A stretch of DNA of 64,000 nucleotides from Physcia stellaris (taxonomy: Eukaryota > Ascomycota > Lecanoromycetes > Caliciales > Physciaceae), in assembly GCA_018902385.1 (NCBI GenBank), contig JABSSW010000002.1, positions 1,116,001 through 1,180,000 on the forward strand. The letters are read 5' to 3'. Under the pieces are notes generated by a model. The model had not been told where the DNA came from. It was given only the letters and a program-made list of their open reading frames with translations, and did not search any database. Made by a program: the position numbers and the translations under genes. Each line of letters begins with the position of its first letter. Position 1 is the first letter of the stretch. This document shows, piece after piece, positions 1-64,000 of the stretch.

Positions 1-241
1 GAAAAAAAATCGATGACATAAATGAATTTTGCGAAATTTCTATGAATATTTCGAGTCATTCGATATCGTATTCGCTCGTTTTCAATATCGTCATTTTATT
101 GAACAAAAAAAAATCAATATATCGTATCAGTTTTTCGTTTAAACGTTTCATTTTGAGATTGTGTAACAATTTTAAACGCGTTATATTGTCGAAAACGCTC
201 ATCACGTCGAATAACATGATCACGATTATCAATTTCTTGTT

Positions 242-538
242 TCATGCGAAATGTATTCGTTTCATCATGTAATATAATGCGTGTTCTGTAAACACGACTT
301 TTTTGACTCCGAAATGTGTGCGTGACAGCAAATCGTGTTTTTTCGTCAAAAAGTTGATTCGTTTGATCAATATGAATTTCATGAATTTGCTTATAATATT
401 GAGTAAAATTATTGATTTGTACGAGATCGTCATTGAGTAAATATTTTTGTTTGATTTGCGTAGTGCGATCGTGATCGTTTTTCGAAAATGTTTCGAACAA
501 TAATTTTCGTTCAGATTGACGTTGTATATACGTTGCAA
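242..538 (-). pseudogene. LINE reverse transcriptase fragment
   Basis: The 98-residue open segment keeps the spacing of the N-terminal fingers of Tad1-type RT. It has a YCSKHFRKTITIALRK block, then a SYKSIILLNIISKFM block (the family has SYRPIALLNTIGKIM), then RTHFGVKKVVFTEHALYY (family RTHMGGRRLRSTEHALHY). The substitutions fit P to S/F and G to other residues, as expected when C is lost before C or T. The catalytic part would lie beyond the left edge of the window. It is not functional. Confidence 0.75.
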
Positions 539-1534
539 ATGTGATGCGATGATGTCACTTATTCATTTTCATATTTTATTGATTATGTCGTCGTCGTTTG
601 AAATCTTGTTCGAGTTCTGTTTGATTATGACTTTCGTCATTTCATGAAATTGTATGTTTTTCAGTTTCAAATTCTGATTGTATGTGATTTTCTGTATGTC
701 GATTAAAACAATCGTAAACGACGAAAAAAAAAATTTTTTCAACAATATGAGTGCTTTTTTGATTGAATCAGTTTCGAATAACATGAATGAATGATCGTGT
801 AAAATCGACAAACAAATTTTTTTTGAAATTCGATTTTTTGTTCATTTGCATGTTTTTCACATGCTGTTTGATGTATCACATTTTTTTTCGATCTTTTTTC
901 TGTATTGTGTTTTCATGATTTTAGAAACTACGTGACTCAAACGATTTTTCACTTTTTTGTACGATTTTCACAGAATTTCGATTTTGTCGTTGCTTTGATA
1001 TTTTTTTTTGATCGATTTGATCGTTCTCGATGTCTGCTTGTATTTTTCGATGAATTTTGATTTCGCGTAAACGCTCGATTTGCTGATCGAAATAATTGTT
1101 TCGATAATTGTTTGAATGATTTTTATCAATTTTTTGACTTGATCGTTTATTTTTTTTGTCTGATTGTTGTACGTGTCGTTGCTGAAAATGAGCGTTTCAT
1201 TATTCGTGACTTTCGTTTGCAACTTTTCGCGTAATATATCGATATTTGTTTTCGTTCAAATTCTTGTGATTTTCGACGCGATTTTTCTCGTTCGCAAATT
1301 GAATATCGTCTTAATTGAACGATGATTCGAGTGATTGTTCATGTTTTCGTCGATGTCGATTTCGATCATGTTGTTTCGAAACAACGATGTTGCGTATGTG
1401 AAATCGATTGTGCTTTCGCTCGTATGTTTATTTCATGTAATTAACTCGATTGATGTGATTTTTTTCAACTTATATTTCTTCATCGTGATTATGAACTCGT
1501 ATGCGTTCGCGTTTGTTTTCACATGTGATTTTTT

Positions 1535-1807
1535 TCAATTGAAATGATGCAAATTAAAATTTTTTACGACGACGTGTTTTTCGTTGACTTTTTCTCGCAT
1601 CGCGTTTTTAAGATTGAGTATCGCGCTGAAATTCTCGTTGTTTTTGCATGAATTATACATGTTGTGAATGTTGATAATTCTGTCGTTCGCGATTTGCATT
1701 CTTAACGAAATCAAATTTCTGTTGTGAAACGTATGAAAATATTCGATTTTCGTTATTTTTTTGTTGATGAACATGCACATTCTCGTGATTGCATCGAGCA
1801 TGTACAA
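1535..1807 (-). pseudogene. LINE AP-endonuclease fragment
   Basis: The segment retains the NIHNMYN motif, which aligns with the INIHNVYN strand of LINE EEP endonucleases. It ends in HVVVKNFNLHHFN, matching the family HIVVGDFNLHHPxW, with the catalytic GDFN turned into KNFN (G to K, D to N). Loss of the aspartate and glycine makes it catalytically dead. Its position between gag and RT agrees with a Tad1-type element. Confidence 0.7.
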
Positions 1808-2536
1808 TAACTCGAACTGTTGCGAAAGTTTGTTGTTTGTCGTGAATTGAAATGAATTCTTTCATGATTTTTGCATGATCAATATATCGAATTTTTTTAT
1901 GTTTTTTGTTTCGAACAGCGATATCATGATTTGAATTCTCGAATTGTTGACGTTGTATTGTAATATCGATAATGTGTCGTTTTCTAACATTTTTTCACTG
2001 TTTTGAATTTCGTATTTCGATTCGTGACGTCAATTAAAGATGTTCTGATAATCGTGAACGAAAAACTTTTTTTTTTTTCAGATTTTTCATATCTTTTTTT
2101 GATCACTGATGTCTTTTTATTCTTGATCGATGACGTCGATTTATCATTTTTTTTGTTTCGAGATTTTTGTGAACTTGAAAATAATTGCGATAACATCATT
2201 GTTTCGATCGACAAAATCATTTTCACGTGAAATTCATGCGCGTTCGTCTTTTTGCGTTTGTTGATTTCGTCTAAATAAATTTTTTTTTTTTGTGATTTTT
2301 CGATGTTTCGTCGTTGTAACTTTTTTAGTTGATTGAATTTCTTCGCAACGATTGTCGTTTCTGAATTTTCGTGAGTTGTATTCATCGATTTCGAAATCGT
2401 TATCATCTTGTTGACGACGATGTATTGTTGTTTTTGAATTTCGAATTTCGTTGACGTAATCGAACGTTAATACATGATTTTTTCGATTTTTTTTTGTTTT
2501 TTTTTGCATTTTTTTTTTCATGAATTATGTGCTTTT

Positions 2537-2809
2537 TCACATACACAGCATTTGATTTTGTAACTTTTTGCACATTTTTTTTTTTTTGTAGCATGCGCGT
2601 TTGCGCAATAATTGCATCGTTTTTTTTTTTGTGCATTGAATTGTATTGTGTTCGTGATAATGACATTTATAACATTGAATAGTTTTGCATGTCTTGTTAA
2701 ACATTGAACAAATTTTTAACTTTTCTTCGATCATGATGTTGTTGTTCAGCATACTGTTATTCATTTTTGAAATAATGACTTCAATAATCAGAAAATGATA
2801 TTGTTGCAT
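2537..2809 (-). pseudogene. LINE gag-like fragment with CCHC zinc knuckle
   Basis: A CX2CX4HX4C knuckle is intact at 2,633-2,674 (CYKC, H, C). It lies in a lysine-rich, otherwise unrecognisable peptide, as in ORF1 of Tad1-type LINEs, where knuckles bind the element RNA. The lysine and asparagine richness is at least partly produced by mutation (AAA/AAT codons). Neighbouring frames at 2,403-2,666 and 1,984-2,521 probably continue the same ORF after frameshifts. Confidence 0.55.
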
Positions 2810-3792
2810 TGTCGTGAATTTGTTTTTTCAAAACACGTACAGAATTTTCATTTTTTTTAATTTTTTCACGTTTTCGTTTTTTTTTCTGATTTTACGCATC
2901 GTCGTTTTTTTATTTTTTGTCGTTGTTAAGTCGAATTTCTTGATTTCTATTTCGTTGATCATGATCGCGTAAATCGAAACGATCGTTCTCGTTTTTTTAT
3001 CGAGTATCGTCGTTCATGCATTGTTGTTTCGCAATTTTTCTGTTTTCTTTGCGTTTATCGCGTGTATCGCGAAATCATCATTCGAAAATTTTTTGATCGC
3101 TCGAATACTCTTGATTTGTATGTTTTTTTCCGTAATGCACGTGTTGATTTCATTGACGATACGTTTGATTTCGTATTGATTCAATTGTTGTTTTTTCTCG
3201 TTGTCGTTTAGACGTATTATGATTTCGATGTTTTTGTTCGCGATGATTCTGAGCGCTGAGAAAATCGCAACGACGATTGTTCAATTGCGTGAATTCGTTT
3301 TGATCGTGAGAAAAAAGAAAAATTTGAAAAAAATGATTATTTCTGTAATTTCATGACGAATCATGACATTGTTTTTTTTCATTTTCGCGTGTTCTTTGTT
3401 GAATTGAGCAGTCATTTTGTTCATTGCGTTCATCATGTTTTTTTGAATGAATGCAAACTGCGTGTTTTCAAAATATGTCACGACGACTGTATCACTGTAA
3501 ATCAATTTTCAATGATTTTTGATGATGATTTTTCTTTTGTTCGAACGAATTCTCGACATTTTTTGATGTTTTTCAACAGCATTGTTTTTTGTTCGTGAAC
3601 GTTTTCGTTCGTTTGATTTAACAACGATCATGTTATTTTTTTCATCATCATCAATTGTTCATTGATCGATGCGCAAAGATTCGACGATTCGAATGACGCG
3701 TTAATCAAATCAATATCACGTTTCGTTGTTGAGTTATTTCAAAAATTGAATTTGTAACATAAATTGTGTTTGTTTTTCTCGGCGTCATATCT

Positions 3793-3911
3793 TGTTGCAG
3801 TTAGTTCATCTAGAGTTAGAATTGCAAAAAATCTGATGAAAATCTCAATTTCAAATTTTGTACACTTAGTATTATCATCGATATAATCAATGAACTATTT
3901 CTATTTCAACA
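3793..3911 (+). repeat. 5' LTR of the copia element
   Basis: 119 bp, TGTTG...CAACA. It differs from the 3' copy at 10 sites, all C/T or G/A transitions, and each is at a CpT or CpC site read on one strand or the other. It is noticeably less degraded than the internal sequence. Confidence 0.92.
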
Positions 3912-3929
3912 GATTATGAGTTCGAGCAG
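3912..3929 (+). other. Probable primer-binding site of the copia element
   Basis: The sequence GATTATGAGTTCGAGCAG directly abuts the 5' LTR. A mutated form of the same string (AATTATAAAATTCGAA on the minus strand) directly abuts the 5' LTR of the second copia element at 47,888-47,903. That supports a shared tRNA primer site. The tRNA was not identified. Confidence 0.5.
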
Positions 3930-6430
3930 TTCGTTTTCTATCAGTCAAGCATTACTCGCTTCGTTTTTTTCATTTTTTTAATGATTTTTGCATCGTCGTG
4001 CGCAATCTCTACGAAATCGAATACATTTTCTGAAAAAAATGAATCAAACGAATTTTCTCGATTTTCAACGTTGAATTTATTGTTTTTTTATTGATTCATT
4101 ATTTTGTTGTTTTTATTACATGAGCTAATTCGCGTATACATATCGCTTTTTAGTTTTTCAACGAATTTCGATGATTCTCGTCGTCGAAACAACGATTTAC
4201 ATTTTTTTTATCATTTCAATATCGTGCGCAAAACATTCATTTGATCGATATCATAATTCATTGCGATATTCGAATCATTACAACATTTTGTTTTATTTAC
4301 GTGTCATCAAAACATTTCATCATGATGTTTTATGTTTGAATTATTGTTCAAACGATCATCAACATCAATCGTTATTCAAAATCTCGATTCGAATTTCACA
4401 CGCAAATTCTGAGCATTTGCGCACATTTTTCTATCAAATTGAGTGCGTTATTTGCGTTAAATTTCTCAAATCGAGTTTTCATATTCGAATCGACGTTATT
4501 TTCGATGAAATTTCATTGTTGAAAATTATGTTTTTACATTAAATTTCATTTTTTTATTGATTTATTGCTAAATTACATTTGATTCGAATGTTTGAACATT
4601 CGTTTATTTTGCTCGTTCAAACGTTTGATCGTTTGTTGATTTTCTCGTATCGCATAAATGAAAATTTGAACGAGATTCTGAATTCGAAAATCGTGTCATT
4701 GATTCGTTTTTTACAAAGCAAATAGTTGATTTCGTTATTTTTTTTTTTATCACACATTTTCTGAATTTCTCATTGTTCGTTATTTTATTTTCAATTTATT
4801 CTCGATACACATATCAATACATTTTTTTGTCTATTTTATTTCATTGTTTGTTTCGAAATAGATCATACGATCGTCATTTCGAGAAAATCAAACAATTGAC
4901 GCATTTGTTTTCGTCGTCGTTACACAATTGCTTATAAGTTTTGACAATAAAAGAATGCATGAAACGAAACAAACACGATAATCATTTCATATTCACGTTC
5001 ATTTTTTTAGTAAACGTATTTAAATCAAAATGAAAAATCATTTGATCACATTTTTGATTTACATCAAATTATTGTATCGTTTCGAAAATTATTATTTTTG
5101 AAAATTTGAAATCAAAAATCATTTTCAATCGTTCAATGTCGAATGAATTATTATAAAATTTATACGAATTCGTTTTATTAAGAATTTCATGACAATTGAA
5201 ATCAAAACGAAAAATTATACGAACGAACATGTCGTCGTCAAAACGTTTGATTTGAAAATTGTTCAAAATCGTTATGATTTTGAAATCATCAAAACACATA
5301 ATTTTTTATTTAATTTCGTGCATGTTTCACATCGTTTCATTATTTTAAATCAAAAAATTTTCTTAAAACGTTGAATCGTTATTGCATTTCAATTCAAAAA
5401 AAAAACGTTCGTTTTCGTCATGAATATCATTTTTACATTTATAAATTTCAATTCAAAATCGAATGACGTTGAATCGTTCGTCGTTGTCGTGAAATTTATT
5501 CAGAATGATTTCATCACTATGAATGTTGAAATTTTCATTATTATATTCGTCATTTGTCAAGACATTTTGTTCGTCAAAATGAAATACGTTCATTTTTTTT
5601 TCGTTCAACAACAACGCAACAACTGAATCGCATTCAATACGAATGTCAATAAATTTTGTTTCGAATTTCGTCATTATGCAAAAATCGTTCAATTTTTCAA
5701 ATTCGTCGTCATGATTACACAAATTTCGAAATCGTCAAACAAACGAGCACGTATTCATGATGATCAAACGTTCATTTTCACGTCAAAATTTTTCAAATAT
5801 GTGAAATCATCGTGATGTTTTTTTTCTAAATGCGTTGAAACAAATCAAATTCATCATGATTTCAAACGATGTTTTTGACAAAATTTCAGCATTGCATACA
5901 AAAATTGACTAGACAAAAACATGTTCGATTACATTAAAAACGAAACGAGTTGACAATCACAATCGATCGTCAATTGAAAACGTGTTTTATCGATTGTTCG
6001 AACGATCAACAACATGTTGTGATACGTTGATTCGAAAACAAATATTCACGTTTGCAAAAACAAACATTTTATTCAGTCATTTCGTTTTCACGAATTTATC
6101 GTTTTAGTCGTCGATAAAATTCGTTTTTCGATTTCAAATCTGAACATGATACAATTTTTTATCGTTTTATCAAATGAAAAAATCATTGAAATTTTTATTT
6201 TATCGATATATTACATGTTCGACTCGTTTGTCAATTTTTTTTCGATATTTGTTTTCGAAAAACAGAATATTCATTGAAACACATTCGATCACGTGTTTAG
6301 AAATCGTGATGTTTTTGTTGTTTGAACGTTTTTGAGCGAAAATGATTTTTATGCAATTATGTTGCAAAACAATCAAATGATTGTTTTAATCATTGTTTCG
6401 TTTATTTCGCTATTTACATGACATAGACGA

Positions 6431-6676
6431 TTGAAACATTCTAATTATTTTGTTTTTCGAATATATTTCAAATTTTTGCAAATCAATTACGTTGACGACG
6501 TTTCGAATAATCACTGCGATGTATGCAAACAAATCAAAATTAAACGAAAATTCAATCGAAATGAAAACATCAAACGAGTTTCAAAACTTTTTCACATCAT
6601 ACACATTGATTTTGTATTTATCTCGATACTCGATTACGAGCAAAAAACGTGTTACATCACGTTCATTTGTGATTGA
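6431..6676 (+). pseudogene. Copia integrase N-terminal fragment
   Basis: The peptide has CDVCKQIKIKRKF followed by LFHIIHIDFVF. This matches the C-x2-C of the copia HHCC zinc region and the first catalytic strand (family LELIHTDLCGP), with the catalytic aspartate kept. The upstream histidines and the rest of the integrase core cannot be followed because of frameshifts and stops. Confidence 0.65.
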
Positions 6677-8014
6677 TGTCGAAAGATTGATATTTATACG
6701 ATCAAAAACAAAATCGAATGAATGATTCATTTCTCGATTTACATTTTCATGATTGAAAATCAATACAATGTGAAAATCAAAATCGTCAAAATTGATGATG
6801 ATTTCGAATTTCGCAACATCAAATTCGATGCATTTTTGATTTTCAAAAACATTTTATTCGAATTCGTTTTTATCGACGTTCAAAACGTAAATGAAATCGT
6901 TGAAATTCATTAACGTACAATTACAATCATGATTCAAACGACGTTATTTGACGACGACATATTTGATTTTCTGTGATCAAACGTCATTTTGATCATGATA
7001 TATATCAAAAAACGTCGTTTTTCGATTTTCTTTGACGACATGAATTTTATTGAAAAATTTATCGACATTGTTTCAAATTTTTCTAATTTGCATTTATTTG
7101 AAATCATCGCGTACGTCGTCAAAAATTTCAAACACAAAAATCATCTCGAGTTTCGCGATGACAAAAACATTTTTATTGAATACGACAACGACACGATTTA
7201 TCGTGTATGAATTTCATTTTTTAACGACAACGAAATACGCAAAATCAAAAACGTCGATTTTTACGATATCGCAATTTTCAAACAATACACGATTTTTAAC
7301 GAAATCATTGCATTTGAACAGAAAAAATGTTTTATTATTTCAAACACAATTTCAAACGTTATTGTTTCGAAAACTATCACATTCAGAAATAAGTCGATTA
7401 TTTTTCGCAAAATCAAATTCGCATTAAAAATTTCACAAAGCATATTTTCAGTCATTTTTCATAAATTTATCATCATGCGTTCAAATCGTCAAGTCAAACA
7501 AATTAATTTCTTTATGAATTCATTTGTTTACTCGTCTATATCAAACAATACGACAAAAGTATTTAACGTTGCTATGACAAAATTACTGACAAATTGAAAG
7601 CACTTTTTCGACGATTTCGTCGTTTTTCTGAATTGTATCGACGAAAATTCTATTTTCGTCGAACGTTTTTTCGAATGATACAATGATTCATGCGTTGTCA
7701 ATTCAATTTCATTGTTAGTTGATTTTATCGAAACTCAAAATGTCATCAATTTTGAAAATTTCGTTGTTTTCAACAATATGAATGACGACGAACTCAATAC
7801 ATGAACATAAATTATAAATAGTTCAAATTCGTCAAATTGAATGAACGTCGTCGAAAACGAAATTCAATTTTTGAACAAAAACAATACATGAATTTTGATA
7901 AATCGTACACTCGATGATCGAAAATTTCTAAACGATAAATGAATTTTCAAAATCAAACGAGATGTCGAAAAAAAAGTAATTCGTTACAAAATTCGATGAA
8001 TTGTCAAAAGTTAT

Positions 8015-9334
8015 TTGCAACAATATAACATTGATTTCGAACAAATTTTTGTTTTCGTGATCAAATCAATGATTTTTCGAATTCTGTTCGTCATCGTCGC
8101 ATTTCTGAATCTGAAAATCGAACAAATGAACGTCAAAACTGTTTTTTTTTACGATTTCATCGATACAGAAATATACGTTAAATATTTCGAAAATTACAAC
8201 GAGAAAAAAATCTGCAAATTTCACAAAATTTTATACGATTTTAAACAATTTTCTCGTTTATGATACGAACGTCTAACAAATTTTTTTTTTGAAAAATTGA
8301 GTTTGCATCATTTACACGTCGATCACAACATTTTTGCAACGACGAAAAATTTCAAAAATTTCATACTCATTTTCTGAATTGACGATATCAAAATCATTGT
8401 TTTTTTTATCGTCATGATCAACAAAATCAAAAAAGAATTGTTCGTTGTTTTCGAAATGATTGATATGAAATCAATTAATTTTTATTTAAACATGATCGTC
8501 ATCAGAAATCGTGATCGCAAAAAAATTCGATTCAATCAAAAAATTTACATCAAACGCATCGTCATCAGATTTGATCGAAATGAAATCAAATCAATACATA
8601 TTTCAATGCGAACGAATTTCGCTTCGATTTTTAACGAAAATCAAATTTTTGAATTCGACACGAAATTGTATCAAATCAAAATTGATTTCGTCATGTTTGT
8701 TATGATTGAAATCAAATCAAATATTTTTAACGTCATTTTCATCGTCAATCGTTTCGTTCAAAATTCAAACAAAATTCACATGAACGTCGCAAACGATATT
8801 TTCGACTATTTCAATATCATTGATCGTCTAAACATTGTTTACGAAAAAAAAAATTTTGATTCACAAAATTATTGTGACGTCAATTACGATGATGATTTGA
8901 TCATTAAAAAATCAATTGACGTTTACGTTTTCATTTTCAATGATAAATCAATAAATTGAATGTCAAAATTTCAATTTATCGTGATCATTTTCACATGCGT
9001 TGCAAAATATATAATCATTTCGACGATTACTAAAAAAATTATTTGATTTCGAAATTTGTTTGTCGATTTACATACTCATCATCAACGTGACAAATACGCT
9101 ATTTTACAGATACATATCGATAGTCAAAATGTCAAAATTTTCGTCGAAAATTCAATTCATCATGATCGCATTAAACACGTCGATATCGTTTATCATTACA
9201 TTCGAGACGAAATCAAAACTAATCGAATTCGTCTATATTACATTTTTATTCAAAACATGTTTGTCGATGAATTTATCAAAATTTTGATTTTTATCAAATT
9301 TCGTTGCTTTATTCAGATGTTGAACATGAATTAA
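8015..9334 (+). pseudogene. Copia reverse transcriptase and RNase H relic
   Basis: Reads as copia RT: MIFRILFVIVAFLNLKIEQM, then MNVKTVFFYDFIDTEIYV (family MDVKTAFLYGDIDEEIYV), then a degenerate CIDDIKI in place of YVDD. RNase H follows through to a tail ending at 9,334. TGA codons at 8,261-8,263 and 8,957-8,959 sit exactly where copia has tryptophan (RxWYE and SxSWxSK). If TGA is read as tryptophan the frame is nearly continuous, which shows how little nonsense the mutation process produced outside TGG codons. Confidence 0.85.
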
Positions 9335-9500
9335 ATTCAAAAACGTTGTATTGTTATCATAACATGCTGAATTTTTTCGATTTTAAATCATTACATTGAA
9401 TATTGAAATGTTTTACAGCGTAAAATGAAATTCACATCAATTTTTGATGATAAATTCATTTTCGTCAATAAATTTTACTCGAACTCGATTCGAAAAAAAA

Positions 9501-9619
9501 TGTTGCAATTAATTCATCTAAAATTAGAACTGCAAAAAATTTGGTGAAAATCTCAATTTCAAATTCTGTACACTTAGTATTATCATCGATATAATCAATG
9601 AACTATTCCTACTTCAACA
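9501..9619 (+). repeat. 3' LTR of the copia element
   Basis: 119 bp, TGTTG...CAACA, preceded by a purine run (CGAAAAAAAA) that is the remnant of the polypurine tract. Base 9,620 onward has ordinary composition, so this LTR end is the compartment boundary. Confidence 0.92.
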
Positions 9620-10056
9620 TATTCATTCTAAGCGTCTTTCCAAGGTACATGTACATAAAATCCTGGCGTTGCCCGCCAAGCCTTGCACAAAAGCTTAGTG
9701 GCTGTTTATGCAGATCTGTGCAGCTCTTACCAAAGCTACTCGGCTAACCCGTCTTGAGCGCTCTAAGAATTCAGGTCGTTACTCCGAACGTACGATGATG
9801 GCGAAACACGTTTTTCTCCATCGCTGGGTTTGAATGGCATGTCTCATGTGTCGCTCTCCTCGATGGTCTTCCCTTCACTTCGAAGGGCGACGTCTACTGT
9901 GCTACTGGCCTAGGCCCGGTCATGATCCGAGTCCTAGCTGTCAGACGCCGTGCTGACAGGCAGATCCGATTGGTCTGATGCCACTGAAGCCAGGCTTCGA
10001 TCTCTCAACATCTTTCTTTTCCTTTGATCTTACCAGTAAATACAAAGCACCATCTC
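9620..10056. other. Intergenic region upstream of the P/Q-rich gene
   Basis: GC-balanced sequence with no gene I can support. Short frames exist but lack recognisable content. It presumably holds the promoter and 5' UTR of the gene starting at 10,060. No clear TATA box is visible. Confidence 0.5.
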
Positions 10057-10059
10057 ATG

Positions 10060-10809
10060 ATGGGCTTCCTCAATCCCAAGCAGGCAGAAGCTTCCAATCA
10101 CGAGCCCACGGTCGAAACAAACCCTCCTCCACCGTACAGTGTCTCCCCATCCCTTCCTCAAGAACAAAGCACCACCCCTTCGATTCCTTATGGCCATCCA
10201 CCCCAGCAACAATATAACCAACAGCAACAGTATCCACCCCAGCAGCAACAGGAAACCCCACCGCAACCCCCCTCCAGCTCCACGGCCCCCGTGCCCCGCA
10301 CCCTGCACATCTACCGCGAAGGCTTCACCCAAAAACGCGGCACAATCTACGACAGCGACAAAACCACGCCCCTATACCTCCTCCGCAATTCCTGGTCCGC
10401 CGACTGGTCCCCCTCCAAACCCCACATCGAGATCCTCTCCCCGTCCACCTCGCAAACCATCGCCACCGTAACCTTCCACGCCTTCTCGCGCACCATCGAT
10501 TTCCTCATTCACGGGCATCCGCTCCCCCTCGATGCCGCGGGCTGGTTCACGCGCTCCCATACCTTCCAGAGCCCGATTGGCGTGCTCAAGTGGGAGGCTA
10601 CGAGTATTTGGGGGTTTAGCTTGCAGTGTATTACCGAGAGCGGGGAGTGGCTTGCGAGGTTCGATGCTGCCTATTGGAGTATGAAGAAGGAGGGACGGCT
10701 GGAGATTGTGTCTAGGGAGCTACCGCAGCAGCTGGTGGATCAATTGGTGGTTACGGGGCTGGCTATGGTGGAGCTTGAGAAGAGGAACTCTAGGGGAGGT
10801 GGTGCTTGA
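10060..10809 (+). CDS. P/Q-rich protein with possible tubby/LURP-like domain
   Basis: An uninterrupted frame of 249 residues. Two adjacent ATGs occur (10,057 and 10,060). The second has A at -3 and G at +4 and is preferred. The frame is open further upstream but without ATG. Residues 1 to about 80 are low complexity (Pro, Gln, Ser, with PQQQYNQQQQYPPQQQQ). Residues about 80-235 form a globular domain of alternating beta-type segments (LHIYREGF, GTIYD, IATVTFHAF, GVLKWEATSIWGFSLQC, GEWLARFDAAYWS) and a C-terminal hydrophobic helix (QQLVDQLVVTGLAMVELEKRN). That plan, a 12-strand-like barrel wrapped round a hydrophobic C-terminal helix, resembles fungal tubby-C-terminal-like/LURP proteins. No catalytic residues are visible. 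The gene is certain by composition; the family is a guess from pattern. Confidence 0.75.
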   Translation: MGFLNPKQAEASNHEPTVETNPPPPYSVSPSLPQEQSTTPSIPYGHPPQQQYNQQQQYPPQQQQETPPQPPSSSTAPVPRTLHIYREGFTQKRGTIYDSDKTTPLYLLRNSWSADWSPSKPHIEILSPSTSQTIATVTFHAFSRTIDFLIHGHPLPLDAAGWFTRSHTFQSPIGVLKWEATSIWGFSLQCITESGEWLARFDAAYWSMKKEGRLEIVSRELPQQLVDQLVVTGLAMVELEKRNSRGGGA

Positions 10810-11939
10810 GAAGAGAGGAAAAAGAAGACCGAAAGAGGGATAGTAGAGAGGGCCTTGGTTACGGCTCCGGTGTGGATACCCGTGAAAGAATATATATTAT
10901 CTGTACGGCTCATAGGACGCGCTTCGAATAACGGCTCACAGCACGCGCTTCGAGCACGCAATATGCCCACCACTTCAACCACAACAATCATAAATGCCAA
11001 CGCACGCAGCCCAATAGAAGCATCCCAAGCTATCTGTGCTCGCGTTCGTAATGCGTTCAAGATGACAAATTAGCCGCAAACTCTCTTCTATCAATGAGGA
11101 TATCAACAATATCTCGGTACCTAATTGCCTCACGCTTGGCTCCCACAGTATACTCATCCATCTGTTCGAATGGTTATGTCTGCATAGGCTACAACAATGC
11201 TCTATACCCCAGTCCATCCCTCATTAATACGTATTCACACAATCCCACAGATTAGTGGTCCATGCTCTGCGCGAAGTAGTCCGAACCCCTCAGCTCACAC
11301 TAGTAGAAGTGTTTCTTTTCGTTCTCTCGTTCTCTGCTCCCTGTCATCCGTCTTCCATTTCCCATCTCTTCTTTGTTTTAATTTCATAGCATCGCAGCCG
11401 AATGTCAACTATCCGTACCCACTGCTATAGATAGCTATGCAGTGAAATGTTCCCTTTCTGTTACGCTTTGTCGGTATGCTATGAGTCTCGTTTAGTTAGC
11501 TACTTGGGATCAGATGCTGGGAGGACGGCTGGGGGGTTGGTATCGGCCATTGGCTATCTATCAATGCTATACATAGCTAGTCTATGATACATCTGCTAGA
11601 TTTCATGAGGAAGTATCGGGGATTTTCTATGGCTGCGGATTTTCGTTGGATGTGAAGGTCTTGATGTGATGTTCTTCAGCTTTTGATGGCTAAGGCGGTT
11701 TTTATGAGTTAGCATTGTTGCCTTTTGATTGATTGGTGTTAGCTAATCGTTGTTTTCACACTGGCTTCTACTGTTGGCTTCGTCAGCTCTCTTTCCGCTA
11801 AGGCTTCACCATCATCCTACCCAATACATCTAGAGCATCCACTGCACCCAATGCTTTCTCCAACCACTCGCGCTCTCCACCCAGACAGCCGCTCCTCTCC
11901 GCTCCGCTTCGCAAAGCCCAAACGACTGAAAAAACAATA
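10810..11939. other. Intergenic region without recognised genes
   Basis: Ordinary composition. Only short frames are present, none starting at a convincing ATG with recognisable content. The 11,310-11,380 stretch is pyrimidine-rich. It presumably contains the 3' end of the upstream gene. Confidence 0.5.
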
Positions 11940-12388
11940 GGGGTCGTCAGAGTAACTTTTTTTCGACCTCGCAGACCTCGCAGACCTCGCAAGCAGTAAT
12001 TCCCGCACCTTAGCGTGTCTGCAGAATAATTTCATCGAATCAGAGCCGACGCTAAAATTCGAATTAACAAATCTTACGAGTACTCGTATTGCTCGTTAGC
12101 TAATCGGTCTCGAGAGACCGATTAGAGCTCGTTAATTTCGTAAATGTCGCATTCAACAACACATTTCATCGCACAACAATACACGTATTCGATTGCTTTA
12201 TGAACATCATTGTATATGTTATTTGAAATGTATTTTGTCATTAATATTTATTCACAATGTTACATGTATGTGTCGTCATGTTATTCAGAGAATTTTGATG
12301 TTCTTTGAATAAACTGTTTCCTGCCTTTAGCGCCTCCGCACAAAATTGAACCGGAGCGAGAACGAAAAAAAGTTACTCTGACGACCTC
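11940..12388. mobile_element. 449-bp MITE, Tc1/mariner-like TA insertion
   Basis: Terminal inverted repeats of 26 bp (11,940-11,965 and 12,363-12,388) match with one mismatch. The element is flanked on both sides by TA (11,938-11,939 and 12,389-12,390), the target duplication of Tc1/mariner/pogo transposons. It has no coding capacity. Inside are three direct copies of GACCTCGCA next to the left end (11,965-11,991), a 26-bp perfect palindrome and an AT-rich core. It lacks the severe mutation of the large AT-rich blocks and is near the lower length limit at which RIP acts in other fungi. It would need a transposase supplied elsewhere in the genome. Confidence 0.8.
12100..12125. repeat. 26-bp perfect palindrome inside the MITE
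   Basis: Self-complementary sequence centred on CTCGAG (CTAATCGGTCTC / GAGACCGATTAG). A second short palindrome, ACGAGTACTCGT, lies just upstream at about 12,077-12,088. Both could form hairpins. Their role is unknown. Confidence 0.8.
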
Positions 12389-13108
12389 TAATATAAAATA
12401 TCTACACGACTGTGCATCATCACAGATTAATTCCAAAGGCTTGTGAGATCCGAGGGAAGTAGCAAGGAGGAGAAATACAGTGCTAGTATTAAATAAGAGT
12501 TGAACCAAAAAATGGGGGTTGGAGAAGAAGTGGGAGGGGATGAAGAAGGAGAGATAGGAGGAGAGGGAGAAAAGAAACTTGAATGAAGAGGATATTGTTG
12601 GAGGATTGGGAGAGGAGAGGAGAGGAGAGGGGGTGAGAAGATGGGAAGGAGATACGAGGATACATTACTTGCAGACTGGATCTAAGACTAGAGGAGGAGA
12701 GTGGGGTGGAGGGGATCAGGACCACGGATCACGACCAGGGATAGACGCAAACGAGGCTTGAGAAAGTTGAAGGACCTGAAGATGTTGAGGCTTCGGCGAT
12801 ACTGCATGGTGGGTCTGTGTCAGTGAGGACGAGCTGATGAGAAATGGAGTAGGTAGGATTTGGGTCGGGCAAGGTTGGCAGATTAAAGAATATAGGACAG
12901 AGGGATCTGAGGAAACAAAAACATTTGAGATCTTCACCACGTGAAATTTGTCGTGCGTATTAGATTAGATTAACTATTATCTCCTGCTCAAGGAAAGAGA
13001 GGCAACCACCCTGAGTCCTCAACCGCGAATAAGCAGTGGGCTTTCTAAGATATTTAAGGGTGAAATCGGACCGCAAAGCCAATTTCCTTCGAAGAGTCGA
13101 GTCGAAAT
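12389..13108. other. Intergenic region with a long purine tract
   Basis: No gene supported. Bases about 12,500-12,660 are strongly purine-rich on the plus strand (GGAGGAGAGGGAGAAAAG-type repeats), that is, a CT-rich tract on the minus strand. Such tracts are common in fungal promoters, but no gene start lies near it, so its role is open. Confidence 0.5.
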
Positions 13109-13991
13109 CTATCGGTAGCGGCGACGATCACCCCCCCTGTACACAGATCTCGAACCTTCCCCCAACTGGCTCATGCGCTCCTCGGTAATGGAAGAACCGG
13201 GCGCTACTGTTCCCTTCCAATGCGGTGGACCGGTCCAGGGCTGATCTCTGGGATGCAATGAAGGAGGAGCACCGCTGTGAGTTGTTAGCTGAACATGTAG
13301 AGAAAGAACTTGGAGTGCAAGATGGCTCAAACATACCCATGAGATGACGGAGGCCGATCGAATTGATCGTTGTGCCGGTCAAAGAAGGCTTGGTTGCTTT
13401 TACGCATAGACAATTTAGTACGTACTGGATGAATAAGAGGGAGGACTATTGAGAGATAACTTACCTCACAGGCGGGCCGCGGCGTCTATGAGACGGTTGC
13501 TGGACGTAGTCTCGCTGTGGAGGTATCCCTCCCATATAATCAGGGTGGTGGCCGTTGCTCATACGACGCGCAGGTGGCCTAGATCCAGCTCGAGATTGGC
13601 TGCTGCTTCGTCTATGAGGAGCAGCGGAGGAGGCTCGGCTTCGTGGCGGTGGCAGTCTCATGCCTTCCTCTCGTTCATCTTGCCGGCCCTGCTCGTACGC
13701 CCGGTTGTGGATTTGCTGCTCGTTTATCGCTTGCTGGCGTCCCTCCTGTATGCCGACGACTTTGCCCTCCGCAAATCCCTCCGCTTTGCCTTCGGCCCTG
13801 ACCCTCTCCTTGCCCCTCTTGAGGTTATTCCTCATTCGGCAACTTTCTCTTCTACGCAGGTCCTGCTGGTGGTGGTACTGCGAGTGGTAGTACTGGGCCT
13901 CGAGTTCGGCTTCGAGTGCTCGGTCATGGTAGTGGAGATGTGGACCGTCCCAGAAGTCTCCAACGGGGATGAGGTGGTGTCGGTGAGACAT
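13109..13991 (-). CDS. Three-exon gene, GX3-repeat/Arg-Ser-rich protein of unknown function
   Basis: Exons 13,991-13,465, 13,396-13,337 and 13,274-13,109 join in frame to 250 residues. Intron 1 has donor GTAAGT and a TACTAAA-type branch. Intron 2 has donor GTATGT, branch GCTAAC and acceptor CACAG. The start ATG at 13,991 begins MSHRHHLIPVG; longer reading upstream is possible but looks like UTR. Residues about 45-110 are charged and helical, with glycine every fourth residue (EGKAEGFAEGKVVGIQEG). The next part is Arg/Ser/Pro-rich (SRASSAAPHRRSSSQSRAG) and the tail is GGDRRRYR. The GX3 spacing recalls the deca-GX3 motif of Yae1/Lto1, but the rest does not fit that family. The low-complexity basic tail suggests nucleic-acid or protein binding (inference). 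Confidence 0.72.
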
Positions 13992-14763
13992 GGTTGGTAT
14001 ACTTTGGTAGAACAAATCTCGTAAGTTTGTTGGATTGAGCTGGAGGAGGTTGTAAGGGCAACGACTGGTAGTATAATCTTCGGGTATTGGTAAATACCTT
14101 GGTATCTGTAAAGACTTTGAGTATCGGCGAAGACTTAAGATATGGGTAAAGAATGACGAACTCAAGCTCTTGGTGGAAGCGAGGGATATATATACCCATT
14201 CCCATAGATTAGGCTAAGACTAGATTGGTCGGCTAGCGTCTGTGTTATGTATGGTTGTGTTCAACGAAAATATAACATCAAGGTTAAGACTCCTGGAGGG
14301 ATGAATTCACTGATATGATAGACCTGAATATATAAATGAAGACTTATGATAGATGAAATAAGGACATCAAACCCACTCTGTTGGTTTCTGTTCCCAGACA
14401 TGGATTTCCCAGCATGATCGTGTTGTAATTGAATTATTACATCATTGAACACAAGTGAGAAAACAGAGAATGCAAAGATGTTTTCAAAGTAGTCTTGTGA
14501 AACCTGTACGGCTGCTCAAGTCACCAGTCAACATTTGATAAAAGTTGGTGTTGAAGCCAAATGGATTTAGTCTAGAGAGTTCTCTTCTTCGGTTATCTGT
14601 AAATCCCGAGGTGTTATGATGCGGCTGGTTTTTTGAGATAGGACTCCTGTTGAGCGAATACTACCTAGACATACCTCAAGTGTGCGTTCTGTACTGTAAT
14701 CAGAACACTCATCGTGCCGTAAGCTCTCCTTGACTTGACAGTGGGAGCGTCGTCAATGTCAGC
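13992..14763. other. Intergenic region
   Basis: Upstream region of the minus-strand gene at 13,991 and downstream region of the next one. Tandem-like GGTATTGGTAAATACCTTGG motifs occur near 14,085-14,120. No gene supported. Confidence 0.45.
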
Positions 14764-15580
14764 CTAGTAATTCGACAGACTTCTAAGGACTTCTCTTGTA
14801 CTTTGGACATCGTAATCGTGATCATAAAGTGTTATGGCTACCACTTGAATACTGAGTCGAGGGAATTCTCTTTCGAGCAGATTCTGTATTTCTGCTTGGC
14901 TGCGGATCAATCGCTGTCTTAGATATTCGTTCTCCTGGTTCATCTGCAAATTCTCTGCTCGGTCTCTCGAATTTTGTTTCTCTCGGGCAATGCGTACATT
15001 GGAAGTTTCCTCCCGTATTCTCCTAAGCGTACTCCTTGCGCGCTCTATGTTTGGGGCGTCAATGAGGACGGAGGCGACGAGAGGGGTTTCGAGATCCGAG
15101 AATTCGAATTCGAATTGTTCCAGGGTAGAAGTTCGATCCTCCATATGCGGTGACTATTATCTCATCAAACAATGCTGGACTTTGATTGAATTTCGCAATT
15201 ACCTCGAAATTGTCCGCAGGATGGACTGAAGCTCCTGTGAGATCCATTTGCCCGGGAACGTTGTCCTCAGCGACTGGCAGCCTTGAGTTCGCTTCAACGA
15301 AACGTACACGACGGGTTGGGGGATTTAGCCGACGTTCAGCAAGAGACCAAGTATCTTGCCGAACTTGAGACTCGCCACGACTGGCAAGGGCTATTGCCTG
15401 GCTATTCTCGGGCGTAATTTGTGGAGCAGGCTGCACCTCCGGTGTCGCAATGGGTAAATTGTGTGTACTAGGAGCGGCTGCTTGTACCACGGAAGCAGGT
15501 GGTACAAAGTAGCACCATCCCAGGTGCTGGAAGTCATTCGAGCTGTCATGGCCGACTGGTGGCCATTGATATGGATTCAT
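14764..15580 (-). CDS. Two-exon hypothetical protein with C-terminal coiled coil
   Basis: ATG at 15,580 (MNPYQWPP). An in-frame 49-nt intron is proposed at 15,202-15,154 (donor GTAATT, acceptor ATAATAG), joining exon 15,580-15,203 (126 codons) to exon 15,153-14,764 (129 codons plus stop) for 255 residues. Unspliced reading would end at 15,059 and leave a separate coiled-coil ORF starting with an internal ATG, which is less likely. The N-terminal half is Pro/Ala/Ser-rich. The C-terminal part is a charged coiled coil (ERARSTLRRIREE, NEYLRQRLIRSQAEIQNLLE). The branch site is not canonical, so the intron is an inference from frame continuity. No family recognised. Confidence 0.6.
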
Positions 15581-16076
15581 CGTTTTACAATAGCGGATTC
15601 TGGAAGGATTTCAAAAAAGAGAATTTTCCGTAGCGACAAGTTTGTATCAAGTCTTGGTGAGGTAGGTAATACTGTGATGCATGTTTAGCGGAGAAAAATT
15701 CTCTTGGGTACTTGGGAGTCCAGCTACTTGAGTTCTGACAGACCCTCCTTGCCCATGAATTTGACATGACGTAGGAGTGTGACTCAACCTTGTGCATTCA
15801 CAAGGTGCCCGCACTCCTGTGGCGGGGTCATGCAATCAAGAAGGATCCTGCTATGAAGATATGTTCTAGTTCAGTCTGGTCGATGAGGACCACGAGTACC
15901 GGGGCTACCCAGATATAGGTCTATCTCGTGTGCTGAGTCAAGCGACTAGCTAATTCTCATCGACGTGATATATTTGATTGGTGCTTTGCTGAAAGGACGT
16001 TTTCGTATCGTCAAGTTTCTCATAAACCTTGACAGGACTTAGCGCTGGGAATCATGACATTGCATATGGTACAGAG

Positions 16077-16430
16077 TCAAGATGAGTCTAGAATTTTGGG
16101 ACTGAAGAACATTTCAATGTATGAAAAGCACGGGGGAGAACGAAACAAGCCTCGAAGGGAAACGTGGAGCAAACTGCAAGTACAGAGAGCTATGACAAAC
16201 AAATAGATGTTAGCAATCCAATATTGATGTAGAGTCGCTGTCCAGCCTATCATCAAAAGCATAACATTGGCTATAACAGCGCGATACAATGCATGAAGCA
16301 CTTATCAAACTTTCTTGACCTTGTTGTCCGCACTCGCGAGGCAAAAGCTTTACTTACGTCCAAACACAGTATCAGTGGCTTTCAATACTTGCTTCCCAGC
16401 AAGCAGAAGGGCATCCGTCCCGGTCAGCAT
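16077..16430 (-). CDS. Possible two-exon small membrane protein
   Basis: ATG at 16,430 (MLTGTDALLLAGKQVLKATD), exon to 16,358, donor GTAAGT, a 57-nt intron, acceptor AAG at 16,301, exon 16,300-16,077. The joined frame gives 98 residues with two hydrophobic segments (about 31-52 and 56-78), consistent with a two-pass membrane protein. Frame agreement across the intron and the good donor are the support. No homology is recognised and the frame also extends upstream of the ATG without a start, so a longer or decayed gene is possible. Confidence 0.35.
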
Positions 16431-17524
16431 CTTTCCTGGAGAGAGATACGGAAACAACCTTGAACAAGATTGAATTGGGTGCAGAAGGTTGAGATGAGTA
16501 AACCCTGGTTCCAAGCCATTCGATGAACCTATCCCACTCTTCAAAGTCTTTGGTTTCGGGCTCGACTGAAACTTTCTCCGGTACTGTGGAGGGAGACTTC
16601 GAGGTAACACGGGAGTAAGTTATCTCTAGTTGATTATCACCGATAGCGGCAAAAAGCGAGCCAGGCCTCTCGTGATATCCTGCTCATCCTGGAGCAGTCA
16701 TCCAGTCCCGAAGAGGAGTTCATGGCCATTTTGGACCGGAGAACCGAATATTTGTGGCTGAGGAGGCATGGGCTTGAGTCCTTCTAGATCATACATTCCA
16801 GTAGTGTGTGGTCCACCCATGAGAAGCCTGCAAAATCCTACCGAGCTCTTTCTGCCCTTTACGGATTCCACTAAGCCTCTAGAGCGAGCCGCAGCTATGA
16901 ATACTAAGAAAGCTACAGCCGTTTTATGGCCAGACTCGACATACCAGCAGAAGAGAAGACCACATGTTGAGCCACTAGCGGAGGGCGGTCGTATATCAAA
17001 GACGTAGGGCCAAGTACCGTGGCCTTGCCGATGGCTACTGAACTCATTGGACACTCCTGCTCGGCCTCGCCCTTCTCGGTACGGGTCTAGTGATTCTTTT
17101 TGCTTTGGGCTAAGTCACGTTAAAGAACTTGTGTTTGCTACCTTCGTATCCGTATTCAAAACCGAAAAGTCCTTTCAGAATATTGTAAGGCGTGGGACGT
17201 GGATCCCTGCAGCTAATTTTACTGTTTCCCAAGTTGTGCGATTTCTCAAATGATTCTCCGAGCCATAACGCATAATTTACCAGCAGCTCTACCCAGATAC
17301 CCTTAGTATCCGACTCCCACGGCAGGATGATAAACCATTCCTCTTAATATCACTTAAGTTACGGCAAAGTTAGATGTGATATCTTGGTGTATCTCTAATT
17401 TTCGCCTTTTACGTTGGTCGTGAAAGTACGTGAAGTCGAAGATCACAACCACGCGACTAAATCTGACACCTAACACCAGTTTTCAGGGTCACTTTCTCTT
17501 GGAAGGCGAATTACGGTGCTTGGT
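16431..17524. other. Region without a supported gene
   Basis: A minus-strand frame of about 118 codons (16,698-17,054) lacks an ATG start and shows no recognisable domain. It could be part of a decayed gene. Nothing else is supported. Confidence 0.4.
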
Positions 17525-17767
17525 CTAGAGTTGGACACTGTGGGCACCAATACGGCACGAGAACGCTAGAGACGAAAAGCAATCATCAACCACAAGAAGC
17601 CAGACTCGAAGATTCACCGGCTGTAGACCGTAAAGACGCCCCTTAGCCCCGTATAATCCTGGGCAATGGTGCGTGTAGCACTTCTCCAAAGAGTAGACCA
17701 ACTCGTACACCGGCTTCGCTTCTTGAGCTTGATAGACGGAGCTTCCAGATGTTTTTTCCGATGTCAT
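17525..17767 (-). CDS. Small ORF, doubtful
   Basis: An 80-codon frame with a true ATG (MTSEKTSGSS...). No homology, signal peptide or splice sites that would extend it are recognisable. It is listed because it is the only ATG-started frame of this size in the interval. It may be chance. Confidence 0.2.
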   Translation of the reverse strand: MTSEKTSGSSVYQAQEAKPVYELVYSLEKCYTHHCPGLYGAKGRLYGLQPVNLRVWLLVVDDCFSSLAFSCRIGAHSVQL

Positions 17768-17984
17768 GCTCTATTTACGAAACTCCTTCTTATTGTTGAC
17801 TTGATTGAGGAATGGCCGGCGCACTTGCGAGCATAGGCTTGTCGCTAAGTGCGTCTGTACAGGCTTTTTCGTATTCCCGCTCTGGAGTGGGTCAATATAG
17901 GCGAGATTGAACGATACGAAGCGGAGGTCCAGATGGTCCATGCAGGACGTGCCACGACTGCCGCACGAATGTGGGGTACATAAG

Positions 17985-18055
17985 TAGCATTTAAGGTACC
18001 TTAACGAAGGTTAAGTAGTACCTTAAGTGTAACTGTGTACGAGGTACCTGAAAGC
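17985..18055. repeat. Cluster of GGTACCTTAA-type motifs
   Basis: AAGGTACCTTAA, a reversed AAGGTTAAG and TACCTTAAG occur within 70 bp, forming inverted and direct repeats of a KpnI-like core. Similar AAGGTA/TACCTT strings appear near 57,850-57,900 and 59,155-59,175. A dispersed short palindromic motif is likely; its function is unknown. Confidence 0.5.
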
Positions 18056-18588
18056 GATCGGCAGTGCCTTCTACTTGGGGTCTAGCTCGAAAACGTTTCT
18101 TGGCGCTGCCGACGGGCCGAGCCAGATGTCACATGGTAGGGTCCCCTCCGTCGTACAACTCAAACCTAGGAACGTTGCACTTGGCTAGGAACAGTGCAGC
18201 TGTATACGATGAAGAGGCTGGCTGAATTGCGCTTCGAAACTTCAATGTTTGCCCAGTTGCAGCTTGACAGTTTTCAGGAAGCGACAATGTCCTACTACCC
18301 CAGCATCGCGAAAGTCAACCTCAAGTATATAAGGACCGCCATGTCCATCAGCAACGACAGCATCAGCATCCACTCCAGCACCAGCACCAGCAACACAAAG
18401 CATCTTTCAGGACCTCAGTCAAAAAGCAGAACCAGAAGTCAGCATACAACAACCAAACTCCACAACCAGCCTACAATTACAACATCCACTACCTAGCAGT
18501 ATCAAGTACTCTTCACCTACGCTAAACAGACTCTTCTTGCCTCATCATCAAACCATATCTTTCTCAACTCATAATCTACCGAGCAGCC

Positions 18589-19215
18589 ATGATCTCCTCT
18601 GCCATTATCGCTCTACTCTCCGCTTCTGCTGCAATTGCAGCACCTACGGGCAGCGCAAGCAATGATTCACCCATCGTCGCTCGTTCATGTGGTCCAGCCA
18701 ACTTGTTCAAGAACCCTGCCTTCAATGCTCCAGGCAAAGAGTGGGCTCTCACTGGAGAATCAGGAACCGGCACAGTCAAGGGTGGAGTGCAGAACACCTA
18801 TTTCCCCGTAAATTGGCCGTCCAACGGAGGTCCCTCAGCCTACGCTCTCAACTTCACCATTCCCGCCAGTCAAAGCAAGAGCATCAGCTTGCAACAGACC
18901 ATTCCAATCTCAAACGATGATGACTACGAGATCTCCTACAACATCTTCCTCTCTGGCACCACAACCGCCAAATGCACAGCTATCCACTATGCAGGAGTTG
19001 GTGACGGGTTCCCGACTCTTCTCCGACTTCCTCCTGTCTCGAGCAGCCCTCCCGCCGGAAACTTCTACGTCAACAACTTCACCGTTCCCGGTAACAACTG
19101 GCAGAATCTGGCGAGCAATAATATTGCGGGCGCTCAATTCACCTGTACCGCCGGTTCTACGAATGCTGCGGTCAATATCTACCTTGATAATGCCTCCATC
19201 ATCGACAAGTGTTAG
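18589..19215 (+). CDS. Secreted protein, CBM4_9/galactose-binding-like beta-sandwich
   Basis: 208 residues, no intron. The ATG has a good context (CAGCCATG). A signal peptide is evident (MISSAIIALLSASAAIAA, cleavage about residue 18), with VARS at 30-33 as a possible pro-peptide end. The mature part opens with NLFKNPAFNAPGKEW and closes with AAVNIYLDNASI, the start and end signatures of carbohydrate-binding/galactose-binding-like beta-sandwich domains (N-x-x-x-N-P-x-F...W; V-x-I-x-x-D). Four cysteines (34, 129, 186, 208) could make two disulfides, and three N-glycosylation sequons are present (88, 163, 201). No catalytic domain is present. An extracellular adhesin-like or effector role is inferred from size, secretion and position about 0.3 kb from a mutated transposon block. 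Confidence 0.82.
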   Translation: MISSAIIALLSASAAIAAPTGSASNDSPIVARSCGPANLFKNPAFNAPGKEWALTGESGTGTVKGGVQNTYFPVNWPSNGGPSAYALNFTIPASQSKSISLQQTIPISNDDDYEISYNIFLSGTTTAKCTAIHYAGVGDGFPTLLRLPPVSSSPPAGNFYVNNFTVPGNNWQNLASNNIAGAQFTCTAGSTNAAVNIYLDNASIIDKC

Positions 19216-19528
19216 AATCTTAAGATCGAGCCACGCACACTCAGGTCGCTACTTTACGCCTCTTAATCTTTTTCAGTGATTATTTTCATCGACTGTTAGC
19301 TGTTGGCTCTGGGGTTGCTGGAATTCTTTCTTCGGTTGGCTTGATCGCGTTTGGGAATGTCTGCGTTCATTACTTGTCTGTTTTGGTATTCCTGCTTTAG
19401 TACTTTGCTCGCTTTATCTCTTTCCGACAGGATCGCTCAAATATATAAACGGTGCGCTAGATGTAGATTAGATTAGATAATATAGACATAGAACCACCTT
19501 TAGACAATTGCAACTTCTACGAATAATA
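19216..19528. other. Secreted-protein gene 3' region up to the AT-block edge
   Basis: Ordinary composition. Contains the presumed 3' UTR. No further gene. Confidence 0.5.
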
Positions 19529-19675
19529 GGAGCGGTCACAGCGTGTTGTTTCGACCTCGCTACGATGCTCGCTACGGTGCTCGTTATGCTCGATATGCTC
19601 GCTACAAGTGTGATCGCTCTTTTGTAATTGCCGATACGTATGCTCGATACACTCGTAAACTTTTGACTGTTGATG
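19529..19675. repeat. GCTCGCTAC/GCTCGATA tandem-like repeats at the block edge
   Basis: From 19,529 a TA-flanked GGAGCGGTCACAGCGTGTTG is followed by TTTCGACCTCGC and about five degenerate copies of a GCTCG(C/A)TA(C/T) unit. TTTCGACCTCGC is also found directly inside the left inverted repeat of the MITE at 11,961-11,972. This may be the decayed end of a related DNA transposon. The partner end was not found with confidence. Confidence 0.4.
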
Positions 19676-20307
19676 ATTAATTTGAAACGTTAAAATGTTT
19701 GATCGCATTTTCTGATTTTCTCATTCGATTTGAAAATAAAAATTTCGTTGTTTACGCATCTGATTCATCAACTTATTTACATCACAATCAATCATGTTCA
19801 AAGCAAACAAATTCAGAACATTTTCAAGATTTGCAAAACGTGCAAAATTTACAATCAAAATCGTCGTTTCCGTTTCGAAAAATCAGACGAAAAATGATTT
19901 TTCATTTCTTTTTGCTTTCACGTTCGATAAATTCATTTATTTATTTTTGTTTTGAACGATCAACGATCGAACATTGAACTGAAAATTGATTGACGTTTTA
20001 AAAAACATGACAACATTCGAACAAACGTTTGAACAATTGATGACGATATAATAATCGAAATAACAAAAATCGAATGATGCGAACGAACGACATTCGAATT
20101 GTTGAAAAATAATGAGAATTTCAAATTTTATATTTTGAATGAAAACGAACGTATTCAAATCGATGTACGTTATTATGATAACAATATCAAAAATCAATTC
20201 GACACGATGAAAAAAAACTGACGTAAAACGCATGCAATTTTGAATGAAATTGATCAAAATATTATCGACAAAAATCAAATACAAAAAGAATTTGAATTGT
20301 ACGTTAT

Positions 20308-21087
20308 TTGAAAAAAAAAATGAAAAAAATGTGTTCGTTTTATTTTCAATTGAAATTAATGATCGACGAAAAATTTCTTGTTACGAAAAACGTTGTGAAT
20401 AACAACATCAACAGTTTTTCTGTACGTAATTTTTTGAATTTTGAACGAAATGCAATCAATTTCGAAATCGAAATTTTTAACGACACGCAATTGAATGTTA
20501 TGATGAAAAAAAATGATCAATTCTTGAACGACGAAAAAAACGTGAAAAAAATCGACGAATCTGACAATATTGATCGATTTGACGAAATTGATCAACTTGA
20601 CGAATTCGAAAATCAAATAAATTCAACATTATTATCACGTTTTTTTATTCAAAATTTTGCTTTTGCAACGATTTTCGAAATTTCACGATCAAAATCGATT
20701 TTTACGAGCAAATTTACATCTCAAAACGCGATCGCAATTTCAGCTCGTCGACGTTCAAATGTAAAAAATGTATTTGATGATTTTGCGAAAAAATTACGAA
20801 ATGTTTCGACGACGAATGTTGACAAAAAACGCATTAAAAATGCGAACATTCAGATCACGAACAAAAAAAACATACAAACTAAAATCGTTTTGAATAAAAT
20901 TCGATTCGAATTCGAAAAGAAACAATACAAAAACAATCAACGTGCGAAATTTCGTCAACAAATCATAACAATGAGATTTCGTCAAAATGAAATAAATTTG
21001 AAACGTGAAAAAAATGATCTGAAATTCATTCAAAATAAAATAACAATCGATTTGACAAACGACAACGAAAATGTAATAAATAATTAA
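20308..21087 (+). pseudogene. Long open frame in mutated DNA, origin unknown
   Basis: 259 codons remain open with strong AT codon bias. The peptide is rich in Asn, Lys, Phe, Asp and Ile and ends in a helical Gln/Arg/Lys-rich stretch (FRQQIITMRFRQNEINLKREKN). No retroelement signature is visible. It may be part of a transposon protein whose glycines, prolines and tryptophans were lost. Frame openness is not evidence of function here, because the mutation process rarely makes TAA or TAG. Confidence 0.35.
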
Positions 21088-21572
21088 CTGAATCAATTCA
21101 AAACAAATTTCGATTTCGAAAAATACGTCAAATGCTGAATTCTGATTTTCGCATATGCAAATGTTTTGATCGAAAAGTTTTAAAAATTCGTGAAATTGTC
21201 GAATTTTCATGATTTCAAAATTCAAATCAAATTGTAATTTTACATATTCGCGCGAAAACTAATCATTTTAAATAAAATGTGAATTTTTTGTTGACTGAAA
21301 AATTGCAACATCATCATACAAATTTCTGATATACATTCAAAAGAAATTAGCGTCAATTTTTAACGTGAAAATCATCAAAATCGAATTTTCGTTGTCTTTG
21401 AACATCATTCGACGATTTTTCGCATTTGATACACGTCATTCAAAACGATGTAAATCGACGATTTAACGCATTTGTATGATATTACATTTATTGTTTTAAC
21501 GATTTTACTTTTCATCGTCGTGTAAATCGTGTGACAAATCGCTCGAAAAAGTAAAATTGAAATTTTAATCGA

Positions 21573-21692
21573 TATTGAACGAATGTGAATGATTGTCATT
21601 GCATTGCATGCAATATTATCGAAATTACGTATAGAAATAAATACAATTTGATTGCGCAAATGTTTTTAATAATAATCGATTTTGACACGTTT
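21573..21692 (-). repeat. Copia 3' LTR, part 1 (interrupted)
   Basis: 120 bp, nearly identical to 47,904-48,023. Continues at 29,538 after the gypsy insertion. The last five bases (CGTTT, 21,688-21,692) are the gypsy target site. Confidence 0.85.
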
Positions 21693-21889
21693 TGTAATGA
21701 AACGAAATCGATCAAGCGAACGTTAAAACGCTGTGAATTTAATTGTCGCATTTCGTGTTTATATACTCGAAATTTCACGAATTTCTTTTTGTTTTTTTAA
21801 CAATTAATTTTATTATGTGTTTAACATTTATCATAGCAATTCATATTATTATTCGCACATTCTAGTCACGCAATGTTTATATTTTTACA
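21693..21889 (+). repeat. Gypsy 5' LTR
   Basis: 197 bp, TG...CA ends. Ten clear transitions separate it from the 3' LTR: eight at CpT sites and two at CpA sites, plus small indels in the T-runs and near the end. Confidence 0.92.
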
Positions 21890-22845
21890 ATTTTAATTGT
21901 TTTATATCAAAAATTGTTCGATTAAAAATGTTCAATTCAGCAAATGCGTCTCGTCGTCGCGAAATTCGTTCGCAAATTCGTGATCGTGCAATCGTATCGA
22001 TTGCATCATAATCAAACATCATTTCATCAAGCAATTTTTTTATGTTTTCTTTTTTTATCAATCGAGTTATTGAGTTGTTTGATGATGCTCAATTCGAAAA
22101 TTCTGATAAAAACAATGATTTTGTCGATTTTGATGATGTCGACGTTTCAATTAAACACATTTCAATTTTCGAATTTTTGATTTCAAATGTTAATCAATTT
22201 TTCAATTCAACATTTGTTACGCATTTTAATCAAAATGAAACACAACGAAAAAATGATTTTGTTTCGTTATCGTCAAATAGCGATGTCGTTGTGTTTGTTG
22301 TTGTCGATTCAAACGTGATTTTCAAGCAAATAAAAATGCGTATCAAAATGTTGAAAATTGAATCAAAATTCAATGAATTTAAAATATTTTTAATCAAAAC
22401 GAAAACGAAATGTGATCGAAATCGTCGTCGTCGTCGCAACAACGATAATCAATATAAAAATTCGTTTTCGCATATCAAAAAACGAATCGCACGATCAAAA
22501 ATTTCAAACACGCAAAAATATGAAAATTGAAATAATTTGAAAAGTTGATTGCGTGATTGCGAAAAATATATCGTTTTCGATTTTGTTAATTTTTAAACAA
22601 AAAAAATGAAAACAAACTGATCGACGTCGTTTTTAATGACGACAAAAAAAAATCAATGACGTAATTATGTTGATGTTCAATTTAAAAAACAGACATGAAA
22701 ACAATATAAAAATTATTTGTTGACGTTGTTTAACAATTCGATAATTCGTGTTATGAACACGATTATTGTCATTGAAAATGTCAAACAATTGTTTCGACAA
22801 AACATTGTTGCGTTCAATCAATATTTAATCAAATTGTGAAACAAA

Positions 22846-23391
22846 TTGAAACGTCACGTTTCGAACGAAAAACGACAAAAAAAATTGTTGATCAAAATTC
22901 ATGTTTTCATTCGCATCAAATGTGTAAAAATGCGAAATCATGAAATCGATTTTTATTTCAAATTAATCGTCAATTTGTTGATTGCGAAACAATTGCTTAT
23001 CGACGATAATATTTTAAATAAATCGTCGAACAATGTTACGAAAACAAAACAAAATAATGAAAATAATCAAAAAAATCACGAAAATGACAATGACGACGAT
23101 AAAAATAAAAACAAAAAAATTTCGCGTAATAAATTTGTTGAATTTGACAACGTTCAAAAAAACAATCAAAATCAATTTTCGAAATCGCAACAAAATCAAC
23201 AAAATGAAAAAAAAAATGAAAATCGAAATCAAAATCACAATTTCGCATTTTCAAAATTCGAAAAACGCACATGTTTTTCATGTCACAAATCGAATCACAT
23301 AGCAAATAATTTTGTGTGTGAAAATTATGCGCAAATTCAAAAAAAACGCAATCAAAATCAAAATCAATCGTCGAAAAAAAAACGAATTTGA
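22846..23391 (+). pseudogene. Gypsy gag C-terminal fragment with zinc knuckle remnant
   Basis: A Lys/Asn/Gln-rich peptide with CFSCHKSNH followed by a displaced C, a damaged CX2CX4HX4C knuckle. It precedes the protease relic, as expected for the nucleocapsid end of gag. The low-complexity N/Q/K stretches are at least partly a product of AT mutation. Confidence 0.65.
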
Positions 23392-23507
23392 TATTTGTCG
23401 TTGAAACATTGAAAATAAATTTAAAACGAAATAAATTTCGTGTTTTGATAATCACGTTATCAATCAAGACATTTGTTACGTAAACAAACAATACAACAAT
23501 TATTTGT

Positions 23508-23711
23508 TTGATTGATTTTGATGTCGAAACGAATTTTATATCACAAATTCTTGTCAAACAGATGCAATTGTCTGAATTCAAAAAAATTGTTAAACAACAT
23601 GTAAAGATTGTTGACGATCGTGTGATTCAAATGTATGAACATCATGAAAACGTGCATATCATGACACGAAATAATGAAAAACATGTAAAAAAACAAAATA
23701 TTGATTTTTGA
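23508..23711 (+). pseudogene. Gypsy aspartic protease fragment
   Basis: The start LIDFDVETNFIS aligns with the gypsy protease active-site block ALIDSGATGNFIS. The catalytic DSG has become DFD (Ser to Phe, Gly to Asp), so it is dead. It lies between gag and RT. Confidence 0.65.
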
Positions 23712-24248
23712 ACGATTGACATGCGTAAATACGACATGATTTTTGAATATTCATGATTGAATGTTGTCGATTTTGACATTTGTTGACATAATCGTCGCTG
23801 ATTATATCGTGATGATAATTATGAAAAATTCAAACAAATTTCAATCAATTTTTGTTTTGCGAAAAAATTCGTTGATTTAATTATAATTGTTATTGCGAAT
23901 CGCGATCGTGTTTATGTCGCAATGTCATATCAAATGTTTTTTTTAACACAAAATTATCAATATCGAAAACGAAATGTTGTTCGTTGTGATACGTTACAAA
24001 TGAATCGCAACGATTACATTTTTGATGTTATCAAAAAAATAATCGAAATATTTTTCAAAACGTTGTCGAACAATTTGAATACGCATAATCAAATCGAACA
24101 TGTTATTGATTTGCAATCAAACAAAAAATCGCGTTTTGAATTTATATACAATATGTCACATAACGAATTTATTGTTATACGCAATTATTTCGAAAACGCG
24201 TTGACGAAAAAATGAATTCGTTTTTTCAACGCATTTGCGAAAACATTT

Positions 24249-25022
24249 GTGTTGTTTGTCAAAAAATCAAATGACAATTTGCGTTTATGTGTGAATTATC
24301 GAAAATTCAATGAAATCACGATCAAAAACAATTATTTATTGTCGTTGTTGTTTGAAACGTTAAAACGTTTCGCGAATGTTAAACATTTCATCAAGATAAA
24401 CATTCGAAATGCGTATTATAAAATTCGTATTCGTCAGAAAAATGAGTGAAAAATTGCTTTTCGTATTCGTTATGAACAATACGAGTATCAAATTATGTTT
24501 TTCGATTTTGTTAACGTTTTTGCTACTTTTCAATTTTATGTTAATGAAACATTAAAATCATACATTGACGTTTTTTGCGTGATGTATTTGAATAATGTGT
24601 TGATTTATTTCGAAAATGAACAACAACATTGAAAACATGTTCGTTTGATGTTTAAAACGTTGTTACGTTATCGTTTGTATGTCAAATTGAAAAAATGCAA
24701 ATTCAACAAAGAAAAAGTCAATTTTTTAAATTTCGTTGTTGAACGCAATGATATTCAAATGAAACGTTCACGTATAAACGCAATCGTTGATTGATTTGAA
24801 TTCGAAAATGCGAAAAATATCATGATTTTTTTAAATTTTGCTGAATTTTATAAACGTTTTGTTAAAGAATTTTTGCAAATCGTAACATCATTTACGAATT
24901 TGACGAGTGATGCGAAAAAAAAAAATCGTTTTTCATTTGTTATAACAAAAAAAATTAAAAGTGCGTTCAACGAATTTAAAATTAAATTTACGACTGTTTT
25001 TATTTTTACGCATTATGATTGA
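24249..25022 (+). pseudogene. Gypsy reverse transcriptase relic
   Basis: Readable blocks are FVKKSNDNLRLCVNYRKFNE (family VxKKxDGxLRLCVDYRxLN), then FIKINIRNAYYKIRIR, a TGA at 24,447-24,449 where the family has tryptophan (EWKTAF), then FDFVNVFATFQFYVNETL, and MYLNNVLIYF in place of VYLDDILIY. Both catalytic aspartates are now asparagine. The C-terminal part (FYKRFVKEFLQIV) is followed directly by RNase H. Confidence 0.9.
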
Positions 25023-25500
25023 AAAGCGAAATTACGCATGAAAATTGATATTTCTGATTGCGAAACAAATGATGTGCTTAATCAAAAAAACAAAAACGAT
25101 CAATGACATTTCATTGCGTTTTTCAATTACAAATTCAAAAAAACAAAAATTAATTGAAATACGTATGACAAAAAATTGTATGCGATAATGTTTGATTTCA
25201 AAAATTGAAAACATTATTTGCAAAATAACAAACATTTCATTCGCGTTATTTTTGATCACAACAATTTTCGATATTTTATGACAATCAAAAAATTCAATGC
25301 GAAACAAATTCGCTGAATTGAAAAATTAATTGTGTTTGATTTCAATAAAAAATATCGCAAAAACAAATTGAATTTTGCGAACGCGTCGTCGAAAAAATTT
25401 GATATTATGAAATCGAACGATAACGACAAAAACAACGATAAATTTTTGTTTATTTTGCGAAACAAATTTCGCAATCAAAATTATCAATTTGATTTGCAAA
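25023..25500 (+). pseudogene. Gypsy RNase H relic
   Basis: Matches the RNase H block of fungal gypsy elements: HFIAFFNYKFKK, NTYDKKLYAI, DHNNFRYFMTIKKFNAKQIR. At least four TGA codons fall at positions where the family has tryptophan (xWHPIAF, NWNTYD, HWRHYL, RWAEKL). Reading TGA as tryptophan restores one frame; no TAA or TAG breaks it over this stretch. Confidence 0.85.
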
Positions 25501-25859
25501 ACGATTAACGTGTGTTTATTTCAATCAAATTTGCAACATCGACAACGCGATTGCGTAACATTGTTACGACAAATATTCGAAATATTGTTTCGAATGAAAA
25601 AATTTTCGATAAATGTGTTTGCAAAATTTTAAACATTGTCGCATTTCGATTTTTAATTCATCAAATTATGAAATCGAAAAAATTTTATTTGAAATTGCGA
25701 AAATCAATGATTGCGTGATTATTCAAATTACAACAAAAAAACGTTTTTGTTGTTGAAAAGCAATGACGTCAAAAATACGCAAATAAACAAAACGAGTTTT
25801 CGAAATGAAATATTGAAAAAAATGAATTGTTTCGTCGTGATTTCGCAATTTATGTGTTT

Positions 25860-26590
25860 AAAAATTTCGTTACAAAACAAGAAATTTTTCGTATGAATCA
25901 TGATGATTCAAATGTGAAACATTTTGCGCGAACAAAAATCGAAAATGTTGTGCGACGCAAATATTTTTGATTTGACATGATTAAAAAAATAACAAATTAT
26001 GTACGCATTTGTTCAAATTGTTAACGAATGCGAATTCATCGACATAAATTTTATGACGATATGATAACAATTTCGTCGAAAAAAAAACAATCATTCGATA
26101 CAATTATCATGAATTTCATTACAAATATGTTTTTTGTTAGAAATTTTTACATTGAAAAGATTAACGACTCGATATTAATATTGATAAACAAATTGACGAA
26201 ATACGCAACGTACATAACAATCACAAAAACGTTAAACGCGATAAATTTTGCGAATTTGTTATAACGAAAATTCGTATGTCGTTATGAAATGATGCGTAAC
26301 ATTATTTCGAATCGAAAATTTTTTTTCACAAACAATTTTTGATTTACTTTGTGCTGAAATTTGAAAACGAAACGTAAATTTAACATTGTTTTTCATTCAC
26401 AAACAAATGAACAAACAAAAAAACAAAATGTTGTGTTCGAACATTATTTGCGTGTGTATTGCAATTTCAAACAAAATAATTGATCAAAATTGCTATTTAT
26501 GACACAATTTGTTTACAATAATAACAAACATTCAAACATTGATCAAATTTTTCAAAAGTTTTTGTTTGAATACGTTGCGATTTAAACGAC
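25860..26590 (+). pseudogene. Gypsy integrase relic
   Basis: An N-terminal zinc region (an H-rich part, then CSNC) is followed by IIMNFITNMFF, where the family has SMDFITDLP with the first catalytic aspartate (here N). Next come INKLTKYATYI and later HKQMNKQKNK...YCNFKQNN, matching HPQTDGQTER...YCNYQQDNW. It ends near 26,590. Confidence 0.75.
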
Positions 26591-29336
26591 GATTTTGTGA
26601 ACAATTTTCAAAAAAAAAAAACAACATTTGCAACAAACAAAACAAAAACGTTACGAAACAATCGAACGCATTTAAAAATTTGTGAAAAACGATTTTCGAA
26701 CAACAAATCAAATATTATAATGAAAATCATATAATGAAAAATTTTGAATTTGAAAAAAAATGTTGTTGCGTGATATTTATTCGCACGTGCGATTCGTATT
26801 TGTACGTATCAAAACGAATCGCAAATTTTATCTTTGAATTTATTTACTGTTTTTTAATTACAAGCGAGCAAATAATAACAACATTATGAATAATATCAAG
26901 CGAACAAAAAAAAAACTAGAAAACTGATATGAAAAAATGTCAAATCGTCGTTTTAGAAAACTTTTGATTGATCGAGCGAAAATAAATCAAATGAACGAAA
27001 TTTTTATACAAAATTCGATGACGTCACGATCATTTGTATGTGAAAAATAGAAATCAATATTTGTTTGCAAAGTGATCGAAAAACGAACATTTAATACATT
27101 GAATCGAACATATGCGAATTTCAAAAAAAATCGATGCGAATAATGACTTTTTATAAATATACGCAATTGCGTTTCAAAAAAAAAATTGATCATAAACAAT
27201 TGAATTTTTTCGAAATTGTCAAAAAATAAATACGCAAATTTACGAATTTGATTTGTTTAAACAATATAAATTCATACATTTTGTGTTTCATGTTTTTTTA
27301 TTCGAATTCTGATATAGTCGTGACGACGCAAATTCAAAATCGCAATCAATATTAATGAAAAACGAAAAAAAATGAAAAATATCGCAAATGTTAAACAAAC
27401 GCATTAAAAAAAATCAATTTGAATATTTTATTGCATGAATAAATTTATCGTCATATGAAAATTCGTGAAAATCAATGAAACATTTCGAAAATGCGAAAAA
27501 CGCAATTGTCAAATTCGAAAATACGCGCGAATTACGCAAATCTGAAAAAATTGCGAAACGTCGAAAAACAAACAAATTCAAAACGAAATCGAGCGAAAAA
27601 TTTTCAACAAAAAAACAAACACGTCAGTTTTTAAAATTGAAAAAACGTGAACGATTCAAAAAACAAAAATAACAATAATTGCGACGCAAAAACACAAACA
27701 ATAAAATGATATTGTGAATTGTTTTTGATTACATGCACAATTTGCATACAGCAAACAAACAACAAAACAACACGTCACAACAAAAAACAAAACTCAATAT
27801 TCAACGAAAAAAAACATAACAACAAACAGAATCATGCGATCATTAAATCGAAAAAAACACGAAAATGTAAATCAACGCGTCAGTAAATTCATCAATCAAA
27901 ATTCACATTACAACAATCAAATCGATTTCGATTGCGTCATGTTAATTGTTGTCGCGTTTAATGAAATTTTGTTTATTATTGATTACGCGATTTTGTTGAA
28001 TCGAAATCGACGCAAAAACAAACGCGACAACAAACGAATTTGTTTGCGATACAAACGCAACAAAATCAACAAACGAAACAAACGCAAACGAAACGAAAAC
28101 GAAAAAAATCAAAAAAAAAAACGACGCGAAAGTCGAAAAACGAAACAGAAAAAATTCGAGTTTTTTTTCGAACAAAAACAGAAACAAACGAAAAAAAAAA
28201 AATGACAAACAGAAAAATTTTTTTTTCAACGAATTTTGACGTGACAATCAACGCAATTTTGCGAAAAAAATTTTGATAAAAAACAACGAATTTTTTTTAT
28301 GTCATTTTGTTTCATGTTAATCACGTTATGCATCAAAAATCGTATGTTATTATTTTTTCAATATTGAAAAATCAATTTCAAATTGTCGTTATTTTTGACA
28401 ACGAAAATGCGAACGTTGTTTTGCAATTTGTAAAAAACATTGTTTTTTTCACAATAATGAAAATTTTTGTTGCAAAGTTCGCATTTGTTTTGTTTGTTTT
28501 CGTCAAAAAAAACGCAAACGTGTTTTGAATCAAAACGAAATTTTCGAACGCAACGTTGACATTACATATGAATTGACTTTGTTACGCGTCAAATTAATAT
28601 GAAACAATTGTGTGTGTTTGTTTATTAAATTTGATTACAATGCGATCGCGAACATCGCAATTCGAATACATGTTTGTCGTATTGATTGTATTTAACAATT
28701 CGAACGTAAAAAATTTATCAATTTAAAACGCGTCAACAACGTCATCGTTATTTACAATACATTTACAGCAGAAACAGCAAATTGCGTGTTTTTGCGAAAC
28801 GTAACAAACAACGACGAAAAAAAAAATGAAATTATGATTTATTGCATCGTTAACACACGCATTGCATTGTCGACGTTCGAAAATCAATTTCGTCGTTATT
28901 GAAACATCATTGCGACAATATCATCATTTGTAAAAACGATGTGATAATTGTACAAACAACGATATATCATGTTGACATTATTGTCGCAATAATTGTTGTT
29001 ATCGCAAAAACAAAAAAAATCAAATGAAATATTTATTATGTTATGAAATAAAAATGTTAAAAAGAAAAAATTCAAAAAGTGAATTGAAAAATTGAAATAA
29101 ACATTTATCAACACACGACGCGATTTATTTCGACTCGATTTCACAACACGAACGCGATATTTGAAATTGCATTACATTGTTATTGTTATTTTTATTTATT
29201 GAGTTACAATGTTTCAAGATTACACGTCGAAAACACAAAGTTATTTACAAAACAACGTTGTTGCGATACATTTCTGATATGTTATAAAGACATTGATAGT
29301 TGACGCGAAAAATCGATGATTAAAAAAAAAAACAAT
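26591..29336. other. Gypsy 3' region, unresolved low-complexity sequence
   Basis: Very AT-rich. Frames at 27,475-27,672 and 27,834-28,205 give Lys/Asn/Arg-rich low-complexity peptides without recognisable domains. An A-rich run just before 29,337 is the likely polypurine tract. No gene supported. Confidence 0.5.
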
Positions 29337-29532
29337 TGTAATAAGACGAAGTCGATCAAGCGAACGTTAAAACGTTGTGAATTTAATTGTCGCATTTCGT
29401 GTTTATATATTCGAAATTTCACGAAATTTTTTTGTTTTTTAGCAATTAATTCTATTATGTGTTTAGCATTTATCATAGCAATTCATATTATTATTCGCAT
29501 ATTCTAATCACGCAATCTTACACGTTTTTACA
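29337..29532 (+). repeat. Gypsy 3' LTR
   Basis: 196 bp, followed by CGTTT (29,533-29,537), the second copy of the target duplication. Confidence 0.92.
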
Positions 29533-29537
29533 CGTTT

Positions 29538-29613
29538 CGTTTAATCGATCAATCAGAAATTTTGATTTTATTCGTGTTCATATTTCAATTTTTTGTCATC
29601 GTATTTTTCAACA
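29538..29613 (-). repeat. Copia 3' LTR, part 2 (interrupted)
   Basis: 76 bp that continue the LTR broken at 21,692, matching 48,024-48,098 and ending TTTTTCAACA. Confidence 0.85.
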
Positions 29614-29720
29614 TTTTCATTCGATGACAATCATGTTCATTGCATTCGTGAATACGATTTTCATTGAATTTCGATTTTTGCATTGATTGTGATTTTCATT
29701 GAATGTTAATTCGTGTAACG

Positions 29721-30128
29721 ACGTAATTTTCATTGAATTTCAATTTTTACGTTTATTGATGAAAAAAACATTGAATTTTTTTGATCAGAAAATTGATTTC
29801 GAAAAAAATCATTCTGAATTATTATGCAATTCGAATTTGAACACGATCAACGAATTTTTGTTTTCAATTATAATTTGTCAAATTCGTACAATCGAATTAT
29901 CATCGTTTCAAAATGAAAAAAATGACGTAATTTTCATTAAATTCGAATTTTTTTAATATTGACGAAAAAAACATTGATTTTTTTTGATCAAAAAATTAAA
30001 TTCGAACGATTTCAAAAAAAATCATTTTGAATTATCATGCAATTCGAATTCGAACACGATCAACGAATTTTCGTTTTCGATCATGATTCGTTAAATGTGT
30101 ACGATTGAATCATCAACACGTTAACATG
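29721..30128. repeat. Two-copy tandem repeat, about 204-bp unit
   Basis: Units 29,721-29,924 and 29,925-30,128 both start ACGTAATTTTCATT and share a long GAACACGATCAACGAATTTT segment. They lie between the copia 3' LTR and the end of its RNase H. A shorter third partial copy may precede them (29,640-29,720). Confidence 0.7.
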
Positions 30129-30158
30129 AAAAAAACAATTTTGATTATTGAAAAAAAT

Positions 30159-31611
30159 TTAATTGATTTTCGATTTTTTCAATTTCAATTGTTTCACGAA
30201 TTTTTTGAATTTATTTTTTGACAACGATTTAATCAAATCATCGATTATCATATTTGCATTTGAAACGTAATTCAATTGAATCAAATTTTTTTGATGCAAA
30301 TTTTTGATGTTGTGATAAATCACATCAATATGTTTTAATCGTTTATGAATATGTGCGTTTTTGATCAACAAATTAACGATTTGATTATTTTTCAAAAATT
30401 GCATTGATAAACAAATTTTATGTTTATCGTTTTAAATGATTATTATTTGATTTAATTCGATTTCAAAATATTTGATAAAATTCAAATCACGAAAAAATTG
30501 TATTATTCATAATTTTTTTTAACGCATGTTCATAAAATCATATATTCGATTTCAATGATTGAAATAACGATCGATTTTTGTTTACGATTCATTCATGATA
30601 TTGATTTTTCAACGAACATGTAAACGTATTCGAAAATCGATTTTTTGTTCAATTTATCGATTGCGTAATCAGAATTCGAATAAATTTTGATTTTGAAATT
30701 TTCATTGTTGTTCAATTTCAAATCGTATATAAAATTTAAATCGATAATCGATCGAATGTAACGAAACAAAATTTTCATTGTTTCATCGTGATGTTTCGCA
30801 AAATCATTGAAATATTGATTTAATCGTTTCAATGCAAAAACGATATTTGAACGAATGTGTATAACGATATACATGAATTTTTCAATCTTGTGTTAATAAT
30901 TTTTTGAATCAATTCGCTCGTCGTTCGATTCAATTGATTTGAATAAATCGTAATCGTTCATGAATAATTTCGTACGTTCGTGTTTATCGATATTCATATG
31001 CAATTCATTCAATATTTCGTTCAAATAATGAATTTGATTTAATCGAATAATTCGTTTTTTACGATCGCGAATGATTTTAATGTCAAAAATTTTTTTTATT
31101 TTTTTCAAATTTTTGATTTTGAATATTTTTTTGACTTCATTTTTGAATTAATTGATTTGTTCGTTGAATTTAACGACAACAAAAATATCGTTCACGTAAA
31201 AAAACAATATAATTTTTCGTTTTTTATGACGAAACATACAAAAATCAATCGAAATTTGTTCGAAATTCAATTTATGCAATTTTTTCACGCAACGTTCGTG
31301 TCAATTTTTAATTGTTTGTTTCAATTCATAAAAATTTCGACGAATCAAAAATGTTTGTTTTGAAAATAAATTCACGTCGAATGACGATTTCATGTAAATT
31401 ATTTTTTTAAAAATGATTTCGTGAAAACATTGTTGACGTTCATTTGATAACATTCGAAATTTTTCAACGCAACGATGACAAAAAACAGACGAAAAATATC
31501 GAATTTGACAATTGAAACAAAAATATTTGTATAATCGATTTTATACATTTGCGAAAAATTTTTTGTAACGAATTTGATTTTCAATTTGTTCAATATATCA
31601 TTCACATGCAT
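30159..31611 (-). pseudogene. Copia reverse transcriptase and RNase H relic
   Basis: Minus-strand segments read in order: an RT start (FVTKNFSQMYKIDYTNIFV, family LVAKGFSQxxGIDYxETFAPV), FFVIVALKNFECYQMNVNNVF, a connection domain with FDIKIIRDRKKRIIRLNQ, then RNase H (FALKRLNQYFNDFAKHHDE, and KIYSNSDYA for the family SDADWA). The end is HKRLKHIDVIYHNI (family TKHIDIRYHFIR). Frames are broken by TGA and frameshifts. It is part of the nested copia element. Confidence 0.8.
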
Positions 31612-32932
31612 TTTGATTTTGAATATTTATTTATTGATAACGATATTGACGTTTTTCGATAAAATGACGACGTTTCAAATTTCATTGATTATTAACGTTG
31701 TCAATTCGATTTGAATGATTTCAAATCAAAATTTGTTTCAAGTAAAATCATTGACGATTTTTTGATAATTTTCGAATACAAATATGATTAATTTTTTAAC
31801 GAATTGTCGATTTGTTTTTTTTGTTGTTGCAAACAAAATTCATTTATCATGTTCGCACGTATCGAAATTTTCGATCAAAAAAATCATTATAACGCGTACA
31901 ATTTTGTTGCGATATTCATTTTGTTTTTTTTCATTCGTGATATTTCGTTTGCGTTTGAAAATTGTCACGTGAAAAAATTGCTGTATCATACGTAAAAATT
32001 TGATAAAAAATGTTAATTTAACGCGCGTTTGAATTGTCGATTTTGTTGTAAATTCGTTAATTTCGTTTTTTTCATTCGATGTATCGATGAATTTATTATC
32101 GTTTTTTTTGTGTGCATTGATTGAATTTTTTTTTTGTTTTTCGAAATCATGAACGCAACAAAAATCGAAATTTTCGCAAAAATTGATACGATAAAAATTG
32201 ATACAAACGTTGATATTATCGAAACAATTACAAATACAACAATTATTTTGCGTGATTTTTCGATAAATAATTTTTCAAATAATTCGTTTATCGTAATCGT
32301 GAACAAATTTAACGATTTATTTTTTTATTTTTTATGTTCAAAAAACATTATTTTGTGATGTTTGATGACATCACGACGATCGAAAATTCATATTTTGTAT
32401 TGAATTGTAATGTTTTCGTCATAATTCATGAACACGTTCGATTTTTCTGTATTGACGAATTTGTTTTTTTTATTTTTTTCAAACAATAATTTAATATCAA
32501 CGAACGAATAACATTTGCATTTTCAAATTCGTATGTGATTTATCGACGATTTAATATTTGTTCAAATTTCAATAAAATTTGTTGAATTGTCGTCGATTAT
32601 TGATTTCGTGTTTATACGATTGCGAATATATATATTTGTTTTTTTGTTTCAAGTCAAATTTTATAAACAGTTTTGCATTTTGAATTATTGTTCGAATTTG
32701 ATTTTCGAATGTTTTTATGACACGTTTTATTACATCGTTTTGAATGAAATTATACGAAACGATATATTGTGAAACAATGTCGATAAATTCGCATCAAAAA
32801 TCGAATATAAATTTCAATTTTTTGACGTTGTCATAACGTATTGTTTGTAATTTTCGTTAAGTTTTTAATTTCATTTTCAATTTTATTTGTTGAAAATTTC
32901 AAAAATATCGATTCGTTTGCGAAAAATAAAAT

Positions 32933-33190
32933 TCACGTTTGTCGAAAATGATTATTCACGATTTTTAAAAAATATTCGTAATCGAATTTTGAAACAAATA
33001 AAAATTCGCAAATATCAATAAATATCAATTTCAATATATGAGTTTTGCGTTCGATTAAACGACGATTATGTGCATTAATCATTTTCGTAATCGCATATAT
33101 TTTACATGAATCGTTGCGATTTTCGACGATGAAAATCGATTTGCGTAAAATTGTGATTTTGTGCAAATTTCGAAATTTTGCAAATTTCAT
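32933..33190 (-). pseudogene. Copia integrase N-terminal fragment
   Basis: FRNLHKITIL matches the LRDLHKVT-type start of the pre-integrase region. CKIYAITKMINAHNRRLIERKT follows, with the second zinc cysteine already lost (family CxxCxxAK). FIDICEFLFVSKF then matches the first catalytic strand (family IDICGPLPVSRF), with the aspartate kept and Gly/Pro lost. Confidence 0.75.
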
Positions 33191-33240
33191 ATGATCAAAA
33201 CGTCGATATCATAATTCGTATAAATTACGTTTTTTTTGAT

Positions 33241-33300
33241 TAACATTTGAATCAATATTTGAATCAACATTTGAATCAATATTTGAATCAATATTCGATA
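33241..33300. repeat. 15-bp tandem repeat in the copia gag-pol region
   Basis: About four copies of AATCAATATTTG(A). On the minus strand they encode a repeated N-(I/V)-D-S array, so it was probably an in-frame protein repeat before decay. Confidence 0.7.
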
Positions 33301-34181
33301 ATTGAAAATCGATTTCGATATCATTTCGAAAATCAATATTTGCATCGAACAAAATTTCGTTCGAATTCACGATTGTTGACATTGCAAATGAAATAAACAA
33401 AATTTTAAAAAATTTAATTGCAAATATCGTGTTGTTCGTTAACAATGCGTATTTTTTAAATTTTGATATAATTTTGTTTATTATATAAACATTTTTTTGA
33501 ACGAATATTCGAAATATTTCAACGTTTTATTTATTGCGCATGAACAAATTATCGTCATTGAAATTTTTTATCAATTTTTTTTGATAAAATGTTTATCGAA
33601 TAAAAAATTGACGTCGAAATCAAATACATAAAACATTTTCGTTAACGTGTTTTTATCATTTTTGACGCGTATCGTCATTGAATCATATTGATTTGAATAC
33701 AATTTTTTTTTTCGATTTTGATCGTGCGTTTTTTAATCGATTTGAAAAATTCATTAAAAAATCGAAAATCGTTAATCATATGTAACGAAACGTCGATATT
33801 TGCGATTCATACAAATTTGAAAAATTTATTGATCAATTTTTTTGACAAAACGACGATTTTTTTCATATCGTTTTCATTGTTTGAATCGATATCGATGTCG
33901 AAATTGAAATTGTTGTTAAACGAAAAAAAAATTACGATTTTGTACGTTTTATGTTTTTTGTTTTTTTTTTATTTTTGATTATAAGCAATTTTTTGATTTG
34001 TTGTTTTTTTGTTCATTTTTTTAATGTTTTCAAAAAATTGTATTCGACGATTTTGTGTGAATCGTCACAAAGAAAACAATTTTTAATTTTTTTCGTCATG
34101 ATTTTGAAACGACGACGAAAATTTTCATCAAAATTAAAAAATCGTCGTTAAAATATGCGATACGATTGACGACAATTGTTT

Positions 34182-34645
34182 TTAATCATCAACGTCGATT
34201 CGACGATTTTGTTCGCAATGAATTGTGTTTTTTTTTTGCAATTTTTGAATAAATTTATCGATATCGAAATTGTTTTGTGCGTCGATTGCATCACGAATGA
34301 CATCGTATTCGACAAATAAAAATGTTAAAAATATTTGAAAACAACGTTTTGATTTGAACAAATTTATCATGTTTGATTGCATGTTTGCAATTTTGCGATT
34401 TTTTTTGATGATATCGATATAAACGATTTCAATAATTACGTTTGAAAATTTTTTGTAATTCATAAATTTTTGCAACAATTGTCGTTCAATTGTAACAAAT
34501 TTTTGTTTGTATTTGTTGACAAAAATTTTTCAAATTTTTTGACAATTTTCATTTTCGTTATTAATTTTTGATTATCGTTATCGATATATTCGAAAATTGA
34601 TATTGTGTTTTTGTGAAAATTTTTTTGAATTTTTTTTTTTATCAA
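34182..34645 (-). pseudogene. Copia gag fragment
   Basis: Two overlapping minus-strand frames give a helical Lys/Asn/Ile-rich peptide (FVEYDVIRDAIDAQNNFDID) of the kind seen in copia gag. The family assignment rests on position upstream of integrase and RT rather than on clear motifs. Confidence 0.45.
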
Positions 34646-37319
34646 AATTCAAATCGACATTTTATTTAATTCAATACAAAAATTCTTTTTTAGCGTGAAT
34701 TTTAGACGAATATATCGTTTCGATTGTCGAAAATTAAAATTACAACATTATCGATAATTGAATGAACAAATGATAAACAAATTCAACGAAAATGAAAATA
34801 ATCACGATGTTTTCGAACAAAGAATTGATAATTCAAATGAACGAATACAAAATAATTAAATAAAACAAATTCATTTGAATGTCAAGAAAATGTTTTTGCA
34901 AATTTTTAAAATGAAAAAATAAAAGATTGACGAAAATGCGATTTTGATTGAAAAGATGTAAATATGCTTGAATGTCGCATAATGTATATATATGCAAATA
35001 AGAAATCAATATCTTATGAAACGAATCTGATTGAATGATCAAACGACGATGAATAAAACTGTAAATAAGCACTTCGTGATCAGAAAATCGAACGAATTCT
35101 AAATCGTTTGACGACGCAAAATGTTGAAAATATTGAATTATCTCGAATGATTATAAATTCAAAACGCAAATTTCGAAAATGAAAAAATTTTCAAGATAGT
35201 CGAATTGATAATTTGAAATTATTTTAATTCAAATATAACAGACAATAAATTTTTTTGTTTTGTGACAACGTTGAAAACTGATGCTGAACGCAAAACAAAA
35301 AGAAAAATGATTGAAACGTTGACGAAACAACGACGATCGACAAAAAATGTCAAAACAAAATCGTGACGAAATGATGTACGAGTCGAAAAGAAAAAATGTT
35401 GAAAACGTCGATCAAAAAAATAAAAACGATGTAATAATATTGACGAAACGAATGATGAAAAAAATAAAAATAAAAAAAAAAAAAAAAACGAATCGAACAA
35501 TATTTCGACAAATTACGTTGATCTGAATTGTAAAAGAAAAACGAACGCAACAGATCGTAAAATTGTTGATAATTAAAAAAAAGAAACTGAAAAAAATCGA
35601 ACAAGAACGATTTCAACAAATGTTTCGACAAATTTCTTGATTTGAAATGAAAAAAAAAAAAAACGTCGCAGATCGTAAAATTGCTATTGACTAAAAGAAA
35701 TTAGCTTCATGTATTGATGTTCAGAATCATTCATTTCGTCGTCATCGAAAACACGATCGCACGATCACAATTAAACGTGTGTGAAATTTACGACGTGATA
35801 AAAATTCAAAAACGCGTTGAATCGTGTCAGAAATACGTTTTTCAAGTTCAAAGTTTCGTATTACAACTCATCGTCAAAATGTAAAGAGTGAACGATTTTG
35901 TAATGTGTTGCATGAAAAGCAAAAGTTGAAATAAATGAAAAGAAAATTGCGAAAACGACGATTATTGAATTAAACGATCGTGCGAAAAAAAATTCTTTCG
36001 ATTTCGAAACATCAATTCACGACATGACGATCATGAAACAACAATCAAAAAAAAAATGTTTGTCTTTAAATTGATTCTTTGAATTCTTTTCTCTTTTATT
36101 CAAAATTGACACTGTATCGATGCGAAAAGAAGAATGTGATTTTACGAATACATGCATTATGACGTTTTATTTGAAACGATTATTCTTGACAATTGACGCA
36201 ATTTAGTTTGTTTTCACTGTTGAAACGTTTTCTTTCGCGCAAAAACAAAACTTTTCATCGTATCATTTTTAGTTTTCGAATTGTCATCGCAAAAATCTAT
36301 CGAAATGCAATCGTCGTAATGATTATTTATTTCATTCAAACATTTGTTCGCTTCTTTTCACTCATTCTGCGTCAAAAGTATTCAGACATTTGTTTTTCAA
36401 ATTCAAGTTCATTTCAATCATGTTCATTCTCGATCGAATTCTCTTGAATGATGTGTCTTGCAAATAAATCTTTCTTGAAATTATGATGTTATTGTTTAAC
36501 GTTTTAACAACATCGTCAATTTCACTCATTTCATTTAAAAAATCTCGTTTTTCATTTTGAAAAAATAATCGTAAATTTTTTTTTCGTCGTTATAAGTTTT
36601 ATTTTTCAAAGTTCAAATCATTGTTTTCGTTTTTTGCATTTGAGCTCAAACGTGTCGTCGAAAACATACTCGAACAAATGAACTGAAAAAAGATCGCGAT
36701 GTATGTGATCAATAACAGAAAAAACAAAATGTACAGACGAATGATAACGACATTGTTACAAAAAAAAATCGACGAACTTTATGACAAAAAAAAAAAAATC
36801 AAATGAAATCTGAGCAAACGTTTTCAAAAAAAAAACAAAATGATTCGAACTAGAAACAACGATGATTGACAACGAAAATGAAATAATTTCAACATTATTC
36901 ATTTCACATTTCGCTTTTTCAAATCTTTGAATTTCATATTTTTTTTGCATAAAGCACTGTACGTAATCAAAATTACATACGTTAAAACATCGAAACTAAT
37001 TTCAAAATGAAAAATCTATTATCAACGTTCAAAAATTGTTTTTCTCATGATGCTTTCGAGCTGAAAACAAAAAAACAAAAAAGATTTTCAATAAAAACAT
37101 ATTGATCTTTGCATTTGTGATGATAAAGACGATTATCTTGCAAAATTGTCTATTCTTTATTCTGACAACATAAAATATTGTACGAAATCAACAACAAATT
37201 TATATAAATGTTTAGTTTAACTTCGATGTGCAAAACTTGCTTGCATTATGTTGAAATTGTTCTTTTCGTAACGATTTCATCGTGAAATGTTAAAATTGTG
37301 ATTAACAGTTTTTGTTTTC
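34646..37319. other. AT-rich insert, no gene recognised
   Basis: From about 34,680 the sequence keeps more CT/AG dinucleotides than the elements to its left. Open frames exist on both strands but none shows a recognisable domain. It is likely transposon-derived filler inside the nested copia element. Confidence 0.45.
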
Positions 37320-37660
37320 ATCATGACAGCAACAACATCGCTTTTCGTAAAAAACATGATTTTCGACGACATTCATTTTTCGATTATACGATGAAACGTT
37401 GATGATTTTGCGTTTTACACTTTTCAAAATCACGTTGAAATCGCAAATATCGATCGTTTTGTTCAAACAAATTTCAATTGACTTTTGAAAAATTCAACAT
37501 TTTTCTTATTTTATTTTATTTTATCTTATCATATGAAATTCATATTTTTATCATATTTTTATCATATTTTTATCATATGCATATATTATATACATCTTTT
37601 ACAATAATTCTTTTTAATGCATTTCACTTTAACGTTTTTTTTAAAAGTTTTTGTCGTTTA
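37320..37660 (+). repeat. Mutated copy of the repeat at 58,110-58,450
   Basis: Shares CGATTATACG, CGTTGATG.TTTTGCG, AATCGCAA, TCAATTGACT, ATATGCATATA and AATTCTTTTTA in the same order and spacing with the lightly mutated copy in the NLR block. CT and AG there are often TT and AA here. The (CATGC)n tract there is a TTATTTTATTTTATC tract here. Confidence 0.7.
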
Positions 37661-40336
37661 ACGATTTTCAAATTTTTGTTTCGTGATCGTCATAAACAAA
37701 ATGATTCAATCGTTCGAATTTTCGAAATCGTCGTCGCATATCGCGAATCACGTATATTTTTTTCAATCATTGTTTCGAAATTTTTCAACATGAAATAATT
37801 TCGCTCAAATTCGTATTTTCAATTCGTTAAAGTTCATGAATTCGATCATGATTTGATGTTTTCAATTCGAATGATTGAATCATTTCAAATTTCAATTATT
37901 AATCGATTCGAAAATGTTCGAATTCGTATCACGTATACGATTTATTCGTATGCGACTGATCGACAAAACGCAAAAAAAATGAAAATTACATGAATATCAT
38001 GCGAACGTTTCAGCAAATCGATTGTCATATCATGAATATTCAGAAATCAATTGATATTCAAGATTCGAATGATCGAATCATTGAAAATTCAATTTTTAAA
38101 TCGTTATAACGAAAATGATATTCGTATTATTTAAAATTTCAGAATTGAAAAATTCAAAACGAATATTTCAAATTCGAATCAGAAATGCAATTGTCAATTT
38201 CGAATATATAAATTTTTTTTTTTCATTTTTCATTTCGTATCATTCAAACAAAGTTCTTAGTTATCGTTCACAATTCATTTCTCAAAATTCATTCTTTTCA
38301 TTTTTTTTTTTTTCATAGATTTCTTTTTTGATGATTTCAATTCTTTTCGATTTGACAACATGCATTTCGTCATCGTCAATGAAATTGACGATCAAATTCA
38401 AACGAATAACAAGTTTCGCAAATTCGAAATCATTTACATTCAAAAATAAAAAGAACAAAAAGTTGTAAATTTTTTTCATTGATTCAATTTTCAAATTAAC
38501 GAACTCATCATTGAGTCGAAAGACATGTACTTGTTGAGCGACGAAATTTTGCTCAAAATTAATTTTTCATATCAGATTTGATTTCGATTTTGCGATTTCG
38601 TCGTGATTTCTGTTAATCTTTTCAGTTTCTTTCACACTCGACGATTTTGATTGACGATTTGTCAATCGTTGTTCAAATTGATTTTCAAATTATCGATTGT
38701 GTGCGAATGATGTGCGTCGTCGCATTTGTAAATGATACAAAAACGATTTTTACAAATCAATGAAAAATTTACGATCTCGATCGTGACGATCAAGAAAATA
38801 AAAAAATCACGCAAATACGTTTTTTATGTTCAAAATTCATAGAAGTTTCGCTAATCGATTGTTCAGCAAATTCTTTCGTTTATGTATTACTACAAATTCA
38901 AAGAATATGTAAACAAAAATCAATATTTGAACGACAGCAGAAATTCTTTTGTTGAAAAAATTCTCGACATTATTGTCATTTATATTGTTCAATTCGATGA
39001 AAATGATTGATGTTCATCTTTTTCATTTCTTTTTTCGTTTTTTCGTATGAATTTTAATCAATTGTTTCGTTATTTAGCTTTCGATGAGATAACGAATTTC
39101 AATTTTATCGATTTGCAAACGCGTTTTTCGACGTCGATTTCAAAAAAACGTTTGAAAACGACAATATTCACGTTCGAACGTTTTGTTTTTTCGAATTTTT
39201 CGACAACGCAAATCTTCTTTTTCACAACTTTTTTTAACATTTTTTTCAAATTTACAATTTTTTTCATCGAGTTTGTCGCGATTCGAATTCAACAATTTTC
39301 GTTTATTTTCATGTGAATCGAATTCAAATCGAAAATGACGACAATTCGAACACAATAATTTCAAACGTTGATCATTCGATTTTCGTGAAATTGAATTTCG
39401 ATGACGCGATTGCAAAAACGACTGTCGATAAAATGACGAACGAAATTTTTTCAACAAAAAAAATCAAACGTGAAAAAAAAAAAAAAAATTACTTAATTGA
39501 CATGAAACACGAAAAATGTTGTCGAAAACGTCAACATCAAATTGCAATTGATAATTTTTGAAATGCAAAAATCAAATGAAAACAAACAATGACGATTTGA
39601 TTTTACGTTTCGACATTTGATAATGAACAAATTAAATGATTTTTTTGTATCGATATTTGTTATTTCGTTTCAATTGATTTTCAAAATCAAACGTAATAAA
39701 ATTTTACATAACGTTGAAAATGACACTTTTTTGAATTGAAAAGAAATCATTTTCGTCATCAATGATTGACATTCGATTTTTTCTTTGAATTGTCGACATT
39801 TTAACTTTGATTTATTGATGTTCGTATAAAGTTTCTCGATTTAAAAATAGTTTTCGTATTCATTATGTTTAATATAGCGATCGACTATATCAGATTCTAA
39901 TCACGTGACGTTTCGAATTAAATGAAAATTTCATTTTATCTTTTTTCAAATTTCATTTTATTTTTTTTCACGCGATTTTGTTTTTTTTTTCACGTTTCAT
40001 CACAACGACAACAAAATAAAATTGAATTTTTCTTTTGAAGCATTTTTCAATTCGTATTATTACTTTTGCATTCACACATCGCAAGTCTGATAAATACGTC
40101 AAATCTTTATGAGAAATTGAAATTTTCGATTTTGAAATTGCTGTTACTTTTTCGTCTTTTCGGCTTGTTTGAGTCGATATTCATCTTTCAAACTGTTTGA
40201 ATCTTTTCGTTTCGCAAACATCGTTGTGTCTTTGTGCTCAATAAATTTATATATAATATTACATTTTCGTACAATCAAAACAGTACAATCTCGCGACTGA
40301 AAGATCAATTTTGATATTCTAAAATTTAATTCGCTT

Positions 40337-40707
40337 TTGTTTTCGACTTTGATAAAATGTCTTTTTATTCGAAGTTCATTGTTTCGACAAATTACGCTTT
40401 TTAACATTCTATTCAGTGAAATTACGATGACGATTGTTGAAAAGTCGAATTGCATCACGACGACATATGATATTCGAGTTGCGATCAAAAATTTCAACAT
40501 TCAAAACGTAATTCGAGTTCAACGAGACAATCGTTACGTTTGCAATACATGTGAAAAAATCTTCAATAAAAAAAATATCAAAGCGAAACATCTTTTACTT
40601 CATATCAACAATCAAGTTTGAAAATGCGAACATTGCAATCGTTTTTTTCGACGTCAAAATTACTTAAATCGACATTTATCAACTCATCGAAAAACAAACA
40701 TGCAATA
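40337..40707 (+). pseudogene. Two C2H2 zinc-finger relics
   Basis: CNTCEKIF...HLLLH and CEHCNRFF...HLSTH both fit CX2CX12HX3H. A TGA at 40,619-40,621 between the fingers is a likely former tryptophan. Fingers of this kind occur at the N-terminal side of some transposon proteins; the parent protein is not certain. Confidence 0.6.
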
Positions 40708-42289
40708 GAAAGTTATAATCTTCAATAAAACGATTTATATCTCGAATGTCGACGTTTTTGTGTCACAATTGTATTTAAAACATATCGTTTTTCAAAAGTT
40801 GTTGCATGACTTTCGAACAAATTACAATCGTCGTTTTTTCAAAACATCATGTTCATTTTGCGACATTTTGATGTTTTTAAACGAGACGAAATGATTTGTT
40901 TTCGACAACAATGTGAAATACGATCTTTTTTTAATTTTTCGACAACTTTTGCATTACAAATTCAATGAAAACGAACAGCGATTCGTATTCGTGTGCGATG
41001 TTTGTCAAAAACATTCACGATCAATGTCTCAAATAAAACTTTGATTTGACGAAATAATGTTTTTTTCTCATCGATTCAAAATCTTTTTGTTTTTCTTGAA
41101 GTTGATGACGAATTTGAAAAAAATTCAAAACGTTGACGATGTTCGAAACAATTGAGCGATTTACAAAATCGTTTTAAATAAATCATCGTAATTCAATTTG
41201 AAAATGTTTGTTCACGTCTACATCAAGATTTCATGTACGTTTTCAAAAATTCGCGAACGTTGATTTTTTATTCGAATATTATCGAAAATTTTCTTCAATC
41301 GTTTTTTCAAACTTTCGATAAAAAACAAGATGCGAAAAATTTAACGATTGCAACAAATTGATTGAAAACTCACAATCGATTTTTGAAAAATTATATCGTT
41401 TTCGTCATCGACATTTTCATTGTGAAATTTTCGATTTTCGAAATTTTCGATTCAAATGAAAAAAAATCATATCACAAATTCGACTTTATCGTGAATGTCG
41501 ATCAATATGATTCGAAAACACACGACGAGAATTTTCGTTTCAATCGACTTCTTGAAAAGCAAAACATGATCAACGATAATCGTTGATATTTCAAAGATGA
41601 TAAAGATTTGAAAACTAAAATATTTTCTTGATTATATTTCTATGAAATCGAACATTTTCGTAAAAAAAAAAAGTTTTTATTTCAAAACTTCGTTCAAAAA
41701 CGCACAGTATAAATTGAATTGAAGCGTTTCGCATTTTCGTGACGATCATTACTGAACAACATGAATGTATATGAAGATGAAATCATTTCGCATCTTTCAA
41801 AACACAAATAAATTGATGACAAAACGAAAAAAGCGTCAAATGACAAAACGTCTTGTCACAACGAAATTGATAAAACAAAACGCTTATGAATTTCACACGA
41901 TTATCAACGAAAATTTAACGATCATCGTTTCAATTCAATTGCGAACAGATTTTATTTATTGAATACAAATCGAACAAAAAATCAACATCATCATGAAAAT
42001 AACATGTCGATTTCATTTGTTTTTCACGACGACATTCTTCGAAAAATGATTTGAATACGTCGAGATTCTTGCAAATACAAGCAATCGCGACATCATTTCG
42101 AATAATCGATTTTGAAAAGTTGTAATATATTATCATTTTCGATGAAAAGCATTTAAAATTTATTTGCTGCGAAATTCAAAAGTATTCGATTTCGAAAAAC
42201 TAAAAAAAATGATGAAACGAATAAAATTTCAATTGAGAAACGTCATTCACACTCATGCTTTGTTTTGAATTCAGAAATTCATATCGAAA

Positions 42290-42826
42290 ATGATCGTCGA
42301 AAACTTCATACGAACAGATGTTTTCGATAAAGAAAAAAAGCTCGAATTACACGCTTTAATCACGAAACATCAAATTCACACATGTCGTTTCGATATGTGT
42401 CGCAAAGATTTAATCATCGAATCACGATGTAAGAGTGATTTTTCTCAATCGTTGTCGCTCGTGATTGAAATCGTGAGCGACGACAATCGTTACATTTACA
42501 AACGATTGAAAAAAAAGAATCGTTGAATGTTTTCATATAACGTTCAAATGTTTCTGATCTGAAACGCATATATGAATATTCAATACATCATCGAAATTTA
42601 TCTTGTCGTTTATGTCAACAAATACGTTATCAAAACGAAGTCGAACGAAATGTACAATTTGTTCACTCGTAACGTCGTCAAAAATCATTTAATGATTCGT
42701 AAAATGAATTCGATGAAAGTAATGATGCTGATGTTAAGTTACGACATGTTTCGATACAACAAAGCTGTAATGTATATCAATATCACGTTGTTTGAAAAAC
42801 GATCGATTTTTGTCAAGTTTTTCTGA
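42290..42826 (+). pseudogene. Helitron Rep/helicase-like fragment
   Basis: HTCRFDMCRKD...CKSDFSQSLSLV aligns with the helitron HTCxxxYCxR...CRFxFPxPL zinc-like block (F-P lost). Then NIQYIIEIYLVVYVNKYVIKTKS aligns with DIQxVxDxYAxxxYxxKYxxKxE. Two TGA codons interrupt it. The upstream catalytic Rep HUH/YY motifs were not recognised. Confidence 0.6.
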
Positions 42827-43341
42827 CAGTTAAAGCGAAACTTACTCGAGCAAAAAATAAAAAAAAACGAAAAGTTTGATTTTTTTTACAAGAATCAAAT
42901 CGAGAAGTATTTTGTTCGTTCTTCAAATTCGCTTTTCGATTAATTGACGTATTTCGACTATCATGCGCAATACAATCTGATTAAGTCAATCGTTGATTTT
43001 GAACGTGAAACGATGAATGATATGAAAAACGTTGTCAAGAAAAAAAAACAAATATGATATTCTCATTGAAAATCGTCTTTTACATCGATTAACGTATTCA
43101 GAACATTTTGATTCGAAACATCGAACGACGTTTGATCGACGAAAAAACGTTTTTTTACGAAAGATTTTTCATGATTGAATCGTGACGAATTGAGAAAAAA
43201 ATTCGAAAATTCATATCAAATTTCACGATCATTTGTTATCGAAATCATTTCATGATGCTTTATTCAAACGAATATCGAGATTTGAATTTCTGAACAACAT
43301 TTCAAATCGTCAAACGTGACGTAAAAATCAACACTTTCTAT

Positions 43342-44714
43342 TTGAAAACAATTCATCGTCTGTTTTTTGAAATACTCGAAATCGAGAATGAATACATACG
43401 ACAAAGATTTTTTGAAATGCAAATCAAAATTCGATCGATCTCAATGTTCGACGACAATTTAAATTTCGAGAAAAATCAATATGTGACGTATCAACGAATC
43501 ATAAACAATTTCTTTTTTGTCACAGCTCGAAAATCACGAAAAACAAACTTTTTCGTCACAAATTCAAAAAAAACAGAGAAATTCTTTTTATTGTACACGC
43601 TCGTGACGTGATGCAATGATCGTCGATTAATAATTTTGAAAATGATTTTCATCGAAATTGTTGCAAAAAACGTGAAAGAAAAAATCATTCACAGCAATTT
43701 GCACATCAATATTCAAAAAAGTTCAAATCATGAATTTTTGCAATTCAGTATATTTCGCATCGAAAATTCAATGAACGATTTCAAAAAAATCAAAATTTTT
43801 ATCATTGATGAAATTTTCATGATCAACAATGAGATGTTCAACTTTGTTTCGAAATTGTTTGTCAAAATACACAAGAATGCGTTTTTTTTTGAGAATTTTC
43901 ATGTTATTGTGTTTGACGATTTATTGCAACTATTTTCAATTAACGATCGTCAGATTTTTCATTTTTCTGTCTGAAAGATTTTCGTCTCGTTATTCTTGAG
44001 ACGTTTCAGAAGACACGATAACGATTCAAAATTCGAACGATTTCTTGAAACTGTTCGTTTTGAAAAAATCATTGATGAGATCATGAATATTTTTCATCAA
44101 CGAAAACAAAAGTTTCGAATCGATGATTTTTTTCATAAATGTACTTCGTTTCATTTTCGAAAAAATGAGATGTTACGATTCAACGCGTTATTGCTGAAAC
44201 GAATTTGCAATTCATTTGTTATCGTTCACAAAACTCAAAATAGAAAACGCGACAAAAAGTTGTTCGAATCGATTCACAAACATCTTGTCAAAAAAAGCAA
44301 TTTGCTCAATGAAATGATGATCGTTTTTGAAATTCGAATGATGTTTTTAAAGAATAATTGCATAACTCGAGACATAGTCAACGACAATTGTGAACTAATC
44401 ATCAAGATAAATGACAAAGACTATTTTATCGTGATTTTTTCAATGATCGAACGTATAGAGATTAGATTTTTCTCATATTCGCTACAACGTGATTGATATC
44501 AATTCTCTAGAAACTTTATGTGACTTTTTACATCGATTACAAGACGTTGTATAATGTGTTTTACATTCGAATTCAACTTTCAATTTTGAACGCTTTCGCT
44601 TTGATCGTTCATAAAATTCAATCATTAACAATGATCGACATATCGATAAGTTTTGATAATAATATGTTCGTTTCAGAACATGCATACATCGCATTGAATA
44701 AAGCGCAACGATGA
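43342..44714 (+). pseudogene. PIF1-type helicase relic of the Helitron
   Basis: The Walker A block is at 43,558-43,581 and reads TNSKKTEK where PIF1 has TGSGGTGKS, so nearly all P-loop glycines are gone. Motif II is IFIIDEIFM (family FIIDEISM). Motif III is VFDDLLQLFSINDRQIF (family GDLLQLPPVNGxxxF). Motif VI is AYIALNKAQR (family AYVALSRAxxW), followed by TGA at the tryptophan. Segments lie in two frames with few other breaks. It is dead as an ATPase. Confidence 0.8.
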
Positions 44715-45619
44715 AATCAAATTTTCATTTCTGTTTTGTGCAAAGAGATTTTTCGAATGAATCAACAAACGATAATCGAATATGAACGTTTAAAAAATAT
44801 TGTCAATAAAATGTATAAAATTGAAATTAACGTGTTCGATTGACAATTTCATCGAATTTTTTTCGTCTTTTTCAGACGCGAATCGTTATGACTCTTCTTG
44901 TCGCACGTCGTGTTTGTTACATTTTTTGATTTTGTTTTCAAAATTTGATCATGTCATTAATACGAAAAATGTCTAAATTGTGCGAATTTTTCAAAATTAA
45001 ATTTATGATCGTGATCGAGAATTGAGTGTGATCAAACAGATTCGTCGTGAAACAATTCGAGTTTGAATATTTCAATTTTCTTTAAAATATGTGTATTAGT
45101 GAAATTTATTCAGATCGTGTGCAATTGCTTTACTTTTTATCATTACAGATATTTTCAGCGAACATACTTCGATTTTCATGAGCTTTTATACGAAAGAGTT
45201 ATAGACAATGTGTCAGTTTCAGTTTTTGAATGCAAATACAAAATGCTCAAATATTTCGTTCAAATTGTTGTGAATTGAAATGAGTATGTTTCTCAAACAA
45301 AGCATATTTTTTTTCTATTTTTATGCGATATTCACGTTCTGAAATTCTGCATGTAAAGTGTCTAAATTTCATTGTGATTATTTTAGATCTCAGTACTATC
45401 ATTATCTTTTTTGAAATCGAATTTGTACGATTGCAATAAGTTATCAAAACGAGTCATAAATTTAACGTATGTAAGATTGATTTCATTGAGTTCTGAATAA
45501 AACGATTTTCTTTCATCGTATTGTGACTGAAAGTAAATTTTCGATTGTTTGTGTTGTTCGTATTCACTCGATCAATGATTCATTAACGTGCTTTCACGAT
45601 CACATTTGATTGCAATTTT

Positions 45620-45640
45620 TTTTTTTTTTTTTTTTTCATG
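45620..45640. repeat. Poly-T run of about 20 bases
   Basis: The longest homopolymer noticed in the window, downstream of the Helitron helicase. It may mark an element end or be slippage. Confidence 0.8.
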
Positions 45641-46024
45641 CATCACGATGTCTAATCAAGCGAAACTTTGAGTCATCTGTAAATTGTATTTCTGTTTAAG
45701 TTATGAGATGTATGCTAATTGAATCAGTAAATCACAATGAAACAGCAATTTTCGTCAATATTGCACAGATAAATAGATAGAATGAAAGTCAAAAAACACA
45801 ATTTGACAAAAAGATAACTCAAATCTCGTTTGTTTTTCTTCGATCGCTTTCAATTAATCAATTTTTATAACACGCGTTCGATGATTTTACATTTTGCGAA
45901 TCGAATATTCGTCGATTTGACGCATTTTCAACAATTGCAAACGTTGATCATTCAAATACGCGAATTTATTTGAGTTTCGAAAAATCATTGTTTTGACGTC
46001 AAGAAAATCGTTGAAAATTCAGCA

Positions 46025-46240
46025 TTGTCGTTTTGCGATCGATGCGCGACAACGAAAGAAAACAAAGTCAATTTCGTTTTTTTTCGATGCGTTCAAGCAC
46101 GAAATCGTCTCGAAGCTTGCGAAAATTGCATATTCAAACACAAAGCATCGAATTGTTCACTCAATAAATGCATTCAATTTTCAATGTTTCAAATATTAAA
46201 ATCTTTTCAGATTCGATGCGTGCTCAATTCGAGATCGTGA
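46025..46240 (+). pseudogene. Cys-rich zinc-cluster fragment, DUF3716-like
   Basis: FCDRC, then FFRCV, then ACENCIFKHKASNCSLNKC gives a C-x2-C...C...C-x2-C-x8-C arrangement. This resembles the DUF3716-type cysteine clusters of fungal repeat-borne proteins (GACANCxY...RCSF). It is followed in a neighbouring frame by an Asp/Glu-rich stretch (46,168-46,668). The assignment is by pattern only. Confidence 0.4.
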
Positions 46241-46668
46241 AAGTGATGTTTCAGATCATCGTCACAAACGTAAAACTCGTTGACGAAAAAAAGAAAATTA
46301 AAGTTTCGATCAAAAGTGATGAAAATTATTTTGTCGCAAATTTGTTCTTTTCGCGACGATCATCGAACAAACGTCGTCGATTGTTGTTTTCAACAACGAT
46401 CACGACAAATGATCGTACGCGACTCAATGAAAGCGACAACGACGACGAATTATTAAATAATCGTTCGAACGTCGTCGACGATTTATCATTGTTTTTGTCT
46501 CAAAACGAAAAAAAAGACGAAAACGAAAATTCTCAATTTGAACAACATCATGACGATTACGACGACGAATTCGATTTCGATTTCGAGTTTGCTTCAAATG
46601 ATGTTGTTTTTATCATTGAGAAAACAGAATCGACAGAAACATTCTTTTCAGAACGAGATAAATTTTGA

Positions 46669-47887
46669 ATCTCAATTTCACGACGATCAATCGTCGTAAA
46701 AAGAAGTTTATTTTCGCTTTTTGCGTGTTTTCGACTCGAATGATGTCGTAGAATTTACGCGACGTCGAGTCGAACTGTGACGAGAAACAGAACGAAAAAG
46801 AAGAAAAAAAATGAAAAAAAAAGAAGCGAAATGAAGAAATAAAGATGCGCAATGAAAACATAAAGTCATGTTATGAAAATTTTTGTATTGAGAAGCGATT
46901 TCATTGCAAAAATCGTTATATACGATGTTGCAAAAAAATCTCAGCAGTTTTTGAGAAATGTATTTTGATTCTTTTTGTCATAATCAGTTTCATTGTTTGT
47001 CTTTTTCTTTTGTTTTCTGCAAAGTTCGTCGAGTTGATACGAATGAGCACTTTGATTCATTGATTCAACGAAAACAAAATTTCGTTTCTTGAAAGTCAAT
47101 TGATTTTATCAAACAGATGTTCTCACAAAATCATGATCAGACACAAAGATTCGATGAGATGATTTCTATTGTACATATCTTTCGTTTTTAATTTTTCAAC
47201 TAATCACATTTCAACGAATTCTTAATCAACACGAATGAATTGTACGAATACTTTTTCTTTTCATTGTAACAGTCATTGACTCAAACGTCATATTTAATTC
47301 ACGTCGATTGCAGTCAAACTGTTCGTCTCATTCATTTTGTTTCGAATCATGATGTTGATAGAATGAAATAAATGCTCGTGTCGACATGAATTAACTTTGT
47401 TTCGATATTATTTTTATCAACTTTAATTTTTTGTTTTTTTTTCTTAAAACGTTGTTGCAAATTCAACGGCAATGTCTTGTTTGATTTTCGAAAATCATTC
47501 GACAACAATTTCGACACATAATTTGAATCGACGATCATTCAAATTTTTTCGTCGATAAATTATTGTTTCATTAATTTGAATCATTTTTCGTAATTTTAAT
47601 GAATGAAAATATCGCAAACTCGACGCGCATTAAATTTGTTGAATTCGAAATCGTTCATGATACGTGATATGATATATAAATATGTAAATTTTTTTTATTT
47701 GTTGTATTTCGTGAAACATTTTTACAATCGTTCGTTCATTCGTTGAATTGATGATCGAATTCGAATATGTAAAACATTTTTACAATTTTGACGCGATCGA
47801 ATCGATGAAACATTTTCATTGTTGTTTGATTTTCGTGATTTCGTGATCGAACGATTGACGTTGACAATTACAAAAAATTTATGTTAA
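46669..47887. other. AT-rich, no gene recognised
   Basis: Between the zinc-cluster relic and the copia 5' LTR. Contains only short or biased frames. The last about 350 bp are probably copia 5' leader. Confidence 0.4.
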
Positions 47888-47903
47888 TTCGAATTTTATA
47901 ATT

Positions 47904-48098
47904 TGTTGAACGAATGTGAATGATTGTCATTGCATTGCATGCAATATTATCGAAATTACGTACAAAAATAAATACAATTTGATTGCGCAAATGTTTTTAA
48001 TAATGATCGATTTTGACACGTTTCGTTTAATCGATCAATCAGAAATTCTGATTTTATTCGTATTCATATTTCAATTTTTTGTCATCGTATTTTTAACA
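47904..48098 (-). repeat. Copia 5' LTR, uninterrupted copy
   Basis: 195 bp. This is the intact version of the repeat that is split at 21,573-21,692/29,538-29,613, and it carries the empty gypsy target at 48,019-48,023 (CGTTT once). A primer-site-like sequence adjoins it at 47,888-47,903. Confidence 0.85.
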
Positions 48099-49540
48099 TT
48101 AAAAATCATTTTGCAATTGACGAATTCGCAATCGAATTTCACGATCGTATAAATAACAAATTTCGTTTATTACACAAATCAACATAAAAAAATTTCGTTT
48201 TATACGTTTTAATCAATGATAAAAATATTTTACACGATTTCATGATATGAAAATTTCGCGATAATTTCGAATATTACAAAAACGATATCACGATCGATAT
48301 ATTTTCAAAAACGATTCGAAAACGCAAAAAAAACATTATCGAAATCATTGTTACGACGATTTATTTTACATTTACGAAAAAAATAATATATATTTTTTGC
48401 GAACGAATTACACGCAATTTACGTTATTAATATTTCGTTTGTTTTATTGACAATTTTTTCACGAATTTTCATTTCGTCAAAATTTTTTTGATTTTCAATG
48501 TCGATATTTGTGACATTGTACGAAACAACGCATTTGATATATCATTAAAATTGAAAAAAATAATTGTTGCAAACAAATTACAATTGAATTTAAAACAATA
48601 AATACATCGAATTGTGAACGAATTAATCAATTGTTTCGTTTGAAAAAATTTCGAACGTGATCACGTAATTTCATTTGTTATTATTGCATATATTTTACAA
48701 ACAAACGAACAAACATCACGAAAAATTCGATTCACGATTGATGTTTTTTTTTTCGAAACGATTTCAATAAAATCGTCGTTAAACAATTCATTATTGCAAT
48801 GAAATACAATTTTCATATAAATCATGTGAATCGTGCAAATCAATTTCGAAATAAATTAACGATATCACGATTCGAACAATTCAAATAAACAAAACGAATG
48901 ATCGAACACATAATGAATTCGATCAATACGAATGCATATATCGTTTGAAATTATTATCAATTACAAACGAATTTTGATTATCGAAATCGACGTGTATTTA
49001 TTCAAAAATTGATTGATAAATTTTTACGAAATTCAAATATCATACATTAATTGTCAAAATGTATCAAATCAATTTATTGTGTGTGAAATGATTGTTCGAT
49101 CAATTTTTATATTAAATTTCGAAAACGTTAAACATTTATTTTCAAAAATGTCAACATACAATATCGTTCGAATCGTAAAACGTTAAATTATTGTATAACA
49201 TGTAAAATGAATTTATGCGTGTCACATGAATGTTTCAAAAATTATCATGATTCGAAAAAATGATCATACGAATGTTTTGATCAATAAAAAATTCGAAAAC
49301 GTTTCGAAACATTTGAAAATAATTTAGTGATTTCAAACGAATTTCGAATATAATTATATTTAATTATTGAATATTTATATATTATCGAACTTTTTCATTG
49401 AATTATACACATATACACGTAAATTTGATAAAATAATGATGATTGAAATGAAAAAAAAAATCGCGTGAAAACACGCTAAATTTCACTAATTGAATGCGAA
49501 GAAGATGCAAAATTCTATCGTAAAATTAGGACGCGAACAG
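48099..49540. other. AT-rich mutated sequence, no gene recognised
   Basis: Heavily mutated, with no readable protein relic. Near its end (49,464-49,478) is a GCGTG-AAAA-CACGC hairpin. Composition returns to normal at about 49,520-49,545. Confidence 0.5.
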
Positions 49541-49771
49541 GACTAATGATGTCAGTCTCCGTATCAGTCGCAGCCAAGGCTACTTAGGGTTGAGCACAAA
49601 AAAAGATCCGGGTTTAATCTGGGCATGCACTTCCTCGGCACCTCGGGCCTCGAAAAGGAAGCTAGCACGCGAAGAGATTAGTCTCTTGCAGGGATATGGC
49701 GTTAATCACACTACTGGGAGAAGACGTCGTTGAAGCCTTACGCGTACAACGAAGACATCACATCTCTCGAT

Positions 49772-52700
49772 ATGAAAAGACTTCGAGATCGCCTTCATCT
49801 CAGCAGCCGTAAGAAGAAGCTTGAGCAACATGCACAAGTCCATTCGAATCCTCCTACCACTCCAGTAAGTATCCTAGCGTCTCTGTAATCCTCCGCCGCG
49901 CCGTGGGCCGGACTCTTGCGTAGCGTCGTTCAAGTGAATTGGTAGCTCAAAGGGTATTCCACGGCCTGGTGCTAATTGGTGCGTTTATTTGCAAACATCG
50001 CACGCAAGAGACTTTCAATTACCAGACCTGGGACGGAATCAGAACATGAGGAGGCCTTCATGTTTTCTTCAGGTCATTTTCATGGCAACTTCATAAGCTC
50101 TGTGCCAAAGCCGGATTCGCGTGTTGTCACAGTCACTATGACTATGGCGATGCAGGAAGAGCAAAATTGCACCGCACCCGACCATAGCATACATTCTGTA
50201 TACTGTGCTTGGTCGTCTGGCTGGTAGCCTCATAGACTACGAAAGGATGTTTCTCAACCAAAAGAGAAACACGATGCTTACATCACGGCAATAGATACCC
50301 AACGCCTATGTAGGCTCAAGTGACGATCTACGTCCTGCAACATCCCGTCCTCCCGCAACGCCCAGTCAAGTCACAGAGACTGTAGATCCGGTTCAACCAT
50401 TGTGGAAAAGCGATCTTCTCAATCTCGAGGCAGACGGCCATGTGAGCTCAAGTGACGATCTACCTCCCACGACATCCAGTCCTCTCGTACCGCCCAGTAA
50501 AGTCACAGAGACCGTGAATCCGGTTCAATCATTGTGGACTCTGGCCTACACGAAATTGAAAGGGCAAGATCCAGAGCTTATTCGGGAATTTAGAAGATGT
50601 CTAGGGCTTACTGCCACTGATGACGGACATATCAACGATACTGAGCTCGATGACATTACGAAAAGAGCTCTTAGAGAATTGGGGAAATCTGAAGAAGTCA
50701 GGGGAGACAAGCTAAGCAGAACGAAAGCCTCAATCAGAAAATATTTCGAGCAGACTGTCAAGGTGGTTTCAGCCAGTAACGGTTTAATATCTGCAGCTAT
50801 ATCATCCAATCCGTACGCAGCCCTGGCATGGACCGGAGTGAGCTTATTACTTCCGGTAAGTCAATTCAGTATAGCATCCTTTCGACGTGAGATCACCAGA
50901 GAGCGCAGAGCTTCATGTAGCTTAGTGCTGGCTTTTACCAATTAATGCACGTCTTGCGGTCCTTTGTTGCTCTTCGTTAACAAGTTTAAGCTTATCCTCA
51001 GCCCAACTGAGGAGAATGAGGCCGCCATCCAGGGTCTTGAGTGCGTGGCAAGTCTTATAGTCGTGTACAGATGGTACGAGAAAAGCTACTTGCGGGAAGG
51101 TGAGACTTCTGACTTCAAGAACCTGACAATCCGTCTATACACCCTGTTGTTGGAGTATGAGGCTACTTTATTAGTGCACAAGCATCGTAATGCACCAAAG
51201 CGATGGGCAAAAGATGTTTTCGCGGCTGGCGACTGGTCCAGCCAGATCAGCAAGATAAAAGAGGCTGACGCTCAGTGCCGAGCTGTAATACACGCAATCT
51301 CGGATGCTAGAGCAAAAGAGTGGCGAGACGAAGAGCGGAAATGGCAGGCTCAATTGCTTCGGCAGCCGCGCGAAGATGAAGAAAGACGGAACATTCGCAA
51401 GTTATATTTGAACTACGAAGCGGGTAAGAATGCCAATCCGGAGCGAATACCTGGGACTTGCGAATGGTTCTTAAACCATCCCGGCTTTCTGACCTGGCGC
51501 GAATCACAGAAGTCAAGCATACTCTGGCTCTCTGCGGATCCAGGCTGTGGCAAGTCGGTCTTATCGAAACACCTCGTGGACAGAAGGGGAGAGGTCATGA
51601 CCATGAATACAGATGCCTCCCTTCTATGTTACTTCTTCTACAAAGATGGAGATCTTGATCGCATGGACGCAGCTAAGGGTTTATGTGCTATGCTTCACCA
51701 GCTCTTCATGCAAGACCATCGACTCTATCAACATGCCAAGGTGGACTTCGAGACCAAGAATGAGAAGTTTTTGACAGATCTGGATACTCTATGGAATGTT
51801 TTCTTGAGAGCTGCCGAGGATTCCTCCAACCGTGAGATCATTTGCGTGCTTGATGCTCTCGACGAGTGCCAAGAACAATCAAGAAAAGCTCTGATTGCTA
51901 AACTCACTCATTTGTACCATCCTCATCGCTCGGCTGCGAATGGATCAACAATTATGAAATTCCTTGTCACGAGTCGTCCGGACTTTGGTATTGTACGTGA
52001 TTTCAAGGATGTGACCAGTGCCCTCTCGGAGATCAGATTACGTGGCGAAGAAGAGTCTGAGCAGATCAGCCAGGAGATTGATCTTGTGATCCGGCGTAAG
52101 ACAAAGGACCTGGCATTGAAGATGGATCTCCACAAACGTGATAAGAAACAGCTTCTGCAGAATCTTTCCAGTATTCCTCATCGGACATATTTATGGCTTC
52201 ATCTGACTTTCGATGTCATTGAGGAGAAATTGGAGTTCACTAAGACGGACATTAGGGTGATAGCAGAAACAGTCTTTAAGAGCGTTGACGAAGCATACAC
52301 CAATATCTTGGAGAAGAGTCCAGACAGGGAAAGAGCAAGGAAGCTCCTACACATTATTCTTGTCGCTAAGCGGTCCTTGACTTTTCAAGAGATCAACGTT
52401 GCCATGGTCATCGATGAAAGTCATAGATCCTATCAGGATATTGACTTTTGGGAGTCAAATGTGGCTCAGGACAGAATCAAGAATATATGTGGGCTATTTG
52501 TAAGCGTAGTGAATTCAGAGGTCTATTTGATCCATCAGATCGCAAGAGAATTTCTGCTATCCGAGAAGCCCGGCAATCAATCTACGCCATTTGAAGGCTG
52601 GAAAAAGTCGTTTCAACTGGCTCAGTCCAATCTCCTTCTGGCCCAGATCTCTATTCAATATCTTGGACTAGACGACTTCGACGCAGATGATTCTTCAAAG

Positions 52701-55355
52701 GATTCGTATCGCTCCCGTCAAGCGCTTGCAAGATCGGCAGAGTCTGGTTCATTCTATGAGGACGATCAGTCCAGCACAGAAGATGAACACTTTGAATCTG
52801 ACGACAACGAGCACAGTGAAAAAAGGAGCCTCACTAGTGAAAGATCCGTCGAAAGCCAAGTCTTGTCGAAAGAGAATGTACTCAGGCTGGAAACCTCAGA
52901 AACTGCTGGAATAGGGGCGAAAGACGAATCAGAAGATGGGGCAGAATGGGAATGGGAAACCTTATCGAACGACAATTCAGAAGACGATAAAGATGCGTCA
53001 CAGGGCCAGATCGAGGTCTTAATTGCTCGAGTCGATGTCTCAATTGATTATCCCTTGATTGGAAAATTCAAGAATTACTACCATTTTCTATCCTACGCTT
53101 CGCAGTTTTGGGCAGCACATCTCTCTCAAGCTGGCAGCCTGTCTCAACCGGCGCTGATAGAGTCCGTAGCTTTTAAGATGTACAAGACCTCTTCTGAGGC
53201 CTTTCGACTTTGGTATTCCATATATCATGCAGAAAGGGAAAGTGTTTATAAGGAATACTATACTAGTCCAGGTCTGAACATCATACCTGCATCACATTTT
53301 GGCCATCTTGAGGTGGTTCGACTTCTGCACGAACGAGAAGGCATTCAACATGACGCGGTAGACGGCCATCATCGAACTCCACTCATGCTGGCGGCGGAGG
53401 CAGGCCATGAGGAGATTGTTAATCGACTACTAAATTGGGGTGCATCAATCGAGTGGAAAGATGATAGGCACCATACGGCTCTGCACTGTGCGGCAGCTGA
53501 AGGGCATACAACGATAATCAAAATGTTCTTAGACAGTGGAGCGCTGATCGACACGATGGATGATGACGGCGACACGCCACTGCACTTGGCTATAAGATAT
53601 GGAAAAGTTGTAGTAGTACATTTATTACTCGCGAACGGCGCAAACACGATTTTGAGAAACCATAATGACATGACATCACTTTGCATGGCGGCGCGGTATG
53701 GTCACACAAGCATAGTGAAGCTACTGCTTGGAAAGGGTGTGCAAGTAGACTCAAGAGACATCTCTGATCACAAGCCACTCTTTTTCGCGGCAGAAGAGGG
53801 GCACAACGTAGTGGTTCGAATGCTATTGGAAAAGGGAGCCTGCGCGGATTTCTGCAATGAGCACGGCAGGACGCCGATCTCAAGTGCGGCAAACAAGGGG
53901 CAGATCAACATTGTTCACATGCTTCTAGAGCGAGGTGCGCGGGTTGATTCCCAAGATAAGATTGGGAGGACGCCACTTTTTGAGGCCACTTTTCGTGGTC
54001 ATGAAAGCATTGTTGAGCTGTTGTTAGACCGAGGAGCGCGGGTTGACTCCAAAGATAAGTCTGGAAGGACGCCACTTTTTGAGGCCGCTTTTCGTGGTCA
54101 TGAAGGCATTATTGAGCTGCTATTAGATCGAGAAGCGCGAGTTGACTCAAGAGACAAGAGTGGATGGACGCTACTTTTGGAGGCCTCTCGTGAAGGGTAT
54201 GAAGGCATTGTTGAGCTGCTATTAAATCGAGGAGCGCGGGTTGACTCTGAGGATAAGAATGGGCAGACGCTACTTTTGGAGGCCTCTTGTGAAGGGTATG
54301 AAGACATTGTTAAGCTGCTATTAAATCGAGGAGCGCGGGTTGACTCTAAGGATAAGATTGGACGGACGCCACTTTTTAAGGCCGCTTACGTTAATAAAGT
54401 AGAAATTGTTGATCTGCTATTGAATCATGAAGCACAGATTGACTTGTGCGATAACCAGGATCAAAGTCCGTTATGGGTAGCCTCGTCAAGAGATTGCAGT
54501 GATGTGGTTAAGCTTCTTCTAAAGCGGGGAGCAGAGGTCGACTCGAGAAATAGGATAGGTCAGACGCCTTTGTGGATAGCGTCGGGTAGTAGTCGTGGTA
54601 ATCAGAGTGTCAAGCTACTTCTAGATCATGGCGCACAGGTTGACTCAATAGACAACATCAAGCGAACGCCTTTGTGGATCGCATCGGTTCATGGAAGCGT
54701 CGAAACTTCGAAGCTGTTATTGGAGGGAGGAGCACAAGTCGATTCTAGAGATAAGAAATGTCGAACCCCGTTGTGGATAGCAGCAAAGTGTTGCATTGAT
54801 CCCGGGCGGGGCCTCGATTACGGAAAAATCTTCGATTATGAGAGAGTCATCGAGCTGTTACTTGACCAACAAGCACAGGTCGATTCCAGAGATAAGAATG
54901 GTCGAACTCCATTGTGGATAGCAGTAAAGCGTGGCGTCGATTTCGAGCGAAGCCTCACTCATGAGAAGGAATTTCTCGCTTACGAGGGAATTATCCAGCT
55001 GTTACTAAATGGAGGTGCACAAGTCGATTCCAGAGATAGGAAAGGTCGAACACCATTGTGGGTGGCAGTAAAGGGTAGGCGCAAACGAATCGTCAAGCTG
55101 CTATTAGAGCGGGAAGCACGAACAAATCAGGTTTGGAGGGTCCTATCCTCGCCGAAGAAACTTCAGCAGCTAGTCACCAAGCCAACTTTGGAGCGACGAG
55201 CGCGAAAACATCTGGCGTGGAGGGTGCTAGCTTTCAACAAAGGTCAAAAGCGGGTCAGGGGTCGTAAGCGTGTGGTCAGAATGCTTGGACAACGCATTCA
55301 ATGTCTGCGAGAGTTTGACTATCGAAGTTACTATCAAGATTGGCTCATGGCCTGA
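49772..55355 (+). CDS. NLR-type NACHT-ankyrin protein
   Basis: Proposed exons: 49,772-49,864 (MKRLRDRLHLSSRKKK..., donor GTAAGT), about 50,314-50,855, and 50,991-55,355. The intron at 50,856-50,990 joins ...LLLP to LILSPTEENEA, matching the NACHT-N domain of fungal NWD proteins. The link from exon 1 to the next is unresolved because the phases disagree for the best donor; GTATCC four bases on would fit. Domains in order: NACHT-N (about 50,540-51,300), NACHT with Walker A ADPGCGKS (51,534-51,557) and Walker B VLDALDEC (51,846-51,869), an acidic linker (about 52,680-53,010), about 18 ankyrin repeats (53,270-55,120), and a basic tail. STAND NTPases of this plan act in non-self recognition and regulated cell death; here that is by analogy. 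About 1,660 residues in total. Confidence 0.85.
50315..50537 (+). repeat. In-frame 132-bp-period duplication in the NLR N-terminus
   Basis: Two 91-bp copies, 50,315-50,405 and 50,447-50,537, encode SSDDLRPATS...VTETVDPVQPLW and SSDDLPPTTS...VTETVNPVQSLW. The period is 44 codons, so the frame is kept. The copies have diverged at several sites. Confidence 0.85.
53270..55120 (+). repeat. Ankyrin-repeat array, about 18 units, mostly 99-bp period
   Basis: Units follow (T/R)TPLxxAAxxGHxxIVxLLLxxGAxVDSxD. Units 7-11 (about 53,930-54,350) share nearly identical segments such as GAGGAGCGCGGGTTGACTC. Units 16 and 17 carry 13-15-residue insertions in the loop. Confidence 0.9.
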
Positions 55356-56712
55356 TACTTAGTGGTGCTAATTTTTGTATTTCAGCTTTGACAGACCTAC
55401 CATTACCCAAAATTGGACGAAATTCAGGAGATAATGTCTTTCTCATTTTATACACATAGGATTGGATCAAAGACCAACATGCGGTTTGTCACATGAGCTG
55501 ACGAGTTCAAATGTAGTAACAATAATGCACGGATTGTGGCAAGGGATATCAGGCTATCTTCACATCACATCAGCCTATGACATAAGCGATATCCCAACTA
55601 AATCTCGCAGATATAGAATAAATCTAATTCCAGCTGGCTATCCCATGCACTGATGTGGCACTTCGATTCTAGATGGCACTACACCTAAGACCTGACCGAA
55701 GAGACGCCCCGAGACATCTTTAGAGACTACCTATCCTGTTTAAATCAAAATTCTACAGAAACCACCTCCCTATCCAACCAAAACAAACTGCAAAAAAAAT
55801 CCAACATCCCAAAAAGACAACCCCTATCCCAAGAAAAACATATCTACAGAAAACATCTATCAACCATTCATTTGTCTTCCACTAATCTTCAAATACGACG
55901 CCGAGCAACACACAATCAGCGAATGAAAAAACGCAGATCTCGAATCACATAGCCAATCCGTCATTCCGAAGTCTAGAACCACGACTCATCGTCACAAGTA
56001 CATATATGCATCCCTCCACTGGGAACCAGATGAAAGCTTCAGGCAAAATCGCCCAGAACCCGCAGTACGCAGGCTTCTAGAGATAACTTCATGCTGCCAA
56101 CCCAAGAACCGAAAAGAAAAACTAAAGGTTGGAACCTAAGCAGCTGTATTTTGGTGGGTCTCCAGTTAAGATATGGTATTGCCGGATGAGAGAATTCGTG
56201 ATGCAGGACAGCAGTGCTGACGCTGCTCGCAAAGGCGCTGGATGCAATATCATTGGCGTCCGCTTACCTCAGTACTAGGAATGATAGCTCTGCTTTCACT
56301 CTCCCACCCTGTCCTTTTGAGATTTTCGGAGCTTTGCTGAACTGTCCCGATGACCTGCTGATCTAGTAGTTTCAAATCGCTCTCCTATCTAGCCGTTTAG
56401 CTAGAAGAGGTTGATTTTCTCTGGAAGCGACTCATTTCGATTGCTTGATGAGATTTCAGTGGGTGGCGAATAGGCTATTCAGGTTATTCATGTTAGAACG
56501 CAAAGGGTTGAGATCGCCTTTAGGAAGTAGTGGGTTGTCGGTTTATCGCGTCGAGATTTGGGTGTTTGCATATGTCACCATTAAACCTGATTAGCTAATT
56601 AAATCCATTGAATTCGTGATATCATTGCTCGTGAAATTCGAAATAATATTGTTCGCCATGATAATGTCCTTCCCGCCAACGCTTAAACAAGGTTGGATTG
56701 CGAAAAACGTCA
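55356..56712. other. Intergenic region
   Basis: Downstream of the NACHT-ankyrin gene. One 63-codon frame (55,462-55,653) starts with ATG but has no recognisable content. No further gene supported. Confidence 0.5.
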
Positions 56713-57770
56713 TCACATAATCACCCTACCCCCATCGTTCTTCTCCCTCGACGCTTTATCCTTAACAATCAACCCCATCGCAACCGCCCAATCATCCCTC
56801 CCCGACTCCCCAATCAACTCCTCTGCCAAATCTCTCCTTCTGAAATACTTCCTCGGCTCCCCCGCAACCTCCATCGTCCTCCCATACATACTCAGCTTTC
56901 GGATCCGGAGATTATCCCACGCCAACAGCCCACCATTGACAAGCAACATAGACACAATAGTCCAAACGCCCGCCTCAGTCGCATGCCCCGCAACAGCCAC
57001 ATTCGCATAAACGAGCAACTGAGCCACAGCGCCGAAGAACGCGTCCAGCGTCGTAGGCTCCCTTAACCAAGTCCCAGAGGTAAGCGCCTTGAGATCGTCG
57101 ACCGCGCCACGGATGCGCACCCAGCGGTCCTGCGACAGGAGCACGAACAAGTCGCCCTGCACGCCAGGTTCCGGGGCGCCGAACCAGCCTGGCTGGGCGC
57201 GGCGGCGGAGGATGAGGTAATTGATGAGCCGAATGAGGATTAGGTTGGAGGTGAAGAGCGAAGCCCAGATATCGCCCAGTGCGTAGAGGCGCTGGGCAGC
57301 GAAGAGGGTACAGCCAACTGCGGCATAATACCCAGGGGAAGCCAAGGTCGGGAAGAAGCGCGATGGCGAAATTGGAGTTGAGACTTTGAGAGAGGTTAGG
57401 TGCCCTGTGCGGCCAACGCGCTGAAGGAAGTATACGGTCGCGGGGTTCTCGACGCGGAAGACGTAGCCTGTAGTCAGGGCGGCGCAAGCTGGGTATTCGC
57501 CTTTGTTGAGGTCGTTCGCTGTGGGTTGGAGATGCAGGCCTGGAGCGAGGACGAGGGGGTCCAAGGGGGAGGTGTCGCGCTGGGCGGTGCGCTGGGCGAT
57601 GGTGGTGAGGGGGGTGAGAGTGAGGAGGCCGGGGAGGAGAGAGAGTGGGTTGAAGGGGGCGAGAGAGGTTGTGCGCGCGGTTGAGATTAGCTGGAGATAG
57701 CACTGTCGGTTAGGAGTGTTCGGAGGGAGTGTGGTAAGCTAACCTTTTGAAAGGATTCGAAAAGTATCAT
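56713..57770 (-). CDS. Two-exon multi-pass membrane protein of unknown function
   Basis: ATG at 57,770 gives MILFESFQK (exon 57,770-57,744). A 53-nt intron follows (donor GTTAGC, branch CCTAACC, acceptor CTCCAG), then exon 57,690-56,713, for 334 residues. Hydrophobic segments lie at about 24-42 (LSLLPGLLTLTPLT), near 130-170 (YYAAVGCTLFAAQRLYALG, SLFTSNLILIRLINYLIL) and near 230-275 (AVAQLLVYANVAVAG, GVWTIVSMLLVNGGLLAW). The C-terminus is charged. Between the second and third groups is a soluble loop with WFGAPEPGVQGDLFVLLSQDRWVRIRG (quoted only to place it: W, F, GAPEPG, QGDLFVLLSQDRW). Codons are GC-rich. The branch site and frame agreement make the intron credible. No family recognised. 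Confidence 0.75.
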
Positions 57771-58073
57771 GGTTATTGAGGCACTGAATTATGGTACAAA
57801 ATCAAGCTGTAGCCGAAGGAATAGCCTTGGTTAAGATGCGGGACCTCTAGGCTACCTTGGTGCGCTAAGGTACAGCCTAATCGTGCCGCATTAAGGTATA
57901 GTGTTATACTCGTTAGGAGCGGGGCGCTCAGCCTATAGGTAGTAATTACGCAGTATAGGTAAAGAGATCAATCCCAGGGCGGACCGGAGAACCAATGATA
58001 GTTGGAGGGGAGTAACAAGAAAATGACAGACGGAAACAAGGCAAACGCCTGCAAAATGCAACAGCGCTTTATC

Positions 58074-58088
58074 TTAGGGTTAGGGTTA
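58074..58088 (+). repeat. Interstitial telomere-like repeat
   Basis: TTAGGGTTAGGGTTA, two and a half units of the canonical TTAGGG repeat, 20-40 bp before the start of the 58,110 repeat copy. Confidence 0.7.
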
Positions 58089-58109
58089 TCAAACATCACC
58101 ACTTTCGCC

Positions 58110-58450
58110 ATCACCACCGTCCTGTCATCACCAACACCGCTCTGTGATACGAAACATCACATTATTGACAATTCACGATTATACGTTGAGACGTTGATGC
58201 TTTTGCGTTCGAATATACACATAATTACGTTCAAATCGCAAAAATCGAGCGTTTCGTTGCAGTACGACTCAATTGACTCTTGATGAAATCAACACTTTTC
58301 ACACTCTTCATACCATACCATGCCATGCCATGCCATAGCATAGCATGGCATGGCATAGCATGCCATACAATAGAATATGCATATACTGTATATCTTCTAC
58401 AAGAATTCTTTTTAGCGCTCCCCCTTTTAGCGTCGTTTTTAGCTCGTCGC
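58110..58450 (+). repeat. Lightly mutated copy of the 37.3-kb repeat
   Basis: Matches 37,320-37,660 in order and spacing. Contains a CCATG/CATAG pentamer tract (58,315-58,370) that is a partial palindrome. It retains CC, GG, CT and AG, so it serves as a near-ancestral reference for the mutated copy. Confidence 0.7.
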
Positions 58451-58499
58451 ATGTCGCATGTCGCATATCGTTGATTGCATTACTGTTACGGCGTCGAAG

Positions 58500-58733
58500 T
58501 ACGAAGCTTGCAACTCAACAGAACAGCGTACTACGAGGCTTGCAATTCAACGGGACAGCGTGTTACGAGATCAACTACGAAGCTTGCAATTCAACGGGAC
58601 AGCGTATATACTACGAAGTTTGCAATTCAACGAAAGCGTATATACTACGAGACTTGCAATTCAACGAGACAGCGTGTATACTACGAAGCTTGCAATTCAA
58701 CGGAACAGCGTGTTACGAGATCAACGTGACAGC
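58500..58733 (+). repeat. Minisatellite, six copies, unit about 34-52 bp
   Basis: The core TACGAAGCTTGCAATTCAAC is followed by GGGACAGCGT and a variable TATAC or TTACGAGATCAAC spacer. Copies start at 58,500, 58,532, 58,576, 58,612, 58,646 and 58,682. All three plus frames are free of stops through the array, so overlapping frames of up to about 174 codons (58,345-58,869) arise. No protein function is claimed. Confidence 0.85.
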
Positions 58734-58869
58734 GTTATCAAATTTTGAGCAATCTCTGATCCAGCTGCTCAATTTGTATGGTAAATTGTATGATAATCAG
58801 GCAGTTGATTTGGAGACCCTTTCAAAGGTTTCGTCGTATCTCAGGATTCTTAGGCTGAATACGGAATAG

Positions 58870-60033
58870 ACTGTCCCGGAATAAGGTTTATCCGCAGGCC
58901 GTGCTCCTCACGCTAGAAAATCATTCTTGTACTGGGTTAAATTCAGGGCGTGCTTACGTAAACAACCCGCAGGCTTGGCATCGAGCCCCTTGCAAGCCTC
59001 CAGAATAATCATATTATTGCAGACCACTTACCCCACGTACGGAGTATACTAAACTCATTGACCTCTATTAGATCTTGATTTCGTGATCCTCCTCATGCGC
59101 TGGTCGTCCTCTTTTTGGGGGCTTAACCTTTCTAGGGAAAACGGGCGCTCAAGGTATTAAGGTACACGTACCTATCCTTCCACCTTGCATGCCTACACCG
59201 CAGCACCTACCTGGTGCCAGGTTTACTACTGCGTCTATGAGCTGATCTTATGCCCTGATCTTACAAGCCCTTTCAAACTGGACTAAGTCACAATGAATTA
59301 GAGGATGCGTCTTGTACGAACGAACACTGATGGACGCTTCGGCTTCAATTTGTTGAGCGCGACGTCCCCTTCTACGTCACCTTGTTCCACACTTGGCGGG
59401 GTCAGCACCAGGGTAAGTTTCAAGACGTCATCTGTTTCACAACCAGCAAATCTACATGTATCTATCACTGAGAGCGCTGCCTTCATGTTAGACAGTTAAA
59501 ATGATACGCTAAGTCTAATGTGGAGGGCTAAGCGAGGCTTGGCACGTTGCAGGCCTATATCACTCCTAGTAACTCCACTTCGATGAGTCAAGCAATGTGA
59601 CAATGATGATCATGATATTATACTAACACAACAAATCCCACTTCTGCAGCGAACAGGCCAACAAGGAGAGATTACTATATCTCTGGACCGATACTGCTGC
59701 ATTGACGGGTCAAGCTTAGAAGCAGCGCTGAACCAAGCCAGGCCAAAGTTTAGCTGGTGTCAAGGCCCGACCAAGTGCTAACTACTTCCTACAGACGTTT
59801 TTGTATATTTGGAGAACTACCACAGAACTTCCCAATTACGACAGAGCCGGTGATTTACCCGAGGCTGGCCACTTTAAGAGCTTCTTGCTCCTCCATCGAT
59901 TGGATTTTATTCTCAGGAAGAAAAATCCCTTGGTTCTCAAAAAACGTTGGAGAAGTACAATTCCGAGATCACGCGGATTCCTGTCGCGGTTCATTGAGGA
60001 AACTTGCTTTCGTACTTTAGTATTGACGAGAGG
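58870..60033. other. Region upstream of the NB-ARC gene
   Basis: No gene firmly supported. Two overlapping frames at 59,757-60,079 lie directly upstream of the NB-ARC frame and might include a 5' exon or a decayed N-terminal domain. An acceptor-like TTTAG at 60,016-60,020 would allow a splice into the NB-ARC frame. Confidence 0.4.
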
Positions 60034-62559
60034 ATGTTCTGGAGAATTGATAGAGAGATCACACTCGGGGAAGAGGTGATTCATTCTCTGCTAGGCAGTC
60101 ATGACGTTCACATGCCGGCAACTTATGACGTAGAAGGTCACCATGCGCTTCGTCGCCTTCAATCCGACGAGCTGCAATTGGAAAACCCTCATTTCAACAA
60201 GAACTCGGATCAGCACCCAGTCAATCTGTGGATTGTGCCGTTTGGAAGGAATCACTATTTCACAGGTCGCGAGTCTGAACTTGTCGAGCTTCACAGCATG
60301 CTCTTCACCAACAATCAATTTACAAAAAGTGCAATCTCTGGACTCGGAGGTGTGGGCAAAACGCAGCTTGTGCTGGAATTCATCTATCGTCTGAGGGAGA
60401 AGCACGAGTATTACTCGGTCATTTGGATACAAGCTACTAGCATCGAAAGTTTGGAAGAAGGTTACAATACTGTTGTTGGGCAATTGGGAATTCAAGGTTC
60501 TGGGGCCAATGAGGTGGATATAAAAAAACTCGTGCAGGATATTTTGAGTGAGGACAGCGCAGGTCATTGGATTCTGGTCTTTGATAACGTCGACGATATT
60601 AACATGTGGATCGACAAACCGACGATCGAGACTCAGCAATCTGTTCGATTAATCGATTATATTTCTCGCAGCAAGTTTGGCCGGGTCATTTTCACGACAC
60701 GAGACAGGAAAGTCGGAGTGGAGCTCGCCCATCAAAATGTAATCGACCTGTCTCAGGTGAACGAAGATACAGCTACACGGATGTTGCGGAATCTTTTAAG
60801 GCGCAAAGAGCTTGTCGATTCCGAACCTGTGGATACAAAAGCGATGCTTGCATGGCTAACCTATCTCCCACTGGCTATCGCTCAGGCAGCCGCATATATC
60901 AACGAGAACATCATTGACGTAGCAGATTATCTGGCGCTTTTGGGTTGTCAAGAGGAAGAGGCTATTGAGCTCCTCACCGAAGACTTTGAGGATGATGCAA
61001 GATATTTCGACATGAAGGACTCAGTGGCGACGACCTGGCTGATATCATTTCAACGAATCCAGCAACGTGATTCTCTTGCAGCAGGGTACTTGTCTTTCAT
61101 GGCTTGCATTGATCATAAAGACGTCCCTCAACTTCTCCTTCCGCCAGGACCATCGCGAAAGAAGGAGATGGATTCGATCGGCACACTGAGCGATTACTCT
61201 TTCGTCATCAGACAGTCTGAAGACTTGGCACTTGACTTGAATCGACTTGTACACCTCACAGTTCGAAATTGGCTTCGCACTCAGAATCTGCTTGCACAAT
61301 GGACACGCAGAGCCGTGGAGCGGTTGGAAGAGGTCTTTCCGGATCATGAACACAGGAACAGGGCCGTGTGGAGAATGTATCTTTCTCACGCACGCTATGC
61401 ATTGGTATCGAGTCTTGTTCCAAAAAACGATCCCATCAGGATCAGCTTAGAATGGAAGATTGCAATGTGTTATTACCACGACGGTTGTTTCAATGAGGCA
61501 GAGACCTTTTTCCGGGAAGTGATGGAGTTTCGGACAATCGCGCTTGGACCAGAGCATCCAGATACGCTAAAGAGCATTACGCAGCTGGCGCTGACTTATC
61601 ACGCACAAAGCCGATTCCAAGAGTCTAAGGTACTCGGGTTAAGGGCGATGGAGGCTCAGAAAAGGGTTCTCGGCGAAAAGGATCTCGAGACGCTGTCTAC
61701 AATGAGTCACCTAGCTATGACTTACAGTGATCTGTCGCAATGGAAGGAAGCAGAAGAGCTCGCACTACACACAATGGAACTTCGAATGCGCGTTCTCGGC
61801 GCCGAACACCCAGACACACTCGTTGGCATGAGTAACCTGGTATATTTGTACAACTGTCAAGGTTGGTGGAAGCAGGCCGAAGAGCTTGGTAAGCAGGTAA
61901 TAAGCGGGCGCAAGAAGGTGCTTGGTGTTGAACATCCCGATACCCTTCTTAGCATCGGCAACCTAGCACACACCTACAACAATCAGGGTCGCTATCGAGA
62001 CGCCGAAGAGCTGCTCGTCCAAGTAATGGACCTTCGCATAAGGGTTTTGGGCAAAAATCATCCACACACTCTTAGCGGCATGAGCAATCTAGGGGTTAGC
62101 TACCATAACCAAGGTCGGTTTCAGGAGGCCGAAGCGCTTCAAGCGCAAGTAGTAGTGGCTCGCAAGACCCTTCTAGGATCGGAGCATTTCTCAACTTTGA
62201 CGAGTATGGCACATTTGGCATCGACGTATCATAGTCAAGGTCGACCGAGTGAGGCAGAAGAGCTTGGATTGGAGGTGCTGGAGTTACGCACAAAGGTACT
62301 AGGCCCGGAACACCATCATACGTTGACCGGTATGACCAATCTGGCATCAATTTATCTTAATGATGGGCAGTTGGCCAAGGCCGAGGAGCTTGGGTTGCAA
62401 GTACTAGCAATCCGGATTAGGGTGCTAGGTATGGAGCATCACCATTCGCTTGCTAGCATGGAGCACCTGGCAGCTACGTATAAGAAGCAAGGACGACTAA
62501 AGGAGTCTGAAGATCTTAAGATGCAAGTCGCTGAAATTGGAAAGAAGATGGTATCATAA
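60034..62559 (+). CDS. NLR-type NB-ARC-TPR protein
   Basis: 841 residues from the first ATG in frame (60,034, A at -3). The frame is open 12 codons further upstream, so a 5' exon is possible. Order: a short N-terminus; VPFGRNHYFTGRESEL, the lead-in to NB-ARC; P-loop GLGGVGKT (residues 103-110); Walker B WILVFDNVDD (179-188); RNBS-like FTTRDR; LPLAIAQAAAYI (the GLPLA-type motif); a winged-helix-like part; then about nine 42-residue tetratricopeptide repeats (from about residue 474 to the end), each with the kinesin-light-chain-type LGxEHPDTL hinge. In fungi such STAND proteins carry variable N-terminal effectors (patatin, nucleoside phosphorylase, HeLo); none is visible here. A role in non-self recognition is inferred from architecture. 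Confidence 0.88.
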   Translation: MFWRIDREITLGEEVIHSLLGSHDVHMPATYDVEGHHALRRLQSDELQLENPHFNKNSDQHPVNLWIVPFGRNHYFTGRESELVELHSMLFTNNQFTKSAISGLGGVGKTQLVLEFIYRLREKHEYYSVIWIQATSIESLEEGYNTVVGQLGIQGSGANEVDIKKLVQDILSEDSAGHWILVFDNVDDINMWIDKPTIETQQSVRLIDYISRSKFGRVIFTTRDRKVGVELAHQNVIDLSQVNEDTATRMLRNLLRRKELVDSEPVDTKAMLAWLTYLPLAIAQAAAYINENIIDVADYLALLGCQEEEAIELLTEDFEDDARYFDMKDSVATTWLISFQRIQQRDSLAAGYLSFMACIDHKDVPQLLLPPGPSRKKEMDSIGTLSDYSFVIRQSEDLALDLNRLVHLTVRNWLRTQNLLAQWTRRAVERLEEVFPDHEHRNRAVWRMYLSHARYALVSSLVPKNDPIRISLEWKIAMCYYHDGCFNEAETFFREVMEFRTIALGPEHPDTLKSITQLALTYHAQSRFQESKVLGLRAMEAQKRVLGEKDLETLSTMSHLAMTYSDLSQWKEAEELALHTMELRMRVLGAEHPDTLVGMSNLVYLYNCQGWWKQAEELGKQVISGRKKVLGVEHPDTLLSIGNLAHTYNNQGRYRDAEELLVQVMDLRIRVLGKNHPHTLSGMSNLGVSYHNQGRFQEAEALQAQVVVARKTLLGSEHFSTLTSMAHLASTYHSQGRPSEAEELGLEVLELRTKVLGPEHHHTLTGMTNLASIYLNDGQLAKAEELGLQVLAIRIRVLGMEHHHSLASMEHLAATYKKQGRLKESEDLKMQVAEIGKKMVS

Positions 62560-62713
62560 GGCAGCTCTCACGGTCAATTGTCTTTTCTCTTTGAGACGGC
62601 AATTAGTCTCCACCTTTGAAACTCATTTACGATGAACGCGTTGGCCATGAACAAAATAAATCTCGAATTAGCGACATACCATCTTCCATTTTCGGCCAAA
62701 GTTCGGTTTCGCC

Positions 62714-63010
62714 ATGCAAACCGGTTTATGTCATTGGAGATACTCAATTGTTTCAGTAGCTCGTATTATTGTTCGAGATACTTGCAAAGACAAACCCTTG
62801 CTTGAGTGTAAAATAATACATTCAGCTGAGATTTATCTTTCGTATCTCATTGTAATCTATCTGTTTTCTGTCTGTCTCCCTTTTGCGTCCGGTCTCATCT
62901 TAAGACATAGTCGGATAAAACTCGAAGATCTTGAAGCAAAGCGGTTGAGCTACCGGTTGAAGGTTCTTTTGTTGGCGGCGAGGCGCTTAGTCGAAATGAA
63001 TTGCTCGTAG
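62714..63010 (+). CDS. Small ORF with one hydrophobic segment, doubtful
   Basis: 98 codons from a true ATG. Contains a hydrophobic stretch (YLSYLIVIYLFSVCLPFASG) followed by a basic, leucine-rich tail. No homology recognised. It may be chance or an exon of an unresolved gene. Confidence 0.2.
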   Translation: MQTGLCHWRYSIVSVARIIVRDTCKDKPLLECKIIHSAEIYLSYLIVIYLFSVCLPFASGLILRHSRIKLEDLEAKRLSYRLKVLLLAARRLVEMNCS

Positions 63011-64000
63011 GTGACGATGCAGACCATTGCTAAGTCCGAAACCATTGCTGTCAAGGTGACAAGCAGAAGATATCCGCCGAAATCAAGGTTTTGACCGCAG
63101 ACCTCACGAATACCTCAACACTATGTACGAAGAAGCTGATATAGTCGCAGGTTTAGGGCATGGAAAGTGTGCGTACCATTATGGGGGGCAGAGGATTGCG
63201 CTGACTGGCAGCCCTCAAATATTATACTGTTCTCAGGATCAATATGTCAAGGTAGCAAGTGCTTGCCCGCAAATCTGATCATGAAAAGGGAACGTTTGGG
63301 AGTCGGTTTCAATAATGCGGCTAGCCTACTGCTCAATAGAGTAATAGTAGCGAGACGGCTTGGCATGGGTCACAAACCTTGGAAATTTCCCACCTCATAA
63401 TTATCCACAACCAGACAACGCAAGCATTCTTCACCAAGTAGCCACCGCACGATGCGTCCGAGTGGTGACAAGACTCGACATAGGAGAGGTTGCATATCTT
63501 AGTGAAAGTGATCTGGTAAACCTTTCAGTGCTTGGCTGAAACAGACTAAGGGCCCAAGGCTTGAACGTCGTCGACTACTTACTTGCCTTTGCTACTGCCG
63601 TCCCGTCCAAAAACTGCGATTAACATGGCTTTTGCGGTGATCCACTCAGCCCCAAAACTAACCAATTGGCTAGGATCGAGTACGCCATTTCGAGATTAAT
63701 TATCCATACCAGTCACCAAATATGTGGATCTACCAGGGCCAAACACTGTCATTGTCGATTGACGTAACTGCTGATACAGAGATCGGAAATGTAGGCATCA
63801 GTACATGCAGCAATAAAGGTTGCGGAATGTTGCTGTTGGCTCTGGAATTTCGCTGACACGGTTGCAGCAGACTTGAAAATCTTAAGCCTCATCGGCACTT
63901 GACGATAAGCGGTATTCGGTTGTTTGCACGAGATGCACGCCATGCTCCACTATGATTTACGCGGCGGTCGAAAAGGTCTGTGCATGCTCTTCGTACCGCG
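63011..64000. other. No supported gene to the window end
   Basis: Ordinary composition. Frames of 64-77 codons lack recognisable content. A gene may begin beyond the window. Confidence 0.45.

Follow-up and report, generated by a model that had tools for sequence, protein, structure and literature searches.

RID-dependent RIP in Neurospora crassa changes C to T on both strands, is confined to repeats and gives rise to AT-rich blocks in a genome encoding a RID-type methyltransferase, with the target order CpA>CpT>CpG>CpC according to the available part of the source (PMC5496416; the other published systems are likewise described here from the available parts of the cited papers). CpT is also targeted in Botrytis, Sclerotinia, Magnaporthe and Anisogramma, all with RID, and it is the predominant target in Magnaporthe oryzae and one Botrytis strain; in the excerpts CpA is the second or an equal target in these fungi and CpC is unnamed (PMC4352252, PMC10998396). 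Moreover, CpC is among the dinucleotides depleted in Stagonospora nodorum repeats (PMC2621366) and CpC-to-TpT double changes are mentioned for Monilinia (PMC8959702), but for both CpA-to-TpA is given as the dominant or classical form. Trichoderma reesei also departs from the Neurospora order, but there CpA and CpG lead and CpC is last (PMC5496416). Among lichen fungi, AT-rich mutated repeats are described in Endocarpon pusillum, where they give classical indices of 1.47 and 0.70 (PMC3897900), and in Cladonia rangiformis, which has a GC peak at ≈16% (PMC12542154). In the cited literature, as far as these excerpts go, CpA is always a target of ascomycete RIP and CpC comes last where an order is given, and a survey of 1,239 fungi (October 2025) concludes, in the part available, that a preference for CpA is common to RIP-like defences (PMC12543289). 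No CpC-first or CpY-only RIP was recognised in the literature searched, which was mostly titles and the starts of abstracts and was without the Clutterbuck 2011 survey.

We report that repeats of the lichen fungus Physcia stellaris very likely undergo a RIP-like C-to-T change on both strands at cytosines with a 3' pyrimidine, CpC more than CpT, and seldom at those with a 3' purine. The order CpC>CpT>>CpG,CpA differs from that of N. crassa, and while CpA is the second or an equal target in the Botrytis group it is nearly spared here and CpC is the best target. The stretch of DNA analysed, referred to as the window, comprises 64,000 nt of contig JABSSW010000002.1 (positions 1,116,001 to 1,180,000; assembly GCA_018902385.1). 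It has two AT-rich, CpY-stripped blocks, a left one at 1..9500 and a right one at 20001..49300 that holds nested retroelements, and two gene blocks with a GC content of ≈0.48 and ordinary CpN use (10001..19500 and 49601..64000), which were used as controls.

In the AT-rich repeat blocks of the window CpC is practically absent and ≈85% of CpT is lost, while CpA and CpG are at gene-region levels; the ratio C/(C+T) before C is 0.001 compared to 0.426 in the gene blocks. Counted per 500 bp as GC declines from 0.50 to 0.20, CpA holds at 59-70 and CpG at 44-63, while CpC and CpT collapse. The mutated repeats in P. stellaris usually have a GC content of 21-30%, higher than the C. rangiformis peak, and one of five arbitrarily placed 8-kb stretches is AT-rich with 0-1 CpC per 2 kb. 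The gene blocks with normal CpC, together with strict-context substitutions over dozens of loci on many contigs, speak against an assembly or sequencing artefact, to which we assign a negligible probability even if the assembly was built from nanopore and Illumina reads, as stated in the available part of PMC7513301. The hardest-hit context is CpC, not CpT; CpC was under-called in the initial annotation, which read the process as RIP-like and acting at CpT/CpC and not at CpA, because almost no CpC is left. That reading is supported by the retention of CpA and by the loss ending at the element edges (see below).

The copia-type element on the forward strand has a 5' LTR of 119 bp at 3793..3911 (28 matches genome-wide) and a 3' LTR of 119 bp at 9501..9619. 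The two differ at 10 positions, all transitions, with eight at CpT and two at CpC, which reproduces exactly the count made from the sequence at the outset. For the forward-strand gypsy-type pair (5' LTR 21692..21889; 3' LTR 29336..29533) the eight clear CpT transitions claimed earlier were recovered, but we count three at CpA instead of two, the third being located in poorly aligned terminal bases; this pair also has two transitions with an ambiguous neighbour, and two transversions in a 198-bp global alignment or four in a longer local one. The older nested copia element, with LTR-like copies at 21573..21691 and 47904..48022 (both forward strand, with starts taken from the earlier sequence reading), had been credited with two CpT and four CpA differences; this count was not reproduced, its clean block having one CpT, three CpA and one CpG.

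Genome-wide, CpY sites differed at 105 of 199 positions and CpR sites at 9 of 191 between the LTRs of ten copia pairs (Fisher 3e-28), and for five gypsy pairs the numbers were 45 of 61 and 12 of 224 (Fisher 1e-27). The two strands contribute similarly (62 G>A and 52 C>T in copia, 27 G>A and 30 C>T in gypsy) and the context is set by the 3' base, with a weak effect of the 5' base in LTR pairs and copia edge loci. These two features decide against editing of retroelement cDNA by an APOBEC-like deaminase prior to insertion, since strand bias and a 5' context are typical of APOBEC enzymes. Such an enzyme would also give C-to-T changes in retroelements, and LTR differences could in principle predate insertion; however, given the strand balance and the 3' context, we consider this origin very improbable and reject it.

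Element copies were compared within this one lichen genome, for two families of LTR and for the reverse-transcriptase domains. In the flanks of copia elements (61 overlapping locus pairs) the variable fraction was 0.75 for CpT, 0.10 for CpA and 0.04 for CpG, with CpC variable at 213 of 414 sites, and in those of gypsy elements (119 overlapping locus pairs) it was 0.84, 0.13 and 0.07, with CpC variable at 17 of 17. CpA is not fully spared, being two to three times as variable as CpG between copies, and four of the 14 gypsy pairs that are disjoint, in which few CpT remain, have more CpA than CpT changes in raw counts. Varying columns in multiple LTR alignments were 3/3 CpC, 6/6 CpT, 6/11 CpA and 2/2 CpG for copia, and 6/6 CpT, 1/2 CpA and 4/8 CpG for gypsy. 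These column counts are weak and partly against the CpY reading; they mix old copies with inherited differences and the neighbour filter leaves few columns, and we therefore rely on the pairs and on a polarised test.

In three polarised comparisons of reverse-transcriptase domains CpC was mutated at 174 of 185 sites, CpT at 170 of 236, CpG at 15 of 246 and CpA at 10 of 276. CpA as the dominant target was thus looked for and not found, with CpY mutated at 344 of 421 sites; the mutated fraction of CpA, 3.6% in these three, was 4-11% in four further comparisons. Classical RIP of the Neurospora type, with CpA preference and raised TpA/ApT, is accordingly not what we see, and the CpA-based indices are negative in the AT-rich blocks of the window: TpA/ApT is 0.42, where the RIP threshold given in the available part of PMC3897900 is >0.89, and (CpA+TpG)/(ApC+GpT) is 1.35. 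Raw LTR difference counts alone are insufficient as proof, since alignment tallies have put CpT above CpA even in fungi that are regarded as ordinary RIP species, for N. crassa Tad1 in PMC2621366 and likewise in PMC7882544, as far as the parts of these two papers go; it is CpA retention that decides. The same tallies could be taken to favour ordinary CpA-directed RIP that has reached saturation and left only CpT and CpC variable, but with CpA steady across the GC range, kept at 264 of the 276 polarised sites, and with TpA/ApT well short of its threshold, virtually no probability remains for saturation, which is rejected on CpA retention.

As expected if CpC mutation converts Trp codons to TGA, all 10 Trp codons scored in the three polarised comparisons had become TGA, and TGA accounts for 651 of 791 internal stops in 287 matches to the two reverse-transcriptase domains (PF07727: 401 TGA, 101 TAA and 3 TAG in 137 matches; PF00078: 250 TGA, 33 TAA and 3 TAG in the 150 matches that were scored out of 527 candidates). 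In the window, the PF07727 domain of the 3793..9619 element (7913..8602, forward strand; contig 1123913-1124602) has four internal TGA, and the PF00078 domain at 24261..24734 (forward strand; contig 1140261-1140734) has two. A further copia reverse-transcriptase domain, on the reverse strand at 30995..31686, is in two pieces (contig 1146995-1147405 and 1147408-1147686) with one TGA and one TAA each.

When an open frame of the mutated element was used as a protein query, eight proteins were identified, 79-93% identical, which all together have no Pro, one Gly and two Trp. Scanning IMG/VR for related copia elements gave three pattern matches, none of which was confirmed.

The CpY bias was not seen in unrepeated DNA, as judged from the ordinary CpN use in the gene blocks and from the position where the loss stops, i.e. 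the outer edge of the elements. Of 28 copia loci 13 were usable, and at the ten of these whose outer flank is GC-rich, CpY retention was 0.01-0.10 inside the element and close to normal directly outside it, at 0.37 within the first 50 bp and 0.37-0.50 farther away. The edge is graded across the LTR, the 119-bp LTRs being only partly mutated. With regard to a minimum repeat length, two solo-looking LTRs of this length keep 9 and 13 CpC, and several full-element LTRs also keep 9-11. The step at the edge disfavours an explanation that does without RIP, in which CpY in silenced repeats would be lost through a DIM-2-like, heterochromatin-guided pathway or through simple 5-methylcytosine deamination, since the Dim2 pathway of N. 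crassa extends into neighbouring DNA. The near-complete loss, accompanied by two transversions across ten LTR pairs, also favours a fast mutator. The genome has a DIM-2-like gene and non-CG methylation is reported for Ascomycota, at least in the part of PMC7862722 available; nevertheless, we regard these two routes together as improbable. MIP, in which repeats are methylated and left unmutated, does not apply, as the repeat sequence is mutated. Taken in the broad sense, RIP describes what is present, i.e. C-to-T change on both strands, confinement to repeats and a RID-type methyltransferase in the genome. We read the system as a repeat-limited mutator of the RIP type with the order CpC>CpT>>CpG,CpA, probably driven by an enzyme of the RID type. 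Such a cytosine methyltransferase would act during the sexual cycle on repeats that are paired, with the modified C ending as T.

A search for RID/DIM-2-like methyltransferases, as suggested in the initial annotation, identified an ordinary RID (RID-A, contig C5), a divergent second RID-like methyltransferase (RID-B, contig C6; PF00145, 134.5 bits) and the DIM-2-like gene (contig C3). RID-A is complete with all motifs, groups with RIDs of other Lecanoromycetes and has the catalytic loop PPCQ.FS.AHT... common to the aligned RIDs of Xylona, Aspergillus and Astrocystis. RID-B belongs to the Masc1/RID family by its motifs (GDCFCGGGG, SPPCQ, EET and IGNAVPP) and its placement, but it forms a separate clade on a long stem, in a tree where long-branched non-lichen RIDs are unsure in position and of which the first version omitted 17 hits without a readable motif. 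Its N-terminus is shorter than that of RID-A, and its loop reads FSPxQ where nearly all other RID hits have FSxxH; the Gln replaces the His found after PPCQ in 163 of the 169 other RID hits whose loop can be read. Set beside the Heterodermia protein, RID-B appears to have its two in-frame stops in introns, and it would then be readable to the C-terminal IGNAVPP. Among the named proteins found, this type is present only in Physcia and Heterodermia; a third RID-like group occurs in Haloplaca and Lecanora.

These differences make RID-B, rather than RID-A or the DIM-2-like protein, our candidate for the new context, which its changed catalytic loop may confer. That RID-B evolved a new loop and thereby turned RIP into a CpY-specific mutator is a tentative proposal to which we give somewhat less than an even chance; the link of RID-B to the CpY context is a correlation within one genome. 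A shifted target preference of RID-A, with another role for RID-B, would be consistent with RID-A being complete and grouping as expected; it is unlikely, though, in that RID-A keeps the loop common to other fungal RIDs and the change is in RID-B.

The RIP indices in common use rely on CpA, and tests for the Neurospora preference would miss CpY mutation; indeed, the repeat blocks of the window are RIP-negative by CpA thresholds though CpC is nearly gone, and RIP may therefore be under-counted in fungi. The signature can be searched for in any assembly as frames without Pro, Gly and Trp in which stops are mostly TGA. With an ordinary and a divergent RID beside an inverted context, the choice of RIP context becomes testable. 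Finally, if the RID-B reading is true, CC and GG would be erased from repeats and hence Pro, Gly and Trp codons lost, genes would be inactivated via Trp-to-TGA and not via Gln-to-stop changes, and the RIP target context would be an evolvable, enzyme-encoded property.

The lichen-forming fungus P. stellaris (Physciaceae) carries a real, strong and repeat-limited mutator of cytosines that precede a pyrimidine (CpY, i.e. CpC and CpT, on both strands). The genome searched comprises 43.97 Mb in 147 contigs, with the window at C2:1116001-1180000, and is slightly smaller than the published assembly, for which the genome paper gives 46.57 Mb, 184 scaffolds and a scaffold N50 of 594.86 kb (PMC7513301). 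Nested retroelements occupy both AT-rich blocks of the window (1..9500 and 20001..49300; GC 0.27), and GC is 0.48 in the gene blocks between and after them (10001..19500 and 49601..64000). The latter block includes a 1463-aa open frame (50964-55355) with many imperfect 99-nt direct repeats, ankyrin-like judging from their period and look, and four imperfect direct repeat copies spaced 36-70 bp apart (58530-58741; GC-rich).

The initial annotation had read a CpT/CpC preference from three LTR pairs. For the copia pair (3793-3911 and 9501-9619) its count was reproduced, with eight CpT and two CpC transitions and no other change in 119 bp. The eight CpT transitions claimed for the gypsy pair (21692-21889 and 29336-29533) were also recovered, while CpA transitions number three rather than two, together with two unclear transitions and two transversions; for the older nested copia pair (starting at 21573 and 47904) the clean block gave one CpT, three CpA and one CpG instead of two CpT and four CpA. 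Such raw counts are insufficient, since CpT changes outnumber CpA changes in an alignment tally of Tad1 even in N. crassa (PMC2621366) and, as reported, in tallies of RIP-capable fungi at large (PMC7882544); CpA saturation is one possible reason for the CpT excess in other fungi.

In the P. stellaris AT blocks CpA is not exhausted. The retained fraction, C/(C+T), is 0.548 for CpA, 0.471 for CpG, 0.070 for CpT and 0.001 for CpC, compared with 0.569, 0.433, 0.491 and 0.426, respectively, in the gene blocks. Dinucleotides were also counted on both strands in 500-bp bins from the window and fetched loci, 78 with GC 0.45-0.50 and 284 with GC 0.20-0.30. From the former to the latter, CpC per bin falls from 51 to approximately 0.1 and CpT from 68 to 5-12, while CpA (69 to 59-65) and CpG (50 to 52-60) remain steady, and therefore nearly the whole GC loss is C lost before a pyrimidine. 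The observed/expected ratios in the AT blocks are 3.11 for CpG and 0.41 for TpA; the CpG excess, which could be misread as a separate process, arises because C before pyrimidines has been lost.

Genome-wide, 28 copia LTR copies were found, and ten pairs were assigned to one element each from LTR spacing. Variable sites among these pairs were 27/40 for CpC, 78/159 for CpT, 9/169 for CpA and 0/22 for CpG, with two transversions, setting aside 24 transitions with a neighbouring base that varies too; the difference between CpC and CpT is borderline (Fisher 0.05). The best 40 of 60 gypsy LTR candidates were scored and loci obtained for 30, and the five pairs with both LTRs gave 45/61 for CpT, 9/115 for CpA and 3/109 for CpG, with no CpC remaining, seven transversions and five transitions set aside. 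As to the 5' neighbour, C preceded by G is retained slightly more at CpT in AT-rich loci (0.088 vs 0.049-0.055 after A or T), a weak effect; CpY preceded by G was mutated once and conserved 14 times in copia LTR pairs, which does not hold for gypsy pairs (20 vs 7).

The direction of change was obtained from reverse-transcriptase domains, using pieces of 20 of the 137 scored PF07727 matches. Three separate pairs were compared, each setting a stop-free copy or one with few mutations against a heavily mutated relative. C-to-T changes affected 174/185 CpC, 170/236 CpT, 15/246 CpG and 10/276 CpA sites, and T-to-C changes 17/1101; two of the three reference copies are stop-free and the third already has four TGA, its own earlier mutations being uncounted. 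Four further comparisons, kept out of the sum because one reference in common would be counted repeatedly, gave mutated shares of 93-100% (CpC), 72-99% (CpT), 4-11% (CpA) and 1-3% (CpG).

Were every CpC mutated, GG and CC would disappear, turning TGG (Trp) into TGA and removing the codons for Gly (GGN) and Pro (CCN); CAA/CAG and CGA codons would not be direct targets. The observations agree with this expectation. In the three comparisons with known direction, all ten Trp codons had become TGA. Internal stops in the 137 PF07727 matches were 401 TGA, 101 TAA and three TAG (70 matches with TGA only, four stop-free), and in the best 150 scored of 527 PF00078 candidates 250 TGA, 33 TAA and three TAG (112 with TGA only, ten stop-free), where match counts include some fragments of a single domain. 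The 101 and 33 TAA stops suggest that CpA is mutated occasionally. Among 86 stop-to-stop frames of at least 80 aa in the AT blocks (9,259 residues), Pro, Gly and Trp make up 0.00%, 0.01% and 0.00%, while Gln (4.24 vs 4.11%) and His (3.01 vs 3.18%) match the gene blocks. Eight proteins (P0238-P0245) from assemblies other than the P. stellaris copy, which share 79-93% identity with a mutated frame of a copia element, carry the same Pro/Gly/Trp-poor signature (summed Pro 0, Gly 1, Trp 2).

Confinement to repeats was examined at the ten copia loci whose outer flank is GC-rich, from 13 with a recognisable internal side among the 28. For cytosines preceding a pyrimidine, C/(C+T) lies between 0.01 and 0.10 in the interior adjoining the LTR; on the outer side of the LTR it is 0.37 over the nearest 50 bp and 0.37-0.50 beyond. 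Before a purine it is 0.42-0.54 inside and outside alike. Of five arbitrarily placed 8-kb stretches, one consists entirely of AT-rich DNA and has 0-1 CpC per 2 kb, and the remaining four are GC-rich and show normal CpC. Mutation within the LTRs is partial (0 to 11 CpC remaining in each of the 20 LTRs of the ten copia pairs). Two copia LTRs flanked by GC-rich DNA on both sides (L018 and L028), probably solo LTRs, keep nine and 13 CpC, which is suggestive of a lone 119-bp repeat escaping mutation; yet several full-element LTRs retain as many (L020, L025 and L027, 10-11 CpC, adjoining interior GC 0.27-0.29). LTRs thus seem partly protected or mutated late, and the edges of elements seem to carry fewer mutations than their interiors. 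This may explain why a record of differences persists in LTR pairs.

A PF00145 profile search of the genome gave four matches, corresponding to three genes. An ordinary RID, RID-A (contig C5; P0121, 932 aa), clusters with other Lecanoromycetes RIDs, and the third gene (contig C3) is labelled DIM-2-like solely on account of sequence and size. The second RID-like gene, RID-B (contig C6), is divergent, and its pieces extend to a C-terminal IGNAVPP motif; two in-frame stops probably lie in introns, since the Heterodermia protein has no counterpart sequence at either site. RID-B falls in its own clade on a long stem (15 rows including sisters, SH-aLRT 100; 37 rows in another tree, support 98), where Heterodermia, which carries RID-A too, is the only named member besides Physcia. 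FSPxQ follows the catalytic motif in 28/28 RID-B-like rows with PPC[Q/E] and in eight sisters (three of 39 rows unreadable), and His occupies that loop position in 163 of 169 other RID matches with a readable loop (188 examined). Seven sisters (P0031, P0032 and P0034-P0038) have PPCP in place of PPCQ. On account of its separate clade and its FSPxQ loop, RID-B is the likeliest candidate for the seat of the CpY context. Another RID-like group, including Haloplaca and Lecanora helva (P0041, P0045, P0048, P0054-P0056 and P0061), stands beside RID-A in the tree, and Lecanoromycetes may have three RID lineages.

The order of contexts is reversed in P. stellaris. In the cited accounts of RIP, N. crassa has CpA>CpT>CpG>CpC, as against CpA~CpG, CpT>CpC in T. 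reesei (PMC5496416). CpT is a target alongside CpA in Botrytis, Sclerotinia and Magnaporthe, and is the leading one in Magnaporthe and in a single Botrytis strain; CpG comes first in Tuber and the studied basidiomycetes (PMC4352252), and Anisogramma has CpA with CpT (PMC10998396). According to a survey published in 2025 and covering 1,239 fungi, CpA preference is common to RIP-like defences (PMC12543289). Classical RIP indices are reported for the lichen fungus Endocarpon (PMC3897900), and the word RIP is absent from the P. stellaris genome paper (PMC7513301). The P. stellaris mutator is RIP-like in its action, with a context unlike that of classical RIP.
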